This document shows, piece after piece, positions 1 through 64,000 of a DNA stretch of 64,000 bases; within the stretch, counting starts at the first letter, position 1, and every line of letters starts with the position of its first letter. The stretch is taken from contig OY282354.1 of the NCBI GenBank assembly GCA_958295485.1, forward strand, positions 3,434,042 to 3,498,041. The letters run 5' to 3'. The stretch comes from an uncultured Gammaproteobacteria bacterium (GTDB taxonomy: Bacteria; Pseudomonadota; Gammaproteobacteria; Eutrophobiales; Eutrophobiaceae). The notes beneath the pieces are model-generated. The model had not been told where the DNA came from. It saw nothing but the letters and a program-made list of their open reading frames with translations, and did no database searches. The position numbers and the translations under genes were made by a program.

Positions 1-106
1 AGGGGAACAGCACTACAGAAATCAGGATAAACGCGCCCAGCGCAGAGGCGAACAGGTCCAGCGCGGACATGCTGAAGATATTGACTTCTTTGCTGCGTGA
101 CTTCAC
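1..106 (-). CDS. MotB/ExbD/OmpA-type partner protein, N-terminal fragment (cut by window edge)
   Basis: Only the first 35 codons lie in the window. The likely start is the GTG at 104-106, because a GAGGAG-type ribosome site sits just upstream; the internal ATG at 68-70 is less well placed. The fragment is a short basic N-terminus followed by SALDLFASALGAFILISVV, a single N-terminal membrane anchor of the kind seen in MotB/ExbD-like partners of MotA/TolQ channels. It is the last visible gene of the FHA module and would pair naturally with the TolQ-like protein at 5254-6009. The role is inferred from the anchor and the context; the periplasmic domain lies outside the window. Confidence 0.6.
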   Translation of the reverse strand, partial: MKSRSKEVNIFSMSALDLFASALGAFILISVVLFP

Positions 107-121
107 GAGACGCTCCTCGAA

Positions 122-1486
122 TCAACCGGATACCCTTAACTCGATATCCCCGATGTCAACCATGTCGCCGGGACTTATTTTGACCGGCTTGAAGGGAAAA
201 CATTGCGTTCCGTTCAGGGTGGTTCCATTGCTCGAATTGAGGTCTTCGATAAAAACATCGCGCCCAGTACATGAAAATCTGACATGCCGCTTTGATACAC
301 GTTTATCATCAAGCGTCTTATCCACCAACAGATGATGGCGACCCAACGTAAAACCTCCCCGTTCTCGGTCCAACTCCTTGTGACGCAACAGAATTTTGAC
401 GGGCCGGCCCTGTTTATCGAATCCCGCGAGCGCAATACGGGTTGCGCCGGTTCGATCACCGCTGGCCACCAATCCGTGCCCCAATTGTCTGGACAGCCGA
501 CTTAGCGGTTCAAGCATGTCGCCGGCAACTCGAACGAGCGCTTGCCTGGGTTTCCTCAGCGCCAGCCCCAGGGCCAACAGGGTTAATACAGAAAGCAAGA
601 TCACAAACGTATTTTGCAAGCCCATGCGTTTATGTACTTCCTCGACTTGCCGACTGGCTGCCGCCGCGTCTTGTTCAGCTTTCTCGGCTTTCTCTCGTGC
701 CTGTTGCGCTTCCTCTTTTGCCGCCCCTGCCTGGCTCTCAGCGGCGGGGTCTCTTTCCCTCACCTCTTCTGCAGCCCCGGCCGTCGAAGGGTCGGCTGCG
801 CCACCAGTAGCAACACAAGGCGAGTCGTCCGGCAGGAATTCGACATTGCGGGCGCGCAACAGACCGATCGATTCGGCAATATGAGAGCTCCAGTTAACTC
901 CCGGCGTAGTTTGCCTTGGCCCCGCTGTATTGATGCCTATCACCCGCCCGCAGCCGTCAAAAAGCGGGCCACCACTGTTGCCCAAACTGATTTCAGCATC
1001 ATGCTGCAAGGCGATCACCTCCCAACCTACCGGATGACCAGAGAAAATACGACCTAACACACCCGACGTTACCGTGACATCCAATGCCAGGGACGCTAAA
1101 TCTGCCGCGCCCGGATACCCCAGGGAAAACACCGGGGAACCCTTTTCGGGTTCGCCGGAGAGTAGTCTGGCGGGTGGGAGTGTCAGGCCCGGCGCGCGAA
1201 TAACAGCCAAGTCCTTTGTAGATGATTCCCACACGATTTCCGCGGCTTTTTCACCGCCTGAGAATTCGGAAATAACGTAGAGAGCGCGGCTGCCACCGGT
1301 CACGTGCTGGTTGGTCAGGACATCGCCATTGGCGTTAATGATCGTGCCTGACCCCATACTATTGTCGTCTGCATTGAAGATGCGCACGACACTGCGCTCA
1401 ACCTGGCTGAGATCAAACCCATGGAGCGGCGCGCCCAGACTATACAGGCCGATAATCATCCACCAGTGACATAACCTGTAGCGCAT
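122..1486 (-). CDS. Trypsin-like serine protease with C-terminal FHA domain
   Basis: 454 residues. A signal-like N-terminus is followed by an HtrA-like protease domain with an apparently intact triad: His61 in LTNQHV, Asp92 in KDLAVI and Ser171 in LGNSGGPL. An Ala/Glu-rich coiled coil follows at about 237-287, then one membrane segment (about 293-310) and a C-terminal FHA domain (about 385-450) with GRHH, SKRHVRF and SSNGT. FHA domains bind phosphothreonine. The expected topology is a periplasmic protease with a cytoplasmic phosphopeptide reader. Its ATG abuts the TGA of the preceding gene, so the two are translationally coupled. It is probably a membrane sensor or effector of the local phosphorylation circuit; its substrate is unknown. 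Confidence 0.85.
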   Translation of the reverse strand: MRYRLCHWWMIIGLYSLGAPLHGFDLSQVERSVVRIFNADDNSMGSGTIINANGDVLTNQHVTGGSRALYVISEFSGGEKAAEIVWESSTKDLAVIRAPGLTLPPARLLSGEPEKGSPVFSLGYPGAADLASLALDVTVTSGVLGRIFSGHPVGWEVIALQHDAEISLGNSGGPLFDGCGRVIGINTAGPRQTTPGVNWSSHIAESIGLLRARNVEFLPDDSPCVATGGAADPSTAGAAEEVRERDPAAESQAGAAKEEAQQAREKAEKAEQDAAAASRQVEEVHKRMGLQNTFVILLSVLTLLALGLALRKPRQALVRVAGDMLEPLSRLSRQLGHGLVASGDRTGATRIALAGFDKQGRPVKILLRHKELDRERGGFTLGRHHLLVDKTLDDKRVSKRHVRFSCTGRDVFIEDLNSSNGTTLNGTQCFPFKPVKISPGDMVDIGDIELRVSG

Positions 1487-3325
1487 TCAGGCAATACGCA
1501 CCGTGAATTCCAGGTTGCCTAATTGAAGACGGCTGCCATTACCCAGCGGCTGCCGAGCGCCTTGCGCGACCTGTAGGCCGTTCACAATCGTGCCGTTGGT
1601 AGAGCCCATATCCTCAATCATGACCTGTTGCGAAACCAGGAAGAGCCGAAAATGCCGGCGGGATATTTGCTCGTGATTGATGATAAACGTCGCGGTTGAA
1701 GGACTCCGGCCCACTACGGCGCCGCCCGGGTCCACCAGGGACGCGCCCGGGATTTTCAGCGCAATCCGCTCTTTTTGCGGCGTGACGCCTTCGATAAAAA
1801 CATCGGGGGCATCGGCGCGCAGTTGGTCCCGGTCGGAGGCGTCGGACAACTCGGATTGCGCCTGGTCCAAGGCATTGGAGATTTCTTTCTTTTCCTGCTC
1901 CACGCTATGTAGTCGTTTACGTTTGGCGCGCATCACAAAAATGAGTCCAAGCAGTAAAACTCCACCGGCAATCGACGAATAGAGAAGGATTTGTTGCCTG
2001 GCGGCTTCGGCCTCTTGTCTTTCTACCTGCAGGGCCTGCTCTTGTTCCTGTAGGGCCAACTCTTTTTCCTGTTGCGTTTGCTCAAGTCGGCGTTCAGCCT
2101 CTTCCTTTTCCCTGCTCAAGGCTTCCTCTTTACGTTGCGCTTCTTCGGCCGCTGCCCTGGCCCTGGCTTCGGTCTCTTGCCTTTCCGCTTGCAGGGCTTG
2201 CTCTTTTTCCTGTAGGGCCAACTCTTTTTCCTGTTGCGCTTGCTCAAGTCGGCGTTCAGCCTCTTCCTTTTCTCTGCTCAGGGCTTCCTCTTTACGTTGC
2301 GCTTCTTCGGCCACTGCCCTGGCCCTGGCTTCGGCCTCTTCCCTTTCCGCTTGCAACGCCGCTTCCCTTTCTCTGCGCGCTTGTTCCAGTTGTTGCTGCG
2401 TTTCTTCTTCCAGGCTCAGGCATTCGGTCTCCACGACGGGCAGGGAGAGATTTGCCGAGGCCAGAAATCCAGCCAGCCAGGAAGGCGCAAGAGAACCCGC
2501 GCTACCCTGTTCCGTGGGGTCGATTTGACGAAACCCCTTCTTTTGTAACACGTTGACCCCGACCGCCTCGTAGCACCGATTCAACAACGGCGCTCCGACT
2601 GATACTGGTTTGAATAAAGCATTGTGGACAATCAACGGGTATTCACCGCCGGTGGCGGGAAATTGTGTCACTGTCCCGGCAATTGACATAAACCGGTCCG
2701 GGTCTGCCGGCTTGAAATCGACCGCATACAGCGGCGCGGTCGGCTGGAGCGCTGTTTTTGCGAATTTCAATGCAGTCAAGCCGTGCCCATCTTCGGCAAT
2801 CTTGAGCAGCATGATGCCGGTTTTCTCATCTTGTTTGATTCCAGCTGCGGTAAAAACCTGTCCCCTGGAATTCGAGACCAGATACGACGCCCTGGTACGA
2901 AGCGCGCCCGAATAGATCAAAATATGGCCCTGGTCGCTGATACTGAACCCCGGCGTTTGACGGACGCCGGCATCTATCCCGTCTCTTACGATAACCAAGT
3001 GGTTTTTTACTGTCGTAAAACCGGCGGTTGTGTCGTCCGATACGTCGGGGGTATCTGCGGACGGCTCGGCTGTCTCCGGCGGCGTTTCGGTTGCATCCGC
3101 GGGCGGCTCGGTTGCATCCGCGGGCGGCTCGGTTGTCGCCGGCGGCGTAGCGGGCGCAGCCGCAGGCGGCTCGGTTGTCTCTGGCGGCGTCTCGGTTGCA
3201 TCTGCGGGCGGCTCGGTTGTTGCCGGCGGCGTAGCGGGTACAGCCGCAGGTACGTCAGTGTCAGTCAAGCCTGCAGGCGCATAGAAAAGGAAAATGGACA
3301 ACGCAATCACTATAAAGGTATTCAC
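1487..3325 (-). CDS. Degenerate trypsin-like protein with coiled coil, membrane anchor and FHA domain
   Basis: 612 residues with the same plan as the next gene: signal peptide, a Pro/Thr/Glu/Ala-rich repeat region (about 24-95), a trypsin-like fold (about 103-300), a long charged coiled coil (about 305-440), one membrane segment (about 443-463) and a C-terminal FHA domain with GRSPST, SRRHFRLF and GSTNGT. The protease domain looks dead: the His, Asp and Ser positions are occupied near Tyr138, Gly170 and Val243 (PVSVGAPLL instead of GNSGGPL). The coiled coil holds a 54-residue unit duplicated in tandem, which is a 162-bp in-frame duplication. It is likely a pseudoprotease that regulates or scaffolds its active neighbour; this role is inferred. 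Confidence 0.8.
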   Translation of the reverse strand: MNTFIVIALSIFLFYAPAGLTDTDVPAAVPATPPATTEPPADATETPPETTEPPAAAPATPPATTEPPADATEPPADATETPPETAEPSADTPDVSDDTTAGFTTVKNHLVIVRDGIDAGVRQTPGFSISDQGHILIYSGALRTRASYLVSNSRGQVFTAAGIKQDEKTGIMLLKIAEDGHGLTALKFAKTALQPTAPLYAVDFKPADPDRFMSIAGTVTQFPATGGEYPLIVHNALFKPVSVGAPLLNRCYEAVGVNVLQKKGFRQIDPTEQGSAGSLAPSWLAGFLASANLSLPVVETECLSLEEETQQQLEQARREREAALQAEREEAEARARAVAEEAQRKEEALSREKEEAERRLEQAQQEKELALQEKEQALQAERQETEARARAAAEEAQRKEEALSREKEEAERRLEQTQQEKELALQEQEQALQVERQEAEAARQQILLYSSIAGGVLLLGLIFVMRAKRKRLHSVEQEKKEISNALDQAQSELSDASDRDQLRADAPDVFIEGVTPQKERIALKIPGASLVDPGGAVVGRSPSTATFIINHEQISRRHFRLFLVSQQVMIEDMGSTNGTIVNGLQVAQGARQPLGNGSRLQLGNLEFTVRIA

Positions 3326-3348
3326 GACACTCCCCCCACTATTATTGC

Positions 3349-4290
3349 CTACCGGCTACTATTGAATATCTTATTTACCATCCTTGCGAAAACAGACCCC
3401 TGGCGTTTTCTTACCCGGTCAAAAACGTCCTTTTGGATACGAATGTTTTGACCGCCTTCTTTCAAACCTGGCAGTTCAGTCAGCGCTTCCATCTCTGCCA
3501 GCGCCGAATGCAGCGAATGCGCTTCATGGCCGACCCTGTAGGCCAGCGCCGTCGTATTGTCCTGATTTGGCGCCGCCGCGGCCGACACGCGGTCAAGCAA
3601 GGCGCGTACCATCTCTTTTGCATTGCCCTCATGGATTTCGATCTCGGCTGCCAGCGTTTCCCCGGACAAGGTTTCAAGACCATCGCTGGCCAGTAATACC
3701 ACGTCGCCAGCCTTGAGTTGATAGCCATTATCGGCTATCTGAAGCAAAGGAAGGTCTTCGCCGACAAGGGCCGACCGGAGTTGGTGAATCCTGGGATCGT
3801 TCAGGGCTTCTTCCTCGGTCATCCTGCCCAGTTCGACCAACTCTAACAACAACGGCCGCATGGAATGATCTTCATTCAGCCTGTGCAGGCAACCATCCCT
3901 GAACAGCCACAATATGGAATCACCGACGCTTGCCCAATAGAGTTTATGTTCGAGAACCAGCGCCGCTACCAACGTGGAACCCATTTCAGACAAGGCTACA
4001 TCAGATTGCTGTTTCGCCTTGATTGCTTCGTTGGCGGCGTCAATGCCGGCCCTGAGGTTATCCGCTACGCCGGCGGCTGCCTTGTTGAAACCTTCCCAGA
4101 ACGTCTGGACCGCCGTGTCGCTCGCAACGGCTCCCCCGGCATGACCACCCATGCCATCGGCGAGGATAAGCAGCAACCGGTCACCTCCTGCATCGTTGTC
4201 GGCCAACAGGATAATTGAGAAACTGTCTTCCTGGTAATCACGCCCCCCCTGGATTTGATCTCCAGCCACCCATTGTTCGATGGTGTTCAT
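3349..4290 (-). CDS. PP2C-family protein serine/threonine phosphatase
   Basis: 313 residues. PP2C motifs are in order: RDYQEDSF near the N-terminus (metal-binding Asp22), LADGMGGHAGG (Asp45), ASVGDS, LLASDGL and PNQDNTTALAY. These carry the acidic residues that bind two Mn/Mg ions and remove phosphate from Ser/Thr. No membrane segment or signal peptide is visible, so the protein is cytosolic. It lies between two FHA genes, two bases after one and 23 bases before the next, and would erase the phosphothreonine marks that the FHA proteins read. No kinase is visible in the window; one is expected beyond the left edge. Confidence 0.9.
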   Translation of the reverse strand: MNTIEQWVAGDQIQGGRDYQEDSFSIILLADNDAGGDRLLLILADGMGGHAGGAVASDTAVQTFWEGFNKAAAGVADNLRAGIDAANEAIKAKQQSDVALSEMGSTLVAALVLEHKLYWASVGDSILWLFRDGCLHRLNEDHSMRPLLLELVELGRMTEEEALNDPRIHQLRSALVGEDLPLLQIADNGYQLKAGDVVLLASDGLETLSGETLAAEIEIHEGNAKEMVRALLDRVSAAAAPNQDNTTALAYRVGHEAHSLHSALAEMEALTELPGLKEGGQNIRIQKDVFDRVRKRQGSVFARMVNKIFNSSR

Positions 4291-4292
4291 AA

Positions 4293-5003
4293 TTACCTGC
4301 TTTCATACTCTTCCCAATCGAATTGATCACAGCACAGGGGGACAAACAGCAGCAACGTATCTCCGATGGTGATTTTGGAGAACCCTTCGAGTTCAGTCGG
4401 TGTCAGGACAGGGGCGCCTTCCAGGTAAGTCAGATTTTTTCCGACGCCGTGTTGCAGGTAAAACTTCTTGCCCCTGGGGTCATAGGTGATGGTCGAGTGT
4501 CCGTAGCGGGAAATCAGTTCGTCACCAAAGTCTACGCGGATGCGTTCGCCTTGGTCTCGCCCTATCGAGTTCGAACCGTTCCCAATAGTCAGAACGTTTC
4601 CCTTGCCCGGTCCCTGCACTACAACCAACCATCCGACAGGCGGATCATCCATTGCAATATAAGATTCAGGGCGCGCCTCTGCGATTGACGATCCGACGTC
4701 TGCCTGCGCCTTTTTCGCTCCCGGCCGATATACTCTGGTTTTACCATCCCGGTTTGCATTGGCCATGGCAGCGCCTTGCTTCCGGGCGTCCAGCGATGCT
4801 GACCTTGCCAACACGGTCTTGGCCTCATAGCCCGACAGCTGGCCGACATCGGCGCGCTGCCCGTTGCCGGGGCCGCCCGGCGCAGCCGTTGGAGAACGCC
4901 CGGGTACGGTGCGGTCATCCCGTTGAAACTCGTCCCCGAAAGAACTTGCTTTTTTTGTCTTTACTTCAATGATATTTCCATCAGCATCACGTTTTATCGG
5001 CAT
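4293..5003 (-). CDS. FHA-domain protein with disordered N-terminus
   Basis: 236 residues. Residues 1 to about 110 are polar and low in hydrophobics, with TVPGRSPTAAPGGPG and several Thr/Ser sites that could be kinase targets. The C-terminal half is an FHA domain with a variant core: IGRDQGERIRV, then SRYGHSTI in place of the usual SRxHA, then GVGKNLTYLEG in place of SxNGT. The start is firm because AGGAGG lies six bases before the ATG. No membrane segment is present. In type VI and other kinase/PP2C/FHA systems such proteins act as phospho-switch adaptors; here that role is inferred from the neighbours. Confidence 0.82.
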   Translation of the reverse strand: MPIKRDADGNIIEVKTKKASSFGDEFQRDDRTVPGRSPTAAPGGPGNGQRADVGQLSGYEAKTVLARSASLDARKQGAAMANANRDGKTRVYRPGAKKAQADVGSSIAEARPESYIAMDDPPVGWLVVVQGPGKGNVLTIGNGSNSIGRDQGERIRVDFGDELISRYGHSTITYDPRGKKFYLQHGVGKNLTYLEGAPVLTPTELEGFSKITIGDTLLLFVPLCCDQFDWEEYESR

Positions 5004-5253
5004 GATTCCTCCTATGGGCGTCTGTCGAACTTAATATCATCGGCAGAATAACATAAATCCAAACTGCGGTTTTCCGCATCCTGGTTCAATAACATTATGA
5101 GACAGGCACAGGGACAGGCCCCATGACGGCAAGAGCAGATAACCTCCCGTCACAGGTTAGTAGGGGCAACCCCCCCGTGATTGCCCATCAATAGGGCAGG
5201 CGCGGGGCCTGCCCCTACGGATGTTGGGGTAAACGCATACTTTCAGGTTGCTG
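5004..5253. other. Intergenic stretch with a GC-rich inverted repeat
   Basis: This 250-base gap splits the FHA operon. It contains an inverted repeat at 5160-5218 with arms GTAGGGGCA and TGCCCCTAC enclosing a C-run, AT-containing centre and G-run. The sequence resembles the 52-bp units at 48.6-49.3 kb (GGGGCAA then CCCCGCGCCTGCCC). No gene was seen. It may form a transcript hairpin, but no T-tract marks a terminator. Confidence 0.6.
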
Positions 5254-6009
5254 TCAGGTTTCATATAGTCGGTTAATCAGGTTATCCAGGCAATATTGCC
5301 CAACCTTATTTAATGAGGCTTCTTCCATGCCTTGAACAACATGCAACGCAAACATCAACACGGCTGACTGCAACAGCGCCAGCAGGGTTGTATAAAAGGC
5401 CACGCCAAGGCTTTGGGTAAGTTGTTTCAGCAAGGCGGGGTCCTGGTAGTTTTGGGCGCTGCCCGCGTCACTGAGCGCCAATGCGATGCCGACGACGGTG
5501 CCGATGAAACCCAGGGTGGGAATGAGCCAGACAATGTATCTCAAGGCATTATATTTCAGTTCAATCTCGTGTTGAAACAATTCCAGGCTGGAATTGAACA
5601 TGCTGTTTGCCTTATCGATTGCGCCACTGACTTGAAATTGCAGGATACAGCGGGAAAGCAGCCGTTGCATGAAGCAGGGTTCCTCCGCCATTGTCCCCTT
5701 CACGCGCTTGTACAGACTTCCCAAGTCCTGTTTGCGCAGCAAGGTCGTATCATCTTCGGGCAGCAGGTTCTTGTGAATTTGCAGTATTTCCTTGTTGGTC
5801 TGAATATAGCGCACCACCAACTCGCCCGCCCCGATGAAGAATACGATCCACATGATGTTTTGCACCGTAACGGGGTACGGCAGGGACCGGGAGTTCCGGT
5901 CTAATAGAAAATCCGCGAAAAATCCCTCGGGTAAAACCGCGCTCATCAAGCCGACGAATATAATCCCCGCTAATATCGCGCCTGTGAAAATAGTCATTCT
6001 CTGGTTCAT
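5254..6009 (-). CDS. MotA/TolQ/ExbB-family proton-channel protein
   Basis: 251 residues with four predicted membrane segments, at about 5-27, 45-68, 156-180 and 198-222. The segment LIPTLGFIGTVVGIALAL matches the conserved MotA/TolQ/ExbB core, where the third helix lines the proton path. Family members form rings that use proton or sodium flow to move a MotB/TolR/ExbD-type partner. The likely partner is the protein that begins at position 106. The presence of such a motor pair in an FHA/PP2C operon suggests that the module couples phosphorylation signals to work at the envelope. What is moved is unknown. Confidence 0.82.
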   Translation of the reverse strand: MNQRMTIFTGAILAGIIFVGLMSAVLPEGFFADFLLDRNSRSLPYPVTVQNIMWIVFFIGAGELVVRYIQTNKEILQIHKNLLPEDDTTLLRKQDLGSLYKRVKGTMAEEPCFMQRLLSRCILQFQVSGAIDKANSMFNSSLELFQHEIELKYNALRYIVWLIPTLGFIGTVVGIALALSDAGSAQNYQDPALLKQLTQSLGVAFYTTLLALLQSAVLMFALHVVQGMEEASLNKVGQYCLDNLINRLYET

Positions 6010-6020
6010 GATGCCCCGCT

Positions 6021-6422
6021 CTAATCAGTCTCGTCTAATGCAATCGGTTCGCCCGTGTACGGGTTGCGCGCCACCCCCTGGCTGGCATCCAGTTGCTCTT
6101 CCTGCTTGACGTTTGACGGGCCGGCATCTCCTTCACTCCTGTTAACCTCTAAGCGGGAGATTTCGGCCAGCAGGCGTTGAACACTGACTTCGACCTCGCC
6201 AAATCGAACCCGCCCCCCGGCGCTGACAAAATCCTGGGTTATCTTGCGCCATTGACCATTTTCATCGATGAAAGTGCCGTTCGTGCTGGCGCAGTCCGTA
6301 ATGTAAATCTGCCCGTCCGGCACAGGGATCAATTCCGCGTGTCTGCGCGACACCGTCTCATGTTGCAAGGTAATTGCAACGGAGGCATCACGCCCAACGG
6401 TGTAACAGGGAACTTTGGACAT
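6021..6422 (-). CDS. Small FHA-domain protein, first gene of the signalling operon
   Basis: 133 residues, almost entirely one FHA domain. GRDASVAITL, SRRHAELI and CASTNGTFI give the canonical Arg, Ser-x-x-His and Asn-Gly phosphothreonine-binding residues. The C-terminal 40 residues are polar (LEVNRSEGDAGPSNVKQEEQ). It sits at the head of the leftward operon, 11 bases before the TolQ-like gene, with a 249-base divergent region facing the MBL hydrolase gene. It is probably a cytosolic adaptor. Confidence 0.85.
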   Translation of the reverse strand: MSKVPCYTVGRDASVAITLQHETVSRRHAELIPVPDGQIYITDCASTNGTFIDENGQWRKITQDFVSAGGRVRFGEVEVSVQRLLAEISRLEVNRSEGDAGPSNVKQEEQLDASQGVARNPYTGEPIALDETD

Positions 6423-6671
6423 AGCTTCTTATTTCGGAAACAAAACTTTTTCTGTCTTGTCAATTATTTGTCTTACGGCCCTTGCCTGCCATTGTGGTAA
6501 CCTGCCGCTTGCTGATTAATTTGCGCATGTCTCACCTCAAGGCATTACTGAACATAGCCATATATCGAGTGTAATATGATGGCAGGGAGGAAACAACGGT
6601 TGTTGCAGGGAGCAGGCAGGGAAAATATACTCTCACTTGGGAGACACTTTTAATAATAGAGGGCAACAGAG

Positions 6672-7622
6672 ATGGTGAAAGAATTTGCTTCCAAGGCGGA
6701 CCTTGGGGAAAAACAGGTGACATTCAGCCGGTTGGCGGATAATGCCTATGCCTACACGGCGGAGGGCGACCCGAATAGCGGGGTGATTGTCGGTGATGAT
6801 GGCGTCATGGTGATAGACACGCAGGCCACGCCGCTGATGGCTGGGCGGGTGCTGGAAAAAATCCGCTCGGTCACGGATAAGCCCGTTAAATACGTGGTAA
6901 TGAGCCACTATCACGCGGTGCGCGTGTTAGGGGCCAGCGCCTATGAGCCGGAGCACATTATTGCCAGTCGGGATACTTACGACCTGATCGTCGAGCGGGG
7001 TGAGCAGGATTGGCAGTCTGAATTCGAACGGTTTCCGAGGTTGTTCAATGGTTACGAAACCATCCCCGGATTGACCTGGCCGACCATTGCCTTCCAGGGA
7101 GAAATGACCTTATGGATGGGGAAGACGGAAATCAGGATCATGCAATTGGGCCGGGGGCATACCAAGGGCGACACCGTCGTCTGGCTGCCGCAAGAGCGGG
7201 TGTTGTACAGCGGCGACCTGGTTGAGTACGGGGCAACGCCCTATACCGGCGATGCCTACCTGCTGGACTGGCCGGCCACCCTGGACAATATCACGGCGCT
7301 GGACCCGGCTGCCGTCGTCCCGGGCCGGGGGGACGCCCTGACGACCCCTGAGACGATTAAAGCCGGCATCGGGGGAACCCGCGCGTTTATTACGGCCCTG
7401 TATGAGTCGGTCAAGGCCGGGAGGGCTGCCGGGAAGGATTTGAAGGAAATTTACCGGGCAACCGCCGCTGCGCTGAGGCCGGATTTCGGCGATTGGGTGA
7501 TCTTCGATCATTGCCTGCCCTTTGACGTCGCCCGCGCCTATGACATCGCCGGTGGGATGGCTGATCCGCAAATCTGGACGGCCGAACGGGACGCCGAGAT
7601 GTGGGAAGCGCTGGAAGGGTGA
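6672..7622 (+). CDS. MBL-fold metallo-hydrolase with altered metal motif
   Basis: 316 residues of metallo-beta-lactamase fold. The usual HxHxDH signature reads SHYHAVRVLGA, so the Asp and third His of the motif are Val and Arg. Later motifs are kept: GRGHTKGDTVVWLP, LYSGDLVEYG and the terminal VPGRGD region. This suggests loss or rearrangement of one metal site. I recall the same HYHAVRVLG form in related proteobacterial proteins, so it may be a family trait and not decay. No signal peptide is visible. It is followed 65 bases later by a DUF2783 gene, a pairing that suggests one transcript. Substrate unknown. Confidence 0.82.
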   Translation: MVKEFASKADLGEKQVTFSRLADNAYAYTAEGDPNSGVIVGDDGVMVIDTQATPLMAGRVLEKIRSVTDKPVKYVVMSHYHAVRVLGASAYEPEHIIASRDTYDLIVERGEQDWQSEFERFPRLFNGYETIPGLTWPTIAFQGEMTLWMGKTEIRIMQLGRGHTKGDTVVWLPQERVLYSGDLVEYGATPYTGDAYLLDWPATLDNITALDPAAVVPGRGDALTTPETIKAGIGGTRAFITALYESVKAGRAAGKDLKEIYRATAAALRPDFGDWVIFDHCLPFDVARAYDIAGGMADPQIWTAERDAEMWEALEG

Positions 7623-7641
7623 ACGTCGATGCGGACAGACC

Positions 7642-7667
7642 CCCCCTGACCTCCCTTTGTCAGGGGG
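7642..7667. repeat. Short palindrome of the CCCCCTGAC...GTCAGGGGG type
   Basis: A nine-base perfect stem (7642-7650 with 7659-7667) lies between the MBL gene and the DUF2783 gene. Close relatives of the same palindrome occur in each unit of the array at 54.7-55.3 kb and at about 60225. No T-tract follows, so it is better read as a dispersed palindromic repeat than as an intrinsic terminator. Confidence 0.55.
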
Positions 7668-7687
7668 AGAACCCAGGGTGATCATCA

Positions 7688-7891
7688 ATGGCGGGTAAAC
7701 TGCGGACTGAACCCGGCGTCGACAACCCGGATGATTTTTATGCCAGGCTGATCGACCTGCACGAAGGCTTATCGTCCGAGGAAAGCCATAAAATCAATGC
7801 CAAGGTGATCTTGATGTTGGCCAACCACGTCGGCGACACGGAGGTGTTATACGAAGTGCTGGAATACGTGCGGGAAAAGGGAACGGGTTAG
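7688..7891 (+). CDS. DUF2783 domain protein
   Basis: 67 residues. The pattern NPDDFYARLIDLHEGLSSEE followed by LMLANHVGD matches the small DUF2783 family, whose function is unknown and whose members are usually 60-75 residues. It is acidic and soluble. It follows the MBL hydrolase gene on the same strand and ends convergently with the cytochrome gene, overlapping it by four bases. The two plus-strand genes probably form a small transcription unit. Confidence 0.75.
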   Translation: MAGKLRTEPGVDNPDDFYARLIDLHEGLSSEESHKINAKVILMLANHVGDTEVLYEVLEYVREKGTG

Positions 7892-8319
7892 TAACCGCCG
7901 ATGACTTTCTCGAGCAAGGCGCGCCGGGTCTTCCCCGGGTCGACCACGGGGGTTTGACGGTATTCGCCGACTTCCGCCGCCGTATAGGGCTTGAAATCCG
8001 GCTTCAGTTGAGCGGCATTCATGGTATAGAGGATCCAATTCAACACGTCCGCCAATTCCTGGTCGGAGATGGGCGCGGAAGATGCGCCGGGCGCTTGGGC
8101 CAGAAATGCGCGCGCGGCGGGATGCTGCGCGAATTTACCCAGGTACTCGCTTAAATCCGGGACGCTGCCCGGGGCGCCCTTGCCGTTCACCTGGTGACAA
8201 CCGGCGCAATTGAGGAGGTAGTTTATTTCCGCGCGTTGCGCAGAGGCAGGGTCCATTTGTTCAACGGCAGCGCAATCAAACACGAAGAACGCGCCAATAT
8301 AAAACAGGGCCGCCCGCAT
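7888..8319 (-). CDS. Periplasmic mono-haem cytochrome c of the amine dehydrogenase operon
   Basis: 143 residues from the ATG at 8317-8319; a longer frame reaches back to 8448, but that part lies inside the light-chain gene. A signal peptide (ALFYIGAFFVFDC) precedes a single haem-binding motif, CAGCH, at about 38-42. It lies seven bases after the light-chain stop, at the end of the operon. The likely role is to accept electrons from the TTQ amine dehydrogenase and pass them to the respiratory chain, in place of the copper protein amicyanin used in some methylotrophs. It is too small and has too few haems to be the dihaem enzyme MauG. Confidence 0.85.
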   Translation of the reverse strand: MRAALFYIGAFFVFDCAAVEQMDPASAQRAEINYLLNCAGCHQVNGKGAPGSVPDLSEYLGKFAQHPAARAFLAQAPGASSAPISDQELADVLNWILYTMNAAQLKPDFKPYTAAEVGEYRQTPVVDPGKTRRALLEKVIGGY

Positions 8320-8326
8320 GAGATAA

Positions 8327-8884
8327 TCAACTTTTTTCGGTGGCAATGCCGAGGATGATCGACGTGGTGCAGTGATAGATGGTGCTGTCCATGCCGACGC
8401 ACCAGTTGATGTCGTTATTGGAAAAGGCCCGGTAGGGGGGAATATCACCCAGGTTATTGTTGCAGAGGCAACGGCTGCAACTGGTTTTGCCGCAGCAATC
8501 GTTATAGGAAACGATGTAGTTCAAACCGTCCGCGGGGTTTTTACAGGTGCCTATCCAGGTCATGGGCGACATTTCCGTGCCGGGCGGACAGGACACGTGG
8601 GTGCCGCCGCAACAACTACAGAGAAAACCGTCAATGGCGCAGTACCGCCAATAATCACAGGAAGCCGGGTCGCCCGGGTCCGCAACGGGGTTGCCACTGG
8701 TTTGCGGGGCCACGCCGTGATAACCGCTGCCGCCTTCACCACCGGCGGCGCGGGCCACCGGCAACAGGGGAAGCGAGGCGCCGCCGGCCATGGCCAGTCC
8801 TATTTTCCTTAATAAATTGCGCCGTGACGAACTTTTAGCGACTCGCCGGGAAAATTTCTCGGTGATTTTATCCAGCCAATACAT
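8327..8884 (-). CDS. mauA: TTQ amine dehydrogenase light chain (MauA/AauA family)
   Basis: 185 residues. An N-terminal twin-arginine-like leader (SRRNLLRKIG then a hydrophobic stretch) is followed by a Cys-rich mature domain. The two tryptophans that are crosslinked to tryptophylquinone in this family align with Trp110 (MTWIGTC) and Trp161 (INWCVG), 51 residues apart as in known chains. The catalytic Asp aligns with Asp129 (YNDCCG). The disulfide-rich frame YWRYCAIDGFLCSCCGG is intact. The enzyme deaminates primary amines to aldehydes in the periplasm. The sequence does not decide between methylamine and aromatic or other amines. Confidence 0.92.
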   Translation of the reverse strand: MYWLDKITEKFSRRVAKSSSRRNLLRKIGLAMAGGASLPLLPVARAAGGEGGSGYHGVAPQTSGNPVADPGDPASCDYWRYCAIDGFLCSCCGGTHVSCPPGTEMSPMTWIGTCKNPADGLNYIVSYNDCCGKTSCSRCLCNNNLGDIPPYRAFSNNDINWCVGMDSTIYHCTTSIILGIATEKS

Positions 8885-9520
8885 TTAACTTGCTCCTTCT
8901 TCGGCGTGGGTTGCGCTGCTATCGGGATGATACTTTTTCACGTATTCCTGAATGGAAGCGACCCCCCGCTCTTTTGCCTCGAATAAACTTTCCAGGTGTT
9001 CCCTGGAATTGATTATCCCCATGCTGACGACTTTTCCCTGCTCATCGGTCAAGACCGCATAGGGCAGTTTCCCCACCCCGTAACTGCGACCTAACAGTTC
9101 GGACAGCACGTAATCGAACTGCGACAATTTATACTCTTCGATAAACTCCCGGTGCGGCCCGGCCTCGCCATCGCTGGCAAGCACGATGTCCACCCAGTCA
9201 CTTTCTTCTTTCCGCGCCGATGCCAAGACCGGCAACAGGGTTTTACACACCGGGCAATCCGGCGCAAGAAAAAACAGCAGTGTGCTCCTGGCCGTTTCCC
9301 GCGCGCCGCCGACGTGAATTTTCTTGTCTTCGATCGTCAGTAAATCCAGCTCGGGAGCGGCATCCCCTGGGCGCAAGGTTTGATTCACCATCAATGCGCC
9401 GGCCGGCGCCACCCGTTCATACAGGACGCCGATTTGTCTTACCAGCGCAAACACCATGACGCCCAGGATCACCACCACGACCCAGAGCGCCAGGTTGGAA
9501 ACGATCAAGGCTTCAAGCAT
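8885..9520 (-). CDS. mauD: MauD, thioredoxin-like maturation factor
   Basis: 211 residues. One N-terminal membrane anchor (about 8-28) holds a periplasmic thioredoxin-like domain with active-site motif DCPVC (Cys89 and Cys92). MauD is needed for the six disulfides of the light chain, and mutants in known systems lack light chain. The gene abuts the light-chain gene, and its start overlaps the MauE gene by eight bases. Length and position match the mauE-mauD-mauA order of known clusters. Confidence 0.92.
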   Translation of the reverse strand: MLEALIVSNLALWVVVVILGVMVFALVRQIGVLYERVAPAGALMVNQTLRPGDAAPELDLLTIEDKKIHVGGARETARSTLLFFLAPDCPVCKTLLPVLASARKEESDWVDIVLASDGEAGPHREFIEEYKLSQFDYVLSELLGRSYGVGKLPYAVLTDEQGKVVSMGIINSREHLESLFEAKERGVASIQEYVKKYHPDSSATHAEEGAS

Positions 9521-10064
9521 TGTATTCTCTCAGCGTTTTCAACAACTCTTTATTGACTAATAATTGATTGACGATGTTATAGAACAAGCAACCCAGCATG
9601 GTTGCAAGGATAATGACCGTCCAATCGAACCAGAGCAGTGGCCTTTGCTGAACCTGGCAACCCGCGACAAAGCTGAGGAAAAGCAGCGCCCCGTTCCGCA
9701 GGATCAGCCATTCGCTTAGGGTTTGTTTTTGCGCGGGGCCGCCGCAACCACAATCGATGTTGCGTCTGCCGCGGAGTAAATTCACGCCGATTGCCGCTAT
9801 ATAAACGCTTAACAACAGGCCTGCCGACAGCGCCGCGGGCTTGGCCGTGGCTGGTATCAACAAGGCAATCCCGGTCATGATTTCAACCACGGGGATTAAA
9901 TAAATACACTGCCTGTTCAATCTTTCCGGCAGGATTTTGTAATTATTCAGGGTGGCCGCAAATTCCCCTGGGGCCTGGCATTTGTGAAAACCAGCCAGGA
10001 CAAACACGTAACTGAGTATCAGCGCTGCGATGAGATTGATAGCCGGGTCGATGAGCGTGATCAT
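9513..10064 (-). CDS. mauE: MauE, membrane maturation factor for amine dehydrogenase
   Basis: 183 residues from the ATG at 10062-10064, which overlaps the TGA of the large-subunit gene (ATGA); a longer frame starting at 10124 lies within that gene. Four to five hydrophobic segments and the motif NIDCGCGG identify the MauE/DoxX-like membrane family. It acts with MauD in light-chain disulfide formation or export. The tight overlap on both sides indicates coupled translation. Confidence 0.9.
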   Translation of the reverse strand: MITLIDPAINLIAALILSYVFVLAGFHKCQAPGEFAATLNNYKILPERLNRQCIYLIPVVEIMTGIALLIPATAKPAALSAGLLLSVYIAAIGVNLLRGRRNIDCGCGGPAQKQTLSEWLILRNGALLFLSFVAGCQVQQRPLLWFDWTVIILATMLGCLFYNIVNQLLVNKELLKTLREYNA

Positions 10065-11209
10065 TTCGAGGCGTGGATGATCATGGGCATCTCGAAGGCC
10101 TTGCCGCCGATGAGACGCAGCCACTCGCCGCTGTCGGCGGAGTAAACGTCCAACTCCATGTTGCCGTTAGTCACGACCAGGTAAGATTGTTCGCCCTGGG
10201 TGACCTCGATCGATACCCCCCATTCTTTCAAGACCACGCGGTTGAGGCGTTTTTTCGTTTTAACGTCATAGACCCAGACCTCGCTGCCACCGCCCTTGTG
10301 GGAGCCATTCGTCCCGTCGGGGTGCATCAGCGTAAACAGCCGGTGACTGACTTCATGGGCGGTCGCGATTTGCCAGCCGCCGGGACGCCAGTTTTCCGCC
10401 TTGTCAGCGTCGTTCAATAACGACCAGGCGGCCAATATCCGGGGTTTCGCGCCGGTCATATCCACCGGTTGCGCCATGCCCTTGAACGACGGAAAATAGT
10501 AAACCCCCCCGATAACCGCCGGCTTGGCGAAAACGGGATCGACGTCCGCATCGAAAAAGGCCTGGGTGCGCGCCTGTTTTTCGACTTTGCCGTTCTCGTC
10601 CAGGTGGGAAACCAGCATGGTGTTATCCCCGCAAAGACTGCCGAAGCTGCGTTGCCCGGATGGGTAGATCATCGTGCAACCGGCTATAGATACTTCCGAC
10701 AGGATTTCACGTCGCTCAATGTCGATAACGCTTACGGAGGCAGCCGGGGTGAAATTGTACAGCAGCAATAATTTCTCATTGTCCAGAAACTGTAGCGTGT
10801 TCTTGTGGGTAACGATCATGCCGCGCTTGTTGCCGGGCAAAACGATCTCGCCGATGAACGCCAGGTTGGCCTTGTCATAAATGCTGATCAAATCCGTTCT
10901 CTCGCCGCGCAGGCGCCGGGAGTGAACCGTTTCCGCCACGTACAGTTCCGGGCGGGTTGAGGCGGCAAGAAATGAGGGAAAATGGGCCGAGGGAATGGAA
11001 CCCTTGTAATTCCGGTTTTGCGCCGCCACGTCAACCACTACTACCTTGGCGTCATTAAGCGCAAAAAAATTGGTGTCATGGGCGTACACCCAGGTATCGG
11101 GGTAACTCGCCGGCAGAGTCTCCACTTCGAGGATCGTCTCCACCGGCAGTTCAGCGAACGACCTGGTGAAGACGAAAACGAGCAACAGGCCGAATATGCC
11201 GCGGTTCAT
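10061..11209 (-). CDS. mauB: Amine dehydrogenase large (heavy) subunit
   Basis: 382 residues with a signal peptide (GLLLVFVFTRSFA) and repeated beta-propeller blades with WVYAHD, LYVAETVHSRRLRGERTDLISIYD and EVWVYDVKTKKRL. The heavy subunit of TTQ amine dehydrogenases is a seven-bladed propeller that forms an A2B2 complex with the light chain. The gene order large subunit-MauE-MauD-light chain-cytochrome recalls the aromatic amine dehydrogenase cluster of Alcaligenes. It lies 26 bases after a TonB receptor gene and may share its transcript. Confidence 0.9.
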   Translation of the reverse strand: MNRGIFGLLLVFVFTRSFAELPVETILEVETLPASYPDTWVYAHDTNFFALNDAKVVVVDVAAQNRNYKGSIPSAHFPSFLAASTRPELYVAETVHSRRLRGERTDLISIYDKANLAFIGEIVLPGNKRGMIVTHKNTLQFLDNEKLLLLYNFTPAASVSVIDIERREILSEVSIAGCTMIYPSGQRSFGSLCGDNTMLVSHLDENGKVEKQARTQAFFDADVDPVFAKPAVIGGVYYFPSFKGMAQPVDMTGAKPRILAAWSLLNDADKAENWRPGGWQIATAHEVSHRLFTLMHPDGTNGSHKGGGSEVWVYDVKTKKRLNRVVLKEWGVSIEVTQGEQSYLVVTNGNMELDVYSADSGEWLRLIGGKAFEMPMIIHASK

Positions 11210-11235
11210 ATTTGTCTCCGGTTTAAAGCGCGTCG

Positions 11236-13581
11236 TCAGAAATTATAGGACACACTGCCGCCAACCCAACGCGGCCGACCGTAATATTCTTCGATCCATC
11301 CCAGCACGGCGGCAATATCAAAGGACTGGACAACGTATCCTTCGTCAGTGATATTTTCAGCAAATACGGCGACCTCCCATTTATCGTCCGTCGATGACCA
11401 CGAAAGCCTGGCATTGGCCACATGATAGCCGTTTTCGGTAACGGCATCCGCCCTCGTGACGGAATGGTAGTGCCTGGATCGGTAATGCGCATCACCCTGT
11501 ATGGCCATGACGCCGTTAAGGGCCGGCCATTGATAACGGATCAAGCCGTTCAAGTTCCACTTGGGCGATTGGATCGACGTGGTTTTCGTGCCGTCAACCA
11601 ACGTAATGTCCATATCGTTCCAGGAAACACCGAAAGCCAGGTCCAGACCTTCCGCCAAAGTAGTGAATAATTCGGCTTCGAGCCCCTTGCTTTTGGCATC
11701 CGGGGCGCTGACCACGTTCGTAGCGAGACCGACGATGGTAAAGGCCTGAAAATCCTTGTAGTCGTTGTAGTAGCCGGAGACGTTAAGCCGGGCCAGGCCG
11801 TCAAGCAAGGAGGACTTGAAACCAACCTCGAAGGCATTCAACTCTTCTTCTCCGAATGAGAATTGGGCATCGAACTCATCCAGCGACGTCGAGATCGTGT
11901 CCGGTTTTGCCAATACCGCTATCGGGTTGAGAGGCGCGTTGAACCCGCCCCCTTTTACTCCCCTGTTCCAACTGGCGTAAGCCAGCAAGTCATCATTGGG
12001 CCTCCAGTCAAGCTCGACCCTGGCTGACCACAGACCCTTATCATACTCGCCGCTGAAATCGCCCCTCGGCAGACCAAGAAACTCGCCGGTAGTGATTATA
12101 ACGTTCGGGTTGCCATTGCGCTCAACGCTGCCGTCATTGGGGAACAAGACGACATTGCTGACGTAATCGAATTCAACCTTTTCGTCTATCCAGCGAAAAC
12201 CGCCAATCAGGGTGAACTGGTCACTGAGCTCATACTCCACCTGTCCGAACAACGACCATGAGTCCTTTTCCTGCTCGTATGGATTGTCAAGACCGATAAA
12301 AGCTCCCCCATCGACCCCAAAAAGCCCTGCCGCAATACCTGCGCTGATTTCGTTAAACCCCAAATCTACAAAGTTCTGTATCCCTCTGGGGTTGCCGCCG
12401 GCGCCTGAGGGGTCCGCCCCAAGTCCCGGTATTTCCGCGCCATTGGCATCGGCGATGTCGATATTCAGGTAATAGAACCCGGCAACCCAACGAACCTTGT
12501 CGGCCTCTCCACTCAGGCGGATCTCGCTGGACCACTGCTCGGCGTCCGTGGCAAGGAAAAAGTTGAAATCACTGAACGGGCTGGCGTCGGAATCTTCAAT
12601 GTAATCACGCTCAACGCCCTGGCGATCCACGATAACGGTCAACAGCTTGTCGCCCAGGTCCCATTTGAGGGTACCGCTTACTCCCCAGGTCTCCAGGTCA
12701 TTGTGACCCAACTTGTCGTAGTCGCCGGCGAAGTTGTCACCGTCGTCGTCGCAATAACCGTTGAAGTTGGTGTATCGGCTGCAATCATCTTCCTTGACGC
12801 CGTTGCCGTCCTCATCAAGTGAACCGCTGACGTTCTCGAAGAAGCCGGTACGGATTTGCTGCAAGGAATAACGACCATTCAGGAGAAAGGAGAAATCCTC
12901 CGCCGGCTCAAACAACAACTGGACCCGGCCGGCATAATCATTGGCGTTGTTGAGGTCATTGCCGGGGTCCAAACGGTTTTCCACGTAGCCGCTGTTATGA
13001 TGCGTCGAAATGGATAAGCGGCCTGACAGCGCCTCGGTCAAACCCCCCGTGACCGCGCCCTGGAACTTCACCTGGTCATGCTCGCCATAAGTTACCTGGC
13101 CGTAACCGCCGAATTCCTGGCTGGGCTTGTTGGTCACAAAATGGGCCAGGCCGCCGGTGGCGTTGCGGCCGTACAAGGTGCCTTGGGGGCCGCGCAGGAT
13201 CTCCACGCGCTCCATGTCGAACAACATGAAACCGGCGCCGGACATCTGCGAGATATACACCTCATCCATATAGAGGGAAACCGGGCTTTCCTGGTTGGCG
13301 ACAAAGTCACTGTTGGCGGCGCCGCGAATCGCCAGCGCATAGTTGGCTTCGCCGTTGGGCTGAATTGTATGAACGCCGGGCGCCAGCGCGGTGATCTGCT
13401 GGGCGTTCGCGTAGCCTAATTGACGCATCTGCTCGCCGGAGAAAGCGGTGATGGCGATACCCACGTCCTGGATGTTCTGTTCACGTTTTTGCGCGGTGAC
13501 GATAACCTCTTCCAACACCTGGGCGTTTACCAACCCGGCGAACGCAAACGTCAACAGGATGATTCCGATTTTCTTCAGCAT
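11236..13581 (-). CDS. TonB-dependent receptor (amine operon)
   Basis: 781 residues. A signal peptide is followed by a TonB-box-like segment (EEVIVTAQKR), a plug domain with VEILRGPQGTLYGRNATGG, and a 22-strand barrel ending in an aromatic C-terminus (GGSVSYNF), as expected for outer-membrane insertion. The family imports siderophores, vitamins, sugars or other ligands using TonB energy. Position just upstream of the amine dehydrogenase genes on the same strand suggests uptake of the substrate or of an aromatic compound. A TetR gene lies divergently. The ligand cannot be read from the sequence. Confidence 0.92.
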   Translation of the reverse strand: MLKKIGIILLTFAFAGLVNAQVLEEVIVTAQKREQNIQDVGIAITAFSGEQMRQLGYANAQQITALAPGVHTIQPNGEANYALAIRGAANSDFVANQESPVSLYMDEVYISQMSGAGFMLFDMERVEILRGPQGTLYGRNATGGLAHFVTNKPSQEFGGYGQVTYGEHDQVKFQGAVTGGLTEALSGRLSISTHHNSGYVENRLDPGNDLNNANDYAGRVQLLFEPAEDFSFLLNGRYSLQQIRTGFFENVSGSLDEDGNGVKEDDCSRYTNFNGYCDDDGDNFAGDYDKLGHNDLETWGVSGTLKWDLGDKLLTVIVDRQGVERDYIEDSDASPFSDFNFFLATDAEQWSSEIRLSGEADKVRWVAGFYYLNIDIADANGAEIPGLGADPSGAGGNPRGIQNFVDLGFNEISAGIAAGLFGVDGGAFIGLDNPYEQEKDSWSLFGQVEYELSDQFTLIGGFRWIDEKVEFDYVSNVVLFPNDGSVERNGNPNVIITTGEFLGLPRGDFSGEYDKGLWSARVELDWRPNDDLLAYASWNRGVKGGGFNAPLNPIAVLAKPDTISTSLDEFDAQFSFGEEELNAFEVGFKSSLLDGLARLNVSGYYNDYKDFQAFTIVGLATNVVSAPDAKSKGLEAELFTTLAEGLDLAFGVSWNDMDITLVDGTKTTSIQSPKWNLNGLIRYQWPALNGVMAIQGDAHYRSRHYHSVTRADAVTENGYHVANARLSWSSTDDKWEVAVFAENITDEGYVVQSFDIAAVLGWIEEYYGRPRWVGGSVSYNF

Positions 13582-13771
13582 TTGACCCCTCCCGTGGAAC
13601 GGTATAATTTAAGGAAGCTCATAAACACCACCTATTTTAGGACAAATGTACAATTCAGGTCAAGGACGCTATATAAAAATTGGCGCCGAGCATGTATTTC
13701 AGCATACGAAGAGTATATAGCTAAAACCAATTGTCTCTTAGGGCTGGATACCACAAAATTATCGAAATATT

Positions 13772-13806
13772 TTGACATTTGAAGTGATACATTGTTAGAA
13801 AACAAT
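13772..13806 (+). promoter_or_regulatory. Putative promoter and operator before the TetR gene
   Basis: TTGACA at 13772-13777 fits a -35 box. Seventeen bases later the sequence runs into a perfect six-base palindrome, ATTGTT-agaa-AACAAT (13791-13806), that ends eight bases before the TetR start codon. TetR proteins often repress themselves from such sites, and a divergent receptor promoter would lie next to it. The -10 box is weak (TTAGAA), so this is a suggestion. Confidence 0.35.
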
Positions 13807-13814
13807 AAATCCCC

Positions 13815-14495
13815 ATGCTGATTCGACAGCGCAAATCCTTGAACCGGTCAGGAACGGCCATCCAGGAGAAGGGAGTATCCCGCTTAATCAGCATATTGAA
13901 CGCGGCCCGGGAGGTGTTCATGGAATCGGGCTATGCCGCCTTGACCATGCGTAAAGTCGCCGGTCGCGCCGGCATCTCTATCGGCAATCTCAATTATTAT
14001 TACCGCGCCAAGGAAGATTTATTGCGCGACCTGCTGGAATACGTCATCAATCAGTACCTGGAAGAATTCGACCGCCAGCGACAAATGGCCGGGCATTCTC
14101 CCGAAAAACAATTGGAAGCCGTGCTCAAATTCTGGATTGACGACCTGGGTACCCCGGAAACCACCGTTTTCTTCCCGGAACTTTGGGCGCTGGGTAATCA
14201 CGATCCCTATATCGCCGACTTGGTGGACGAGCTTTATGCCAAGGCCAGGTTGCCCTTGAACGAATTGATCCCACAGATAAATCCAACGCTGACAAAAAAA
14301 GAAACCGAACAAATTGCGCTTTACATGTGCGCATCCATGGAAGGCCTGACTGTTTTCGTGGGGAACGGCAAAACCTGGACGAACCAGATAAAGGAAATAA
14401 AACGGATTACTATCAGAAATTTCATGGAACTGGTTAAAAATACGAAAGGAAAACGAAAAGCAAAAAGTGAGAAGTGTGAAAAGGAGAAGAAATGA
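13815..14495 (+). CDS. TetR-family transcriptional regulator
   Basis: 226 residues. The N-terminal helix-turn-helix (about 43-65, TMRKVAGRAGISIGNLNYYY) is typical of TetR; the remainder is an all-helical ligand-binding domain. The C-terminus is a lysine-rich tail (NTKGKRKAKSEKCEKEKK) encoded by a purine-rich repeat and probably not part of the fold. It is divergent from the TonB receptor/amine dehydrogenase unit, which is its most likely target. The inducer may be an amine or its aldehyde. Confidence 0.88.
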   Translation: MLIRQRKSLNRSGTAIQEKGVSRLISILNAAREVFMESGYAALTMRKVAGRAGISIGNLNYYYRAKEDLLRDLLEYVINQYLEEFDRQRQMAGHSPEKQLEAVLKFWIDDLGTPETTVFFPELWALGNHDPYIADLVDELYAKARLPLNELIPQINPTLTKKETEQIALYMCASMEGLTVFVGNGKTWTNQIKEIKRITIRNFMELVKNTKGKRKAKSEKCEKEKK

Positions 14496-14695
14496 TTCCA
14501 TACTTCTCACTTCACACTTCAAACTTTACCCCTTTATCCGCATTATGCGCAGCCCTGTTGTGGTCGACGGTTGCAACTGCCTTTGTTAGCGGGAGCTCCT
14601 GTGGCAATCCATACATGTTTGACATGAATCCCTATGATAGCGCCCGCTACGACCCGGCGCGATCTTCGCAACCACTGGTGCAATATCCGGGTTAA
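14492..14695 (+). CDS. Small exported protein, doubtful
   Basis: 67 codons, starting with ATGA overlap on the TetR stop and preceded by AAGGAG at a good distance. It has a hydrophobic stretch (ALCAALLWSTVATAFVSG) like a signal peptide, then a short polar tail with FDMNPYDSARYDPARSS. The first codons fall in a near-repeat of GAAGTGTGAA/TTCACACTTC, which could be non-coding. It ends convergently on the thiolase gene. I do not recognise a family. Confidence 0.35.
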   Translation: MIPYFSLHTSNFTPLSALCAALLWSTVATAFVSGSSCGNPYMFDMNPYDSARYDPARSSQPLVQYPG

Positions 14696-15873
14696 ATCAA
14701 TTCCAGGGCAACTGCCGTGGCCTCGCCGCCGCCTATGCATAAACTTGCCACGCCGCGTTTCAATCCACGGTCTTTCAGGGCCGCGATCAGCGTCACCATT
14801 ATTCTTGCCCCCGATGCGCCGACAGGATGACCCAGGGCGCAGGCGCCGCCGTTTACGTTTAACTTGTCGTGGGGGATCTGCAAATCTGCCATGGCCGCCA
14901 TGGCAACGACTGCAAAGGCTTCATTCACTTCAAACAAATCGACGTCAGCCACCGTCCAGCCGACTTTTTCCAGCACTTTTTTAATCGCTCCCACCGGCGC
15001 GGTGGTAAACCAGGCCGGCTCCTGCGCATGGCTGCTATGCCCATGGATAACAGCCAATGGACTTGAACCACGGGCTTCGGCGTCAGCCTGCTTGAGTAAT
15101 ATCACCGCCGCCGCGCCGTCAGAGATAGAGCTGGAATTCGCCGCCGTCACGCTGCCGCCCTTGGCGAATACCGGTCTCAGTGTTGGAATTTTTTCCATAT
15201 CGGCCTTGCCCGGTTGCTCATCGGTATCCACCGTGATTTCACCCTTGCGCGAGCGGACTACCACCGGAATGATTTCCTCGTTGAATTTTCCTTCCTTGAT
15301 GGCAATCTGCGCTCGCGTCAGCGACTCGATGGCATAGTCATCCTGCGCTTCCCGGGAGAAGTCGTACTTGTTCGCGCAATCTTCCGCAAACGCGCCCATC
15401 AACTTGCCCTTGTCATAGGCGTCTTCCAGGCCGTCGAAAAACATGTGATCGACCATCTCCCCATGTCCCAGGCGTAAACCGCCACGGGCCTTGGGCACCA
15501 GGTAAGGGGCATTGGTCATGCTCTCCATGCCGCCGGCGGCGACAATGCGCGCCGAACCGGCCCGGATGGCGTCAAACCCCAGCATCACCGCCTTCATGGC
15601 CGAGCCACACATTTTATTGACGGTGGTGCAGCCCGTGGCGAGTGGTATGCCGGCGCCGATTGACGCCTGGCGCGCCGGCGCCTGTCCCAAGCCCGCCGGC
15701 AAGACACAGCCCATGATGGTTTCATCTACTTCCGGCGGCGCTATGTTCGCCCTTTCCAATGCTGCCTTGATGGCCGCGGCGCCCAACTCCGGCGCTTGCA
15801 AGGCTGCCAATGCCCCCTGTAATCCACCCTGGGGTGTCCGGGCCGCGCCGGCAATAACAATCGGTTCATTCAT
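14692..15873 (-). CDS. Acetyl-CoA C-acetyltransferase (thiolase II)
   Basis: 393 residues, the usual length. The catalytic residues of biosynthetic thiolases are present: Cys89 (NKMCGSAMKA), His349 (CALGHPVGASG) and Cys379 (SLCIGGGEA), along with NEAF at 317-320. It condenses two acetyl-CoA or cleaves acetoacetyl-CoA. No beta-oxidation partner is adjacent, so its exact pathway (ketone body, polyhydroxyalkanoate or fatty-acid breakdown) is open. It may serve the carbon skeletons released by amine oxidation. Confidence 0.93.
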   Translation of the reverse strand: MNEPIVIAGAARTPQGGLQGALAALQAPELGAAAIKAALERANIAPPEVDETIMGCVLPAGLGQAPARQASIGAGIPLATGCTTVNKMCGSAMKAVMLGFDAIRAGSARIVAAGGMESMTNAPYLVPKARGGLRLGHGEMVDHMFFDGLEDAYDKGKLMGAFAEDCANKYDFSREAQDDYAIESLTRAQIAIKEGKFNEEIIPVVVRSRKGEITVDTDEQPGKADMEKIPTLRPVFAKGGSVTAANSSSISDGAAAVILLKQADAEARGSSPLAVIHGHSSHAQEPAWFTTAPVGAIKKVLEKVGWTVADVDLFEVNEAFAVVAMAAMADLQIPHDKLNVNGGACALGHPVGASGARIMVTLIAALKDRGLKRGVASLCIGGGEATAVALELI

Positions 15874-16303
15874 TTAATCAACCTCCTCAAGATTTTATGT
15901 GTTTGACTCTTAATCCGGTTTTATCCCGATAATAACCTGATTCTGTTAAATCTGCCAACCACCGGGGGAAATTTGAAGTGGGAAGGGTGAAGATCGCGCC
16001 CCGTCATTCTGAGCCGCAGGCAAAGAATCCATGTTGAACAAAGGCATAGATTCTTCGTCGCTACGCGCCTCAGAATGGCGGGGTTCTTGCAGACAGTCTG
16101 TCGGACTTGGCTCGCATATCTCACCGATGGATGCGATGAGTCATAAAGTGGGAGGTTCCCGCTGTTTGTCGCAAGTGGGTTTGGGGACTGCTGGGGTGTG
16201 ACTGAAACGGGACATGGTGGTTTTTCAATCTGATATAATGAAATGGGTCGGCCCTGATTGCGGGCAACGACAAAATTCATCGACAGGAGCTGATTGCGGA
16301 TTT
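15874..16303. other. Divergent intergenic region with MITE-like inverted repeat
   Basis: The gap between the thiolase and agmatinase genes. It holds an imperfect inverted repeat at 15998-16084: the left arm has CCCCGTCATTCTGAG and AAGAATCCATG, and the right arm is its complement (CATAGATTCTTCG and CTCAGAATGGCGGGG). This motif resembles a widespread intergenic repeat type. The promoters of both genes should lie here, but I see no clear boxes. Confidence 0.5.
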
Positions 16304-17239
16304 ATGAAAAAACCGATTGACCAGGCAATTCACCGGGACAACCTTCACGGCACTCATGGCGAGCCCACTTATAGCGGCGCGCTCAGCTTCATGCGGCGAA
16401 AATACACTCGTAAACTTGCCGGCGTTGATATTGCCGTTACGGGCATTCCATTTGATTTAGCGACGACAAGCAGGCCCGGGGCGAGGTTCGGCCCCCGCGC
16501 AATTCGGCAGGCCTCCACTCAGCTGAGTTCGGATAGACTGGATGGTTGGAATTTCGACGCTTTCGATAAACTGGCGGTAATCGATTATGGTGATTGCGAT
16601 TTTGATTTTGGCCGTCCTGACCTGGTCCCGGCGCGTATCCAGGAGCACGCGAAGGAAATCATCTCCCAGGACGTGGGCTTGCTTTCGCTGGGCGGCGATC
16701 ATTTTATTACCTATCCCGTTCTCAAGGCCCATGCGGAAAAATACGGCCCACTGTCTTTAATACACTTCGATGCGCATTCGGATACCTGGAAGGATACTGA
16801 CGGCCGGATCGATCACGGCACCATGTTTTATCATGCCGCAAAACAGGGGATTGTCGATACAGGGCAGTCCGTACAGGTCGGATTACGTACATTTAATGAA
16901 GATTCATGGGGATTTAACCAGTTAAAAGCGCCGTGGGTGCATGAACGCGGCATTACAGCCGCCATTGACGAAATAAGAGAAATCGTCGGTGAGAGGGCCT
17001 GTTACCTCACCTTTGATATCGATTGCCTGGACCCCTGTTATGCCCCGGGCACGGGCACTCCCGTTATCGGTGGTTTATCCACTCACCAGGCGCAACAGAT
17101 CCTGCGCGGACTTGCCGGCATAAACCTGATCGGCATGGACCTGGTTGAAGTCGCCCCGGCATATGATATAAGTGAAATCACCTCACTTGCCGGCGCCAGC
17201 CTGGCAATGGAAATGATTTACGTCTATGCTTCCAGGTAA
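16304..17239 (+). CDS. speB: Agmatinase
   Basis: 311 residues from the ATG at 16304, chosen because MKKPIDQAIHRDN begins like other family members; a frame from 16214 adds 30 unlikely residues. The binuclear manganese ligands of ureohydrolases are present: GGDH, FDAHSDT and FDIDCLDP. It splits agmatine into putrescine and urea in the cytosol. It faces the gamma-glutamylputrescine genes convergently, so arginine-derived putrescine could enter that route directly. Confidence 0.92.
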   Translation: MKKPIDQAIHRDNLHGTHGEPTYSGALSFMRRKYTRKLAGVDIAVTGIPFDLATTSRPGARFGPRAIRQASTQLSSDRLDGWNFDAFDKLAVIDYGDCDFDFGRPDLVPARIQEHAKEIISQDVGLLSLGGDHFITYPVLKAHAEKYGPLSLIHFDAHSDTWKDTDGRIDHGTMFYHAAKQGIVDTGQSVQVGLRTFNEDSWGFNQLKAPWVHERGITAAIDEIREIVGERACYLTFDIDCLDPCYAPGTGTPVIGGLSTHQAQQILRGLAGINLIGMDLVEVAPAYDISEITSLAGASLAMEMIYVYASR

Positions 17240-17260
17240 GTTATCGTGACTGCTCGCCCG

Positions 17261-18547
17261 TCAGAGTAAATCCAGCAAGCGGACGTAGAGCATTCCAAGG
17301 GCGACCAACTGGTTGCCGAACCACCGGCTGCCGGGAATACGGTAGTGTTTAACCCTGTCAAATACGTCAAGCCGCTCACAGGTACCGGCAATCGCATCGG
17401 CCAGCACCTGACCGGCCAGGTGCGTGACATTCACCCCATGACCAGAGTATCCCTGGGCATAAAAGATATTTTTATCCAGCCGGCCGATATGGGGAATGCG
17501 GTTGATCACAATGCCGATTTTGCCTCCCCAGGCATATTCGATTTTCATGTTTTTCAGCTGTGGAAATATTTTGATCATCCTGGGAAATATGGATTTTTCG
17601 ATGCTGCGTGGTTCCCGTCCGGAATAATTGCACCTGCCGCCGAACAGCAACCGTTTGTCCGCGCTCAACCTGAAATAATCGACGGCATAATTCGAGTCGC
17701 AGACGGCCAGGTCAAGGGGATTTATTTCCTGGGCCAACTCAGCAGGCAAGGCCTCGGTGGCGATAATGAAGCTCCCCGCCGGGAATACGATGCCGCCGAG
17801 GCGACGCGCTTCCAGTGAGTGATAGACATTGCCGGCCAGTATCACGAAATCGCATTTAACCTCACCCCGTTCCGTACGCACTCTTGGTTTGCCGCCGTGG
17901 TCAATGCTGATGACCGGGGAACGCTCAAATATAGCCGCGCCCTGGCGCATCGCCGCCACCGCCTCGCCAATACACAGGTTCAAGGGGTGCAAATGGCCGT
18001 TGGCCATGTTGATCAGGCCGCCTCTATAGGCTTTCGTTCCCAATACATCCTCCATTTCCTCTTTCGGCGCTAACCTGACTTCATGGGGGAAATCCATTCG
18101 TTGCAGAAACTCGTATTCTTCCTGCAAGTCCCGCATGTGCCGCGGCTTGATGGCGACATCCATGTAGCCGAACTTGAGATCACAGTTGATGGCGTATTTC
18201 TCGATGCGTTGCCTGATGATTTCGTGGCCGGCCCAGCGCATGTTCCAGACCAGGTCGGATATGTCCTTATCCTGAAATTTTTTCAGGCGGCGCTCACCGC
18301 TGAAGCCGCCTATCAGCTGGCCGCCGTTACGTCCGGAGCCCCCCCAACCTATGCGATTTGCCTCGAGAACGCTGACTTTATAGCCCCGTTCGGCAAGTTG
18401 GAGCGCTGCAGAAATACCGGTAAAACCACCGCCGATGACACAAACATCGCAACTGTTTGCGCCCTCGAGCAGTGGATAGTCCGGACTTTCATTCGCGGTC
18501 GCCGCATAATAGGAGTTGCAATGCGGTTGCGGATACTGGTTCGACAT
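17261..18547 (-). CDS. puuB: Gamma-glutamylputrescine oxidase-like flavoprotein (PuuB)
   Basis: 428 residues of the DAO family. The FAD-binding Rossmann motif is CVIGGGFTGISAALQLAERG (about 36-55), followed by the family segment GWGGSGRNGGQ. The C-terminal GYSGHGVNVTHLAGQ is also typical. PuuB oxidises gamma-glutamylputrescine to the aldehyde with release of ammonia and hydrogen peroxide. It begins one base after the stop of the aminotransferase gene, in the order receptor, puuA, aminotransferase, puuB. Confidence 0.87.
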   Translation of the reverse strand: MSNQYPQPHCNSYYAATANESPDYPLLEGANSCDVCVIGGGFTGISAALQLAERGYKVSVLEANRIGWGGSGRNGGQLIGGFSGERRLKKFQDKDISDLVWNMRWAGHEIIRQRIEKYAINCDLKFGYMDVAIKPRHMRDLQEEYEFLQRMDFPHEVRLAPKEEMEDVLGTKAYRGGLINMANGHLHPLNLCIGEAVAAMRQGAAIFERSPVISIDHGGKPRVRTERGEVKCDFVILAGNVYHSLEARRLGGIVFPAGSFIIATEALPAELAQEINPLDLAVCDSNYAVDYFRLSADKRLLFGGRCNYSGREPRSIEKSIFPRMIKIFPQLKNMKIEYAWGGKIGIVINRIPHIGRLDKNIFYAQGYSGHGVNVTHLAGQVLADAIAGTCERLDVFDRVKHYRIPGSRWFGNQLVALGMLYVRLLDLL

Positions 18548-18548
18548 T

Positions 18549-19934
18549 TCATGAAATACCTAGTTCTTTGGCGGTTAAATCCAGGCATTTGTTGACCAGT
18601 TCGATGAGTTCGTCGATATGTTCTTTAGTCATGATCAAGGGGGGCGAGATGATCATGGCGTCGCGAATGGCGCGCATGACCAGACCGTTATCGAAACAAA
18701 AATCACGGCACATTCGTCCGACCTCGCCGGCGGGCTCGAAAAACTCCCGGGTAGTTTTATTCTTTACCAGTTCCAGCGCGCGGACAAAGCCAACGCCTCT
18801 TGCTTCTCCCACCAGGGGATGCTCCGCCAATTCACCCCAACGCTTCTCAAGGTAGGGGCCGGTGGCGGCTTTGACGTTTTCGATAATCTTTTCATCACGC
18901 AGGAGGGCAATATTCGCCAAGGCCACGGCACAGGCGACGGGGTGGCCGGAGTAGGTGAAACCATGGGCAAATTCCTTACCCTCGGCAATAAATAGATCGG
19001 CCAGTCGATCACCCACCATCACGCCGCCAATGGGCAGGTAACCGGATGACAAGCCCTTGGCTATGGGCATCAAATCCGGTTTCAACCGGTAGTGGTCGGA
19101 CCCGAACCAGGCCCCAAGTCGGCCAAAGCCGCAGATTACCTCGTCCACGATCAGCAACACGTCGTATTCATTGCAAATACGCTGTATTTCAGGCCAATAA
19201 TTTTCGGGGGGAACGATAACGCCGCCGGCGCCTTGAACCGGTTCACCGACGAAGGCTGCAACCCGGTCCGCGCCCAATTCGTTGATTTTTTCCTCCAACC
19301 AGCGCGCCGCCGCCAGACCGAATTGTTCGGGCGACAAATCCCCTCCGTCCCGATACCAGTAAGGCGGGGCGATGTGCGCGATGCCGGGGATGGGCAGGTG
19401 TCCCTGCTCGTGCATTGGTTTCAGTCCGCTTAAACTGGCGGCGCCGATAGTGCTGCCGTGATAGGCGTCATTGCGGCTGATGATCACGTGTTTTTCGGGT
19501 TTCCCCGCCAAGTCCCAATAACGTCGCACCAGCCGGATCACGGTATCATTGGCTTCGGAACCGGAATTCGTGAAAAAAACGTGATTCAAATGTGGCGCCG
19601 TTACGTCCGCAAGTAATTTTGCCAATTCAATCGCGGCAGGGTGGGAGGTCTTGAAAAAACTATTGTAATAGGGCAACTCGAGCAGCTGACGATAAGCCGC
19701 ATCGGCCAGCTCCTTCCTGCCGTAACCCACGTTGACGCACCATAAACCCGCCATGCCGTCCAGCAGCCTTTTTCCGTCGGAATCCCAGATATAAACACCG
19801 TCGGCGCGGGTGATGACCCGGCAACCTTCTTCCGCCAATGCCTTTGTATCCGTAAAAGGATGCAAGTGATGCTCGCGGTCGAAGGCCCGCCAACTAAGCG
19901 TGTCGCTTGCCGGGCGCTCTTTTATCAGACTCAT
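18549..19934 (-). CDS. spuC: Putrescine/polyamine-pyruvate aminotransferase (class III)
   Basis: 461 residues of the PLP-dependent class III family. Visible motifs are NSGSEANDT, the pyridine-binding LLIVDEVICGFGRLG, and the Schiff-base lysine in PIAKGLSSGYLPIGG. The N-terminus (HHLHPFTD) and length fit SpuC-type enzymes that transfer the amino group of putrescine or spermidine to pyruvate. It overlaps the puuA stop by one base. With a gamma-glutamylation branch next door, the cell has two ways to deaminate putrescine; alternatively it is a GABA or other omega-aminotransferase. Confidence 0.87.
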   Translation of the reverse strand: MSLIKERPASDTLSWRAFDREHHLHPFTDTKALAEEGCRVITRADGVYIWDSDGKRLLDGMAGLWCVNVGYGRKELADAAYRQLLELPYYNSFFKTSHPAAIELAKLLADVTAPHLNHVFFTNSGSEANDTVIRLVRRYWDLAGKPEKHVIISRNDAYHGSTIGAASLSGLKPMHEQGHLPIPGIAHIAPPYWYRDGGDLSPEQFGLAAARWLEEKINELGADRVAAFVGEPVQGAGGVIVPPENYWPEIQRICNEYDVLLIVDEVICGFGRLGAWFGSDHYRLKPDLMPIAKGLSSGYLPIGGVMVGDRLADLFIAEGKEFAHGFTYSGHPVACAVALANIALLRDEKIIENVKAATGPYLEKRWGELAEHPLVGEARGVGFVRALELVKNKTTREFFEPAGEVGRMCRDFCFDNGLVMRAIRDAMIISPPLIMTKEHIDELIELVNKCLDLTAKELGIS

Positions 19935-21268
19935 TAAACGTTCAACAGCAAATGTTCGCGTTCCCAGGAACTGATGACCTGGAAAAACGTTTCATATTCG
20001 AGTTCTTTAACGGCAACGTATAGCCGGACAAAGTCTTCGCCTAAAGCGGCGCGTATGGGCACGGATTTTTTCATGAATTTTAATGACGAGTGCAAGTCTC
20101 TCGGCAGGGTAATCGCGCGATCATGGGCGTTATCCTTTAATGGTTTCGTAGGCTCGAGCCGCTCCTTGGCGCCTGATAATCCCGCCGCCAGTGAAGCGGC
20201 AATGGTAAGGTAGGGATTGGTATCGGCCCCGGCGACCCGGTTTTCAACGCGGGTTGCCTGCGCGGGTGACACGGGCACGCGCAACCCGACGGTGCGATTG
20301 TCGAATCCCCAATGGGTATTAATGGGCGCTGTGGAGTACCGCTCGAGGCGCCGGTAGGAATTCACGTTCGGCGCAAAGATCGGCATGGTTGCCGGCAGGT
20401 ATTTTTGCAAACCGGCGATGTAGCTCTTGAACAAGCTGTTGGGCTTGCCATTCTTGCCGGCGAATATATTCTTGCCGGTCCTTTTATCGATAACGCTTTG
20501 ATGCAGGTGCATCGAACTGCCGGGTTGGTTTTGGTGCGGCTTGGCCATGAAGGTGGCATACATATCATGCTTGAAGGCCGCCTCCCGGACCGTTCGTTTG
20601 AACGTGAACACCTGGTCGGCCAGGCTCATGGGGTCGCCGTGGGAGAAGTTGACTTCAAGCTGGGCGATGCCGTCTTCATGGGTGAGTGTTTCTATATCGA
20701 GTTCCTGTTGTTCGGAAAAATCATAGATGGCTTCAACCACGTCCTCGAATTCATTCAAGGCGTCTATGCTGAACGTCCGCCGGGATTGTTCCTGGCGGCC
20801 GGAGCGGCCGACGGGCGGTTCAAGGGGATTATCCGCATCCGTATTGGGTTTAACCAGGTAAAACTCGATCTCAGGCGCGACAACGGGTTCCCAGCCTTGC
20901 TTTTGATACAAGTCGAGGACGCGTTTCAATACATGCCGGGGCGCGATTTCCACGGGGTTGCCGTCAAGATGATAACAATCATGAATGATCTGGGCGGTGG
21001 GGTAAGGCGCCCAGGGTACTTTACGCATTGTTTCCAGGACCGGCCTGGCTTCCATATCGGAATCGGCGGGGTTGATGCTGTCAACATAGTCGGGGTAATC
21101 GCCAGTGATGGTCTGGGCGAACAGTCCTTCAGCGATGCGAATGCCCTTGTCCTCCGAATAGCGTTCCGCCGGCACGAATTTCCCCTTGGCCGTGCCGGCG
21201 ATGTCGGGGATCAGCGCTTCCACCTCTTCAATGGCGTTTTCCCGAAACCATTGCTTGAACGTCGTCAT
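19934..21268 (-). CDS. puuA: Gamma-glutamylputrescine synthetase-like protein (glutamine synthetase family)
   Basis: 444 residues. It has the glutamine-synthetase fold motifs: the N-terminal PDIAGTAKGKFVP, the catalytic-domain EIEFYLV, HEDGIAQLEVNF, PGSSMHLHQS, and RVENRVAGADTNPYL. PuuA ligates glutamate to putrescine with ATP, which protects the amine during oxidation. It is shorter in the regulatory loop than true GlnA. Position directly before the aminotransferase and puuB supports the putrescine assignment. Another gamma-glutamyl acceptor amine is possible. Confidence 0.88.
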   Translation of the reverse strand: MTTFKQWFRENAIEEVEALIPDIAGTAKGKFVPAERYSEDKGIRIAEGLFAQTITGDYPDYVDSINPADSDMEARPVLETMRKVPWAPYPTAQIIHDCYHLDGNPVEIAPRHVLKRVLDLYQKQGWEPVVAPEIEFYLVKPNTDADNPLEPPVGRSGRQEQSRRTFSIDALNEFEDVVEAIYDFSEQQELDIETLTHEDGIAQLEVNFSHGDPMSLADQVFTFKRTVREAAFKHDMYATFMAKPHQNQPGSSMHLHQSVIDKRTGKNIFAGKNGKPNSLFKSYIAGLQKYLPATMPIFAPNVNSYRRLERYSTAPINTHWGFDNRTVGLRVPVSPAQATRVENRVAGADTNPYLTIAASLAAGLSGAKERLEPTKPLKDNAHDRAITLPRDLHSSLKFMKKSVPIRAALGEDFVRLYVAVKELEYETFFQVISSWEREHLLLNV

Positions 21269-21306
21269 GTTTGCCGGCGCCGCGGGCGGCGCAACTGTGA
21301 AAGACC

Positions 21307-23763
21307 TTAATTGAAGTATTTTTTGAAGGTGACGCCGAAGGTGCGCGGCTGGGTGACGCCGAACCGGCGCTTGGCCCAGCGGTTATTGACAAAAGTGATC
21401 CCGCGTTCATCCCAGACATTGTCGACGTAAAAGGATGCGCTCCAGGCGCTACCGTCCAGCCCCATCCTGATGCCTCCCGTGTCGAAAGACTTCTGGATTG
21501 TCGGTGGTGGTGAAGACACTATAGCCTCCAGGGACGCTATCGCGTTAATCGACTCGCCGGTATGGGCGTAATCGAACCGGATCCAGGGTTCGGCCCCTAA
21601 TATCTCCCGCTGGAAGGTATACTGCGCCGACAGGCTGGCCTTCCAGTCCGGCGTAATAGGCAGCCTGTCTCCCTTGTTCGCGTCCAGGGTAAACCCCTGG
21701 AAATCCAGGGAGGCGGATTGAGAAATTCTTGCGTCATTATAGGCGACGATACCGCTGAGGTCCCAGCCTTCAGCCGGCAACCAGGCGAAATCAAACTCGA
21801 AACCATCTATTTTCGCTTCGGGGAAATTGACAATCCCCAGGGAAAATACCAGGGGGTTAGGATCTTCCACCTGTACTTGTATGTTGTCCCAACTCATCTT
21901 GTAAGCGGTAAAATTGGCCCGCAGGCGACCGTCCAGCCAGGTAGTTTTCGCGCCTACCTCAAGGTTCTTCAGCTTATCCGCTTCATAGGTGAGCGGGATG
22001 CCGGAAGCTCGTTTTGACCCGTTGCCGCCGCCACTGCGGAACCCGTGTGAATAAGTGAAATAAACCAGGCTGTCATCAGTATAGCGCCAGGTCAGGTTGA
22101 CCTTGGGCACAAAACCATGATCGAGCTCGGAGACGGATTGATCGGTGACAATGAGATCGGTTGCCTCATCAGGCTCAATGCCGTTTTGTTGCAGGCCGCC
22201 CTGCAGCAGGTTGAATTCGCGATCGACCCGGAACCAGCGACCTCCCGTCGTGATCGTAAAGTTCTCGGTAAAATCGAAACTCATTTCGCCGAAAACGGCG
22301 AATTGCTCGATGGTCTCGTCATAGGCGCCAAAAAACCAGTTGTTGTTGGCGGCCCAGCTACCGGGAGGCAGGCCGTTCAGGGAAGCGGCATCCGGGTTGA
22401 AATCCGGGTTCGGTATTGTCCCGTCATAATCCACGTACCTCGGATTATTGAAATAAACGTTATAGGCCATGTAATAGAATGCCGGGGAGCCGGGTAAGCT
22501 GTCGTTGCCCGAAGCAAACAGGGAGGTTTCCTCGGTGCGATTGTAGAACAGTCCCACCAGCCCGAACCATTTACTGTCGGAGTCGGCGGGCGTCGACAGC
22601 CGCGCTTCCACGGTCCAGCGTTCGTTTTTTATATCGTTGATGGCAAATCCATTCTGTGGGTCGCCGCCGAAGTTGTAGACATCGTAACTGGCGTCATCAA
22701 ACAGTTGATTAAAGGCAAACAAATAATCGGTGCTGTCGGCTTCGTAACGGAACTCGCGATTGAAATACGAGGCATGCAGCAGGCTGTCGGCAAAGCCCAA
22801 CTTGCCCCCCAGGGTAAAACCGAGCTGATACCACTCCTCATCCAGTTTTTCTTCAGCGAAGCGCACTTGCTCCAAGTCGCCCACGCCCTCGTTGGTATCG
22901 CCTAAGCCATCGACCTCGTTGGTATCGCCAAAGCCATCGGCCTCGAGCTCCTGAAACGCCGCCGAGAGGTCCAGGGTCCAATCAGCGTCCGGGGTCCAGC
23001 GCAAGGCGGCCCGGCCGCCCGTGGTCTCGCTGGAGTTGACGTCATCTTCGACCCGGTCTGAATTGGTAAAGGTACCGCCCGGGCTGTTGCCCAGGACATT
23101 ATCGATATACCCGGCCTCTTCCGAATGGAAACCAACCAGGCGTATGGCAAGCTGGTCACTGACCGGAAGGTTGACCATGGCGCTGGCGTCATATCCGGCA
23201 TCGCCGCCGTCAACCTGCGAACCGGAGGCTTCAATCCAGCTATCGAATTCGGTGGTATCCGGCTTGTTGGTAATGATACGCAGGGTGCCCGATTGGGAGG
23301 CATCTCCAAACAAAGTGCCTTGCGGGCCGCTCAAGGCCTCGACGCGTTCAATATCGACCAAGCGCGGGTCCGGGTTGATACCGGCGGCGGTGATGGGTTG
23401 CTCATCCAGGTAGACACCACTTGAGGGGTTTGTGCCGAACTGAATCCCGGAGGCCGCAACGCCGCGAAACACCACCGAGTTGCCGCCCGGTTCCCGCCGG
23501 CCGACGGCGAGCCCCGGAATATACCTGGCATAATCATCCAGGCCCTCAAAACCACGGCGTTCAATTTCATCGGTAGTAAATGCGACGATCGATACAGGGA
23601 TATCCTGCAGGTTTGCCGCGCGCTTGGTGGCGGTAACAACAATTTCTTCCAGCACCTGTTGCGCATCCGCAGCCTGGGCGGTGCCCAGTAATGCCGACAT
23701 CGCGATAGCAAGGGTTTTCTTGCGATTAGGTGGCCGTTGAGACAAAGTCTTTGTTTTCGACAT
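21307..23763 (-). CDS. TonB-dependent receptor (polyamine operon)
   Basis: 818 residues. The signal region is long (MSKTKTLSQRPPNRKKTL then a hydrophobic core). The plug domain carries EEIVVTATKR and VEALSGPQGTLFGDASQSG, and the barrel ends in GVTFKKYFN. Residues near 275-295 contain a short internal duplication of GDTNE. AGGAG precedes the ATG by eight bases. The puuA gene begins 38 bases downstream of its stop, so receptor and polyamine enzymes are probably one transcript. This suggests uptake of a polyamine, a peptide or a polyamine conjugate across the outer membrane. Confidence 0.92.
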   Translation of the reverse strand: MSKTKTLSQRPPNRKKTLAIAMSALLGTAQAADAQQVLEEIVVTATKRAANLQDIPVSIVAFTTDEIERRGFEGLDDYARYIPGLAVGRREPGGNSVVFRGVAASGIQFGTNPSSGVYLDEQPITAAGINPDPRLVDIERVEALSGPQGTLFGDASQSGTLRIITNKPDTTEFDSWIEASGSQVDGGDAGYDASAMVNLPVSDQLAIRLVGFHSEEAGYIDNVLGNSPGGTFTNSDRVEDDVNSSETTGGRAALRWTPDADWTLDLSAAFQELEADGFGDTNEVDGLGDTNEGVGDLEQVRFAEEKLDEEWYQLGFTLGGKLGFADSLLHASYFNREFRYEADSTDYLFAFNQLFDDASYDVYNFGGDPQNGFAINDIKNERWTVEARLSTPADSDSKWFGLVGLFYNRTEETSLFASGNDSLPGSPAFYYMAYNVYFNNPRYVDYDGTIPNPDFNPDAASLNGLPPGSWAANNNWFFGAYDETIEQFAVFGEMSFDFTENFTITTGGRWFRVDREFNLLQGGLQQNGIEPDEATDLIVTDQSVSELDHGFVPKVNLTWRYTDDSLVYFTYSHGFRSGGGNGSKRASGIPLTYEADKLKNLEVGAKTTWLDGRLRANFTAYKMSWDNIQVQVEDPNPLVFSLGIVNFPEAKIDGFEFDFAWLPAEGWDLSGIVAYNDARISQSASLDFQGFTLDANKGDRLPITPDWKASLSAQYTFQREILGAEPWIRFDYAHTGESINAIASLEAIVSSPPPTIQKSFDTGGIRMGLDGSAWSASFYVDNVWDERGITFVNNRWAKRRFGVTQPRTFGVTFKKYFN

Positions 23764-23849
23764 TATATATACTCCTGGTCAAGTCGACTCGGATGACCTG
23801 ACTCTAATAGATTAGCATCTTAATTCAGGTGTTGTGTAAAATGCAAACA

Positions 23850-24312
23850 GTGAACGGTAACAGACCAGACGGGATCAACCGATGGACATAGAGACGCCGA
23901 TAAAATGCCTGGGCCCGGTGGACGTCGAGACATTACGTCATACAGTCCTCTCCCAGGAACGCGAAGTGAACGGTAACAAACCAGACGGGATCAACCGATG
24001 GACATAGAGACGCCGATAAAATGCCTGGGCCCGGTGGACGTCGAAGCATTACGTCATACAGTCCTCTCCCAGGAACGCGAAGTGAACGGTAACAGACCAG
24101 ACGGGATCAACCGATGGACATAGAGACGCCGATAAAATGCCTGGGCCCGGTGGACGTCGAAGCATTACGTCATACAGTCCTCTCCCGGGAACGCGAAGTG
24201 AACGGTAACAGACCAGACGGGATCAACCGATGGACATAGAGATGCCGATAAAATGCCTGGGCCTGGTGGACGTCGAAGCATTACGTCATACAGTCCTCTC
24301 CCAGGAACGCGA
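23850..24312 (+). repeat. Four tandem 116-bp copies of a gene's 5' end
   Basis: Units begin at 23850, 23966, 24082 and 24198. Each holds GTGAACGGTAACA, a start region ATGGACATAGAG and the first 80 or so bases of the hydroxylase gene up to GGAACGCGA. Only the fourth copy runs on into the gene. In the first three, the frame that starts at ATG reads 41 codons and stops at TAG just after the next ATG, because 116 is not a multiple of three. Copies differ by only a few substitutions, so the expansion is recent. Confidence 0.92.
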
Positions 24313-24799
24313 CGCGTGGTATGAGCAGAAATACCGCCAGAAAGAATACGACGTCCACCGTTATACGGAATCCATCGTGATGGTTTTTACCGATGGGTCG
24401 GGCTGGCCGAATATCGAAATAAGCAAGCAACCGGGCTGGAACAAGCTGGCCGACGCAGCAGTGCCCGTGATGCACGACATTGTGGATAAACATTATCCTG
24501 CCGGCGGCGCCATCATCCGCGCCATGGCGGCAAAATTACTCGCCGGCGGAAAAATCAAGCCGCACCGGGATTCACACCCGTCATTTTATCATGGTCATCG
24601 AATCCATATTCCGCTCACGACGAATTCCAGGGTACGGTTCATGCTGGACGGACGCCCATACAAAATGGAAGTCGGCCAGGCTTATGAAATCAACAACCAG
24701 AAGCTGCACAGCGTAATGAACAAGGGAACGGAAGACAGGATCACGTTCATCTTCGACTACGTACCCCCCGACCACGTCAATCGCCCCACCCCCCAATAA
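24230..24799 (+). CDS. Aspartyl/asparaginyl beta-hydroxylase family dioxygenase
   Basis: 189 residues. The Fe(II) and 2-oxoglutarate ligands of the family are visible: His112-x-Asp114 (IKPHRDSH), His160 (NQKLHSV) and Arg170 (TEDRITFIFDY). It would hydroxylate Asp/Asn-type side chains in a protein or small molecule; no substrate is evident. The start is the ATG of the fourth tandem repeat copy, where a weak GGGA site precedes it. It is followed by a dense repeat array. No membrane anchor is seen, unlike some eukaryotic and bacterial relatives. Confidence 0.86.
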   Translation: MDIEMPIKCLGLVDVEALRHTVLSQERDAWYEQKYRQKEYDVHRYTESIVMVFTDGSGWPNIEISKQPGWNKLADAAVPVMHDIVDKHYPAGGAIIRAMAAKLLAGGKIKPHRDSHPSFYHGHRIHIPLTTNSRVRFMLDGRPYKMEVGQAYEINNQKLHSVMNKGTEDRITFIFDYVPPDHVNRPTPQ

Positions 24800-24839
24800 A
24801 ATACCGAACACCCACCACCCCGGCAAAGCCCACCCCTGG

Positions 24840-25405
24840 AAAGATAATTCCAGGACACCCACAAATTCCAGGACACAGCAAATTCCAGCAGCAAATTCCA
24901 GGACAAATTCCAGGACACCCATTAATTCCAGGACAGGGATAATTCCAGGAGATAATTCCAGGACACCCATCAAATTCCAGGCATCATCAAATTCTAGGAC
25001 ACCCATAATTTCAGAGGACATAATTTCAGGACACCCATAATTTCCGATTTGATTTGTGGGTGTCCTAAATTTCTGTCCTTCCCCCTGGATTTTTCCCCTC
25101 CCTGAAATTAATGGGTGTCCTGAATTTCCCTTAATTCCAGGACGCCCATAATTTCCGATTTGATTTGTGGGTGTCCTGAATTTCCCTCTCCGTCAATTTC
25201 CCTGCCCCTGATTTGTGGGTGTCCTGAATTTCCCTCTCCGTCAATTTCCCTGCCCCTGATTTGTGGATGTCCTAAATTTCTCTTCCCTTCCCTGAAATTA
25301 ATGGGTGTCCTGAATTTCCCTAAATTTCTTTCCCCTGAATTTCTGTGGGTGTCCTGAATTTTTTCCTGCTGAATTTCTGTGGGTGTCCTGAATTTTTTTT
25401 ACTGG
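24840..25405. repeat. Array of about 14 GGACACCCA / TGGGTGTCC repeat motifs
   Basis: The region is a dense mosaic of AATTCCAGGACACCCATAA-type motifs. They are mostly in forward orientation from about 24850 to 25035, then mostly in the reverse form GTGGGTGTCCTGAATTTCC from about 25055 to 25395, with one forward copy at about 25138. Spacers of 20-50 bases vary and are themselves partly repeated. The same core flanks the RAYT transposase at 51.2-53.0 kb. No gene is supported in this stretch. Two inverted blocks could pair into a long stem. Confidence 0.85.
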
Positions 25406-25454
25406 ATTCCGGGTCGAGGCCGGAATGACGTGCAGTGAGGGGGAGACGCGGGGG

Positions 25455-27470
25455 TTAATCAGTATTGGCTGATTCGTATTTTTTATAGCGAGCGCGGATG
25501 GGTTCCAATATTTCGATCAATTCACCGAGGTGGTTTTCGTAGTTGCGCCAGAAGTTGACTGCCCCGGTATAGATGGGTTGTCGCACTTGTTCCGAGCTGG
25601 CGGTGCGAACCGGACGCGGGGTTTCATAAAACCGGGTACAGGCGTCCTCCCAGGGTAATCCGCAATAGTCCAATATGCGGCGCACCTGGTTCTCAAAATC
25701 AGTCACCACTTCTTCGTATTGCACCGTGAGGATCTTTCCCGGCAACACCTCCTGCCAGTGGTCCATCATGCGCTGATATTCCAGGTAGTACTCCCCGATA
25801 TCCGTTAAATCGTAGGTAAATGCCTGCCCCTTGGCATAGTGTTGCCGGAAATTACCGACGCAGGCATCAAGCGGATGCCGGCGCGCATCGATGATCTTCG
25901 CGCCGGGCAGAATAAGGTTGAGGAAACCGGTGGTGGGAAAATTATTCGGCATCTTGTCGATAAAAAAGGGGGTCATTTCAGTGCGATGCAACTGCGCATA
26001 GTTAATATAATCCTCACCCAGTTGGATAAAATGTTCGGCGTCAAGCTCCCTTACCGCTTCCGGATAGTTAATGCCATCCGCCCGGTTTCTGTTAAGCGAC
26101 ATGGCGACCCGGCCCAGGTAAGGCAATTCACTCGTGCCTTCAACCTGGCTGTGACTGGCGAGAATCTGTTCTATCAGGGTTGAGCCGGAGCGGGGCAGGC
26201 CAAGGATAAATATCGGGGCGGGATCAGCATGGCCCAATCCGCTTTTTTCAGCAAACAACGCTTTGTCGAATACTTCGATGATGGCATCATTGATGGTTTC
26301 AGTTTGGACCGGATCATATTGCACTAACATCCGTTGTTTGTTGTTTCCCCGTTCGTAATAATGCCAGGCCTTTTCGTAATCCTGCCGATCGTCACTGGCT
26401 TTTCCAAGCGCGAACAGAAAATTAACTTCTGACTGATCAGCAAGGGCAGCGCCATGATTGACCCGCGCTTCCATCTCTTCGACCTGCTCGTCACTGAAGC
26501 GATAAGTTTTCAGGTTTGCCAGGCTCCAATATATTTCACCATTATCCGGTTTGACCCTTATGCAATCTTGATAGGCCTTGATCGCCGCCGTCTGCCGGCC
26601 GATGGTTTTCAGGGCGTTGCCCAGGCCGAGCAGGGCACCGGGGTGGTCGGGCGATAATTCCAGGGTGCGTTTATATTCCTCCACTGCTTTATAATTCAAG
26701 GCGGCGGGTGAGTAAGTGCTTGCCAGCAGGTAATGAGTGTGCGGGTTATTCGGATTGATCCCGATTGCGCGCTTGAAACAATCAATCGCTTCTTCAAACC
26801 GGTCCTGCTCTTTCAATATCCGGCCTAAATCAACGACCGCAGTCAAAAAATCCGGCGTAATAGTCGTTGCCCGGCGCAGCAACCGCTCCGCGTCGTCGTA
26901 ACGCTTTGCCGTGGCGGCGACCATGGCCAACATTCTCAATGCATCGACGTTGTTCGGATTGTTTTTCAATACCTGCCGATAAAGTTGTTCCGCTTCATCG
27001 ATGCGTCCTTCCTTGTGATGCCTGGCGGCCAGCGCCAGTGTTTTACGTTCGGGCGATAGTTCGAATGAGGCCTCAAACGCTGCGTCGGCCTCCTCGCCCT
27101 TGCCGACAGACGCAAGCGCCTTGCCTAAATTGAAATGGGCCAGTTCAAGTTTCGGGTCAAGCCGGACGGCCTTTTTCAATATTTCGACGGCTTCGTCGTA
27201 CCGGCCCAGTTCCACCAGGACGTGACCCAGGTCTTCATGGGGTTTGGCGAAAGTCGGCGCGCCGGCGATCGCCTGTTTCAATACCTGTTCCGCCTCTGCA
27301 AAACACCGTCTTTTAATCAGTACGGCGCCTAACAATCCCAACATGTTTACGTCTTTCGGATTGCGTTGAACGGCCTTCCTGCAGATGGTTTCGGCAGCGG
27401 CGGGGTTGCCGGCGCTGATTAGTTCGATGGCTTCATCGAACAGGGCTTTTGGCGCATAAATCTGTCGCAT
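25455..27470 (-). CDS. TPR-repeat sulfotransferase
   Basis: 671 residues. Residues 1 to about 320 are eight or nine tetratricopeptide repeats with the AxxxLGxxL and P-rich pattern (NPNNPHTHYLLA). The C-terminal part is a sulfotransferase domain whose PAPS-binding loop reads FILGLPRSGSTLIEQ (about 421-435). Such fusions occur widely in proteobacteria; they transfer sulfate to a protein or cell-surface acceptor that the repeats may bind. No signal peptide is visible. It lies 24 bases upstream of no operon partner on this strand: the PotI gene ends before it begins. Substrate unknown. Confidence 0.88.
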   Translation of the reverse strand: MRQIYAPKALFDEAIELISAGNPAAAETICRKAVQRNPKDVNMLGLLGAVLIKRRCFAEAEQVLKQAIAGAPTFAKPHEDLGHVLVELGRYDEAVEILKKAVRLDPKLELAHFNLGKALASVGKGEEADAAFEASFELSPERKTLALAARHHKEGRIDEAEQLYRQVLKNNPNNVDALRMLAMVAATAKRYDDAERLLRRATTITPDFLTAVVDLGRILKEQDRFEEAIDCFKRAIGINPNNPHTHYLLASTYSPAALNYKAVEEYKRTLELSPDHPGALLGLGNALKTIGRQTAAIKAYQDCIRVKPDNGEIYWSLANLKTYRFSDEQVEEMEARVNHGAALADQSEVNFLFALGKASDDRQDYEKAWHYYERGNNKQRMLVQYDPVQTETINDAIIEVFDKALFAEKSGLGHADPAPIFILGLPRSGSTLIEQILASHSQVEGTSELPYLGRVAMSLNRNRADGINYPEAVRELDAEHFIQLGEDYINYAQLHRTEMTPFFIDKMPNNFPTTGFLNLILPGAKIIDARRHPLDACVGNFRQHYAKGQAFTYDLTDIGEYYLEYQRMMDHWQEVLPGKILTVQYEEVVTDFENQVRRILDYCGLPWEDACTRFYETPRPVRTASSEQVRQPIYTGAVNFWRNYENHLGELIEILEPIRARYKKYESANTD

Positions 27471-27494
27471 GGAAGAGGTATTCGGTCGTTTGCT

Positions 27495-28316
27495 CTATTG
27501 TACATCTCGTTGGCGTTGTTTTTCCTGTCGAAACATCAACCAGCCGGCGATGACGACGCCGAGGCTTACAATGGTGATGATGACGGTAGCCAAGGCGTTG
27601 ATATCCGGCGTCACGCCGAGTCGGATCTTGGAAAAGATCCACATGGGCAGGGTGCTGGCGCCCGGACCGGATACGAAACTGGCAATCACCAAGTCATCAA
27701 GCGACAGGGTAAACGCCAACAGCCAGCCAGACAGCAGCGCCGGGGCGATGATGGGCAGGGTAATATCGAGGGTGACGCGGAACGGTCGCCCACCCAAGTC
27801 CATGGCCGCTTCCTGCAATGACTCATCCAGGGACATCAAGCGCGATTGCACGATGACCGCGACGTAGGCCATGGAAAAGGTGATGTGGCCGATGGTAATC
27901 GTCGCCGCGCCGCGCCCACCCGGCCAGCCGACAAGGTCCTGCAAACTAACGAACAACAGCAACAGTGACAGCCCGGTAATGACCTCCGGCATGACCAGCG
28001 GCGCCGCGATCATGCCGGTGAATAAAATCCTGCCGCGAAACCGACCCATTCTCGCCAAGGCAAGACCGGCCAGGGTCCCCAGCGCCGTCGCGACCGTGGC
28101 GCTGACAAAGGCAATGCGCAGACTGAGCAGCGCGGCCTCGATGATCTGCCTGTTTTCCAGCAATTGCAGGTACCAACGAAAGGAAAATCCTCCCCACACC
28201 GACACGATCCGGGAATCGTTGAACGAATAGATCACCACCATGACGATCGGGATATAGAGAAAGGCATAGCCGAAACAGAGGATGGTAATAAGAAACGTGG
28301 AGCGTTGCCTGTTCAT
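27495..28316 (-). CDS. potI: Putrescine ABC transporter permease PotI
   Basis: 273 residues from the ATG at 28314-28316, which overlaps the PotH stop (ATGA); a longer frame to 28418 lies within potH. Six membrane segments are present, with the ATPase-contact EAA loop (EAAMDLGGRPFRV). It forms the inner-membrane channel with PotH. The set PotF-PotG-PotH-PotI is complete here in the standard order. Confidence 0.92.
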   Translation of the reverse strand: MNRQRSTFLITILCFGYAFLYIPIVMVVIYSFNDSRIVSVWGGFSFRWYLQLLENRQIIEAALLSLRIAFVSATVATALGTLAGLALARMGRFRGRILFTGMIAAPLVMPEVITGLSLLLLFVSLQDLVGWPGGRGAATITIGHITFSMAYVAVIVQSRLMSLDESLQEAAMDLGGRPFRVTLDITLPIIAPALLSGWLLAFTLSLDDLVIASFVSGPGASTLPMWIFSKIRLGVTPDINALATVIITIVSLGVVIAGWLMFRQEKQRQRDVQ

Positions 28317-29206
28317 TCCCGCTGATCCGTTTCCCGTAACTGGTAGTGTTGAAAAACCATCATGGGCACGACCAGCATAAGCAACAGTATGATGGCGACC
28401 GCCGAGGCCAGGGGCCAATCGCGGTTGCCGAAGAACTCATCATAAAGCGTTCGGCCTATCATGAGTGAATCGAGGCCGCCCAACAGGGCCGGGATCACGA
28501 ATTCACCCAAGGCCGGAATAAACACCAGCAAACTGCCGGAGATGATGCCGGGGATGGAGAGCGGCAGGGTGACGTCGCGAAAAACCGTCAGGGGCTTGGC
28601 GCCGAGATCGGCGGCGGCATCGTTCAGGTCGAAATCGAGTTTTGCCAGGGTGGCATACAGCGGCAGGACCATAAACGGCAGGTAGGAATAGACAATGCCC
28701 AGGTAAACCGAGAAGTCCGTGTATAACAACTGCAGGGGTTGTTCGATAAGACCGATGGACAGCAACAGGTTGTTGATGACGCCGTTCGTGCTCAATATGC
28801 CCATCCAGGCATATACCCGTAGCAAAAACGAGATCCAGAACGGCAGGATGATCAAAAACAGGAACATGTTGCGCCAAACCGGGCTGGCCCGGGCAATGGC
28901 GTAAGCTATGGGATAACCGACGAGCAGGCACAGGCAGGTGGAGAAAAATGCGATCTTGAGGGATTTGAGATAACTGATCCGATACAGGTCGTCTTTCAAT
29001 AAAAACCGGTAGTTGTCGAGGGTGGCGTAAAATGATTCGCCGGGGGCTTTGTTGAAATCGAACAAGGACGTAAACGGCGGCATGGCGACGATTGGATCGG
29101 CAAAACTGATCTTGAGCACGAGCCCGAACGGGATCAGGAAAAACATCAAAAGCCACAGGTACGGCGTGACGATCACGAACCGACGCCATAAATCATCCCG
29201 GTTCAT
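28313..29206 (-). CDS. potH: Putrescine ABC transporter permease PotH
   Basis: 297 residues with six membrane segments. The EAA loop is recognisable as LNDAAADLGAKPLTVFRDV. The N-terminal hydrophobic segment starts WLLMFFLIPFGLVLKISF, typical of PotB/PotH proteins. It pairs with PotI and receives energy from PotG, whose gene ends 33 bases upstream. Confidence 0.92.
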   Translation of the reverse strand: MNRDDLWRRFVIVTPYLWLLMFFLIPFGLVLKISFADPIVAMPPFTSLFDFNKAPGESFYATLDNYRFLLKDDLYRISYLKSLKIAFFSTCLCLLVGYPIAYAIARASPVWRNMFLFLIILPFWISFLLRVYAWMGILSTNGVINNLLLSIGLIEQPLQLLYTDFSVYLGIVYSYLPFMVLPLYATLAKLDFDLNDAAADLGAKPLTVFRDVTLPLSIPGIISGSLLVFIPALGEFVIPALLGGLDSLMIGRTLYDEFFGNRDWPLASAVAIILLLMLVVPMMVFQHYQLRETDQRE

Positions 29207-29239
29207 TTTTCTATGGCACAGGCTTCTCGCGGGGCATCA

Positions 29240-30388
29240 TCATTCGGTCAGCACCACGCTGCTTTGGACGTCCCAGGAAAGATAGACGACGTCGTCCCAT
29301 TCCAGGACGCGCTCGGCTGAACGGATGCGGTTTTGGGCGCTGACTTGCACGATCACTCCCGAGTCGGTTTTTACGCGGTAGATGGACAAATTGCCATGGT
29401 ATCCCAAATCCCAGACAACGCCCTTGAGCACGGACTTGTCGTTGTGGTCGGGTGGTTCCTTGGTAATCGAGATTTTTTCAGGCCGAACCGCGATGGTCAG
29501 CCGGGTATTCGGCTGGATTGTTTCAAAGGATTTCGCTTTTACCATCGCATCGATTGCCCCGCACTCCACCTCCATGCCCTCCCCTTCAACCCGGCTGACT
29601 GTTCCCTCGAACAGGTTGATCGTGCCGAAGAAATCGGCAACGTAGCGATTTACCGGGTATTCATAGATTTCTTTCGGTGTACCGCATTGTATGAAGCGGC
29701 CGGCCTGCATGACCGCGATGCGCGTGGCCAGGGTCATGGCCTCGTCCTGGTCGTGGGTGACGACGATGAAGGTAACGCCGATCTGGTCCTGGATGTTCAT
29801 CAACTCGAACTGGGTATGCTCCCGCAGTTTCTTGTCCAGCGCCGCCAGGGGCTCGTCCAACAGCAGGACTTTGGGCCGTTTAACCAGCGCCCGCGCCAGT
29901 GCAACCCGTTGCCGCTGCCCGCCCGATAATTGATGGGGTTTGCGTTCGGCGAACCCGTCGAGTTGCACCAACTCCAGCATTTCCTTCACGCGGGTTTGAA
30001 TTTCCGCTTTCGGCGCGCCTTCCTTTTTTAATCCGTAAGCCACGTTTTTCTCGACGGTCATATGCGGAAAGACGGCATAGGATTGAAACATCATGTTGAC
30101 CGGACGCTCATAAGGAGGGACAGCGGTCATGTCCGCGCCGTCGATCAGGATTCTTCCCGAAGTCGGCCTTTCAAACCCGGCCAAAATGCGCAGCAACGTG
30201 GTCTTGCCGCAACCGGAGCCACCCAATATGGCAAACAACTCCCCCTGGTAAATTTCAAGATCGACATTATCGACCGCGGTAAATCCGTTGAAATTCTTTG
30301 TCACGCCTTCGACCCGGATGAACGGTTTCGTCGCCGGGTCCAACCAGGCCGGTTTCTCTGCTGACTGAGCGGGGGAGACTTGCGTCAT
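29240..30388 (-). CDS. potG: Putrescine ABC transporter ATPase PotG
   Basis: 382 residues. Walker A is GGSGCGKTT, the signature LSGGQRQRVALARAL, Walker B VLLLDEPLAALD, followed by the switch His in VVTHDQDEA. A C-terminal TOBE domain (from about 290) matches PotA/PotG. It drives polyamine import with PotH and PotI. The gene begins 17 bases after the stop of potF. Confidence 0.94.
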   Translation of the reverse strand: MTQVSPAQSAEKPAWLDPATKPFIRVEGVTKNFNGFTAVDNVDLEIYQGELFAILGGSGCGKTTLLRILAGFERPTSGRILIDGADMTAVPPYERPVNMMFQSYAVFPHMTVEKNVAYGLKKEGAPKAEIQTRVKEMLELVQLDGFAERKPHQLSGGQRQRVALARALVKRPKVLLLDEPLAALDKKLREHTQFELMNIQDQIGVTFIVVTHDQDEAMTLATRIAVMQAGRFIQCGTPKEIYEYPVNRYVADFFGTINLFEGTVSRVEGEGMEVECGAIDAMVKAKSFETIQPNTRLTIAVRPEKISITKEPPDHNDKSVLKGVVWDLGYHGNLSIYRVKTDSGVIVQVSAQNRIRSAERVLEWDDVVYLSWDVQSSVVLTE

Positions 30389-30405
30389 GGGTGAAGGGAA
30401 AGTTT

Positions 30406-31515
30406 TTAAAGCCCGGATTTTACCCGCATCCAGGTACGCGAGCGGGGTCTTTCCACCTTCGGGGAATAGACGAGGGAGAGATTCAGGCGACGCTTCACAT
30501 CATCAGCGGGATAAATAGCCGGATCGTTCGCGACCTTCGGGTCGACCAGGGCGGTGGCGGAACGATTGCAGTTGGCATAACCGACGAAGTTGGAAACCGA
30601 CGCAATGACTTCCGGCCGCAGGAGATAATTGATCAGGATATGCGCGTTGTCCGGGTGCGGGGCGTCGCTGGGAATAAACAGGTTGTCAACCCACCCGGAA
30701 ATGCCCTTCTCCAACATGGAATAGCCCAGGTTGATGTCGATTCCGGCTTCCCGGGCGCGGGTCCGGGCCACGGAATAATCCCCCGACCAGCTCATGGCAA
30801 CGCATACTTCCTTGTTTGGCAGGTCAATCAACATTTTCGCGGAACTGAAATACTTGATGTAGGGACGAATGGATTTAATCAGCCGCTCGGCCTCCCCCAG
30901 GTGATTCGGTTCAATGGAATTGTCAGGGTAGCCCAAGTAAGTCAGGGCCATGGGCAACGCATCGATGGGGCTGTCCAGCATGGTAACGCCGCAATCGGCA
31001 AAGCGGGATATGATTTCCGGCTTGAAGAAGAAATCGGCCGTCTCCAGGGGCACGTCGGGCATGCGTTCCCTGAGCATGTCGATATTATAGGAAACCCCTG
31101 TCGTCCCCCACGTGTAGGGCGCCGCATAACGATTGCCCGGGTCGAATCTCGCCACGACGCGCAGGATATCCGGGTCCAGGTGTTTCCAGTTGTCTAATTT
31201 GCTCTTGTCGAGGGGCTGGTAAATCCCGGCTTCGGTGAGACGCGCAGAATAAGACGCGGCGTGAACAACCACGTCATAGCCGGTCCTGCCGGCCATGAGC
31301 TTGGCGTCCACGATCTCGGCGGTATCATAAATATCGTAATTGACCTTGATGCCGAATTCCTTTTCAAAATCGGCGATGGTAGTCGGGCCGATATAATCCG
31401 CCCAGTTATAGAAGTTGACAATTTTTTCTTCGGCGGCGCGCAGACCGCCCAGAAAACATGACAGCGCCAACAACGCCAGTATCCTTTTAACAGCCACATT
31501 AAAATTGCTCACCAT
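30406..31515 (-). CDS. potF: Periplasmic putrescine-binding protein PotF
   Basis: 369 residues. Signal peptide ILALLALSCFLGGLRA, then the family start EEKIVNFYNWADYIGP. The ligand-binding segments AAPYTWGTTGVSYN and SWSGDYSVARTRA are kept, with acidic and aromatic residues that hold the amine. It delivers putrescine to PotGHI. The adjacent upstream BetI-like regulator may control it. Confidence 0.92.
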   Translation of the reverse strand: MVSNFNVAVKRILALLALSCFLGGLRAAEEKIVNFYNWADYIGPTTIADFEKEFGIKVNYDIYDTAEIVDAKLMAGRTGYDVVVHAASYSARLTEAGIYQPLDKSKLDNWKHLDPDILRVVARFDPGNRYAAPYTWGTTGVSYNIDMLRERMPDVPLETADFFFKPEIISRFADCGVTMLDSPIDALPMALTYLGYPDNSIEPNHLGEAERLIKSIRPYIKYFSSAKMLIDLPNKEVCVAMSWSGDYSVARTRAREAGIDINLGYSMLEKGISGWVDNLFIPSDAPHPDNAHILINYLLRPEVIASVSNFVGYANCNRSATALVDPKVANDPAIYPADDVKRRLNLSLVYSPKVERPRSRTWMRVKSGL

Positions 31516-31530
31516 TTTTTTACACTGTTG

Positions 31531-31650
31531 CGAGGGGAAGCAAGTCCGTTAAACATTTAATCGCTGCGCTCAAGTCTTGGCGGGTCATTGAGCACAACGT
31601 CGCAAGGGAAAGTAAGCCCGCTAGACATTTAATCATATTCTGACTCAAGC
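31531..31650. repeat. Imperfect 70-bp duplication upstream of potF
   Basis: Two related blocks (31531-31574 and 31601-31650) share a GGGAAGCAAGTCCGTTAAACATTTAA-like core, as GTCCGTTAAACATTTAA and GCCCGCTAGACATTTAA. They fill the 139-base gap between the regulator gene and potF. They may be paired regulator sites or simply another tandem duplication. Confidence 0.5.
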
Positions 31651-31654
31651 ATAC

Positions 31655-32308
31655 CTACGCCGGGCGGTCGGGGATTTGAAAATGATTGGGGAAGATAGAG
31701 TGTAACCAGTCCATTATGACGGCTTTAGCCTGGTTGCGATCGAGATCATTCCGCATCAATAACATGTCCAGCCATAAGCCATAGGTCAGCGCATCCAATG
31801 TTGCGGCCAGCGTTTGCGCGTGCAGGTGTTGATAATTCCCGTCGCGAATTATTTCGGCAAAGAACCCGGCTTCCACCTTCGTATAATGACTGTCGTATTC
31901 CGCGCAAGTCTTCATATACATGGGACGTGACCCGGTTTCTCCCCAGAAAGCAAACCACACGGCTAATTTTTTGCGGGTACAGATCGTTTTGCTGAAATCC
32001 AGGTTCACCACGCTGACAAGTTTGCTTACCGGCGAAGGGGCCGCTTCATTCAGCGCTTTTTCCCAATGGCTCTGGTATTCACCAGCTAAATATTTGAGCG
32101 TTTCCAGCAACAATTTCTCCTTACTCTGAAAGTGCAGGTTGACGATACCCAGACTCAATTTCGCTTCCTTGGTGATGTCCGCCATGGTCGTTGCAGAAAA
32201 GCCGCGTTTGGCGATGCAGTTTATGGTCGCTTTGATGAGTTGCTCCCGCCGGCGTTCTTTTGCCAAAGCCCTGCTGCGGGGAATGATTTCAGGTTCTGCG
32301 TGTGCCAT
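31655..32308 (-). CDS. BetI-like TetR-family regulator
   Basis: 217 residues. The N-terminal helix-turn-helix is TMADITKEAKLSLGIVNLHF, and the C-terminal domain contains LAVWFAFWGE, a hallmark of BetI-type regulators of choline, betaine and amine genes. It is the first gene of the leftward unit that continues into potFGHI after 139 bases. It probably represses polyamine uptake in the absence of an amine ligand. Confidence 0.85.
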   Translation of the reverse strand: MAHAEPEIIPRSRALAKERRREQLIKATINCIAKRGFSATTMADITKEAKLSLGIVNLHFQSKEKLLLETLKYLAGEYQSHWEKALNEAAPSPVSKLVSVVNLDFSKTICTRKKLAVWFAFWGETGSRPMYMKTCAEYDSHYTKVEAGFFAEIIRDGNYQHLHAQTLAATLDALTYGLWLDMLLMRNDLDRNQAKAVIMDWLHSIFPNHFQIPDRPA

Positions 32309-32440
32309 CTATATTATTTACAGTTCGAGCTTGTCCGGATTACGCTTATTCTCCATTATACTACTCCTTTTTTAATTACACCTAACAGGCTTGACCCCAA
32401 ATATTACAACCATATTCACTTTCTGCAACCAGATGCTTCC

Positions 32441-32750
32441 CTGACCGGCAATCAGACGCTCCCCTAACCGGCAATCAGACGCTCCCCTGACCGGCAATCA
32501 GACGCTCCCCTGACCGGCAATCAGACGCTCCCCCAACCGGCAATCAGACGCTCCCCCAACCGGCAATCAGACGCTCCCCCAACCGGCAATCAGACGCTCC
32601 CCCAACCGGCAATCAGACGCTCCCCTAACCGGCAATCAGACGCTCCCCCAACCGGCAATCAGACGCTCCCCCAACCGGCAATCAGACGCTCCCCTAACCG
32701 GCAAATGGTCGCTTCCCTAACCGGCAATTAGACGGTATAATAACCGGCAA
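32441..32750. repeat. 23-bp tandem repeat array
   Basis: About thirteen head-to-tail units of CTAACCGGCAATCAGACGCT-CCC, starting at 32441, with the second to fourth bases varying (CTG, CTA, CCA). The last three units are diverged (GGCAAATGGTCGC forms). There are no unique spacers, so this is not CRISPR. The final partial unit supplies the start codon of the next gene. The rest of the gap (32309-32440) shows nothing recognisable. Confidence 0.93.
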
Positions 32751-32751
32751 A
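32736..32751 (+). promoter_or_regulatory. TATAAT box ten bases before a start codon
   Basis: A perfect -10 hexamer lies at 32736-32741, inside the diverged end of the 23-bp array, and the ATG follows at 32751. Transcription would begin at or next to the start codon, giving a leaderless mRNA. No ribosome-binding site is visible and the -35 region is weak (TTCCCT), so this is tentative. Confidence 0.4.
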
Positions 32752-33998
32752 TGGTCGCCGATAAATCTCTCTATACTCGCTTACTGACGCCTGTCATCCG
32801 TGAGGCAATGACAGACACGCCAGTGGTTTGTCTGCTTGGCCCGCGGCAAAGTGGCAAGACTACGCTCACCCAGACCTTGGCGCCGGACCGCACTTTTGTC
32901 AGTCTGGATGACGACAACTATTACCGGGCTGCCATTATGGACCCTGCCGGTTTCGTTGCGAGTCTGCCGGATGCGGTGACCCTTGATGAGGTGCAGCGGG
33001 TACCTGCACTGCTTCCTGCCATCAAACGCGCCGTGGACCGGGACCGCCGTCCCGGTCGGTTCCTGCTTACCGGTTCAGCCAATTTGTTGCTGCTGCCAAA
33101 AGTCACTGAATCTTTGGCGGGCCGGATGGAGATTGTCCATCTGCAACCATTGACCGAGGCAGAAAAAGCGCACAGGCCCGGTCGTTTTCTCAGTGCCCTG
33201 CTGGAAGGCGCCTTTGCTCCCGGTATCAAGCCTGGAAGAAAGACTACCGGGCCAACACTGGCGAAACGACTGGTGGCCGGTGGCTATCCTGAACCACTGA
33301 CCCGTCCGCTCCCGCGTGCCCGGCAATGGCACCGACAGTATTTGCGCAGTATCATTGAACGGGATGTGCAGGACGTGGCGCGGATGAAAGATGCCCGCGA
33401 ACTGACCCGCTTACTGGAACTACTGGCCCTGCGTAATGCACAATTGCTTAATGCCAGTAACCTGTCCAGTGACCTCGGCCTGCACAGGGATACGGTGGAG
33501 CACTATCTTAGCATACTCGAGAGGCTGTTTCTGGTACGACGCTTGCCCGCCTGGCATCGCAAAGCGGCCAAACGACTCATCAAATCGCCAAAAGTGCATC
33601 TGCTCGACAGTGGACTGGCTGCAACCCTTGCCGATTTGACGGCTGTCGACTGGCTTGGCGCACGGGACCGCATGGGACACTTGCTGGAGTCCTTTGTGGT
33701 TCAGCAACTCATCGCCCAAGCATCCTGGACGGATCCTGATCTGCGGTTCTGGCATTATCGCGACAAGGACCAGGTGGAGGTGGATGTAGTCATCAGCCGG
33801 GGGCAGAAGACCTGGGGCATCGAGATCAAGGCCGCTGGCACATTTGCGTCCGGAGACGGGCGAGGACTTGCCCGATTGTCCGACTGCTGCGGCAAGGATT
33901 TCCAGTACGGGATACTGCTCTACTCTGGCGAAGACATATTGCCTTTGGCTGATAAGCGCCTACTCGCAGTACCGTTGAGTGAACTGTGGGAACGATAG
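32751..33998 (+). CDS. AAA_14 / DUF4143 ATP-binding protein
   Basis: 415 residues. The Walker A motif is GPRQSGKTT (30-38), preceded by the family N-terminus LYTRLLTPVIREAM, which supports the start at 32751. The Walker B region is VTLDEVQRVPALLPAI, and the sensor segment reads RFLLTGSANLLLLP. The C-terminal DUF4143 domain resembles a PD-(D/E)xK nuclease fold (QVEVDVVISRG then WGIEIKAA). These proteins are common in accessory DNA and often lie near toxin-antitoxin genes; their function is not settled. Confidence 0.9.
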   Translation: MVADKSLYTRLLTPVIREAMTDTPVVCLLGPRQSGKTTLTQTLAPDRTFVSLDDDNYYRAAIMDPAGFVASLPDAVTLDEVQRVPALLPAIKRAVDRDRRPGRFLLTGSANLLLLPKVTESLAGRMEIVHLQPLTEAEKAHRPGRFLSALLEGAFAPGIKPGRKTTGPTLAKRLVAGGYPEPLTRPLPRARQWHRQYLRSIIERDVQDVARMKDARELTRLLELLALRNAQLLNASNLSSDLGLHRDTVEHYLSILERLFLVRRLPAWHRKAAKRLIKSPKVHLLDSGLAATLADLTAVDWLGARDRMGHLLESFVVQQLIAQASWTDPDLRFWHYRDKDQVEVDVVISRGQKTWGIEIKAAGTFASGDGRGLARLSDCCGKDFQYGILLYSGEDILPLADKRLLAVPLSELWER

Positions 33999-34052
33999 GC
34001 GCAACGGCGAAACAACTTCTGACACTCCAAAATATTGCGCTTGACCAGTGGA

Positions 34053-34083
34053 TTGACAGGGTCAATGATCTTACCAGTAAGAT
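34053..34083 (+). promoter_or_regulatory. Promoter and palindromic operator of the AbrB antitoxin gene
   Basis: TTGACA at 34053-34058 is followed after 19 bases by TAAGAT. A perfect palindrome, ATCTTAC-CA-GTAAGAT (34068-34083), covers the -10 box 17 bases before the start codon. AbrB/MazE-type antitoxins bind such palindromes to repress their own genes. Confidence 0.5.
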
Positions 34084-34100
34084 TTGAGTAAGAGGGCCAC

Positions 34101-34364
34101 ATGACAGAACTGACTACGACGAAGATGTCCTCAAAGGGACAGGTTGTCATTCCTGAGAAAATTCGAAAACGCCTGGGTCTTGAGGCCGGCGATCAATTTG
34201 TGGTGGTAGCGGATAAGGATACGGTCATTATGAAAACCATCTCACCACCCTCTACGGACGAATTTGACACCCTGATAGCGGACGCCAGAAAACAGGCGAG
34301 AAAGGCCGGGTTGAAGCAGGCCGATATCGATTCCATTATTTCGGAAATACGCCTTGGAAAATGA
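34101..34364 (+). CDS. AbrB/SpoVT-type antitoxin
   Basis: 87 residues. The N-terminal swapped-hairpin domain reads MSSKGQVVIPEKIRKRLGLE, typical of AbrB-family DNA-binding antitoxins. A C-terminal helical tail (QARKAGLKQADIDSIISEI) is the usual toxin-binding part. AGAGGG precedes the start. The toxin gene expected next begins with an ATGA overlap but is broken, so this looks like an orphan antitoxin. Confidence 0.85.
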   Translation: MTELTTTKMSSKGQVVIPEKIRKRLGLEAGDQFVVVADKDTVIMKTISPPSTDEFDTLIADARKQARKAGLKQADIDSIISEIRLGK

Positions 34365-34561
34365 GGGTCGTATTATCTGAATTTAAGTCTGTTTATCGTC
34401 ATACTGTCCGGTTTTTCATTATATCTACTCCACCGGGGGACGGGGATAAAGACTTAGTGGGTGTCCTCATTTCAGCTCATTCCTCCACTAAGTCTGCGGC
34501 TATCATTAGTGTTTTTTCAACTCTGGAAAGTAGGTTGTGTAGAAACCTCGGTCTCGTGTGA
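34361..34561 (+). pseudogene. Decayed PIN-type toxin partner of the AbrB antitoxin
   Basis: The frame starts with ATGA overlap on the antitoxin stop and encodes MRVVLSEF, close to the MRVVLDTN start of PIN toxins, but has no PIN Asp triad. It runs instead into an inserted hairpin at 34451-34494 (GACTTAGTGG paired with CCACTAAGTC) that encloses GGTGTCCTCATTTCAG, a copy of the RAYT-type repeat core. The remaining toxin is gone. That it was a PIN protein is inferred from five residues and context. Confidence 0.4.
34451..34494. repeat. Hairpin with GGTGTCCT repeat core
   Basis: Ten-base perfect arms, GACTTAGTGG (34451-34460) and CCACTAAGTC (34485-34494), around a 24-base loop that contains GTGTCCTCATTTCAG. 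The loop matches the dispersed repeat at 24.8-25.4 and 51.2-53 kb. It may be a transposed copy. Confidence 0.7.
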
Positions 34562-34901
34562 GAAAGGTATCGGCCGTAGCGTAAGCGTGGGCGCCAATCA
34601 GAAAGTCGGAGATAATCCGTTCCCGCGGCCCGCCGGCCTGCCGGTATCGCAACCAGCGTAACCCGGCTTCGTAGGCGATGGCGGTATCGATTGGGGAGAT
34701 TGTCGCGCTGATTTCCTGCAACGCCTCTTCAAGCGTGGCGCGGTTGCCAAAAGCCGGGACGAGCTCCGCGTAAACTATATCGCAGACGAGAATCGCTCCC
34801 TGGTCATAGGCGTCTCGAAGCCATTTCTTCGAGTGGGGGCCGTGATGCTCATCAGGGAGGAACACGTCCAGCAGGACGCTCGTATCGACGGCGGTAATCA
34901 T
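34506..34901 (-). CDS. VapC-type PIN-domain toxin
   Basis: 131 residues, normal VapC size. The four acidic active-site residues of PIN ribonucleases are visible: Asp6 (AVDTSVLLD), Glu46 (VYAELV), Asp99 (ISDFLIGAHA) and Asp117 (LTRDRGF). VapC toxins cleave tRNA or rRNA. Its ATG overlaps the stop of the antitoxin gene upstream (ATGA), the usual TA arrangement. Confidence 0.92.
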   Translation of the reverse strand: MITAVDTSVLLDVFLPDEHHGPHSKKWLRDAYDQGAILVCDIVYAELVPAFGNRATLEEALQEISATISPIDTAIAYEAGLRWLRYRQAGGPRERIISDFLIGAHAYATADTFLTRDRGFYTTYFPELKKH

Positions 34902-35113
34902 CTTCCGCGAATCTTTTCAACGTAATCATCGGTATTCCCATTACTGCCCAAAATAGCGTACACCCGCTCCACCGGATGTTCTGCGGTTGTCTGTTTCTGA
35001 ATGAGCAGGCCTTCCCGGGTTGGGGTGATCTCAACCTCGACGTTATGACTCATGCCGAAACGCTCTCTCAGCCGCTTGGGAATAGTGATTTGTCCACGCT
35101 CGGAGATTCTCAT
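34898..35113 (-). CDS. VapB-type AbrB antitoxin
   Basis: 71 residues. The AbrB fold is SERGQITIPKRLRERFGM at the N-terminus; the C-terminal tail (HPVERVYAILGSNGNTDDYV) would bind the toxin. AAAGGAAAC precedes the ATG. It forms one unit with the VapC gene. An inverted repeat just upstream could be its operator. Confidence 0.9.
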   Translation of the reverse strand: MRISERGQITIPKRLRERFGMSHNVEVEITPTREGLLIQKQTTAEHPVERVYAILGSNGNTDDYVEKIRGR

Positions 35114-35122
35114 GTTTCCTTT

Positions 35123-35153
35123 AGTATGAATTATGGTTGCATCAAATCATACT
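35123..35153 (-). promoter_or_regulatory. Inverted repeat upstream of vapB
   Basis: AGTATGA (35123-35129) and its complement TCATACT (35147-35153) are separated by 17 bases, starting ten bases before the antitoxin start codon. The spacing suits binding of a VapB dimer pair. Clear -35 and -10 boxes were not identified. Confidence 0.4.
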
Positions 35154-35320
35154 CCCCCTGATATAAAATATGCAATTGGTACAGCAAGTCTCCCGGTTCC
35201 GCAGCCGACATCTAAAATACGGCTGCGCCCTGGCGCAACAATCTTTGTAAGTTTTAACGCTTTCTTCGTGGGCATTTTCAGCAAGTCGTCAAGGGTCCAT
35301 AATCCGTACTCCACCTGCAT
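35147..35320 (-). pseudogene. Truncated SAM-dependent methyltransferase
   Basis: A 57-codon frame begins MQVEYGLWTLDDLL and contains ILDVGCGTGRL, the glycine-rich SAM-binding motif I of class I methyltransferases, then stops 17 residues later. Upstream, a related frame (MNDHSFCEDAIA) is joined by a one-base deletion. The remainder of a 200-residue enzyme is missing. A second copy of the N-terminal part exists at 37306-37428. Confidence 0.7.
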
Positions 35321-35460
35321 CAGGCGATGGCGTCTTCACAAAATGAATGATCATTCTTTTTTCTGGACGGGACGGCGCAATGGTTCTTGGCCAGAAAGTA
35401 GGTGTCCTGCCTGAGCTATGGTTCTACTAACTTATAAGGGGAACCACTCTTTTCTCTTTG
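35273..35460. repeat. Direct duplication, copy 1 (segments A then B)
   Basis: Segment A (35273-35370, containing the methyltransferase N-terminus) is followed by segment B (35371-35460, with GGTTCTACTAACTTATAAGG). Both recur at 37254-37451, but in the order B then A. The two copies bracket an AT-rich island, as if foreign DNA entered a duplicated stretch. Confidence 0.8.
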
Positions 35461-35773
35461 GGCATTTTTTAAAATGCTTTCTAACTCTATTCTTGTCATT
35501 TTTCACAACAGTGTCACACATCGGACATTGAGTCTTGCCACTTTTATCATGATTGGCAAGATCAATTAAATAAATTAGCAAACCGGCACGATCTGCTTTC
35601 GTTATTTTTGGGGAATTCCCACAATCATGCAGACCCTCATCAGGAGGATTCAGAAATATTTTACTGCCACACGAACATTCGAAATAAATAATTTGAGCAT
35701 TACAACCTGAACAGGTCGTAGCATATGAATACACTTTAAAGCAATCTGGGCCATGGGTTGGAACATATCCCAT
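35432..35773 (-). CDS. Zinc-finger-like protein of unknown function
   Basis: 113 residues. Two cysteine clusters are visible: CSGC and CSC (Cys21, 24, 33 and 35), likely one zinc ribbon, and CPMC-x13-H-x3-C (Cys83, 86, His100, Cys104), a C2HC finger near the basic C-terminus. The protein is probably nucleic-acid or protein binding. The codon use is AT-rich compared with neighbours, and the gene sits at the left end of the island. I do not recognise a named family. Confidence 0.7.
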   Translation of the reverse strand: MGYVPTHGPDCFKVYSYATTCSGCNAQIIYFECSCGSKIFLNPPDEGLHDCGNSPKITKADRAGLLIYLIDLANHDKSGKTQCPMCDTVVKNDKNRVRKHFKKCPKRKEWFPL

Positions 35774-36015
35774 TCGATTTCTCTATATGATTTTAATAAG
35801 CTGGCGTGTCCAAGCAAGGATGTGCCGACTTGGTCCCGGACATACCTTACTTAATTGGTAGGCCCAAGACTGATAAATAATTGTCCCTGGAATTCCATTG
35901 ATCCGTTAGCAGGGACCGCCGTATACTACACTCTTTGAAGTTCTTTTTGTTCACATATATAATACGCAAGCAGCCGCGTATGATACGTCTCGGGGTAAAG
36001 CACAGAAGGAGTTCC

Positions 36016-36384
36016 ATGGGGATTTTTAATTCTTTGTTTGGAGGCAAGAATAAGTCATCATCCAACTTGCCACCGGAGGTTACTCAGATCTTGGAACTGT
36101 TCTTTTCCATGTATCACCCGAGAAAGTCGCGCAAAGCCCCCATAGGATATACCATTACCAAACTGCAAAACCAACCCTTTTTGTATGGAACGAACCGGAG
36201 AGTCGAACGATTTCCCTATGGCTTGCAGAAAGCCATTCGGACAACAACCAAAAAAATGATTGGCCTTCCGCTGCCGCCACCACAAGTGCGACAGGCGGAA
36301 GAGAGGATACAGTTTCAGCGGCCACGAGAGCATGAAGAACGGATAAAGATTGCTACGGCAAGTGTGCAAACAGTAACCTATTGA
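36016..36384 (+). CDS. Hypothetical soluble protein of the AT-rich island
   Basis: 122 residues from the ATG at 36016, which has AAGGAG four bases upstream; a frame from 35935 lacks such a site. The start MGIFNSLFGGKNKSSSNLPP resembles small membrane-associated phage or island proteins. No catalytic motif is visible; the C-terminus is Arg/Gln-rich. The next gene, a membrane protein, begins ten bases downstream, so the two likely act together. Confidence 0.6.
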   Translation: MGIFNSLFGGKNKSSSNLPPEVTQILELFFSMYHPRKSRKAPIGYTITKLQNQPFLYGTNRRVERFPYGLQKAIRTTTKKMIGLPLPPPQVRQAEERIQFQRPREHEERIKIATASVQTVTY

Positions 36385-36394
36385 TGATAGAAGC

Positions 36395-36844
36395 GTGTTT
36401 ACTGCTATCGCTACATTGATCAGCTTAGGATCATTTGTCTGGTCTTTTTTCCAGCCTATATGGGCTTGGGTACCGTTGAGCGTAGTGGCTTTTAGCTTAC
36501 TCTCTGTCTTGTTGGGCCTGAAATTAAAAAAATGGCAGTATGTGGTAGAATTATCTCCGAGTGCAAATGAAATGCTTCAAAAATTTGGACATTTCTATTC
36601 GATGCCATTTGCAGGCACAGACTTTAGTAGTGCATGTAGCGCTGTTCAATTAGGCGCTGTAGCGGTTGGCATTGTAGGTGTCTTTAACGACTTTTGGTGG
36701 GGTGCTGGCTTGGCTTTGTCATTTTGGTTCATTTTTGGGCCAGCGGCCATGTTTTTCAATCCGACGGTCTTCATTCGAAATCAACCAGGATTGCAAGCAG
36801 CACACGAGGAAGTCATGGATTGGATCATATCAAAGCGGCGTTAG
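36395..36844 (+). CDS. Small membrane protein of unknown function
   Basis: 149 residues starting with GTG. There are probably four hydrophobic segments: near 3-20, 25-42, 85-105 and 105-120, with polar loops between, then a charged C-terminal tail (EEVMDWIISKRR). It follows the preceding small gene by ten bases in the same island. I recognise no family. The start could also lie further inside. Confidence 0.6.
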   Translation: MFTAIATLISLGSFVWSFFQPIWAWVPLSVVAFSLLSVLLGLKLKKWQYVVELSPSANEMLQKFGHFYSMPFAGTDFSSACSAVQLGAVAVGIVGVFNDFWWGAGLALSFWFIFGPAAMFFNPTVFIRNQPGLQAAHEEVMDWIISKRR

Positions 36845-37021
36845 TGAAAACCATCTCCAACGAGACGCTCCAACCGACCAAAATCCGCTGTGTTTTCTTT
36901 GCTCATGGCAATCACTCTTGAATCAGTTCTAACTGAACTGTGAAATATGTCAAAGGTCATAGTGAAGACTATGGCTATATTGCGCCGATAATCCGCACCA
37001 CAGAAGAATTATCAGGAGAGT

Positions 37022-37216
37022 ATGCGTATGATGTGGAAAGACCCCATCGTTGACGAAGTTCGGGAAATACGAGACCGGACAGCAGCACGCTTTGATTACG
37101 ATATCAAAGCCATAGGGCGCTATTACCAAGAGAAACAGCGCAAAAGCGACCATCAGTTTGTCACGCGTCCGCCAAGACCGACACCCACAACTGTTAGTGT
37201 GGTGTCTCACAAATAG
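37022..37216 (+). CDS. Short MWKDPIVDEVR-type protein, candidate antitoxin
   Basis: 64 residues. WKDPIVDEVREIRDRTAARF followed by DYDIKAIGRYYQEKQRK resembles a widespread small bacterial family I recall as often next to toxin-like genes. AGGAGA is spaced best for the second or third Met (37028 or 37031). A 37-codon frame at 36940-37053 (start GTG) overlaps it and could be a remnant of a partner. The family assignment is by memory of its pattern. Confidence 0.6.
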   Translation: MRMMWKDPIVDEVREIRDRTAARFDYDIKAIGRYYQEKQRKSDHQFVTRPPRPTPTTVSVVSHK

Positions 37217-37253
37217 ATTTTATTTATCGTTGAGCACTGTCCATGGCCAGTCC

Positions 37254-37451
37254 GGCACGATGGCTCTTGCCAGAAAGCAGGTATCCTGTCTGAGCTATGG
37301 TTCTACTAACTTATAAGGGGAACCATTCTTTTCTCTTTGAGTATTTTCAGCAAATCGTCGAGGGTCTGTAATCCGTACTCCACCTGCATCAGCCGGATGG
37401 CGTCTTCACAAAATGAATGGCCATTCATTTTGTGGACAAGACGGCGCGATT
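37254..37451. repeat. Direct duplication, copy 2 (segments B then A)
   Basis: Segment B (37254-37340) and segment A (37343-37451) match copy 1 at about 90 per cent by eye, in swapped order. On the minus strand a 40-codon frame (37306-37428) starts MNGHSFCEDAIRLMQVEYGL, the intact N-terminus of the methyltransferase remnant, and stops inside B. Copy 2 lacks the frameshift of copy 1. Confidence 0.8.
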
Positions 37452-37491
37452 ATGACACGATGCAAGGGTATCCGAACAAGCTGGGGAAATT

Positions 37492-38811
37492 ATGCTGCGC
37501 AGTCGTGAAAAATCCAATGTTCATTTTCGGAAGGCGGTAAAGCGCCTGCCCCTGGGGGTCGCCTCGAATTTCCGCTACTGGGGTGAAGACCGGACGATTT
37601 ATGTCAAACGGGGCAAGGGCGGCCGGATGTGGGACATCGATGACAATGAGTACATTGATTATCGGCTGGGTTATGGACCGGCTATTTTAGGTTATGCCGA
37701 CGACCGCGTCGATAAGGCGGCCCGGGACGGCATGGAGGTCGGCGGGGTATTTGCGCTCTCGACAGAGCTCGAACATAAGGTGGCTGAGCGGATTTGCAGC
37801 ATGGCGCCGGCTGCCGAGTTGGTGAGGTTTTCCGTATCCGGCACGGAAGCGGTCATGGCGGCCTTGAGGGTGGCGCGCGCGTATACCGGCAAAGACGAAT
37901 ATGTACTGGTGGAGGGGGGGTATCACGGCGTGTTCAGTGAATGCCTGTGGTACGCCGCAGTCGAGGGTTGGGATGAGAGTCAAGGGGACCCGGAATTATT
38001 GCCTTACAGCGAGGGTATACCCCGCCTGTACAGTCACTTGATACACAGGGTTCCGATGAACGACGCCGACCGGCTTGAGCGGTTATTCAAACGCCATGCC
38101 GATAAAATTGGCGCTTTCCTGGTTGAACCCATGATGGGGAATTGCTGCTCCATCACCGCGGATCGTCAATACCTCGAGGACGTGCGCTGGTTATGCACTA
38201 AATATAACGCGCTGCTGATCATCGATGAGGTTAAAACAGGTTTTCGGGTAGCCAAGGGCGGCGTTCAGGAACTGATGGGCGTCAATGCCGATCTATGCAC
38301 TTTCGCAAAGTCCATGGCTAACGGCTACCCGATTTCCGCGCTGGCGGGGAAAGAGGAGATCATGCGCATCATCGGCAAAAGAGTGGTTCACGGCGGTACC
38401 TATACGGCCCACTCGGTGGCATTGGCCGCCGCTGACAAAACCCTTGAAATTTTAGATGAAACGGAAGCGTTGGCTGATATTGCCGACTATGGCGCGAGGC
38501 TGCGCGAGGGTATCGGCAAGATCCTGTCGCGTCGTGGCATCCCTCACTGCTTTGTCGGCCATCCTGCCATGTCGGGATTGTTTTTCGCTTCAACGCCGCC
38601 TGACAACTACCGGGACTGGGTACATACCGACTATACTTTCTACAAGGCCTTGGCGCCGAACCTGCATGACGCCGGCATACTGGTGGAACCGGATTCCCGG
38701 GAGCCCTGGTTTATCTGTGAAGCCCATGCTGAAAACTGCCTTGACGAAACCATCGCGAAGTTTGAGCAGGCGCTTGACGTGACCTTGGAACAACGCGGAA
38801 AATGTGAATAA
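37492..38811 (+). CDS. Class III (glutamate-1-semialdehyde aminomutase-like) aminotransferase
   Basis: 439 residues. PLP-enzyme motifs: RFSVSGTEAVMAALRVAR (phosphate cup), LLIIDEVKTGFR, and the Schiff-base lysine in CTFAKSMANGYP. The N-terminus (GVASNFRYWGE) and overall pattern fit the GSA-aminomutase-like branch, used in many amine and amino-acid pathways. It is the first gene of a rightward operon. The substrate is unknown; an amino or aldehyde intermediate of the operon's pathway is likely. Confidence 0.87.
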   Translation: MLRSREKSNVHFRKAVKRLPLGVASNFRYWGEDRTIYVKRGKGGRMWDIDDNEYIDYRLGYGPAILGYADDRVDKAARDGMEVGGVFALSTELEHKVAERICSMAPAAELVRFSVSGTEAVMAALRVARAYTGKDEYVLVEGGYHGVFSECLWYAAVEGWDESQGDPELLPYSEGIPRLYSHLIHRVPMNDADRLERLFKRHADKIGAFLVEPMMGNCCSITADRQYLEDVRWLCTKYNALLIIDEVKTGFRVAKGGVQELMGVNADLCTFAKSMANGYPISALAGKEEIMRIIGKRVVHGGTYTAHSVALAAADKTLEILDETEALADIADYGARLREGIGKILSRRGIPHCFVGHPAMSGLFFASTPPDNYRDWVHTDYTFYKALAPNLHDAGILVEPDSREPWFICEAHAENCLDETIAKFEQALDVTLEQRGKCE

Positions 38812-38849
38812 CGACTTCGTGTGATGATGCGTATTGGAGCCTGGGGGCC

Positions 38850-40466
38850 GTGAAGAAATATGACGTTATCGTGATCGGCGCCGGTCATAACGGCCTGACC
38901 AATGCCGCCTACCTGGCCAAGGCCGGGTTGAGCGCGCTCGTCGTGGAAAAGAATCCCTGGACAGGGGGCGCATCCGTCAGCCGTTCCCTGTACGAGGGCT
39001 GGACCTATTCGAATTGCTCCTACGTGTGCAGCCTGTTTCGCCCGGAAATCTACCGCGACCTGGAACTTGCGCGGCACGGTTTGCAGGTTATTCCATACGA
39101 AGGCGGCATTACCTTTATGCGGAACGGCGATTATTTTGGCAGTTATTCCGATACGGAACGCCACTATCGCGAAATTGCCAGACACTCCAAACGCGACGCC
39201 GATGCCTATGTCCGTTATGAGGCAGACGTCTCCCGCCAGACCCGGTTAATTCGACCGCTGCTGCTGAGAACCCCGCCGGACCCCGTCTCGTTCAAACCCC
39301 GGGACGTAATGGAGCTGATCTACCTAATAAGAACCTATTGGGACCTGGGCGAGGATATCCTGTATGACACCATCCGTTTCTGGACTATGAGCGTGGGTGA
39401 CTTCCTCGATGAATATTTTGAATCGGACATCGTCAAGGCGCACCTGGCGGGCAGCGGCATCATCGGCACGGCGCTCGGTGTCTATTCTCCGGGAACGGCT
39501 TATGTCCTGCTGCATCACTACATGGGCGACGTGGACGGCAGCGTCGGTTCATGGGGATTTGCCCGGGGCGGCATGGGGTCTATTGCCAAAGCCCTGGCGG
39601 CGGCATTTCAATCATTTGGCGGCGAGATCAAGGTCGATGCGGGCGTAGATAAAATTCTGGTCGCCAATGGTCGGGTCAAGGGCGTCGCGCTGGAAAACGG
39701 CGATGAACATTATGCCAATATCGTCGTTTCCAACCTCGACCCGAAACGTACCTTCCTGAACATCATGGATGAGAAGGACCTGCCCGGAGACGTCGTCAGG
39801 AAGGCAAGGAATTTCAAGATCCGTGGTTCTTCAGGGAAGTTGAACATCGCGCTGGATGGCATGCCGGCCTTTTATGGCATGGCCGAAGGGCATGAACTGT
39901 TAAAAGCGGATTTTCATTTCACTGACTCGCTGGAGCGCATGGAAAGGGCTTACGACGACTGGAAGAACGGTACCTGGTCAAAGGACCCTTACCTGGATAC
40001 TTTGATCCCTACCCAGGTAGACCCTACGATGGCGCCACCGGGCAAACACATGATGAGCGTATTCGTTCAGTACTGCCCGCCGCAAGTAAACGGCCGGGAC
40101 TGGACTGATGAAAAACGGGATGAATTCGGCCAAACCATCATCGATCAGATCTCGGAATACAGCCCGAACTTCAAGGACTTGATATTGCACGCCGAAATCC
40201 GCACCCCACGGGAACTGGAAAACGAGGTAGGCCTGACCGAGGGAAATATCTTCCAGGGGGAACTGACCGCAGACCAGTTGTTGTTCAACCGCCCCTTCCC
40301 CGGCTATGCCCAGTATCGGGGACCCGTCAAGGGAATGTATATGTCCGGTTCCGGGACGCATCCGGGCGGTGGCGTGATGGGCGCCCCGGGCGCCAATTCC
40401 GCCAGGGAAATCCTGCTGGACCTGGGCCGAAAGAATATCGTCCCGGCAGCCCTCAACGATGAGTAA
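38850..40466 (+). CDS. PYROXD2-like NAD(P)/FAD-dependent oxidoreductase 1
   Basis: 538 residues, starting with GTG. FAD motif YDVIVIGAGHNGLTNAAYLA, then VVEKNPWTGGASVSR, and the C-terminal MSGSGTHPGGGVMGAPG, all typical of the phytoene-desaturase-like PYROXD2 group. It shares the whole pattern with the next gene, so the pair arose by duplication. The stop overlaps the next start by eight bases. It probably oxidises a C-N or C-C bond in the operon's pathway. Confidence 0.85.
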   Translation: MKKYDVIVIGAGHNGLTNAAYLAKAGLSALVVEKNPWTGGASVSRSLYEGWTYSNCSYVCSLFRPEIYRDLELARHGLQVIPYEGGITFMRNGDYFGSYSDTERHYREIARHSKRDADAYVRYEADVSRQTRLIRPLLLRTPPDPVSFKPRDVMELIYLIRTYWDLGEDILYDTIRFWTMSVGDFLDEYFESDIVKAHLAGSGIIGTALGVYSPGTAYVLLHHYMGDVDGSVGSWGFARGGMGSIAKALAAAFQSFGGEIKVDAGVDKILVANGRVKGVALENGDEHYANIVVSNLDPKRTFLNIMDEKDLPGDVVRKARNFKIRGSSGKLNIALDGMPAFYGMAEGHELLKADFHFTDSLERMERAYDDWKNGTWSKDPYLDTLIPTQVDPTMAPPGKHMMSVFVQYCPPQVNGRDWTDEKRDEFGQTIIDQISEYSPNFKDLILHAEIRTPRELENEVGLTEGNIFQGELTADQLLFNRPFPGYAQYRGPVKGMYMSGSGTHPGGGVMGAPGANSAREILLDLGRKNIVPAALNDE

Positions 40467-42027
40467 GCGATACGATGTCATTATTGTCGGGGCCGGCCAC
40501 AATGGTCTGGTTTGCGCGACTTACCTGGCCCTGGCCGGCTACTCGGTCCTGGTGGTTGAAGCAAACGAACGGGTCGGCGGCGCGGCGATCACCCGTGAAT
40601 TCGCCCCTGGTTATTCGGTCTCTGCTTGCGCCCATTTGCTTTTCCTGTTGCACCCGAAGATCGTTGCTGATTTGTCGTTGGAGCGGCACGGCCTGAAACC
40701 GGCGGCAACCGATTTGCACACCGTTGCCTTGGCGGCGGACGGCGCTCATCTCACCCTGACCGCAGACGCCATTGACGGCAATGGGGTATCCACTGGCGAC
40801 CGCGCCGCCTACCCCCTGTTCCTGAATAAACTCCGGCGTTTTGCCGGCGTTTTGCAAAAGACGTTTATGACCCGTCCGCCCCGGTTGGCGCATAAGAGCA
40901 TGGCGGACCTGACGGCCCTGGCAAAGCTGGGTTTGAGCCTGCGCCTGTTGGGGCGGGACGATATGCGGGAATTGTTGCGAATAGGCGCAATCAACATCCA
41001 CGACGTGTTGCAGGAAACCTTTGAAAACGACCTGCTGAAAGGCGCGATGGGTTTCGATGCGGTATCAGGCGGCAACCTGGGGCCGCGCTCCCCCAACACG
41101 GTCTTGACCTGCCTGTATCGACTGACGGGCCAGCTAAACAGCAAGGGCAGCGGCATCTCCATACCGGCGGGGGGCATGGGCGCGGTTACCGGCTCATTGC
41201 GGGCGGGGGCGGAGGCGGCGGGCGTGGAAATCGTGACTGGTACGCCGGTTAAACGAATATTGCTGGACAGGGACCGGGCCACCGGCGTTGAGACCAGCGA
41301 CGGTGAGCGAATAAGCGGCGCGATAGTCGTTTCCAATGCCGACCCCAAGACCACGTTTATGAAATTGGTCGGCGCAAGAAATATCGAAACCGGTTTTGCC
41401 CGGCGCATCGACAATATTCGGATGCAGGGCAAGGCGGCGAAGCTGCACCTGGCCCTGGATGGCCCACCGACGTTCAGGGGGTTAGAACAGACCCAGCTGG
41501 GTCAACGGCTGGTTATCGCGCCGTCATTGAACTACGTCGAGCGAGCCTTCGACTGCTCCAAGTATGGCGAGTATTCAAACCAACCCACCATGGAGATCAA
41601 CATACCATCCGTTCATGACGACAGCCTGGCGCCAAAGGGAAAGCACGTCCTGTCCGCCATCATCCAGTATGCCCCATACAATTTACGCGCCGGTTGGGAC
41701 GCCGAACGCGCCGCCTTCAAGCAATTGATTATCGATAAGCTGGCGGAATATGCCCCCGGCATCGAAGAGCGGATTATCGCCTCGGAGTTATTGACACCGC
41801 CCGACATTGAAAAAGAGTTCAATATCCATGGCGGTCACTGGCACCACGGCGAATGCAGCCCGGATCAATTCATGATGTTGCGTCCGACCCCCGGCGCCGC
41901 CCAGTATGCTACTCCGGTTGCCGGTTTGTACCTGTGCGGCGCGGGTTCCCATCCGGGGGGCGGCGTACTGGGGCTGGCCGGCCGCAATGCTTCGACCGAG
42001 ATATTGAAACGGGAGAAAACCCCATGA
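40459..42027 (+). CDS. PYROXD2-like NAD(P)/FAD-dependent oxidoreductase 2
   Basis: 522 residues. FAD motif YDVIIVGAGHNGLVCATYLA and C-terminal LCGAGSHPGGGVLGLAG. It is a clear paralogue of the preceding gene but differs in the middle. The two may form a heteromer or act on successive intermediates. ATGA overlap with the next gene shows coupled translation. Confidence 0.85.
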   Translation: MSKRYDVIIVGAGHNGLVCATYLALAGYSVLVVEANERVGGAAITREFAPGYSVSACAHLLFLLHPKIVADLSLERHGLKPAATDLHTVALAADGAHLTLTADAIDGNGVSTGDRAAYPLFLNKLRRFAGVLQKTFMTRPPRLAHKSMADLTALAKLGLSLRLLGRDDMRELLRIGAINIHDVLQETFENDLLKGAMGFDAVSGGNLGPRSPNTVLTCLYRLTGQLNSKGSGISIPAGGMGAVTGSLRAGAEAAGVEIVTGTPVKRILLDRDRATGVETSDGERISGAIVVSNADPKTTFMKLVGARNIETGFARRIDNIRMQGKAAKLHLALDGPPTFRGLEQTQLGQRLVIAPSLNYVERAFDCSKYGEYSNQPTMEINIPSVHDDSLAPKGKHVLSAIIQYAPYNLRAGWDAERAAFKQLIIDKLAEYAPGIEERIIASELLTPPDIEKEFNIHGGHWHHGECSPDQFMMLRPTPGAAQYATPVAGLYLCGAGSHPGGGVLGLAGRNASTEILKREKTP

Positions 42028-43235
42028 CCGCGCCCATGACTGAGCCCATGATTGCGCGCGCGGCGGACAAGCGCGTATTGCCCACGCCGTTCCACGCGCG
42101 CGCCTCAGCCCTGTGCCAAACCAACTGCTGGTCATCCTGGAATGCCTATACCGTCGTTGATCTTTACTCCACGCTTGAAGATGAGTATTTCGCCATTCGC
42201 AACGCTACCGCGGCATTCGACCTGACGCCTATGGCCAAATACCGGATCAGCGGCAAGGACGGCCTCGCCTACCTGGATAAATTGATGACGCGCAAGATGG
42301 GCAAGCTGACACCGGGACGCGTCATGTACGCGGCCTGGTGCAATGACCGGGGACACGTACTGGATGACGGGACAGTTTTTCATCTGGATAAAAATCACTG
42401 GCGTTTATGTTCACAGGAACGTCACCTGGACTGGCTGCTGGCAACGGCAATGGGGTTCGACGTCGAGATCCACGATGAATCCGCCGAGGTAGCCGGATTG
42501 GCCGTACAAGGACCAACCTCCTGTCGGACCTTGAAAGCCATGAATCTTGAAGGTATTGAAAACCTGAAACCATTTCAGTTGCGGTATTTCCCATTCGATG
42601 ACACTGAATTATTGGTGTCGCGGACCGGCTTTACCGGCGATTTGGGTTATGAGTTGTGGATTGAACCCGCCCATGCGGAAAAATTATGGGATGCCCTCTT
42701 CATTGCCGGAAAACCCCATGGCATCCTGCCGAACGGCGGCCAGGCCCTGGATATGGCCCGCATCGAAGCAGGTTTCATTCAAGCGGGCGTGGAATTTGTG
42801 CCGGCTGCCGAGCTGGTGCGCCCGGACCGGGGACGGTCGCCGTTTGAATTGGGGCTGGGTTGGCTGGTGCATTTTGACAAGCCGATATTCAACGGGAGAA
42901 GGGCCTTGCTGGAAGAGCGGGAAAAAGGTTCGCGCTATCGTTTCGTTCGCCTGGACATTGACGGGAACAAACCGGGGAATGAGGCTTTCATCTACAACGG
43001 CAAAAAAGAAATCGTGGGACACATTACTTCCGCCACCTGGTCGCCCAGCGCCAAGATGAATATCGCCCTGGCTTCACTAAAGATGCCCTGGGGGCGGCCC
43101 GGGGATGAGCTGTACGCGGAGATTTACTATAATCGCGAATTACAATGGAATCGATTAATGGCTCGTTGCAAGGTTGTGAACGATGCTTTTTTTGCGCCGC
43201 CACGCCGCCGGGAAACACCGCCGCGGGACTATTGA
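42024..43235 (+). CDS. GcvT-like aminomethyltransferase family protein
   Basis: 403 residues from the ATG at 42024 that overlaps the previous stop; an upstream frame in that gene is a shadow. The GcvT pattern is visible: AAFDLTPMAKYRISG, a folate-side Tyr/Asp region, VLVSRTGFTGDLGYELW-like TGFTGDLGYELW, and GQALDMARIEAGF. Members transfer a one-carbon unit to tetrahydrofolate. With oxygenase and oxidoreductase genes alongside, it likely captures methylene or methyl groups from a demethylated amine. It could also be a demethylase acting on dimethylated compounds. Confidence 0.87.
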   Translation: MTAPMTEPMIARAADKRVLPTPFHARASALCQTNCWSSWNAYTVVDLYSTLEDEYFAIRNATAAFDLTPMAKYRISGKDGLAYLDKLMTRKMGKLTPGRVMYAAWCNDRGHVLDDGTVFHLDKNHWRLCSQERHLDWLLATAMGFDVEIHDESAEVAGLAVQGPTSCRTLKAMNLEGIENLKPFQLRYFPFDDTELLVSRTGFTGDLGYELWIEPAHAEKLWDALFIAGKPHGILPNGGQALDMARIEAGFIQAGVEFVPAAELVRPDRGRSPFELGLGWLVHFDKPIFNGRRALLEEREKGSRYRFVRLDIDGNKPGNEAFIYNGKKEIVGHITSATWSPSAKMNIALASLKMPWGRPGDELYAEIYYNRELQWNRLMARCKVVNDAFFAPPRRRETPPRDY

Positions 43236-43246
43236 GCGCGCCGCCT

Positions 43247-44638
43247 GTGAATATACCGAAACGAGGCAGTATCGAAGAACTGCGGGTCTTTTTAAAAAAA
43301 CACCCGGGGATAAAAATGATCGAACTCCTGCTGCCTGACGTGAACGGCATATTGCGAGGCAAGCGTATCAACGATAAGGAGCTGGAAACGTTATATAAGG
43401 AGGGGCTCAAGATATGCGCCGCAACCCTGTTTGGAGACAGCCTCGGGGAAGTTGTATTTGAAACGGGCATCGGCACCAGGGATGGCAGCCCGGATATCAT
43501 GAGTTACCCGGTGGCGAACAGCCTGGTACCGGTTCCATGGCTTGATTCGCCCATTGCGCAAGTGTTCGTTTCCTTGCATGATTTCGACGGCGCCCCCGAT
43601 TTTTCAGACCCCCGCTACGTGTTGCGACGCACCTGTGAAAAACTTGCCGATATGGGCTTGCGGGCTGTCGTCGCGACAGAGTTTGAGTTCTATTTACTGG
43701 AGCCGGGCGATGATATTGCCCCGAAACCAAAGCTGGGGAATATCCCCGGCACGGGCCTGAAGCAGGAAGGGTTGCAGTATGGCGCCCTGGAAGACCTGTG
43801 GGAATGCGACCCGCTGCTCATGGACATCCAGCGAAATTGCGAGTCACAAAATGTTCCCTCGAACGCGGCCTTGTCGGAATTCTCCCCAGGCCAATTTGAG
43901 ATCAACCTGCGCCATGTCAATGATCCCGTCATCGCCTGTGACCACGGCGCGATGCTTAAACGCATTATAAAAGGAACGGCCTTCAAACATGGGCTGGGCG
44001 CGGCCTTTATGGCGAAACCGTTCACCGACTACTCGGGCAGCGGTTTACACGTCCACGTCAGCCTGCTTGATGAAGCAGGCAATAACGTCTTTGCCGACCC
44101 GGCGATAAAGACGCGGCCGGCGGTTTCCCGCACCCTGCGACACGCCGTCGGCGGACTGCAACAGACCATGGCCGACGCCATGGCCATTTTTGCTCCCAAT
44201 GCCAATTCCTATCGACGCTTGCAGCCGCGCTCTTTCGTGCCGTTATCCCCTGATTGGGGTTATAATCACCGCGCCGTCGCCTTGCGGGTGCCGGTTGGCG
44301 ATGACAAGGATATGCGCATCGAACATCGGGTTGCCGGCGCGGACGCCAATCCGTACCTGGTGGTGGCCGCCTTGCTTGCGGGTATTCATTACGGCATCAG
44401 CAATCAATGCGAACCTACGGAGATGATCGCAGAACGAACCATGCTGGATGAACAGGAAGCAACGTTGCCCGTGCGCTGGGAAGCGGCCCTGGACCGGTTT
44501 AAGAACAGCGCCATACTGCCCGAATACCTGGGCGAAGAATTTTGCCGCGTGTTCGAGATCATGCGGCGTAGTGAGTGCGACCGGTTCCATGGGCAGGTCA
44601 GCGACCTGGATTACGCATGGTACCTGCGGGCGGTGTAG
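43247..44638 (+). CDS. Glutamine-synthetase-like gamma-glutamyl ligase
   Basis: 463 residues from the GTG at 43247; a TTG at 43232 that overlaps the GcvT stop, or an ATG at 43145, are alternatives. Glutamine-synthetase motifs: LPDVNGILRGKRI, ATEFEFYLLEPG, SGSGLHVHVS, ANSYRRLQP and IEHRVAGADANPYL. It lies in an amine operon, so it probably glutamylates a small amine, like gamma-glutamylmethylamide or PuuA-type enzymes, and not ammonia. It is diverged from the puuA-like gene at 20 kb. Confidence 0.84.
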   Translation: MNIPKRGSIEELRVFLKKHPGIKMIELLLPDVNGILRGKRINDKELETLYKEGLKICAATLFGDSLGEVVFETGIGTRDGSPDIMSYPVANSLVPVPWLDSPIAQVFVSLHDFDGAPDFSDPRYVLRRTCEKLADMGLRAVVATEFEFYLLEPGDDIAPKPKLGNIPGTGLKQEGLQYGALEDLWECDPLLMDIQRNCESQNVPSNAALSEFSPGQFEINLRHVNDPVIACDHGAMLKRIIKGTAFKHGLGAAFMAKPFTDYSGSGLHVHVSLLDEAGNNVFADPAIKTRPAVSRTLRHAVGGLQQTMADAMAIFAPNANSYRRLQPRSFVPLSPDWGYNHRAVALRVPVGDDKDMRIEHRVAGADANPYLVVAALLAGIHYGISNQCEPTEMIAERTMLDEQEATLPVRWEAALDRFKNSAILPEYLGEEFCRVFEIMRRSECDRFHGQVSDLDYAWYLRAV

Positions 44639-44650
44639 ACAGAGGCGCGG

Positions 44651-45859
44651 ATGAAGATGGAAAAGCTGGCAAAACTCATTAAAAACCAACCCGCGGGATT
44701 TTCCTTGCAGCAGGGTTTCTATAAGGACACCGATATTTATCAGCGGGAACTCGAGCGTATCTTCATGCAATCCTGGCTCTATGCCGGGCACGTCAGTCAA
44801 ATTCCCAATATCGGTGATTACTTTCTTTATGAGCTGGCCGATGAATCCGTGATCATCATCCGGGTTGATAATGATACGATAAAGGCCCTGTCCAACGTGT
44901 GCCGGCATCGCGGTTCCCGGATATGCATGGAGTCCCGTGGCCAACAAAAGCTGCTGGCGTGTCCTTATCACGGCTGGACTTATCAATTGGATGGAACGCT
45001 GCGCGGCGCCGGTCACGTGCATCCCGACTTCGATAAGGCTGACTACGCGCTCAAACAGGTCCGGCTGACGGTTTTTCACGGCATGATTTTCATCAATTTT
45101 ACCGGGCCGGCCGCATCATTCGACCCCATCCGGCAGGACCTGGACGAGTGTCTGCGCCCTTACGGCCTGGAGAGAGCGAAGGTCGCGCGCAAACAGGATT
45201 ACCTGATCAAGGCGAACTGGAAGTTAGCGGTAGAAAATTATTGCGAATGTTATCACTGTATCCCCGCTCACCCCGAATATTCCGAAGGCCACGGCCGCTC
45301 GGTACCGGATGAGACAGTATCCGAATTACTGGAACAGGTAACGGCGAAGGGGGAAAAAGCGGGGCTGCCGGAACATTGCGTCGACAAGAGCTGGCTGGAT
45401 GCCGGGGGCATCGGCATTGATCGCGGCTTCGACAGGTACCCCTTGCTGAAAGGGTTTGTCACGGGCAGCCGGGACGGTAAACCGGTTGCGCCCTTGCTGG
45501 GCGATATCAAGGGCTATGACGGCGGGGCAACCGACATCCAGATCGGCCCGCTGACATTTTACCTGGCTTATTGCGATCATATCGTCGTCTATCATTTCAA
45601 GCCATTGACCGCTGCTGCCAGCGTCTGCGATGTCACCTGGCTGGTGAATGAGACTGCGGAAGAGGGGAAGGATTACCAGGTGGCCGAGTTGACCTGGCTC
45701 TGGGATGTCACCACTATCGCGGATAAACGAATCATTGAAAACAACCAGAAAGGGGTGAATTCAAAATTCTATCAACCGGGGCCTTATACGATGATGGAAG
45801 ATTTCACTCGCGGTTTCATTGATTGGTACCTGGATACCATGAGCAAATCATCAGGATGA
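44651..45859 (+). CDS. Rieske non-haem iron oxygenase, alpha subunit
   Basis: 402 residues. Rieske cluster ligands Cys84-x-His86 and Cys104-x2-His107 are present. The mononuclear iron ligands are His202 and His207 (ECYHCIPAHPEY) with Asp358, and Glu199 fits the bridging acidic residue of quaternary-amine oxygenases such as carnitine monooxygenase (CntA). The pattern places it with choline, betaine and carnitine oxygenases. A reductase partner is not next to it. The last bases overlap a duplicated start codon (ATGA). Confidence 0.9.
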   Translation: MKMEKLAKLIKNQPAGFSLQQGFYKDTDIYQRELERIFMQSWLYAGHVSQIPNIGDYFLYELADESVIIIRVDNDTIKALSNVCRHRGSRICMESRGQQKLLACPYHGWTYQLDGTLRGAGHVHPDFDKADYALKQVRLTVFHGMIFINFTGPAASFDPIRQDLDECLRPYGLERAKVARKQDYLIKANWKLAVENYCECYHCIPAHPEYSEGHGRSVPDETVSELLEQVTAKGEKAGLPEHCVDKSWLDAGGIGIDRGFDRYPLLKGFVTGSRDGKPVAPLLGDIKGYDGGATDIQIGPLTFYLAYCDHIVVYHFKPLTAAASVCDVTWLVNETAEEGKDYQVAELTWLWDVTTIADKRIIENNQKGVNSKFYQPGPYTMMEDFTRGFIDWYLDTMSKSSG

Positions 45860-46230
45860 TAACAGGTGGTTGTCTCTGCGGCGCGGTACGCTATGTATCC
45901 CGACTGGCGTCCCGTGACGCCGGTTATTGCCATTGCCGGATTTGCCGGCGCGGTTTCATTGACTGGTACCTGGATGCCATGAGTAAATCATCAGGATGAT
46001 AACAGGTGGTTGTCTCTGCGGCGCGGTACGCTATGTATCCCGACTGGCGCCCCGTGACGCCGGTTATTGCCATTGCCGGATTTGCCGGCGCGGTTTCATT
46101 GACTGGTACCTGGATGCCATGAGTAAATCATCAGGATGATAACAGGTGGTTGTCTCTGCGGCGCGGTACGTTATGTATCCCGACTGGCGCCCCGTGACGC
46201 CGGTTATTGCCATTGCCGGATTTGCCGGCG
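45811..46230 (+). repeat. Three tandem 140-bp copies spanning the Rieske/GFA junction
   Basis: Units start at 45811, 45951 and 46091. Each holds the last 49 bases of the Rieske gene and the first 95 or so bases of the GFA gene, joined by the ATGA overlap. The original gene boundary was copied twice. In the first two units, the GFA start opens a 47-codon frame that joins the GFA N-terminus to the Rieske C-terminus (CRICRR then GFIDWYLD) and stops at the next ATGA. Confidence 0.93.
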
Positions 46231-46543
46231 CGTATCGGGAGCGCCGGTTTCCGTCTGGGCTTCCTTTCCCGTGGAAGCATTTTGTTATACGCAAGGCGCG
46301 CCTGATATATTTAAATCATCCGGGCACGGGCAACGCGAATTTTGCGGCGCCTGCGGCAGTCAATTAGCATTTCGGGATACGACGAATGGGGAATCAGTGG
46401 ATGTCAATATCGGAACTCTGGATAAACCCGGCCAGATAAAACCCGAGTCTCATATCTGGACTGAAAGCCAATTGGAATGGTTTGAAATCACGGACGGATT
46501 ACCCCGGCACAAGCAGGATATCCCGACTTCTGACGAGGTTTGA
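46136..46543 (+). CDS. GFA-family (CENP-V/GFA) zinc protein
   Basis: 135 residues. Zinc-binding cysteines are in the family pattern: Cys6, Cys8, Cys25, Cys27, Cys30 then Cys70 and Cys73 (CLCG, CHCRIC, CGAC). The family was named for glutathione-dependent formaldehyde activation, though that activity is debated. Formaldehyde from oxidative demethylation by the Rieske enzyme would give it a clear role here. The start used is the third copy in the repeat. Confidence 0.88.
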   Translation: MITGGCLCGAVRYVSRLAPRDAGYCHCRICRRVSGAPVSVWASFPVEAFCYTQGAPDIFKSSGHGQREFCGACGSQLAFRDTTNGESVDVNIGTLDKPGQIKPESHIWTESQLEWFEITDGLPRHKQDIPTSDEV

Positions 46544-46578
46544 CTGAAAGTGTGGCGACGTTCCCGCCGTCATGCCTG

Positions 46579-46956
46579 CCCCTCCCGTCGTGCCTGCGAA
46601 AGCAGAAATCCCCGGAGTTACGACCAGGCTCATCGTCGCAAGCGCCCGCCAGCCAAAGCGTGCCCAGCACATCCATTGGTGGGTTAAAACTGTTCACTAC
46701 CGTGCTTTCACAGGAAGAATGACGACCTCGCAGGTGCGGTGATCAGGGGGTGCGATAGACAAGTCAACCCCTCCCGTCGTGCCTGCGAAAGCAGAAATCC
46801 CTGGAGTTACGACCAAGCTCATCGTCGCAAGCGCCAGCCAGCCAAAGCGCGCCCAGCGCATCCATTGGTGGGTTAAAACTGTTCACTACCGTGCTTTCAC
46901 AGGAAGAATGACGACCTCGCAGGTGCGGTGATCAGGGGGTGCGATAGACAAGTCAA
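46579..46956. repeat. Two tandem 189-bp copies downstream of the operon
   Basis: Units begin at 46579 and 46768 and match closely. Each contains the ends of an imperfect inverted repeat, CGTCGTGCCTGCGAAAGCA and TGCTTTCACAGGAAGAATGA, of the type common between genes. The last bases overlap the 3' end of the acyl-CoA synthetase gene. No gene is supported in the gap 46544-46952. Confidence 0.85.
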
Positions 46957-48575
46957 CCCCACTCTTTTTCGCGTAATTCTATGCGGCGTATCTTGCCACT
47001 AACCGTCTTGGGCAGGGCATCGACGAAATCGATTTTGCGCGGATACTTGTAAGGCGCGGTGGTGCGCTTTACGTGCGCCTGGAGTTCCTTTTTCAACGCC
47101 TCGCCCGCCTCAACGCCCGGGGCCAGAACCACGAAGGCCTTGACCACCTCGCCGCGAATTGCATCGGGGCTGGCGACGACGGCCGACTCGGCGACGGCGG
47201 GATGCTCAATCAGGGCGCTTTCTACCTCGAAGGGGCCGATACGGTAACCGGCTGATAAAATCACGTCATCGGCGCGGCCGACAAACCAGAAATAGCCATC
47301 GTCATCCACGCAGGCGCGATCACCGGTAACGTACCAGTCGCCCCGCCGGGTGGCGGCCGTCCTGGCCGGGTCGCCGCGGTACTCCCGGAAGAAGCCCTGG
47401 GGTGGTTGCGGCGTCATGCGCAGGGCGATATCCCCTTCCGTGTTCGGTTCGACAAGGTTGCCATCATCATCGATCACGCGCAGGTCAATGCCCGGCGACG
47501 GTTTCCCCATGGAACCGGCTTTGGGCTCGATACAGGGAAAATTCGCACACAGAATCACCGACTCGGTCTGGCCGTAACCGTCCCGGATGGTGATGCCCGT
47601 CGCCTCCTTCCAGGTCTTGATGGTTTCGGGATTAAGGGGTTCGCCGGCGGCCACACAGTGCCGCAGCAGCTTGAAATCATGCCGGCCCAGGTCCTCCAGC
47701 GCCAACATCCGGTAGATGGTCGGCGCCCCGCAAAAAGTGGTGATCGGGTATTTCTCCAGGAAGTTCAAGGTCTGTTTCGGGTTGAAGCCGGCGGTGTGAT
47801 GAACAAACAACGCCGCGCCGCACAACCAGGGGCCGAAATAACTGCTGTAGGCGGCCTTGCCCCAGCCGGTATCACTGATGTTCCAGTGCAAGTCGTCCGG
47901 TTTCAGGTCCAACCAGAACTCACCGGTGATCTTGTGGCCAATGGCATAACTGTGGGTGTGGATGCACATCTTCGGATAACCCGTCGTGCCGGACGTGAAG
48001 TAACAGATGGCTTCATCGCCGGCCTTCGTATCCACGGTGGCGAACTCAGCCGGCTCAGCGGCCACGGCCTGCTGGTAGTCAATCCAGCCGTCCCGTTGGC
48101 CATCCGTCACGAGGCGGGCGATCAGGGTAGGACAATTTTCCATTACCGCATCCACTTTTGCCGCATTCGCGTTGTCGGTGATGACACAGGTCGCGGCCGC
48201 GGCATTGATCCGGTACTCCAGGTCTTTCCCGGAGAGTTGGACGGTGCCCGGCGATATTACGGCGCCCATCCGCAACGCCGCAGTAAACGTCTCCCACCAG
48301 GCCATCACCCTGGGCAACATCACGATGACCGTATCACCAGGCCGGATGCCCGCCCGGGTCAACAGGTTACATAACCTGCTCGACGTCCGACTGAGCTCCG
48401 CAAAGGTCTTCCTGACCTCGTTGCCCTCATCATCGACCCAGAACATGGCGGGTTTTGTCGGGTCCTGTTGCGCCCATTTATCGATGACGTCACGGGCAAA
48501 ATTATATCTTTCCGGGCGTTCCCATTGAAAAGATGAATAAGTCTCCCGGTAATCTTTCATATTATATTCCGGCAT
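46953..48575 (-). CDS. AMP-binding acyl-CoA synthetase (medium-chain type)
   Basis: 540 residues from the ATG at 48573-48575; a longer frame begins in the repeat array and is unlikely. ANL-family motifs: YFTSGTTGYPKMC (P-loop), DGYGQTE, the hinge YFWFVGRADDVI and the C-terminal KTVSGKIRR lysine. It makes acyl-CoA from a carboxylic acid and ATP. The N-terminus (YNMKDYRETYSSFQWERPE) resembles medium-chain and aromatic-acid ligases. Its acid may come from the amine pathways. Confidence 0.88.
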   Translation of the reverse strand: MPEYNMKDYRETYSSFQWERPERYNFARDVIDKWAQQDPTKPAMFWVDDEGNEVRKTFAELSRTSSRLCNLLTRAGIRPGDTVIVMLPRVMAWWETFTAALRMGAVISPGTVQLSGKDLEYRINAAAATCVITDNANAAKVDAVMENCPTLIARLVTDGQRDGWIDYQQAVAAEPAEFATVDTKAGDEAICYFTSGTTGYPKMCIHTHSYAIGHKITGEFWLDLKPDDLHWNISDTGWGKAAYSSYFGPWLCGAALFVHHTAGFNPKQTLNFLEKYPITTFCGAPTIYRMLALEDLGRHDFKLLRHCVAAGEPLNPETIKTWKEATGITIRDGYGQTESVILCANFPCIEPKAGSMGKPSPGIDLRVIDDDGNLVEPNTEGDIALRMTPQPPQGFFREYRGDPARTAATRRGDWYVTGDRACVDDDGYFWFVGRADDVILSAGYRIGPFEVESALIEHPAVAESAVVASPDAIRGEVVKAFVVLAPGVEAGEALKKELQAHVKRTTAPYKYPRKIDFVDALPKTVSGKIRRIELREKEWG

Positions 48576-48648
48576 GGGGTTCCTCGTCGTTAATGGCAAG
48601 CTCTCTGTTTTCAACAGGTTAACGAAAATCCGCAACTTTGCAACCCCC

Positions 48649-49335
48649 CCACAGGGGCAACCCCCCGCGCCTGCCCAAATGGATTCAGCGCCACCATCCC
48701 CCACAGGGGCAAACCCCCGCGCCTGCCCAAATGGATTCAGCGCCACCACCCCTCACAGGGGCAGGCCGCCGCGCCTGCCCAAATGAATTCAGCGCCACCA
48801 CCTCTCACAGGGGCAGCCGCCGCGCCTGCCCAAATGGATTCAGCGCCTCCATCCCCCACAGGGGGAAACCCCCGCGCCTGCCCAAATGAATTCAGCGCCG
48901 CCACCCCTCACAGGGGCAGCCGCAGAGCCTGCCCAAATGAATTCAGCGCCGCCACCCCTCACAGGGGCAAACCCCCGCGCCTGCCCAAATGAATTCAGCG
49001 CCACCATCCCCTCACAGGGGCAATCGCCGCGCCTGCTCAAATGGATTCAGCGCCTCCATCCCCCACAGGGGCAGGCCGCCGCGCCTGCCCAAATGAATTC
49101 AGCGCCACCACCTCTCACAGGGGCAGCCGCCGCGCCTGCCCAAATGGATTCAGCGCCTCCATCCCCCACAGGGGGAAACCCCCGCGCCTGCCCAAATGAA
49201 TTCAGCGCCGCCACCCCTCACAGGGGCAAACCCCCGCGCCTGCCCAAATGAATTCAGCGCCTCCATCCCCTCACAGGGGCAGTCGCCGCACCTGCCCAAA
49301 TGGATTCAGCAGCGCCACCCGTTACAGGGCAACCA
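48649..49335. repeat. Array of about thirteen 52-54-bp tandem repeats
   Basis: The unit is ACAGGGGCAAACCCCCGCGC followed by CTGCCCAAATGRATTCAGCG and CCACCACCCCTC-like bases. Copies begin at 48649, 48703, 48755 and so on, with one- or two-base length changes. The G-run and C-run can pair within each unit. Long open frames across the array (MNSAPP... LTGA... PAQ) follow from the lack of stops and are not genes. It separates two acyl-CoA synthetase genes. Confidence 0.9.
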
Positions 49336-49434
49336 CAGAGCCTGTCCCTGCATGTCGTAAGCAGGGGGGCGTCCTATGGATGCAAGGATGGTTTTCTATC
49401 GGATTCCGGCTTGCGCGGGAAGGGTGTCCTATTT

Positions 49435-51126
49435 TCAGGCGGTTGTTTGAATCGTCAAATTCAATTCATCAATCATTCTGTCGCGCATGATGAACTTCTG
49501 CGGCTTGCCGGTTACCGTCATGGGAAACTCATCAACAAAGCGGATGTAATGAGGCACTTTATTATGGGCGATTTTGTCTTTGCAGAATGCCTTGATTTCT
49601 TCCGCGCCGGCCTTCTGCCCTTCTTTCAGTCTTATCCAGGCGCAAAGTTGTTCGCCGTATTTATCATCGGGAACGCCGAATACCGCCACGTCCTGAACCT
49701 TGTCATGACCATACAGGAACTCTTCGACCTCGCGGGGATAGATATTCTCGCCACCGCGGATAACCATGTCTTTTACGCGACCGACGATATTACAGTAACC
49801 TTCCTCATCGATGGTGGCCAGGTCCCCCGTATGCATCCAGCCGGCTGCATCAATGGCTTCCCTGGTTTTCTCCTCATCATCCCAATAGCCCGGCATGACG
49901 TTATAACCGCGGGTACACAATTCTCCTTTCTCGCCCATCGGCACGGTTCGACCTGCCTGGTCGATTATCTTGACTTGTACATGGGGATGGACGCGGCCTA
50001 CGGTAGATACCCGGCGTTCTACCGAGTCATCGGTGCTGCTTTGAAAGCTGACCGGACTGGTCTCCGTCATGCCATAAGCTATCGTGACCTCTTTCATGTT
50101 CATCTCGGCAAACACCCGTTTCATTACTTCAATGGGACAGGACGACCCGGCCATGATGCCGGTACGCATGTCAGAGAAGTCATAATCAGCGAAGTTGGGC
50201 AGGTCCAGTTCGGCGATAAACATGGTGGGGACGCCGTATAAGGCCGTGCACTTCTCTTCAGTAACGGTTGTCAGGGTCGCGGCAGGGTCAAAGCCGTCAT
50301 TCGGTATGACCATGGCGGCGCCGTGGGTAATGCAGTTCAGGTTCCCCAGGACCATGCCGAAACAGTGGTAAAAAGGCACTGGGATACACAGCCGGTCCTG
50401 TTCCGTGAATTTCATGGCCTCGCCGACGAAGTAACCGTTATTGAGGATATTAAAATGGGTCAGGGTCGCCCCCTTGGGCGACCCTGTGGTGCCGCTGGTG
50501 AACTGGATATTGATAGCATCATCGGGCTGCAGGGTTGCAACCAGTTTGTCCAGCCGCCGTTTTTCGGCAGCGCCACCCATGACCGGCGCATCATCAAAAT
50601 TATAAAATCCGGGAGTCTTCTCCCCGCCCAGCCGGACCACGGATTTCAGGTGGGGTAATTTGGCCGAGGACAACCGGCCCGGTTCCGATGAATTCAACTC
50701 CGGCGCCAATTTCTGCAACATGGCAATGTAATCGCTGTTCTTGAAGCGGGCGGCAGTAATCAGCCCCTTGCATGACACCTTGTTCAGTACGTATTCCAGT
50801 TCATGGACACGATAAGCCGGGTTGATGTTGACCTGGATGATACCCGCCCTGGCCGTGGCAAACTGGGCGATTACCCATTCGGCGCAGTTCGGCGCCCATA
50901 CCCCGACCCGGTCGCCCGGCTCAAAACCCATGGTGATTAAGCCGGTAGCGAAATCGTCAACGCGCCTGTTCAACTCCGCATAGGTCCAACGTATGCCTTG
51001 ATGGCAAACCACCAGGGCCTCCCGCTCCGGGTAAAGCTCTGCGGTAGTTTGCAAGGCATTGCCTATCGTCTGATAGATCAATGGCTTATCGCTTATGCCA
51101 CTGACAAAACTGAGCCGCCTCCCCAT
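49435..51126 (-). CDS. AMP-binding fatty-acyl-CoA synthetase
   Basis: 563 residues from the ATG at 51124-51126; a TTG-started frame to 51156 adds ten residues. Motifs: [51 protein letters not shown] and the terminal TVTGKPQKF lysine. It activates long- or medium-chain fatty acids. It is the last gene before the RAYT region, transcribed leftward, toward the repeat array. Confidence 0.9.
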
Positions 51127-51204
51127 CTTTCTTACCCGTGATTTATCAAGAGACAAACAATGTATGGAATTTTACAAACAACTTCAAGACCGATAGAGCC
51201 CAAG

Positions 51205-51495
51205 ACCTCTCTCATTTCAGGACACCCATAAATTACCTCAATTCAGGACCCCCTCATTTCAGGAGACCCCCTCATTCCAGGACACCCATACATTGGCAGC
51301 ATCTCATTTCAGGACATCCATAAATTACCTCAATTCAGGACATCCATAGATTGACATTCGGTCGGAAGCAGATTTAGAAGCAGATTTAGGACGAGACCCC
51401 CTCATTTCAGGACACCCATACATTGGCAACATCTCATTTCAGGACATCCATAAATTACCTCATCCAGGACATCCATAAATTGACATTCGGTCGGA
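51205..51495. repeat. RAYT-associated repeat block upstream of the transposase
   Basis: Eight or nine copies of CATTTCAGGACACCCATAAA or variants (GGACATCCATAAATT) lie here in one orientation, partly as a duplicated longer unit ending ATTGACATTCGGTCGG. They match the motifs at 24.8-25.4 kb. The transposase gene starts about 50 bases later. Confidence 0.85.
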
Positions 51496-51546
51496 TGTTG
51501 GTATCATTGGCAGCACAGGATGACCTGACCCCTACAGGAGGTAGCC

Positions 51547-52512
51547 ATGACCATTGCACGACGCCAACAAATCTGCCTGGATGAAACCCCCTACTATCAC
51601 TGTATCTCCCGCTGTGTCCGGCGCGCCTTCTTGTGCGGGTTCGACCGGCTGACCGGGAACAGCTACGAGCACCGTCGCGGCTGGGTCGAGCAGCGCCTCC
51701 TTGCCTTGTCTCAAGCCTTCTGTATCGACCTCGTCGGCTATGCCGTCATGTCCAATCACTACCACGTGGTTCTCCGGGTCAACCTGGCGTTGGCCGCCTC
51801 GCTCTCTCAAACAGCAGTGCTTGACCGTTGGCAACAGTTGTATTCCCTCAGTCCCCTGCTGAAACGGTTTCAGGCGGGGGATGTACTGACGGCGACGGAG
51901 CTGGACCAGGTGGATACGGAGATAGCCCGAATGCGCCAAACCCTGACGAGCATCAGCCGTTTCATGGGCTATCTGAACGAGAAGATTGCCCGTGCCGCCA
52001 ATGCCGAGGATGACTGCAAGGGGCGCTTTTGGGAGGGCCGCTTCAAGTCACAGGCATTATTAGATGATGCCGCCGTGTTGCAGTGCCTGGCCTACGTGGA
52101 CTTGAACCCCGTCCGGGCCGGGATGAGCTCTACCCCGACGCAATCTGATTATACTTCGGTCAAACGCCGGCTGACGCGGACTGCCCCGGAGTTAATGCCG
52201 TTCCAGCCCCGTGAGACCGCAGCTGAGGCCGATATAAGCGCCACGCTCCCGTTTGACTTTGAGGACTATCTGCAATTGCTGGACTGGTCTGGACAGCGCC
52301 TCCGTGAAGACAAGCGGGGCGCTATCCCGACCGCTTATCCGCCCTTGATTGACCAACTCGGCATCACGCCAGCAGGCTGGCAACGGGCGATGCGGCCACA
52401 CCGCCCCTGGCTGCAGAAAGCGTTGGGCTCAACGGCGCATCTCAAAACCTACTGTCAGGCGATTGGCCAACAATGGCTCTGGCAGGTCCCTGTCCCGGCG
52501 AGTTGTCGTTAG
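51547..52512 (+). CDS. REP-associated tyrosine transposase (RAYT, IS200/Y1-like)
   Basis: 321 residues. HUH motif MSNHYHVVL (His71 and His73) and a candidate catalytic Tyr142 (FMGYLNEKIA) precede the family's GRFWEGRFKSQ and LNPVRAGM. RAYTs are single-copy Y1 enzymes thought to mobilise REP-type palindromes. AGGAGG precedes the start by five bases. Repeats with core GGACACCCATAA lie upstream and in the opposite orientation downstream, consistent with this protein acting on them. No partner TnpB is present. Confidence 0.9.
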   Translation: MTIARRQQICLDETPYYHCISRCVRRAFLCGFDRLTGNSYEHRRGWVEQRLLALSQAFCIDLVGYAVMSNHYHVVLRVNLALAASLSQTAVLDRWQQLYSLSPLLKRFQAGDVLTATELDQVDTEIARMRQTLTSISRFMGYLNEKIARAANAEDDCKGRFWEGRFKSQALLDDAAVLQCLAYVDLNPVRAGMSSTPTQSDYTSVKRRLTRTAPELMPFQPRETAAEADISATLPFDFEDYLQLLDWSGQRLREDKRGAIPTAYPPLIDQLGITPAGWQRAMRPHRPWLQKALGSTAHLKTYCQAIGQQWLWQVPVPASCR

Positions 52513-52520
52513 CTGCCTGA

Positions 52521-53005
52521 TAGTTCCCCGATAGCTTCACCTCTTTGACCCGCGCTGTCCGGCGCCGGGTTGCACTCGTCCTGAATAAGCTGAAACCGGC
52601 TATGTCGGGCGAAAGCAGGGCTGCCTCTCAGAGGCGGAGAATAATAATACGTCATCATCAAGTGAGAAAACGCATTCTCCTGAAAAATCCCAGAGCCATT
52701 TCCATCTAACCCAATCTATGGATGTCCTTATTTTATTTCCTTTCAATTTATGGGTGTCCTTATTTCATTATAGTTCCCCGATAGCTTCACCTCTTTGACC
52801 CGCGCTGTCCGGCGACGGGTTGCGCTCGTCCTGAATAAGCTGAAACCGGCTGTGTCGGGCGAAAGCAGGACTGCCTCTCAGAGGCGGAGAATAATAATAC
52901 GTCATCATCAAGCGAGAAAACGCATTCTCCTGAAAAATCCCAGAGCCATTTCCATCTAACCCAATTTATGGGTGTCCTTATTTCATTTTATTTCCATTTA
53001 TTTCA
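52521..53005. repeat. 250-bp direct duplication downstream of RAYT with repeat cores
   Basis: Unit 1 spans 52521-52770 and unit 2 starts at 52771. Both begin TAGTTCCCCGATAGCTTCAC and contain ATTTATGGGTGTCCTTATTT, the reverse of the core found upstream of RAYT. So the transposase gene sits between inverted groups of the repeat. No gene is supported in the gap 52513-53155. Confidence 0.85.
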
Positions 53006-53155
53006 CTCTTATTCCGGGTGCACCACCTTGCTACTCAACTCATACACCAGAAATGAGCATAACTCATCCGCACCGCATATTCCCTCGGCGTTAACTGGCC
53101 CGGAGAACTGTGCGGACGATGGTTATTATAGTCGACCCGCGTATGAGGTTGCGGG

Positions 53156-53884
53156 TTAATGATTATCTGGCAGGTCGCCTGTTTTTTTTCCCTTCTGTTG
53201 TTTCAATTCCAACTCTGCCAGTTTGTTTTTTAGAAAACGGAGTTCGTTGTCATGTTTCGACAGCCTGCCGCTTTCCAGCAGGCCGCCGATGATGATTTTT
53301 GCGCTCTCTGTTTCGCCCAGATCTTCCAGGACGTATATTTCCATCTGGGTTGCCCAGGGGGGCGCCTTGTCGGTGTTGACGTTTACCCTCAGGGCGTTGG
53401 CGTATTTTAATGCCAGCTGCAGGTCCCGGAGGTGGTGTTTGGCGACATAAACTGCGTGGGTCATCCAGGGCCAGCGTTTGTTCGGGTTTTGAAGGAAGCG
53501 TTCGTGGACGAACTCCAGCATTTGTCTTTTTTTGTCGAGGTCCGGCGTCTCTGTATACAGGCGGCTGGCGGACAACAGGGGGTATTGGAACCTGTCGTCT
53601 AAATTGAGTATGGCTTCCAGCCAGTGGATGACTTCAGCGTAATTCAGCTTATTGAATGGGATGCTCAGGCCCGGCTGGTTATCAAAGGCCTGCAACCACA
53701 GCATGATGATCTTCGCCAGCGCTCCCGGCTCCCCCAGGCCGGATAACCTCAGTATTTTCATGTCCGGGGCGGCGGGTAAGGCTTCTGCCGATGCAACCGG
53801 GGGCGGGCGTGTATGACCCCAGAATACCTGGGCAAGTAAACCGAGGATGAATACCGCCCGGATGGCAAGCGGGACGGTTGACAT
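53156..53884 (-). CDS. Uncharacterised exported or membrane-anchored protein
   Basis: 242 residues from the ATG at 53882-53884, chosen for AAGGA seven bases upstream; an ATG at 53932 would add 16 basic residues. One hydrophobic N-terminal segment (LAIRAVFILGLLAQVFW) is followed by an alpha-helical region, possibly TPR-like (YANALRVNVNTDKAPPW, LEDLGETESAKIIIGGLL). The C-terminus is lysine-rich. It lies just downstream of an ABC-2 permease gene on the same strand and probably belongs with it. No family recognised. Confidence 0.65.
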   Translation of the reverse strand: MSTVPLAIRAVFILGLLAQVFWGHTRPPPVASAEALPAAPDMKILRLSGLGEPGALAKIIMLWLQAFDNQPGLSIPFNKLNYAEVIHWLEAILNLDDRFQYPLLSASRLYTETPDLDKKRQMLEFVHERFLQNPNKRWPWMTHAVYVAKHHLRDLQLALKYANALRVNVNTDKAPPWATQMEIYVLEDLGETESAKIIIGGLLESGRLSKHDNELRFLKNKLAELELKQQKGKKTGDLPDNH

Positions 53885-53942
53885 GGGTCTTTCCTTGTCG
53901 CCGCTTCTTGATAATTTCCTTGATAAATTCATGGCGGCGGGG

Positions 53943-54698
53943 CTATATGTTTTTTCGGTACAGGTCGAACAAGCCCGCTGATAACAGGATAGTCAGGTAG
54001 ATTATTGTCTGGATGATCACTGTCTGCATATCGGCAAAGTCAACGTTGTAGGCCAGCCAGTCGCTTTTGGTAAATGCGCTCAGGTCGGGCAGGAGCAGCG
54101 CCATTGCATCCACCAGGCAGTGTATGAAGTCCTGCGAAAAGGCGTTGGATTCCAAAATCGGGCTTTCGCTTAACAGGCGTATCGTCTCCATGCTGCGGGA
54201 CAGGAAATAAAACGCCATGACTGCGATGAATGATATGGTCACATTGGCAAACGTGAACAGGCAAACGAGGCTGAGTGAGATTACCAGCGCCTGTTCACAA
54301 AACAAGGAAAGGAACCAGCATATAACCGGAATGGTTGGGGCGTACAGGAGCAACGGCAGGCTGACAGTGATTGAGATCAATAAGGACAGTCCCCCATAGC
54401 CGAGTAATTTGCCAAATAAATACTGGTGGCGGGATATGGGCAAAGACAAAATGATTTCCAGGCCCTTGTCATTCAACTCTCTCAGTGCGCTGGTTATGAC
54501 GAACAGGCTGATGATGGAGATTGAGAAGATGCGCAGTAATGAAGACAGGATGGCGCTTTGAACCTGCCTGGTTTCGGTGATGCTTAATTCGCCGATAAAT
54601 TCCGCCAGGACGAACAGGCAAACGACACCGGCCATGATCAGTATGAACAGGCGGTTGCGGACGGCCTCAAGCAGGGTGAAACGCGCTATTGTGAACAT
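53943..54698 (-). CDS. ABC-2-type transporter permease
   Basis: 251 residues with six hydrophobic segments and the N-terminal FTIARFTLLEAVRNRLF pattern of ABC-2 permeases. The cytoplasmic loop LNDKGLEIILSLPISRHQY is also typical. It would export a substrate with an ATPase, but no ATPase gene is adjacent in the window. It is cut off from the pilus genes by a tandem repeat array. The following uncharacterised gene may be a partner. Confidence 0.8.
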   Translation of the reverse strand: MFTIARFTLLEAVRNRLFILIMAGVVCLFVLAEFIGELSITETRQVQSAILSSLLRIFSISIISLFVITSALRELNDKGLEIILSLPISRHQYLFGKLLGYGGLSLLISITVSLPLLLYAPTIPVICWFLSLFCEQALVISLSLVCLFTFANVTISFIAVMAFYFLSRSMETIRLLSESPILESNAFSQDFIHCLVDAMALLLPDLSAFTKSDWLAYNVDFADMQTVIIQTIIYLTILLSAGLFDLYRKNI

Positions 54699-54707
54699 GA
54701 ATTTTGT

Positions 54708-55270
54708 TGTCTAAGCCTGTTGTCCAACCCCCCCTTGTCAGGGGGCAGACGCCACTATCTTTCGTAGTTTTGTTGTTTAAGCAAAGAGAAACGCTTGTAT
54801 GTCTTTTGGGGATTAAGCCTGCTGTCCAACCCCCCTTGTCAGGGGGCAGACGCAACTGTCTTCCGTAATTTTGTTGTTTAAGTAAAGAGAAACGCCTGTA
54901 TGTCTTTTGGGGTTTAAGCCTCCTGTCCAACCCCCCCTTGTCAGGGGGCAGACGCAACTGTCTTCCGTAATTTTGTTGTTTAAGCAAAGAGAAACGCCTG
55001 TATGTCTTTTGGGGTTTAAGCCTCCTGTCCAACCCCCCTTGTCAGGGGGCAGACGCAACTGTCTTCCGTAATTTTGTTGTTTAAGCAAAGAGAAACGCCT
55101 GTATGTCTTTTGGGGTTTAAGCCTGCTGTCCAACCCCCCCTTGTCAGGGGGCAGACGCAACTGCCTTCCGTAATTTTGTTGTTTAAGCAAGGAGAAACGT
55201 TTGTATGTCTTTTGAGAGTTAAACCTGCTGTCCAATCCCCCCTTTCAGGAGGCAGACGCAACTGTCTTCC
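54708..55270. repeat. Six tandem 101-102-bp units with CCCCCTTGTCAGGGGG palindrome
   Basis: Units repeat every 101-102 bases (palindromes at about 54730, 54832, 54933, 55035, 55136, with a decayed sixth near 55238). Each has a short hairpin and then AACTGTCTTCCGTAATTTTG and AAGCAAAGAGAAACGCC. Open frames through the array are not genes. The same palindrome occurs singly at 7642 and about 60225. Confidence 0.9.
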
Positions 55271-55280
55271 GTCCTGCAAA

Positions 55281-56042
55281 TCAGGGCAATCGTCCGGCTA
55301 TGACCATCCTGTTAAACAATAGTGGTCGCGCTACCCATACCGTGATGTCGTCAAAAGCGGACGCGCTGCCGGGTCCAACGGGATTGCCGGCCTGGTACAG
55401 TGGCTCGCCATCGGGACATGCCGTCCCACTCCCCGGATCATAGCCGCTGGCATTTCCACAGACGGCGCTTTCAAAGGTTGCATTTTCACCATCCTGGCTG
55501 AGATTCGCGCCGGTGGAATAAATGACTGCCACGGGTGTTTCCGTCGGCGCCGTCAGCAGGTTGCCCTGGCCGTCCCGGATGGTCAGGTTCTCCGTCAATG
55601 CCGTGGCCAGGGTAAACAAGGCGCCGGAATTACTGAAATTACGATCAACCCGGTAACGCCAATAACCGTTGAACGGGGCGGCGCTTGTTGTCCTGGGCGC
55701 GCCCCACGGGTCCGTCTCCGGCACGCCCAGGGTCCGCCAGGGTATGTATCCCTCTGCTACCGAGTCGGCGTTGCAAGTGGCGTCTTCCAGGCCGTAACCG
55801 GCGTTGTCCGGATCAATCGTGGTTGTCGGACAGGGCAGGTAACCGTTGATCATGGCGAACCCCACCAAGGCCTCCTTGATTCTTTCCAGGTGCGTTTTGG
55901 CCTCGGTGCGTTGTCTTCCTTCCAGGAGCGAACCAAGGGGGTTGAGCATTCCGCCAAGCGCCAGGGCGATGATAAACAACACCAGCGTCAGCTCGAGCAA
56001 TGAGAAACCCCGTTGTCCAATAGCGATCGATTTCCGTATCAT
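55281..56042 (-). CDS. Type IV pilin-like (pseudopilin) protein
   Basis: 253 residues. Prepilin peptidase site QRGFSLLELTLVLFIIAL (about 11-28), with Glu five residues after the cleavage, marks a class of pilins and type II pseudopilins. The body has Cys pairs and the segment GYLPCPTTT, also found in the big protein next door. It is larger than a major pilin and is probably a minor pilin. It is the last gene of the pilus operon visible on this side. Confidence 0.88.
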   Translation of the reverse strand: MIRKSIAIGQRGFSLLELTLVLFIIALALGGMLNPLGSLLEGRQRTEAKTHLERIKEALVGFAMINGYLPCPTTTIDPDNAGYGLEDATCNADSVAEGYIPWRTLGVPETDPWGAPRTTSAAPFNGYWRYRVDRNFSNSGALFTLATALTENLTIRDGQGNLLTAPTETPVAVIYSTGANLSQDGENATFESAVCGNASGYDPGSGTACPDGEPLYQAGNPVGPGSASAFDDITVWVARPLLFNRMVIAGRLP

Positions 56043-56078
56043 GGCATTTAATCCAACTAAGAATTCCTGATTCCCCTG

Positions 56079-56490
56079 GACATAGATGTAACGCCCCCAC
56101 CCTGACCATTCCCCTCAAGGGGAGAGAGATTGTTTGAAATCCCGCGCCGGAACCTGCGGCTGGGCATCAGCCAATTCCTGGTCGAAATGACAATGTTTTC
56201 CATGATCTTATCCTTTTAGACATAGATGTAACGCCCCCACCCTGACACTCCCCCTTCAAGGGGAGAGATGGTTTGAAATCCCGCGCCGGAACCTGCGGCT
56301 GGGCATCAGCCAATTCCCGGTCGAAATGACAATGTTTTCCATGGTCTTATCCTTTTAGACATAGATGTAACGCCTCCTCCCTGACACCCCCTTCGAGGGG
56401 AGAGAGATTGCTTGAAATCCCGCGCCGGAACCTGCGGCGGCGCATCAGCCAATTCCTGATCGACATGACGATGTTTTTCATGGTCTTACC
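56079..56490. repeat. Three tandem 139-140-bp units
   Basis: Units start at 56079, 56219 and 56358. Each contains GACATAGATGTAACGCC, a CTTCAAGGGGAGAG-type short hairpin and CCGCGCCGGAACCTGCGG. They fill the gap between the pseudopilin and the 867-residue gene. No gene is supported within. Confidence 0.88.
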
Positions 56491-56511
56491 TTCAAGCAAG
56501 TTGGGAGCGGT

Positions 56512-59115
56512 TCACGGTGAAACGGTGACTGCCTGGTCGTTAAACTGCGGTGTGATTGCGCCATTGGCAAAAATATCATCGGCCTGCAATGTCGCGTTTT
56601 CATCTTCATAATAATCGACAAGGGCGCCGGAAGACCTGTCCTGCGCCGCCAATTCCATTCCCGAGGAGACCACAAGCGCCTCCCTGTCATTTGCCGTAGC
56701 CAGGATGCCGCGCAAAACCAGGCAATCGCTGGCCGTCGTGCAACTGCCATCGCCACCGGGAGCGAACTCGGAGCTGTACGCGACATACAGGAGTTGATGC
56801 CATTTGTTTTTGATGAACCAGGTCGGCAACTCTCCCGATGTTTCGGACAAATAATAATCGATGCCGCTCGCGCGGATATGACCCTGGGCGCCGCCTGGGG
56901 GAACAGTCAGGCTGAAACTCGCCTCCACGACGGTATCGTTCAAATATTCGATACTCACCAGGGGCTTGCTAACCCGGTATGACTCGCCGGTATCGAAATC
57001 ATTTTCCGCGCCGCCGTCCAGGGAAACAACCGTCAGAATGTGGCTATCGACTGCTGTTATCATTCCCGCCGAACCATCGGCAGTATTGAAGATCGTGTCG
57101 CCGGGAACAATGTCGCGCCGGAGAAAATCCAGGGTTGAATCATGCAAGGTCAGGCCGCCGGTACCGGCAGTGGCTATGCTGTCAATGCCGGTATCGCGGT
57201 AAGGCATGGCCACGGCCGCCGGACCGATTGCGCACGCGGCCCCGTAACCAAGGCAGACCTCTCGTTGTCGCAACCCGCCGGTGGCCCGGATAACCTGGTT
57301 CCCGTTGTAACGCAGGTTGAATTTATATCGGTACAGGTTGGCGGAAGGGACGGCTCCTCCCAGGTAAGCGACCGGGTCGCCGGAACCAATGCACTCGACA
57401 AGCTGTTCAGCAGTCCAGACGCAGTGTCCATTTTCAAAGCCCACGGTGACTGCGCCGTTGAGGGCCGATGACTCAACGGCTTGTTGAATTTCCGCATCAG
57501 TCAGGAGACCAGGAACAGAACCGGTTATCACACCGCCATCGGCGACAAGGGAACCCCATTCCACGGTGAAACTGACTGGGAACGTTTTGCCCGGCTCATG
57601 GACGGACAGCAAACCTTTTCGTATCTGACTCCTGCCGTTGTAACGGGGCAGGCGGTAAACGTCAGTGGCGGCGAAGGCGTTGTTCCTGCCGAAATCCAGG
57701 CTGGTCGCCGTCAGCGTCGTCGGGCTGTCAACGGTATCGACGCGCCCGACGGAACCATCGGTGACGTTCTCCACGACGTCGGCGGCGGCGATGCCCATGG
57801 CGATAAAATCCGCGGCGGCATCCACCAGGGTTAACCCGTGACTGCCGGAAGCGGCAACGCCGGTGTCGCTCCGTATTCGGTAAACCTCGCCAAAATCAAA
57901 ATCGTTTTCCACGCCGCCGGCGAGACCGTTTACCGTCAAGGCCGTCCTGGTTACGGACCTGATAACGCCGCTTGAACCATCGCCGACGTTTTCGATAACG
58001 TCGCCGGGAACGATGCCGAGTTCCTTAAAATCCTGGGCGGCGTCCTTCAGGACGAGTCCCTGGCTGCCGGCCGCCGCCGCGCCGGACAGGGTGTGGGCAA
58101 GCCCCCGCAATTCAATAAAATAAACGTCGCCCCGGTCGAAATCGTTGTCCGCGCCGGCTGAATGCCCGGCTACGGTGAGCGTCTTTGCGGCCACCGCGGT
58201 CACCACGGCAATGGAACCGTCCGTGACGTTCCTGACTATATCGTTGACTGCGACGCCCCACTCGGTGAAATCCGCGCGGGTGTCGGTGAGCCGGGCCGCA
58301 TTATTCAGCCCGGTATGCGCCCCGCGTAATATTCTGTTGTCAGCCCGGGGGTCGGCAAACGGCGTCAGCCAGGGGTAGGCGAGATGGGTTGCGTTGTATT
58401 GGGCCAGCGCGCCCCGCACTTCATTAATGACCCGTTGCTCTACCACTTCCATCAATTCGGCGCGGGTAACAGCCATCACCTGGTCGTTAAAATCATCGCC
58501 GCCACCTGTGACGAAACTGCCATCGCCGATGCTGGTGTTGTCGTCTTCCAGGTAATCGACTGCATCGTTGCCGGGACGGGCGTGTTGACCGCCAACGGGT
58601 TCACCTGGAGCAATGATCACCGCTACTGCGTCACCTGTCCCATCTATACTCAACCGGCCCGGCGTCTCACTATTGATCACCGTGTCATTGGACTGCGTAT
58701 TCCTGAAATTATCCGATACGGCATACCAGAACCTCTCGCCGCTGCTGTCGCGGGGGTCATCGAGTCCCAGGATGGTAAACGGCAGGCGACCGAGGGTCGT
58801 GCCGGTGCTTGCCGCGCAATTTGTTTCCGCCCTGCCGTCGTTATCCTGGTCGGGGCAGGGCAGAAACCCCGGACCTTTCTCCGGGTTGTCGCGCAGGTCA
58901 GGATAGTTCATGGCATAGAACAACAGGGCCTGTTTGGCCCGGTTCAACGCAAGTTGGCTGCCGGCGCCCCTGAGCTGGGTTTGCACGTGCGCGTTCAGGT
59001 CAGACAGCAGGAACCAGGTTGAACCGACGATCAGCGCAAGCATGAAAGCCAGGAATACGGCGCCGGTTTGCCTGACCAGCGGGGGATGAAAACCCGTGCG
59101 GCAAAATTGTCTCAC
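56512..59115 (-). CDS. Large pilin-like protein with four internal repeats
   Basis: 867 residues. One N-terminal membrane segment (about 17-37) with a PilX-like start, but no clear prepilin site. The segment ALLFYAMNYPDLRDNPEKGP and GFLPCPDQDNDG mirror the neighbouring pseudopilin. Four repeats of about 65 residues lie at about 274-336, 351-415, 425-489 and 651-716, with the consensus DF...GI.PGDVI.N..DGS and NDFD.GE.YRI. They look like beta-rich, Asp-rich stalk or adhesive domains. ATGA overlap couples it to the next gene. Confidence 0.75.
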   Translation of the reverse strand: MRQFCRTGFHPPLVRQTGAVFLAFMLALIVGSTWFLLSDLNAHVQTQLRGAGSQLALNRAKQALLFYAMNYPDLRDNPEKGPGFLPCPDQDNDGRAETNCAASTGTTLGRLPFTILGLDDPRDSSGERFWYAVSDNFRNTQSNDTVINSETPGRLSIDGTGDAVAVIIAPGEPVGGQHARPGNDAVDYLEDDNTSIGDGSFVTGGGDDFNDQVMAVTRAELMEVVEQRVINEVRGALAQYNATHLAYPWLTPFADPRADNRILRGAHTGLNNAARLTDTRADFTEWGVAVNDIVRNVTDGSIAVVTAVAAKTLTVAGHSAGADNDFDRGDVYFIELRGLAHTLSGAAAAGSQGLVLKDAAQDFKELGIVPGDVIENVGDGSSGVIRSVTRTALTVNGLAGGVENDFDFGEVYRIRSDTGVAASGSHGLTLVDAAADFIAMGIAAADVVENVTDGSVGRVDTVDSPTTLTATSLDFGRNNAFAATDVYRLPRYNGRSQIRKGLLSVHEPGKTFPVSFTVEWGSLVADGGVITGSVPGLLTDAEIQQAVESSALNGAVTVGFENGHCVWTAEQLVECIGSGDPVAYLGGAVPSANLYRYKFNLRYNGNQVIRATGGLRQREVCLGYGAACAIGPAAVAMPYRDTGIDSIATAGTGGLTLHDSTLDFLRRDIVPGDTIFNTADGSAGMITAVDSHILTVVSLDGGAENDFDTGESYRVSKPLVSIEYLNDTVVEASFSLTVPPGGAQGHIRASGIDYYLSETSGELPTWFIKNKWHQLLYVAYSSEFAPGGDGSCTTASDCLVLRGILATANDREALVVSSGMELAAQDRSSGALVDYYEDENATLQADDIFANGAITPQFNDQAVTVSP

Positions 59116-59588
59116 GGGGATTTCTCCGTAAGGTCGAAGACCGTGCCGGACTGCGGCGAGTATGACTGGCCTACCTTCAATTTCACCGGTTGTCCGGTCC
59201 GGGGCAATTCGATGATCACCTTGTTATCCAATATCTGCCCTTCTTCCAGCTTCAGGTAGTCAAGAGACGGCTTCCCTTCCTGCACGGCGCTTTCATTGAC
59301 CCAGGCGACGCCGGTTTTGTCTTGCCGGTAGATGACCCCTTTGAGCGTAATGAAGTCGATCGCCTTCAGGCTTTTTACCGCCGCGTCGTCATTTTCCGCG
59401 GCAACGATTTCCCCGGTGTCCGGCCCCGTTTTTCTAAGTTTCTCAAGGTGTTTTCTTTCTTCAGGGGTGGTAAAAAACCGGCCGAATTGTTGCGCGTCCC
59501 CGTGGGCGGAAAAACCGGATAACGATATTGCCAGGGCAAGCATCAATCCCTGGCTTGCGCGGGTCCGCCGCGGGTGAGCGATGGTCAT
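59112..59588 (-). CDS. PilP/MshK-like pilus assembly protein
   Basis: 158 residues from the ATG at 59586-59588, which overlaps the upstream stop (ATGA). A signal peptide (LMLALAISLSGFSAHGDA) precedes a small domain with FITLKGVIYRQDKTGVAWVN and VKLKVGQSYSPQSGTVFDLT, the pattern of PilP- and MshK-type periplasmic proteins that link the inner-membrane complex to the secretin. A secretin gene was not seen within the window. Confidence 0.75.
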   Translation of the reverse strand: MTIAHPRRTRASQGLMLALAISLSGFSAHGDAQQFGRFFTTPEERKHLEKLRKTGPDTGEIVAAENDDAAVKSLKAIDFITLKGVIYRQDKTGVAWVNESAVQEGKPSLDYLKLEEGQILDNKVIIELPRTGQPVKLKVGQSYSPQSGTVFDLTEKSP

Positions 59589-60205
59589 ACCTCGATCTCC
59601 GAGCCATCCGCAAGTTTGATTGAAAACCATTCCAATTCACATGATGCGGTCACGTTGCCGGCGCCGGGATCGTCCGAAACCTCCATGAAATTACGGGTCA
59701 ACTCGCACCTTGAAACACTGTAACGGCCATTGGCCCGTTCATTTAATATATCCAACAACTCGAATAAATCCCCTTCATGCAACAATTGCATGTCCAGGTT
59801 CATTTCACTGACAAAAATTTCATACTTGCCCAGCGTTACCGGAAAACCCGGGAGGTAATTCTTCTGCGCCCTGATCTCATAACCCAGCGCCGGTAATTTG
59901 ATCTTGTCACCGGCGTTTTGCAGGGCCTCAATCCAGTTCAACCTGTGTTCCTCGCCTAACACGCCGGTTTTGTGCAGATCGATAAATTGCGGAAAGTATC
60001 TTTTGATCAAATCTTCATCTTCATCCACCGTCAGGTAACGCCTGCTGATGGAACGAAACCGCGTCTCGTCGCGTTGGTATCCTGCTTCCATTCGCCTTTC
60101 AAAGTAACGCGCCCCGGCGACTATCGAACTGCTGAATACGGCGGCGGCAGCGAAAAACAGGATGGCGCGGCGCAGATAGGACCAATCGAGATTTTCACGT
60201 TTCAT
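59585..60205 (-). CDS. PilO/MshJ-like inner-membrane pilus assembly protein
   Basis: 206 residues from the ATG at 60203-60205; an upstream extension to 60406 lies within the preceding gene. It has one N-terminal membrane segment (AILFFAAAAVFSSSIVA), a coiled region and a ferredoxin-like C-terminal domain (GKYEIFVSEMNLDMQLLHEG). This matches the PilO/MshJ place between the PilN- and PilP-like proteins. It overlaps the preceding stop by eleven bases. Confidence 0.78.
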   Translation of the reverse strand: MKRENLDWSYLRRAILFFAAAAVFSSSIVAGARYFERRMEAGYQRDETRFRSISRRYLTVDEDEDLIKRYFPQFIDLHKTGVLGEEHRLNWIEALQNAGDKIKLPALGYEIRAQKNYLPGFPVTLGKYEIFVSEMNLDMQLLHEGDLFELLDILNERANGRYSVSRCELTRNFMEVSDDPGAGNVTASCELEWFSIKLADGSEIEV

Positions 60206-61850
60206 GTTTAACCCCCTCTTTATCCCCCTTGTCAGGGGGGAATGCGTTCCCGTGAGGGAACAGGCTCGAAACCCTGAGGGTGAAACGGGCCTCGTCATGG
60301 GAGACCTGGGTATTTCCCTGTAACTCGGCATCCGGGCTAACGTCCAGCGGCAAGGCAACGATGCTGACGCCTTGCGCTGAATCCCGGGAGCGTATATCTT
60401 CGGCAAACCGCTCGATCATCTCCATGGCGCCCCTGAAATCACCGTCGAAAGGTTCGATGCGCCCTTCAAACAGGGCGACGTGGTAAAACCGGCGGGCTGC
60501 CCGGTTAGAATCCGGGACGTCCCGTGCATTCGACGGGGCCGGGACAGCATTAACGCCAGCCTCGGGGTCCGCGGAGGCGAACCAGGTTAATTTGCTCGCC
60601 TGGATGGCGGGGAAACGATTCAAACTGTCACTGAGCAGTCGCACTATGTCGATTGGCGATGATTTGTACTTCTCAAGCGTATCCGCAATATCAATAGCCA
60701 CTTTTAAATCCACCGGCTCAACCGGCATTTCAGGGAAGCCTTCCCGGGCCAGCTGGTACTTGGCGGTATAGGATTCATACTTCTCCGTGGCCGCGATACT
60801 CCGCCGTTTATAGATCGCCCCTCCCGTGAAATTCAGCCCGCTCCAAACTATGCCGGCCAACAGCAACAAGACGCCGGCCGTTGACACTGCATAACGCAGT
60901 CGCCGCATTGAAAGGTAGCGTCTTTCACTCCTGGAGGCATAAAAATTCCCGGGCCTGAGTTTCAAAACCTGGTGAACGAAAAATTGATCGCTGAAAGGCG
61001 TTGACAACGACCGGGCCAAACCGGATTTGGCCAGCAGCTCGTTCAGGTCGCAAAAATGGTGTCTCGTCGCTCCCTGCCGGGGGTATTCATTCTTCAGTTC
61101 TTCCAGCAGGTCGCCGGCCAGGAGGAAACAGGTGTCCAATGGTTCTTCCGGGGTAGTTAATCTCGAACTATTCAAATAACGATGGATTTTTTCCACTTCA
61201 TCCCGAATGTAGGGGCCATAGGGCACGTTGCCGTAGCGCGGCATTTGCACAAGACGGCTCATGCGGAACTTTCCATTATGGAAAAAGGTCTGGCGCAATC
61301 CGCTGATGCTCTGCAAACTGACCACCAGCTGGTTTACGGTGGAATCTGGGGCGGGGTCATCATTGATGAATTCCAGCAGGGATTTCGTGAAAAGAGGCAA
61401 TGAATAAATACCGGCAAGGGGTACTTTCGCCTCATCCAGCATGGCTGTCCACGGCTTGATTACCGCCGGGTTGGTAATGGCGGTCAATAACACCTGATCG
61501 TCCCTGCGGCCCCCTTCCTCCCGGCCCGTCACCTGGTGAAAATAATAAGGCGTGCCCTTGAAAAGTCGCCCGGCTTTGCGTTTGAGTATCGCCGACCTGT
61601 CCGGGCCGAATACATGGGGAACGGTATCCTGGCGATACTCTTCCTCAAACACGTCAACCAGTATATGGAATGGGATTTCTGCCGTTTCTGCAAGATAACG
61701 CCTGAAATTTCTCCGGCCTTCATCGCTTAAATCAAACAGGCGGGCATTGTCGAGGTCATTCTTCAGCCAGTGGTACGCGGCCGCCTCGCGGGTACCGACA
61801 AAAAGCGCCCGACGGGTTGGTTCAAACCTTGAGATTAGTGATGAGATCAT
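60195..61850 (-). CDS. PilM/PilN- or MshI-like pilus assembly protein
   Basis: 551 residues. The N-terminal 320 residues suggest an actin-like PilM/MshI fold (LLTAITNPAVIKPW, LVVSLQSISGLRQTFF). A membrane segment follows at about 330-350 (LLLLAGIVWSGLNF) and then a PilN-like periplasmic part, so it may be a fusion. The C-terminus FPPDKGDKEGVKHET is encoded by a CCCCCTTGTCAGGGGGG palindrome at about 60220, which is the dispersed repeat. The gene overlaps the GspF-like gene by 29 bases. Confidence 0.72.
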   Translation of the reverse strand: MISSLISRFEPTRRALFVGTREAAAYHWLKNDLDNARLFDLSDEGRRNFRRYLAETAEIPFHILVDVFEEEYRQDTVPHVFGPDRSAILKRKAGRLFKGTPYYFHQVTGREEGGRRDDQVLLTAITNPAVIKPWTAMLDEAKVPLAGIYSLPLFTKSLLEFINDDPAPDSTVNQLVVSLQSISGLRQTFFHNGKFRMSRLVQMPRYGNVPYGPYIRDEVEKIHRYLNSSRLTTPEEPLDTCFLLAGDLLEELKNEYPRQGATRHHFCDLNELLAKSGLARSLSTPFSDQFFVHQVLKLRPGNFYASRSERRYLSMRRLRYAVSTAGVLLLLAGIVWSGLNFTGGAIYKRRSIAATEKYESYTAKYQLAREGFPEMPVEPVDLKVAIDIADTLEKYKSSPIDIVRLLSDSLNRFPAIQASKLTWFASADPEAGVNAVPAPSNARDVPDSNRAARRFYHVALFEGRIEPFDGDFRGAMEMIERFAEDIRSRDSAQGVSIVALPLDVSPDAELQGNTQVSHDEARFTLRVSSLFPHGNAFPPDKGDKEGVKHET

Positions 61851-63027
61851 ATATTGGCCCCAATATGGAAAACATGACCCAGCCGATAATGATCCCCAGT
61901 GTCACCGCCATTATCGGCTCTATCATTGATTGCAGTCTCTCGATGGACTCGCGCACGTCCCGGGTATAAAAATAAGCCACGTTCTCAAGTGAAACCTCCA
62001 GGGCGCCGGTTGTTTCACCCACCCTGATCATGCGCATGACCAGGGGTGGGAACAGGCCGGTTGCCGCAAAGCTCTCGCTGAGGCTTTTACCATCGGCGAT
62101 GGCCCGGCCAACGTTTTTCATGGCGGCCTCAATGGCCTTGTTGCCGGCGATCCGCTCCCCCGTCTTGATGCAATCGACGATCGTGATGCCGGATGAATAC
62201 ATCATGGCAAAAAAGCCGGCAAGCCGGGCTAAAATGAGTTTCTGGAAAACCGGGCCAAGCATCGGTATTTTTAATTTCAGCCTGTCCATGGCAAGTCTGA
62301 ACCCGGAACTGAGTTTGACTCCAAGGGCGACGAAACTGATAAGCGCCATCGGCAACAGCAAAATGACGCGCCAGTAGTCCACAAAAAAACCGGACGCCGA
62401 AATCAACAGCAAGGTATGCGCCGGCAATTCCGAACCCACGGTCTTTACGAATGTCAATAATTCCGGCACAAGGTAGATCATCAGGAAAAACAGCACGCCT
62501 GTTACAACGACGCCGACGAGGAGCGGGTACATGATTAATTTTTTAGTCATGGACGCCTGCTCATCCTGCCATTTCAGGTTTCCCCCAAGTTTATCCAGTA
62601 CCGCGCTCAGCTTTCCGGCCTGCTCTCCCGCCTGGACCAGGTTGACAAATACATTGGAAAACACCCCGGGGAAATCACTCATGGCCTCCGACAGGGTCTT
62701 GCCGCCGCCAATCGATTCAAGCATGGCTGAGATAACCTCGCGCAAGCGGGGTTTCTCCGTACTGTCCCGAAGGTCTTGCAGACTTTCCAATATGGGTATG
62801 CCCGCGCGCGTCGTCTGTTCCAGGTGGAAACAAAATAAAATCAGGTCGCGGCGGTTGACGCCTCGGCCCGAAGCGCCTTTGGCCGAGGCCTTGACCATCT
62901 TGTAGCTGACAAGATCGAGCCCCATCTTCTGCACGCGCACTTCGAGATCCGCCTCATTGGACGCATCCGTTTTGCCCGCTTTTATACGGCCATGCTCATC
63001 GATTGCCTTGTATTTATAGGCGCTCAT
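61822..63027 (-). CDS. GspF/PilC/MshG-family inner-membrane platform protein
   Basis: 401 residues, standard size. Two GspF domains with three membrane segments: the first domain includes FCFHLEQTTRAGIPILESL, and the second ARLAGFFAMMYSSGITIVDC and PLVMRMIRVGETTG. It is the platform on which the ATPase drives pilus or pseudopilus growth. It begins after a duplicated start region. Confidence 0.92.
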   Translation of the reverse strand: MSAYKYKAIDEHGRIKAGKTDASNEADLEVRVQKMGLDLVSYKMVKASAKGASGRGVNRRDLILFCFHLEQTTRAGIPILESLQDLRDSTEKPRLREVISAMLESIGGGKTLSEAMSDFPGVFSNVFVNLVQAGEQAGKLSAVLDKLGGNLKWQDEQASMTKKLIMYPLLVGVVVTGVLFFLMIYLVPELLTFVKTVGSELPAHTLLLISASGFFVDYWRVILLLPMALISFVALGVKLSSGFRLAMDRLKLKIPMLGPVFQKLILARLAGFFAMMYSSGITIVDCIKTGERIAGNKAIEAAMKNVGRAIADGKSLSESFAATGLFPPLVMRMIRVGETTGALEVSLENVAYFYTRDVRESIERLQSMIEPIMAVTLGIIIGWVMFSILGPIYDLITNLKV

Positions 63028-63098
63028 GGGTGGTTATTTCCGGGCGCTGGGGAACAAGGACGTCCGCCTCCGTTCAGTTTGCATTTACAGGCGCGCAT
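63025..63098 (-). repeat. 71-bp duplication of the GspF start region
   Basis: The start context AATAACCACCCATGAGCGCC occurs at the gspF start (63025-63027) and again 71 bases upstream (63096-63098, CATGCGCGCC). The upstream ATG opens a 24-codon frame (MRACKCKLNGGG...GNNHP) that stops exactly in the ATGA of the GspF gene. It is the same pattern as the 140-bp junction duplication at 45.8 kb. Confidence 0.75.
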
Positions 63099-63104
63099 GG
63101 GTGG

Positions 63105-64000
63105 TTATTCCTGTTTCAGTCTTGCGCTCAGGTCGACCACGCGGGATATTTCTTCAAGGCTGGTGGAACCGTCGCTGATTTTCGCCAGCCCTGCCTCGAC
63201 AAGGGGTCTGAAGCCTTTCGACAGGGCCAGGCGGGTGAGCTCCCGGGGCGTTCCCCGGCGGGCGACCAACTCGTCCATGTCAGGGTCAAAACTCAATATC
63301 TCCATTAAGGACATGCGTCCCTGGTAACCCTGGCTGGCGCAGACCTGGCAACCTTTTGACTTGTAAATCACCTGCTGCCCGTCCGTTGTTCCCAATCCGG
63401 GCAGGTGGCGCCCCAGTTCGCCTGCCTCACAGGGTTCCTTACAGTTGTTGCATAGTTTTCTCACCAGTCTTTGAGCGATCACGCCGATAATATTGCCGGC
63501 CAGCATGTCCGGCTTTACGCCGATGTCCAGCAACCGGGGGATCGCGCCGATAGCGGAATTCGTATGCAGGGTAGAGAAGACCTGGTGACCGGTCATGGCG
63601 GCGCGCAAGGCCATGCCGGCGGTGTCTTCATCGCGGATCTCTCCCACTAATATAATATCCGGGTCCTGGCGCAACATTGACCGGATGCCATTGGCAAAAT
63701 CCAGTTTTGGCGTTTCATTCACCGAGGTTTGCCTGAGCATGGAGGTGGGATATTCAACAGGGTCTTCCAGGGTCATGATATTGACGGACTCGGTATTCAG
63801 GTAATTCAAAATCGAATACAAGGTGGTGGTTTTTCCGCTGCCGGTGGGACCGGTCACCAATATAATGCCTTCCGGACGCGCCACCATGAGTTTCAACGCG
63901 GCCAGCTCAGCATCCATCAAACCCAGTTTCTCCAACGAGACGATGCCTTTTTGCCGGTCCAATATCCGCAGAACGATATTTTCGCCATGGACGGTGGGCA
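63105..64000 (-). CDS. GspE/PilB/MshE-family assembly ATPase (5' end beyond the window)
   Basis: The C-terminal 298 residues or so are visible; the frame stays open to the right edge with TVHGENIVLRILDRQ. Walker A VTGPTGSGKTTTLYS, the Asp box TLEDPVEYP, Walker B PDIILVGEIRDEDTA and the His box FSTLHTNSAIGAIPRLLD are present. A zinc-binding tetracysteine (CNNCKEPCE ... CQVC) is also intact. It supplies energy for pseudopilus or pilus growth. Confidence 0.95.
   Translation of the reverse strand, partial: PTVHGENIVLRILDRQKGIVSLEKLGLMDAELAALKLMVARPEGIILVTGPTGSGKTTTLYSILNYLNTESVNIMTLEDPVEYPTSMLRQTSVNETPKLDFANGIRSMLRQDPDIILVGEIRDEDTAGMALRAAMTGHQVFSTLHTNSAIGAIPRLLDIGVKPDMLAGNIIGVIAQRLVRKLCNNCKEPCEAGELGRHLPGLGTTDGQQVIYKSKGCQVCASQGYQGRMSLMEILSFDPDMDELVARRGTPRELTRLALSKGFRPLVEAGLAKISDGSTSLEEISRVVDLSARLKQE

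Follow-up and report, generated by a model that had tools for sequence, protein, structure and literature searches.

Genes at the locus

The window, by which we mean the whole stretch of 64,000 nucleotides analysed here, carries on its minus strand at positions 7888-11209 an operon for a TTQ amine dehydrogenase of the aromatic amine dehydrogenase (AADH) type, in the order heavy chain, MauE, MauD, light chain and cytochrome. These are the five genes, in the same order, that a first-pass annotation of this DNA had listed. The heavy (large) chain gene (10061..11209, minus strand) gives 141.2 bits against PF06433 (cut-off 21), which makes it a member of the heavy-chain family, and the top match of its product in the PDB is the AADH of Alcaligenes (E 1.2e-58), a distant relative at 202 bits. 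It is followed by genes for the MauE membrane protein (9513..10124, minus strand; PF07291, 100 bits), which judging from the sequence probably starts at the ATG at 10064, and for the thioredoxin-like accessory protein MauD (8885..9520, minus strand), whose TIGR02661 score of 184.5 bits is slightly below the cut-off of 188.6. The light (small) chain (8327..8884, minus strand) contains the PF02975 domain (164.6 bits in a profile search), and its top PDB match is the light chain of Alcaligenes AADH (E 7e-49). Eight bases past the light-chain stop is the gene for a periplasmic mono-haem c-type cytochrome of 143 amino acids, here called CytX (7888..8319, minus strand), which probably starts at the ATG at 8319 rather than at the mechanically called GTG at 8448, and which we propose below as a candidate TTQ-maturation factor.

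Upstream are two often-kept neighbours, a TonB-dependent receptor gene (11236..13581, minus strand; present at 65 of 80 related loci, or 57 of 80 by clustering) and a TetR-type regulator gene (13815..14495, plus strand; 53 of 80, or 47 of 80 by clustering). These 80 loci are the best 80 of 577 relatives and are thus biased to the window's type; TetR, TonB receptor, AMP-ligase and aldehyde dehydrogenase genes are recurrent but not universal in their flanks. The source genome has three TTQ light-chain loci, not one.

Both chains match best in the PDB the aromatic (aralkylamine) dehydrogenase encoded by Alcaligenes faecalis aauBEDA, which has the same order of heavy chain, E, D and light chain. 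That order is also common to the MADH cluster mauFBEDACJGMN of Paracoccus and Methylobacterium; MADH clusters, however, carry MauF, MauJ, MauG, NapG/H-like genes and amicyanin and have no CytX, whereas the window has CytX and none of the others. The two equivalogs for MADH proper, TIGR02659 for the light chain (179.8 bits) and TIGR02658 (144.4 bits), stay under their cut-offs of 196.85 and 454.45.

The light chain as a TTQ precursor

Light-chain residues W110 (codon 8555..8557, minus strand), W161 (8402..8404, minus strand), D129 (8498..8500, minus strand) and D85 line up with positions conserved in Paracoccus MauA and in relatives, and the first three are invariant in our light-chain alignment A1. 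We take W110 and W161 to be the TTQ pair, as counterparts of MADH Trp57 and Trp108, and D129 and D85 to be the active-site Asp residues, D129 presumably being the counterpart of the catalytic Asp76. The alignment thus bears out the first-pass statement that both TTQ tryptophans and the catalytic Asp are present, with the roles taken over from MADH. The light chain is therefore predicted to be a TTQ-bearing precursor in which the cofactor would be formed.

MauG in the window, the genome and the clade

There is no CCP_MauG (PF03150) protein in the window, as the first-pass annotation had claimed for the surroundings of the operon, and no mauF, mauJ or mauG in the 20-kb stretch round it (window positions 2001-22000). 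The A. faecalis aau cluster is likewise said to be without MauG, reportedly in Chistoserdov's account of 2001, and the annotation had remarked on this as well. To our knowledge, the making of TTQ in MauG-less AADH-type enzymes is an open question.

The same annotation had held that a mauG gene elsewhere in the genome would speak against a MauG-less pathway, and such a gene exists in the letter only. The single PF03150 match in the whole genome (C1:1970209, about 1.46 Mb from the operon) is an SCO1-MauG fusion that lies outside any TTQ operon and adjoins an SBP56 (methanethiol-oxidase, mtoX-like) gene. It is very improbable that this protein matures the three TTQ enzymes of the source genome in trans. 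It is the sole CCP_MauG protein there, and besides the CCP_MauG domain and two CxxCH motifs it has a Tyr aligned with Tyr294 of MauG; however, His replaces the inter-haem Trp93 of MauG in it as in all seven fusions aligned (7/7), and its neighbourhood is that of the mtoX-SCO1-mauG arrangement set out in passages of PMC5739008. A search for haem motifs over the genome was uninformative, with 172 + 137 matches against 186 + 150 in the reversed control.

The distribution of PF03150 proteins argues further against the fusion. They are missing from 27 of 70 genomes with a TTQ light chain (24 of 61, plus 3 of 9 further ones), and CytX is present in all 27. The 61 genomes comprise 48 from loci of the 80 set, G000 and 12 other carriers; the search drew on 49 of the 80 loci and covered 48, L047 being left out. 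Two of the MauG-less carriers, G463 and G589, are assembled in one contig each and rated 100% complete, and the same search recovers MauG in three MADH plasmid records. Sphingopyxis witflariensis DSM 14551 and Novosphingobium nitrogenifigens DSM 19370 are culturable examples of carriers that have no CCP_MauG protein. Two genomes with marginal light-chain matches, G662 at about 25 bits and G692 at 22 bits with internal stops, are outside the 70-genome count and the 22-genome count given below; both are without CytX. At the AADH-type loci searched no MauG or dihaem peroxidase (CCP) profile matched; the matches came from the MADH-type loci L134, L135, L156 and L169. Because 27 of 70 carriers have no CCP_MauG protein, MauG is not the general finisher of TTQ in the window's clade, and is dispensable there. 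The first-pass suggestion that some other factor completes the cofactor stands to this extent; it had, however, passed over the operon's cytochrome for having one haem, though by its distribution and its lost methionine-ligand loop that protein is the leading candidate.

CytX is related to cytochrome c552

CytX, as the first-pass annotation had noted of the only cytochrome in the operon, has a single CxxCH motif (PF00034, 32 bits). This motif (CAGCH; 8194..8208, minus strand) is invariant in the CytX alignment A2, which holds 106 of 107 rows after removal of L157, a Sphaerotilus remnant without a complete CxxCH. An AlphaFold2 model (pLDDT 93.2) has the class I cytochrome c fold around this motif, and its closest PDB relative is Thermus thermophilus cytochrome c552 (1c52; Z 10.8 over 109 residues, rmsd 2.8), which is also closest in sequence (profile E 1.8e-21). 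Among 48 members only PF00034 and PF13442 match, and none has a CCP_MauG domain; no MauG-type protein is among the matches listed in the fold comparison, which is not evidence of absence.

The alignment with Thermus c552 has a gap at the loop that carries the axial methionine. Where c552 and the sister cytochrome CytY have this loop, CytX has a short A-P-G turn (8086..8094, minus strand; consensus V-P-G). The CytX segment R58-N82 is 25 residues long in 106 of 106 sequences, all of which have lost the GVM loop with its Met, whereas the corresponding CytY segment has 42-44 residues and a Met in 54 of 54. A Met occurs somewhere within R58-N82 in 17 of the 106 CytX sequences and a His in 8, in no single column. 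On this alignment, then, CytX is a Thermus-type cytochrome c552 without the methionine-ligand loop.

CytX accompanies TTQ light chains

The class (369) and phylum (398) samples of genomes were drawn independently of CytX. The class sample has 13 genomes with a light chain and 10 with CytX, all 10 within the 13 (Fisher p 2.5e-17, a value that ignores kinship); in the phylum sample 11 of 12 CytX matches are in light-chain carriers. The twelfth (G666, 43 bits) was rejected as a CytX without light chain, since it retains the Met loop and is an ordinary cytochrome. At eight loci retrieved by their CytX match alone, CytX directly follows a light chain in every case (8/8). In the sampled genomes, CytX thus occurs essentially with TTQ light chains only. 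It is present in 19 of the 22 light-chain genomes of the two samples, so the MauG-less type is the commoner one in them; the three carriers without it (G070, G312 and G333) are of the MauF/MauJ type.

Among 122 loci, 106 have CytX, 6 belong to the MauF/MauJ/MauG type, 10 have neither and none has both. At L134, L135 and L156 the light chain has MauG as its neighbour. The dihaem protein of L169 carries Met in place of Tyr294, the L170 stretch shows no gene for a dihaem protein, and the contig of L171 stops at the light chain. Since MauG stands beside the light chain in just those three, the exclusivity of CytX is against the MauF/MauJ set. The MAU group is one clade of the light-chain tree (SH-aLRT 100); the two types thus split on one branch, and the exclusivity counts as one evolutionary event.

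CytX is the constant redox gene of these operons, and the slot for an electron carrier varies: CytX is found at 97 of 100 light-chain loci with MauE and MauD, and of these 97, 48 also have CytY, 12 a two-haem c4-like protein and 37 neither. CytY was rejected as a maturation factor, since it is an ordinary Met cytochrome and roughly half of the operons do without it. The 80 related loci have no constant redox gene in their 9-kb flanks beyond MauE, MauD and the cytochromes. This argues against completion of TTQ by a chromosomal non-PF03150 factor outside the operon, such as a flavoprotein monooxygenase, as does the fact that CytX already fills the distribution expected of such a factor. We regard an outside factor of this kind as unlikely, even with the precedent of CTQ systems, which employ the flavoproteins LodB, GoxB and QhpG according to passages of PMC7876137.

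A possible role for CytX in TTQ maturation

The survey singles out one small protein as candidate finisher, and we tentatively propose, with a chance of being right that falls just short of even, that the operon's TTQ matures without MauG and that CytX is the maturation oxidant in its place. MauE and MauD, from what is known of their families, would aid periplasmic folding of the six-disulfide light chain, and CytX, as a dedicated oxidant, would then bring TTQ to completion. A cytochrome c552 with His/Met ligation would have been the ancestor of CytX, and deletion of the Met loop left the haem without a conserved sixth ligand; the site would therefore be open, and would probably bind O2 or H2O2. 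Such a five-coordinate haem could contact the light chain and pull electrons from the precursor tryptophans in the manner of MauG with its open, high-spin haem, and CytX might exchange electrons with a carrier such as the His/Met-ligated CytY. The lost Met is no proof of an open site: some CytX sequences have a Met or a His within R58-N82, and the ligand could also come from Tyr, Arg or a partner protein. MauG resembles CytX in being a periplasmic protein with c-type haem that is dedicated to a TTQ enzyme, and in its open haem site, which in CytX is putative; MauG, however, has two haems and the CCP_MauG fold, and CytX one haem, the c552 fold and no PF03150 match. MauG requires both of its haems, and TTQ-type chemistry by one c-type haem is unproven. 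If CytX does this work, one c-type haem would suffice for a radical chemistry on tryptophan that has long been associated with a dihaem bis-Fe(IV) enzyme.

The chief rival, doubtful in our view yet a serious contender, is that CytX serves AADH-type enzymes as a dedicated physiological acceptor of electrons, equivalent to amicyanin, and that TTQ is completed by an unknown trans factor or partly autocatalytically. The slot after the light chain is that of the acceptor amicyanin in the MADH clusters of Paracoccus and Methylobacterium, so the position of CytX would fit an acceptor as well as a maturase; its nearest fold, as modelled, is that of an electron carrier, and one acceptor per enzyme type would yield an identical co-occurrence. 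The first hydroxylation in MADH, moreover, is thought to be autocatalytic, as passages of PMC7876137 have it. Against an acceptor stand the loss from every CytX of the axial Met that neighbouring CytY keeps throughout, and the constancy of CytX in operons whose carriers differ (CytY, c4-like or none). The known electron acceptor of Alcaligenes AADH, furthermore, is azurin.

With slightly more reserve, and at somewhat less than an even chance, we extend the maturase proposal to the whole group: CytX would form a family of mono-haem TTQ synthases that has had no name so far, in which deletion of the Met-ligand loop made a c552 carrier into a cofactor-building enzyme. Across the sampled genomes it would be the finisher for the majority of TTQ enzymes, dihaem MauG being a minority solution confined to the MADH branch. 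The loci without CytX bear on the maturase role itself. Seven of them lack MauE/MauD as well as CytX and belong to six genomes, each of which has CytX and MauE elsewhere, a pattern that resembles that of trans-acting maturation factors. Against the role counts L035, a locus with MauE/MauD but no CytX, though it shares its assembly with L036, which has CytX.

The window operon and its surroundings

Five tightly packed genes on the (-) strand at window 7888-11209 encode a dehydrogenase heavy chain, MauE, MauD, a light chain and a mono-haem cytochrome (here called CytX), a set supported by Pfam and NCBIfam matches, which bears out the gene set named in the first-pass annotation (large subunit, MauE, MauD, light chain and cytochrome). 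Alignment also places in the light chain the two tryptophans and the catalytic aspartate claimed there; we take the tryptophans to be the TTQ pair and the aspartates to be those of the active site. Among solved structures, the aromatic amine dehydrogenase (AADH) of Alcaligenes faecalis is the best match of both chains, and since the light chain lies below and the heavy chain far below the NCBIfam equivalog cut-off for methylamine dehydrogenase (MADH), AADH-type is the right label for the operon. Judging from the sequence, CytX likely starts at ATG 8319, 8 bases past the light-chain stop. Read by eye, window 14692-21268 holds thiolase, agmatinase-like, DadA-like oxidase, class-III aminotransferase and glutamine-synthetase-like ORFs; this looks like amine or polyamine breakdown and is a hint to the dehydrogenase's substrate.

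MauG in the source genome and in other carriers

The first-pass annotation proposed a whole-genome search for a MauG-type protein. In the source genome (97.9% complete, 6 contigs) such a search finds exactly one CCP_MauG (PF03150) protein, but it is a SCO1-MauG fusion of 649 aa, and its gene directly adjoins an SBP56/methanethiol-oxidase-like gene, named by eye (L019:9649-13327, on contig C1 of G000, the source genome). PMC5739008 already describes this SCO1-MauG gene arrangement, fused forms included, for methanethiol oxidase. In an alignment with MauG, the fusion retains Tyr in the Tyr294 column but carries His in that of the inter-haem Trp93, and this His is found in 7/7 of the SCO1-MauG fusions aligned; according to PMC6405878, MauG requires the inter-haem Trp for TTQ biosynthesis, and BthA has Ser at this position. 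Genome searches found no PF03150 protein in 24 of 61 genomes that carry a TTQ light chain (carriers) and in 3 of 9 further carriers, among them G463 and G589, each a single contig rated 100% complete; as a control, the search recovered MauG in three MADH plasmid records. These carriers weigh more decisively against MauG as the finisher than does the Trp93 to His change in the fusion, and the clade would make TTQ without MauG.

CytX in TTQ operons

A scan of genome contigs gave 577 relatives. The best 80 loci have as their core the two dehydrogenase chains, MauE, MauD and a cytochrome; a TonB receptor and a TetR gene are frequent additions. Two operon cytochromes occur, CytY with a GVM-type Met loop and CytX, the window's, without it. 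CytX is present at 80 bits or more in 74 of the 80 loci, and in 106 of 122 when all loci examined are counted. It lies within 3.5 kb of 97 of the 100 light chains that lack MauF/MauJ and have MauE and MauD close by; of the other three, L028 is a tandem copy, L053 lies at a contig end and L035 comes from an assembly with CytX at L036. The electron-carrier slot in these 97 loci is filled by CytY in 48 and by a two-haem c4-like protein in 12, and holds neither in 37.

Outside CxxCH, no Met, His, Lys or Cys column reaches 60% among 106 aligned CytX sequences, the highest being a Met (57%) in a VPxM stretch upstream of the deleted loop; the Met of CytY is invariant (54/54). A conserved Arg-to-Asn segment is exactly 25 residues long in every CytX (n=106), whereas it is 42-44 in CytY. 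The CytX profile matches Thermus cytochrome c552 (1.7e-21) in two pieces that leave out what lies between chain residues 51 and 72; the corresponding CytY alignment spans this part, GVM included. The AlphaFold model of CytX (pLDDT 93.2) has 1c52 as its best structural match (Z 10.8, rmsd 2.8, 109 residues), and a V-P-G turn conserved in CytX (A-P-G in the window) stands at the former loop site. None of 48 members falls in an NCBIfam family, and Pfam gives generic cytochrome c only. A diverged subgroup (L194-L198), again after a TTQ light chain, has LPN for VPG and a conserved M-C-T stretch, and the Met loop is absent.

Of 369 genomes sampled from the class, 13 have a light chain and 10 have CytX, each of the 10 being a carrier; the remaining carriers (G070, G312, G333) all have MauF-type clusters. 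CytX matches in 398 phylum genomes number 12, in the 11 carriers plus one of 43 bits, which we rejected as a CytX without a light chain because it is a Met-bearing cytochrome. Ten matches were inspected, two at already-known loci and eight fetched for the CytX match alone, and 10/10 directly follow a light chain or a light chain and CytY. CytX occurs together with MauF/MauJ/MauG in none of the 122 loci, but in the light-chain tree the six MauF/MauJ/MauG rows form a single clade (SH-aLRT 100). The exclusivity thus represents one evolutionary event, and Fisher values overstate independence.

By its sequence, CytX is a cytochrome that lost its sixth ligand; apart from MauE and MauD, it is the only redox gene that is both constant and specific to TTQ enzymes. 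The simplest reading, tentative and somewhat short of an even chance, is that CytX would do MauG's job in completing TTQ; we prefer it because the electron-carrier slot varies and the Met ligand is lost. The same two observations count against the main rival, a real but lesser prospect, in which CytX serves as the dehydrogenase's dedicated electron acceptor; amicyanin does hold the same operon slot in MADH operons, and electron transfer is still possible without the Met. A third factor may possibly complete TTQ instead, since PMC7876137 reports flavoproteins at work in other tryptophylquinone systems and notes that the first hydroxylation in MADH is believed to proceed autocatalytically. Titles and abstract openings in the open-licence literature on AADH, MauG, TTQ biosynthesis and aauBEDA gave no proposal of a cytochrome as TTQ finisher, and prior mention is possible.

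Other TTQ loci

The source genome has two further light-chain loci, so that three TTQ enzymes go with a single helper set. L021 has heavy chain, light chain and CytX without MauE/MauD. The other, L020:7631-11015 (G000:C1), encodes a second TTQ dehydrogenase whose heavy and light chains are followed by an ORF that overlaps the light-chain end and reads as a Rieske-type oxygenase; its own MauE, MauD and cytochrome are all absent. Seven such bare loci, without MauE/MauD and CytX, occur in six genomes, and all six hold CytX and MauE elsewhere.

In the class sample, a seven-haem cytochrome gene is present in each of the three MauF-type clusters (L169:1585-2700, L170:5120-6610, L171:1270-2220). A neighbouring dihaem protein in L169 has Met at the MauG Tyr294 position, and no MauG was seen in the L170 stretch; these clusters possibly hold another MauG variant or replacement. 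On a Thermomicrobium roseum plasmid (L137), a single stretch close to MauE/MauD-like genes holds several divergent light-chain-like ORFs; neither CytX nor MauG was found there. A Sphaerotilus sulfidivorans plasmid carries a decayed TTQ operon (L157:9001-10022) with a cut light chain, no heavy chain and a CytX without a complete CxxCH.

Adjoining the window operon, a metallo-beta-lactamase-fold gene (window 6672-7622, (+) strand) has 'quinoprotein relay system' models as its nearest, below their cut-offs, and members of its family are also found near related operons in L024, L045, L077, L157 and L168. Window 122-6422 (-) holds, by eye, a cluster of ORFs resembling FHA-domain, PP2C-phosphatase and trypsin-like proteins with a MotA/TolQ-like gene.

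Follow-up and report, generated by a model that had tools for sequence, protein, structure and literature searches.

Termination-reinitiation at ATGA junctions, in which the stop codon of one gene overlaps the start codon of the next, is an established mechanism (PMC6728339, PMC10666635). The locus analysed in this study resembles the gene pairs of those reports in its four-base stop/start overlap and in having no well-spaced ribosome-binding site, and the arrangement suggests that translation of its two genes is likely to be coupled. It differs from them in showing three successive ATGA junctions, with two short chimeric frames lying between the real genes. The locus also shares several features with the minisatellites, or VNTRs, that arise in bacteria from slipped mispairing: head-to-tail copies of about 100 bp that are 98% alike, microhomology at the edges, an edge copy that is the most diverged, and a placement that respects reading frames. 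Unlike such minisatellites, however, the array sits exactly over an overlapping stop and start and yields chimeric relay frames. A third parallel is found in Escherichia coli, where a stabilising effect of ExoI, ExoX and RecJ on tandem repeats is reported (PMC3942315, citing Feschenko 2003). The genome studied here is similar to the exonuclease-deficient E. coli of Feschenko, Rajman and Lovett 2003 in lacking RecJ and exonuclease I by sequence search and in carrying more tandem arrays than expected, with units of a similar size. Unlike the E. coli case, it is a natural genome in which exonuclease loss is a candidate cause only, and G137, another genome lacking recJ, has no arrays. The 2003 E. 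coli study reportedly dealt with how existing repeats, about 100 bp long, are rearranged.

In the window, by which we mean the whole stretch of 64,000 nucleotides that was analysed, TRF detects a tandem array at 45809-46232 with a period of 140, 3.0 copies, 98% matches and a score of 813. In the register 45811-46230 the array consists of exactly 3 x 140 bp, all on the plus strand, with five variable sites among copy 1 (45811-45950), copy 2 (45951-46090) and copy 3 (46091-46230). Each unit contains the final 15 codons of the Rieske oxygenase gene, the ATGA stop/start overlap and codons 1-32 of a GFA-family gene. Copy 1, in which the functional end of the Rieske gene and the first of the extra GFA starts lie, carries four private substitutions that separate it from copies 2 and 3 (45823, 45836, 45844 and 45910), while copy 3, which holds the functional GFA start, has a single private and synonymous substitution at 46171. 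Identity among the copies reaches 2 bases past either edge of this register, giving a full array length of 424 (3 x 140 + 4), and the plus strand reads CGCG at both the left edge (45809-45812) and the right edge (46229-46232), a microhomology of only 4 bp that could be chance. An array of 3 x 140 bp at 98% identity cannot itself have arisen by chance; its near-identical head-to-tail copies and edge microhomology mark it as a minisatellite or tandem duplication. A search of its own genome found the array sequence at this one place only. These results bear out the first-pass annotation in its claim that a 140-bp unit including the Rieske stop and the GFA start is present three times, in both coordinates and copy number (TRF, alignment).

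Both genes flanking the array are intact. The upstream gene (44651-45859, plus strand) encodes a GbcA-like alpha subunit of a Rieske non-haem iron oxygenase of 402 aa, with matches to Pfam PF00355 and PF00848 and its tail within copy 1. Its best NCBIfam match is NF058607, the glycine betaine monooxygenase GbcA, at 334 bits against a cut-off of 670; judged by sequence, the protein is a Rieske oxygenase of the GbcA superfamily, and this score falls short of the GbcA equivalog and gives no support to the identity of GbcA itself. The downstream gene (46136-46543, plus strand) encodes a GFA-family protein of 135 aa with seven cysteines, which scores 97.1 bits against PF04828 (gathering threshold 24.3) over profile positions 1-114 of 115 and therefore belongs to the family. 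An apparent operon at 40459-46543 comprises an FAD oxidoreductase, a GcvT-like aminomethyltransferase, a glutamine synthetase-like enzyme, the Rieske oxygenase and GFA, and looks like one for methylated-amine catabolism; its first gene pair likewise overlaps as ATGA. A duplicated 189-bp unit (46579-46960) lies directly 3' of GFA, before a convergent acyl-CoA synthetase-like frame.

A TGA and an ATG on the same strand overlap as ATGA at three positions, with the ATG at 45856, 45996 and 46136. From the first two of these starts run plus-strand frames of 47 aa (45856-45999 and 45996-46139), in which GFA residues 1-32 are joined to the Rieske tail and which differ from each other by one residue (S/P at 45910). 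With a unit of 140 bp (2 modulo 3) and an ATGA overlap between the genes, reading passes from the GFA frame of one copy to the Rieske frame of the copy after it and stops at the next overlap. The earlier description of extra 47-codon frames ending exactly at the next start holds for both frames, as does its count of five of the seven GFA zinc cysteines in each chimera: C6, C8, C25, C27 and C30 of the translation lie inside the duplicated part, and the remaining two, in FCGAC, lie outside it. Given such an array, however, the stop-on-next-start geometry is about a one-in-three outcome of any junction duplication, since it requires nothing beyond a unit length of 2 modulo 3. Before the GFA ATG we find only an AGG abutting the start, without a well-spaced Shine-Dalgarno sequence, and GFA translation is therefore likely to be coupled to that of the upstream frame. 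RNA structure in the unit is not above that of shuffled sequence (z -0.37; junctions 0 to -0.66) and was rejected as an explanation on this z value.

We consider it highly probable that the array is a neutral tandem duplication at microhomology over a gene junction, in a genome prone to such duplications, with coupling to GFA preserved and perhaps slightly weakened. Slipped mispairing at the 4 bp of CGCG was probably the origin of the first duplication, and the unit would have been copied once more in a second event. The first copy retains the genuine end of the Rieske gene, and the last copy the genuine GFA start. The array could survive because a duplication over the junction breaks neither gene. 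Given this unit length (2 modulo 3) and the ATGA overlap, a ribosome re-initiating at the first GFA start would terminate on the next one, and coupling would be maintained across two additional steps. Synthesis of the 47-aa chimeras would be incidental to this, and the products would probably fail to fold and be degraded. Each step probably costs output, and if GFA expression is coupling-dependent it would be expected to be somewhat lower.

The order of events is suggested by the residues that the copies encode. The Rieske tail residue of copies 2 and 3 (A) is found in three of the four nearest relatives (L004, L005 and L006; S in L003), a more distant Rieske tail (L045) has T at the same residue, and the GFA residue of copies 2 and 3 (P) is found in the alignable relatives L033 and L036. 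The residues encoded by copies 2 and 3 therefore tentatively look ancestral, which suggests, as the simplest history, that the inner unit was duplicated again after an older duplication, with a polarity that is itself tentative. In L036 (1401-1794), the GFA homologue appears frameshifted near codon 33, and a second GFA paralogue lies just upstream.

Similar arrays are common in this genome. In a sample of 864 kb, made up of 40 stretches of 20 kb and the window, 42 arrays have periods of 60 bp or longer with 88% or more matches, and many of them lie at gene edges. At least seven straddle a junction between co-directional neighbours, covering the stop of the first gene and the start of the second. 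In stretch L147 an array of period 119 duplicates an ATGA junction and yields a chimera of 40 aa whose stop falls on the next start, which is the same relay; in L131 an array of period 128 over the junction of two other genes gives two 41-aa chimeras, and the products of these genes resemble, by eye, respiratory complex I subunits. An array at 23849-24312 of the window carries three extra starts of another gene. The periods of arrays within frames of at least 150 codons are nearly all multiples of three, whereas those at gene edges mostly are not. When arrays were collapsed in silico and a frame was counted as broken if the collapse lengthened the longest frame by at least 30 codons, 3 of the 42 arrays broke a frame, compared with 327 of 840 random placements (39%), a difference whose binomial estimate is a few in a million and to which in-frame protein repeats contribute. 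This frame-sparing placement is the kind of trace that purifying selection on real duplications leaves, and it fits duplications that persist because they are harmless.

Array density is about 4.9 per 100 kb (window and L122-L161), compared with about 0.1 in the comparison genomes that carry recJ, and the window is the densest stretch, with 8 arrays in 64 kb. Other arrays in the window include one of three 139-bp copies at 56079-56492, whose collapse extends the longest frame that overlaps it from 102 to 297 codons and which may have broken a gene; one of 13.5 copies of a 23-bp unit with 93% matches (32425-32734); and one of about 13 copies of a 52-bp unit where an acyl-CoA synthetase-like frame starts (48645-49344), with higher-order periods of 155 and 207. 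Long arrays of 12-28 copies of 339-348 bp units, 79-84% alike, are seen at L126:9766-19883, L141:1087-11757 and L136:1-4119, and these are probably giant repeat proteins.

Such arrays are rare in relatives. One comparable array was found in 800 kb sampled from six family members, and none in 400 kb from eight single-contig genomes of the class. Comparison genomes carrying recJ have 1 array in 1.2 Mb; this amounts to about 40-fold fewer arrays than in the present genome, a figure to be read with the fact that several relatives are more fragmented assemblies and may under-report arrays. The gene junction itself also differs among relatives. No GFA match was found in the inspected flanks of Rieske orthologues (50-69% identity) at 12 loci, and a conserved Rieske-GFA pair is therefore rejected; the Rieske gene and the closest GFA homologue lie on separate contigs in both G007 and G025. 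Because the orthologous Rieske loci have no adjacent GFA, the junction seems, on sequence comparison, specific to this lineage.

These observations bear on the possibility that the two extra ATGA links are a translational attenuator or relay selected to set the ratio of GFA to Rieske protein. The unit of 2 modulo 3 would keep reinitiation at each step, GFA with only an AGG abutting its ATG is probably coupling-dependent, and L147 shows an identical arrangement. Among the plus-strand junction arrays examined, the unit is 2 modulo 3 in five of six, a count that could hint at selection for coupling at a sample size too small for significance, and one in which 0 modulo 3 units are partly hidden by the classification of arrays, since such units lengthen frames. 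Nevertheless, similar arrays occur at unrelated genes, orthologues do not have even the Rieske-GFA adjacency, and the array is indistinguishable from its genomic background, which makes a selected attenuator clearly unlikely. The first-pass annotation had proposed that the operon keeps coupling through two extra links; its geometry and the ATGA relay stand, but a purposeful role for the links is not supported, given the similar gene-edge arrays genome-wide, the second array with the same relay in L147, the lack of codon-level purifying selection on extra copies and the lack of conserved Rieske-GFA adjacency in orthologues.

An assembly artefact appears very improbable. The array is known here from assembled sequence, and hardly any such arrays are present in relatives, which would favour an error; however, its five inter-copy differences form a stepwise pattern, and across the sample frames are broken in far fewer cases than the 39% expected at random. 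No assembler would spare frames, and assembly error is therefore hard to invoke.

Comparison of the extra N-terminal copies with their functional counterparts in seven arrays gives 24 non-synonymous and 11 synonymous differences, close to the roughly 26% synonymous share expected under neutrality, so no codon-level purifying selection on the extra copies is seen when the seven arrays are pooled; the five variable sites of the 45811-46230 array are too few to exclude selection on that array itself. Functional mini-proteins, for example zinc-binding peptides, are scarcely credible, because the 47-aa chimeras, despite their five cysteines and partial PF04828 matches, cover only profile positions 1-32 of 115 and not the whole domain, miss two cysteines, and have counterparts in seven comparable arrays that show no purifying selection. 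With no such selection and unremarkable RNA, the chimeras are most likely by-products, and the earlier claim that the junction makes chimeric mini-proteins finds no support among arrays scattered at gene edges.

A candidate for what makes this genome generally prone to duplication is the loss of RecJ in the absence of exonuclease I. A recJ match (TIGR00644) is found in 51 of 53 family genomes and not in this one; the other family genome without a match is 77% complete. In the conserved order hom-thrC-recJ-prfB-lysS, hom, thrC, prfB and lysS are present here without recJ, and a 351-codon frame with no Pfam match occupies its place (G000:C1:1925365-1931875; L216:10365-16875). A recJ protein of the genus used as query also had no match in this genome, a search without a positive control of its own beside which stand the TIGR00644 matches in relatives. 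By profile search, the exonuclease I C-terminal family is absent across the genus. Exonuclease VII is present and intact. A search for SbcC gave no match above cut-off in seven of seven genomes, with only 1 of 14 controls above cut-off. Loss of mismatch repair through mutS is rejected, because mutS is intact. G137, a complete genome from a different family that lacks recJ, shows no arrays over 200 kb, which weakens recJ loss as the sole cause and means that it is not sufficient alone; other recJ-lacking samples (7-100 kb) are mostly without arrays, and one has 2 in 20 kb. It is plausible that recJ loss, in a genus without exonuclease I, is a contributing cause of array abundance, a link that comes from one genome. 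We further speculate, as a rather unlikely extension, that recJ loss without exonuclease I has turned this organism into a natural mutator in which units of ~60-250 bp are prone to tandem duplication, and that duplications over overlapping gene junctions persist as relays of chimeric mini-frames tuning downstream translation.

In its neutral reading, the array exemplifies why tandem duplications gather at gene junctions, where neither gene is harmed, and it would offer a simple route to chimeric small frames and extra coupling steps without selection. An array-rich genome with a clean loss of recJ from a conserved locus means that the laboratory result on exonucleases and repeat stability becomes testable in nature.
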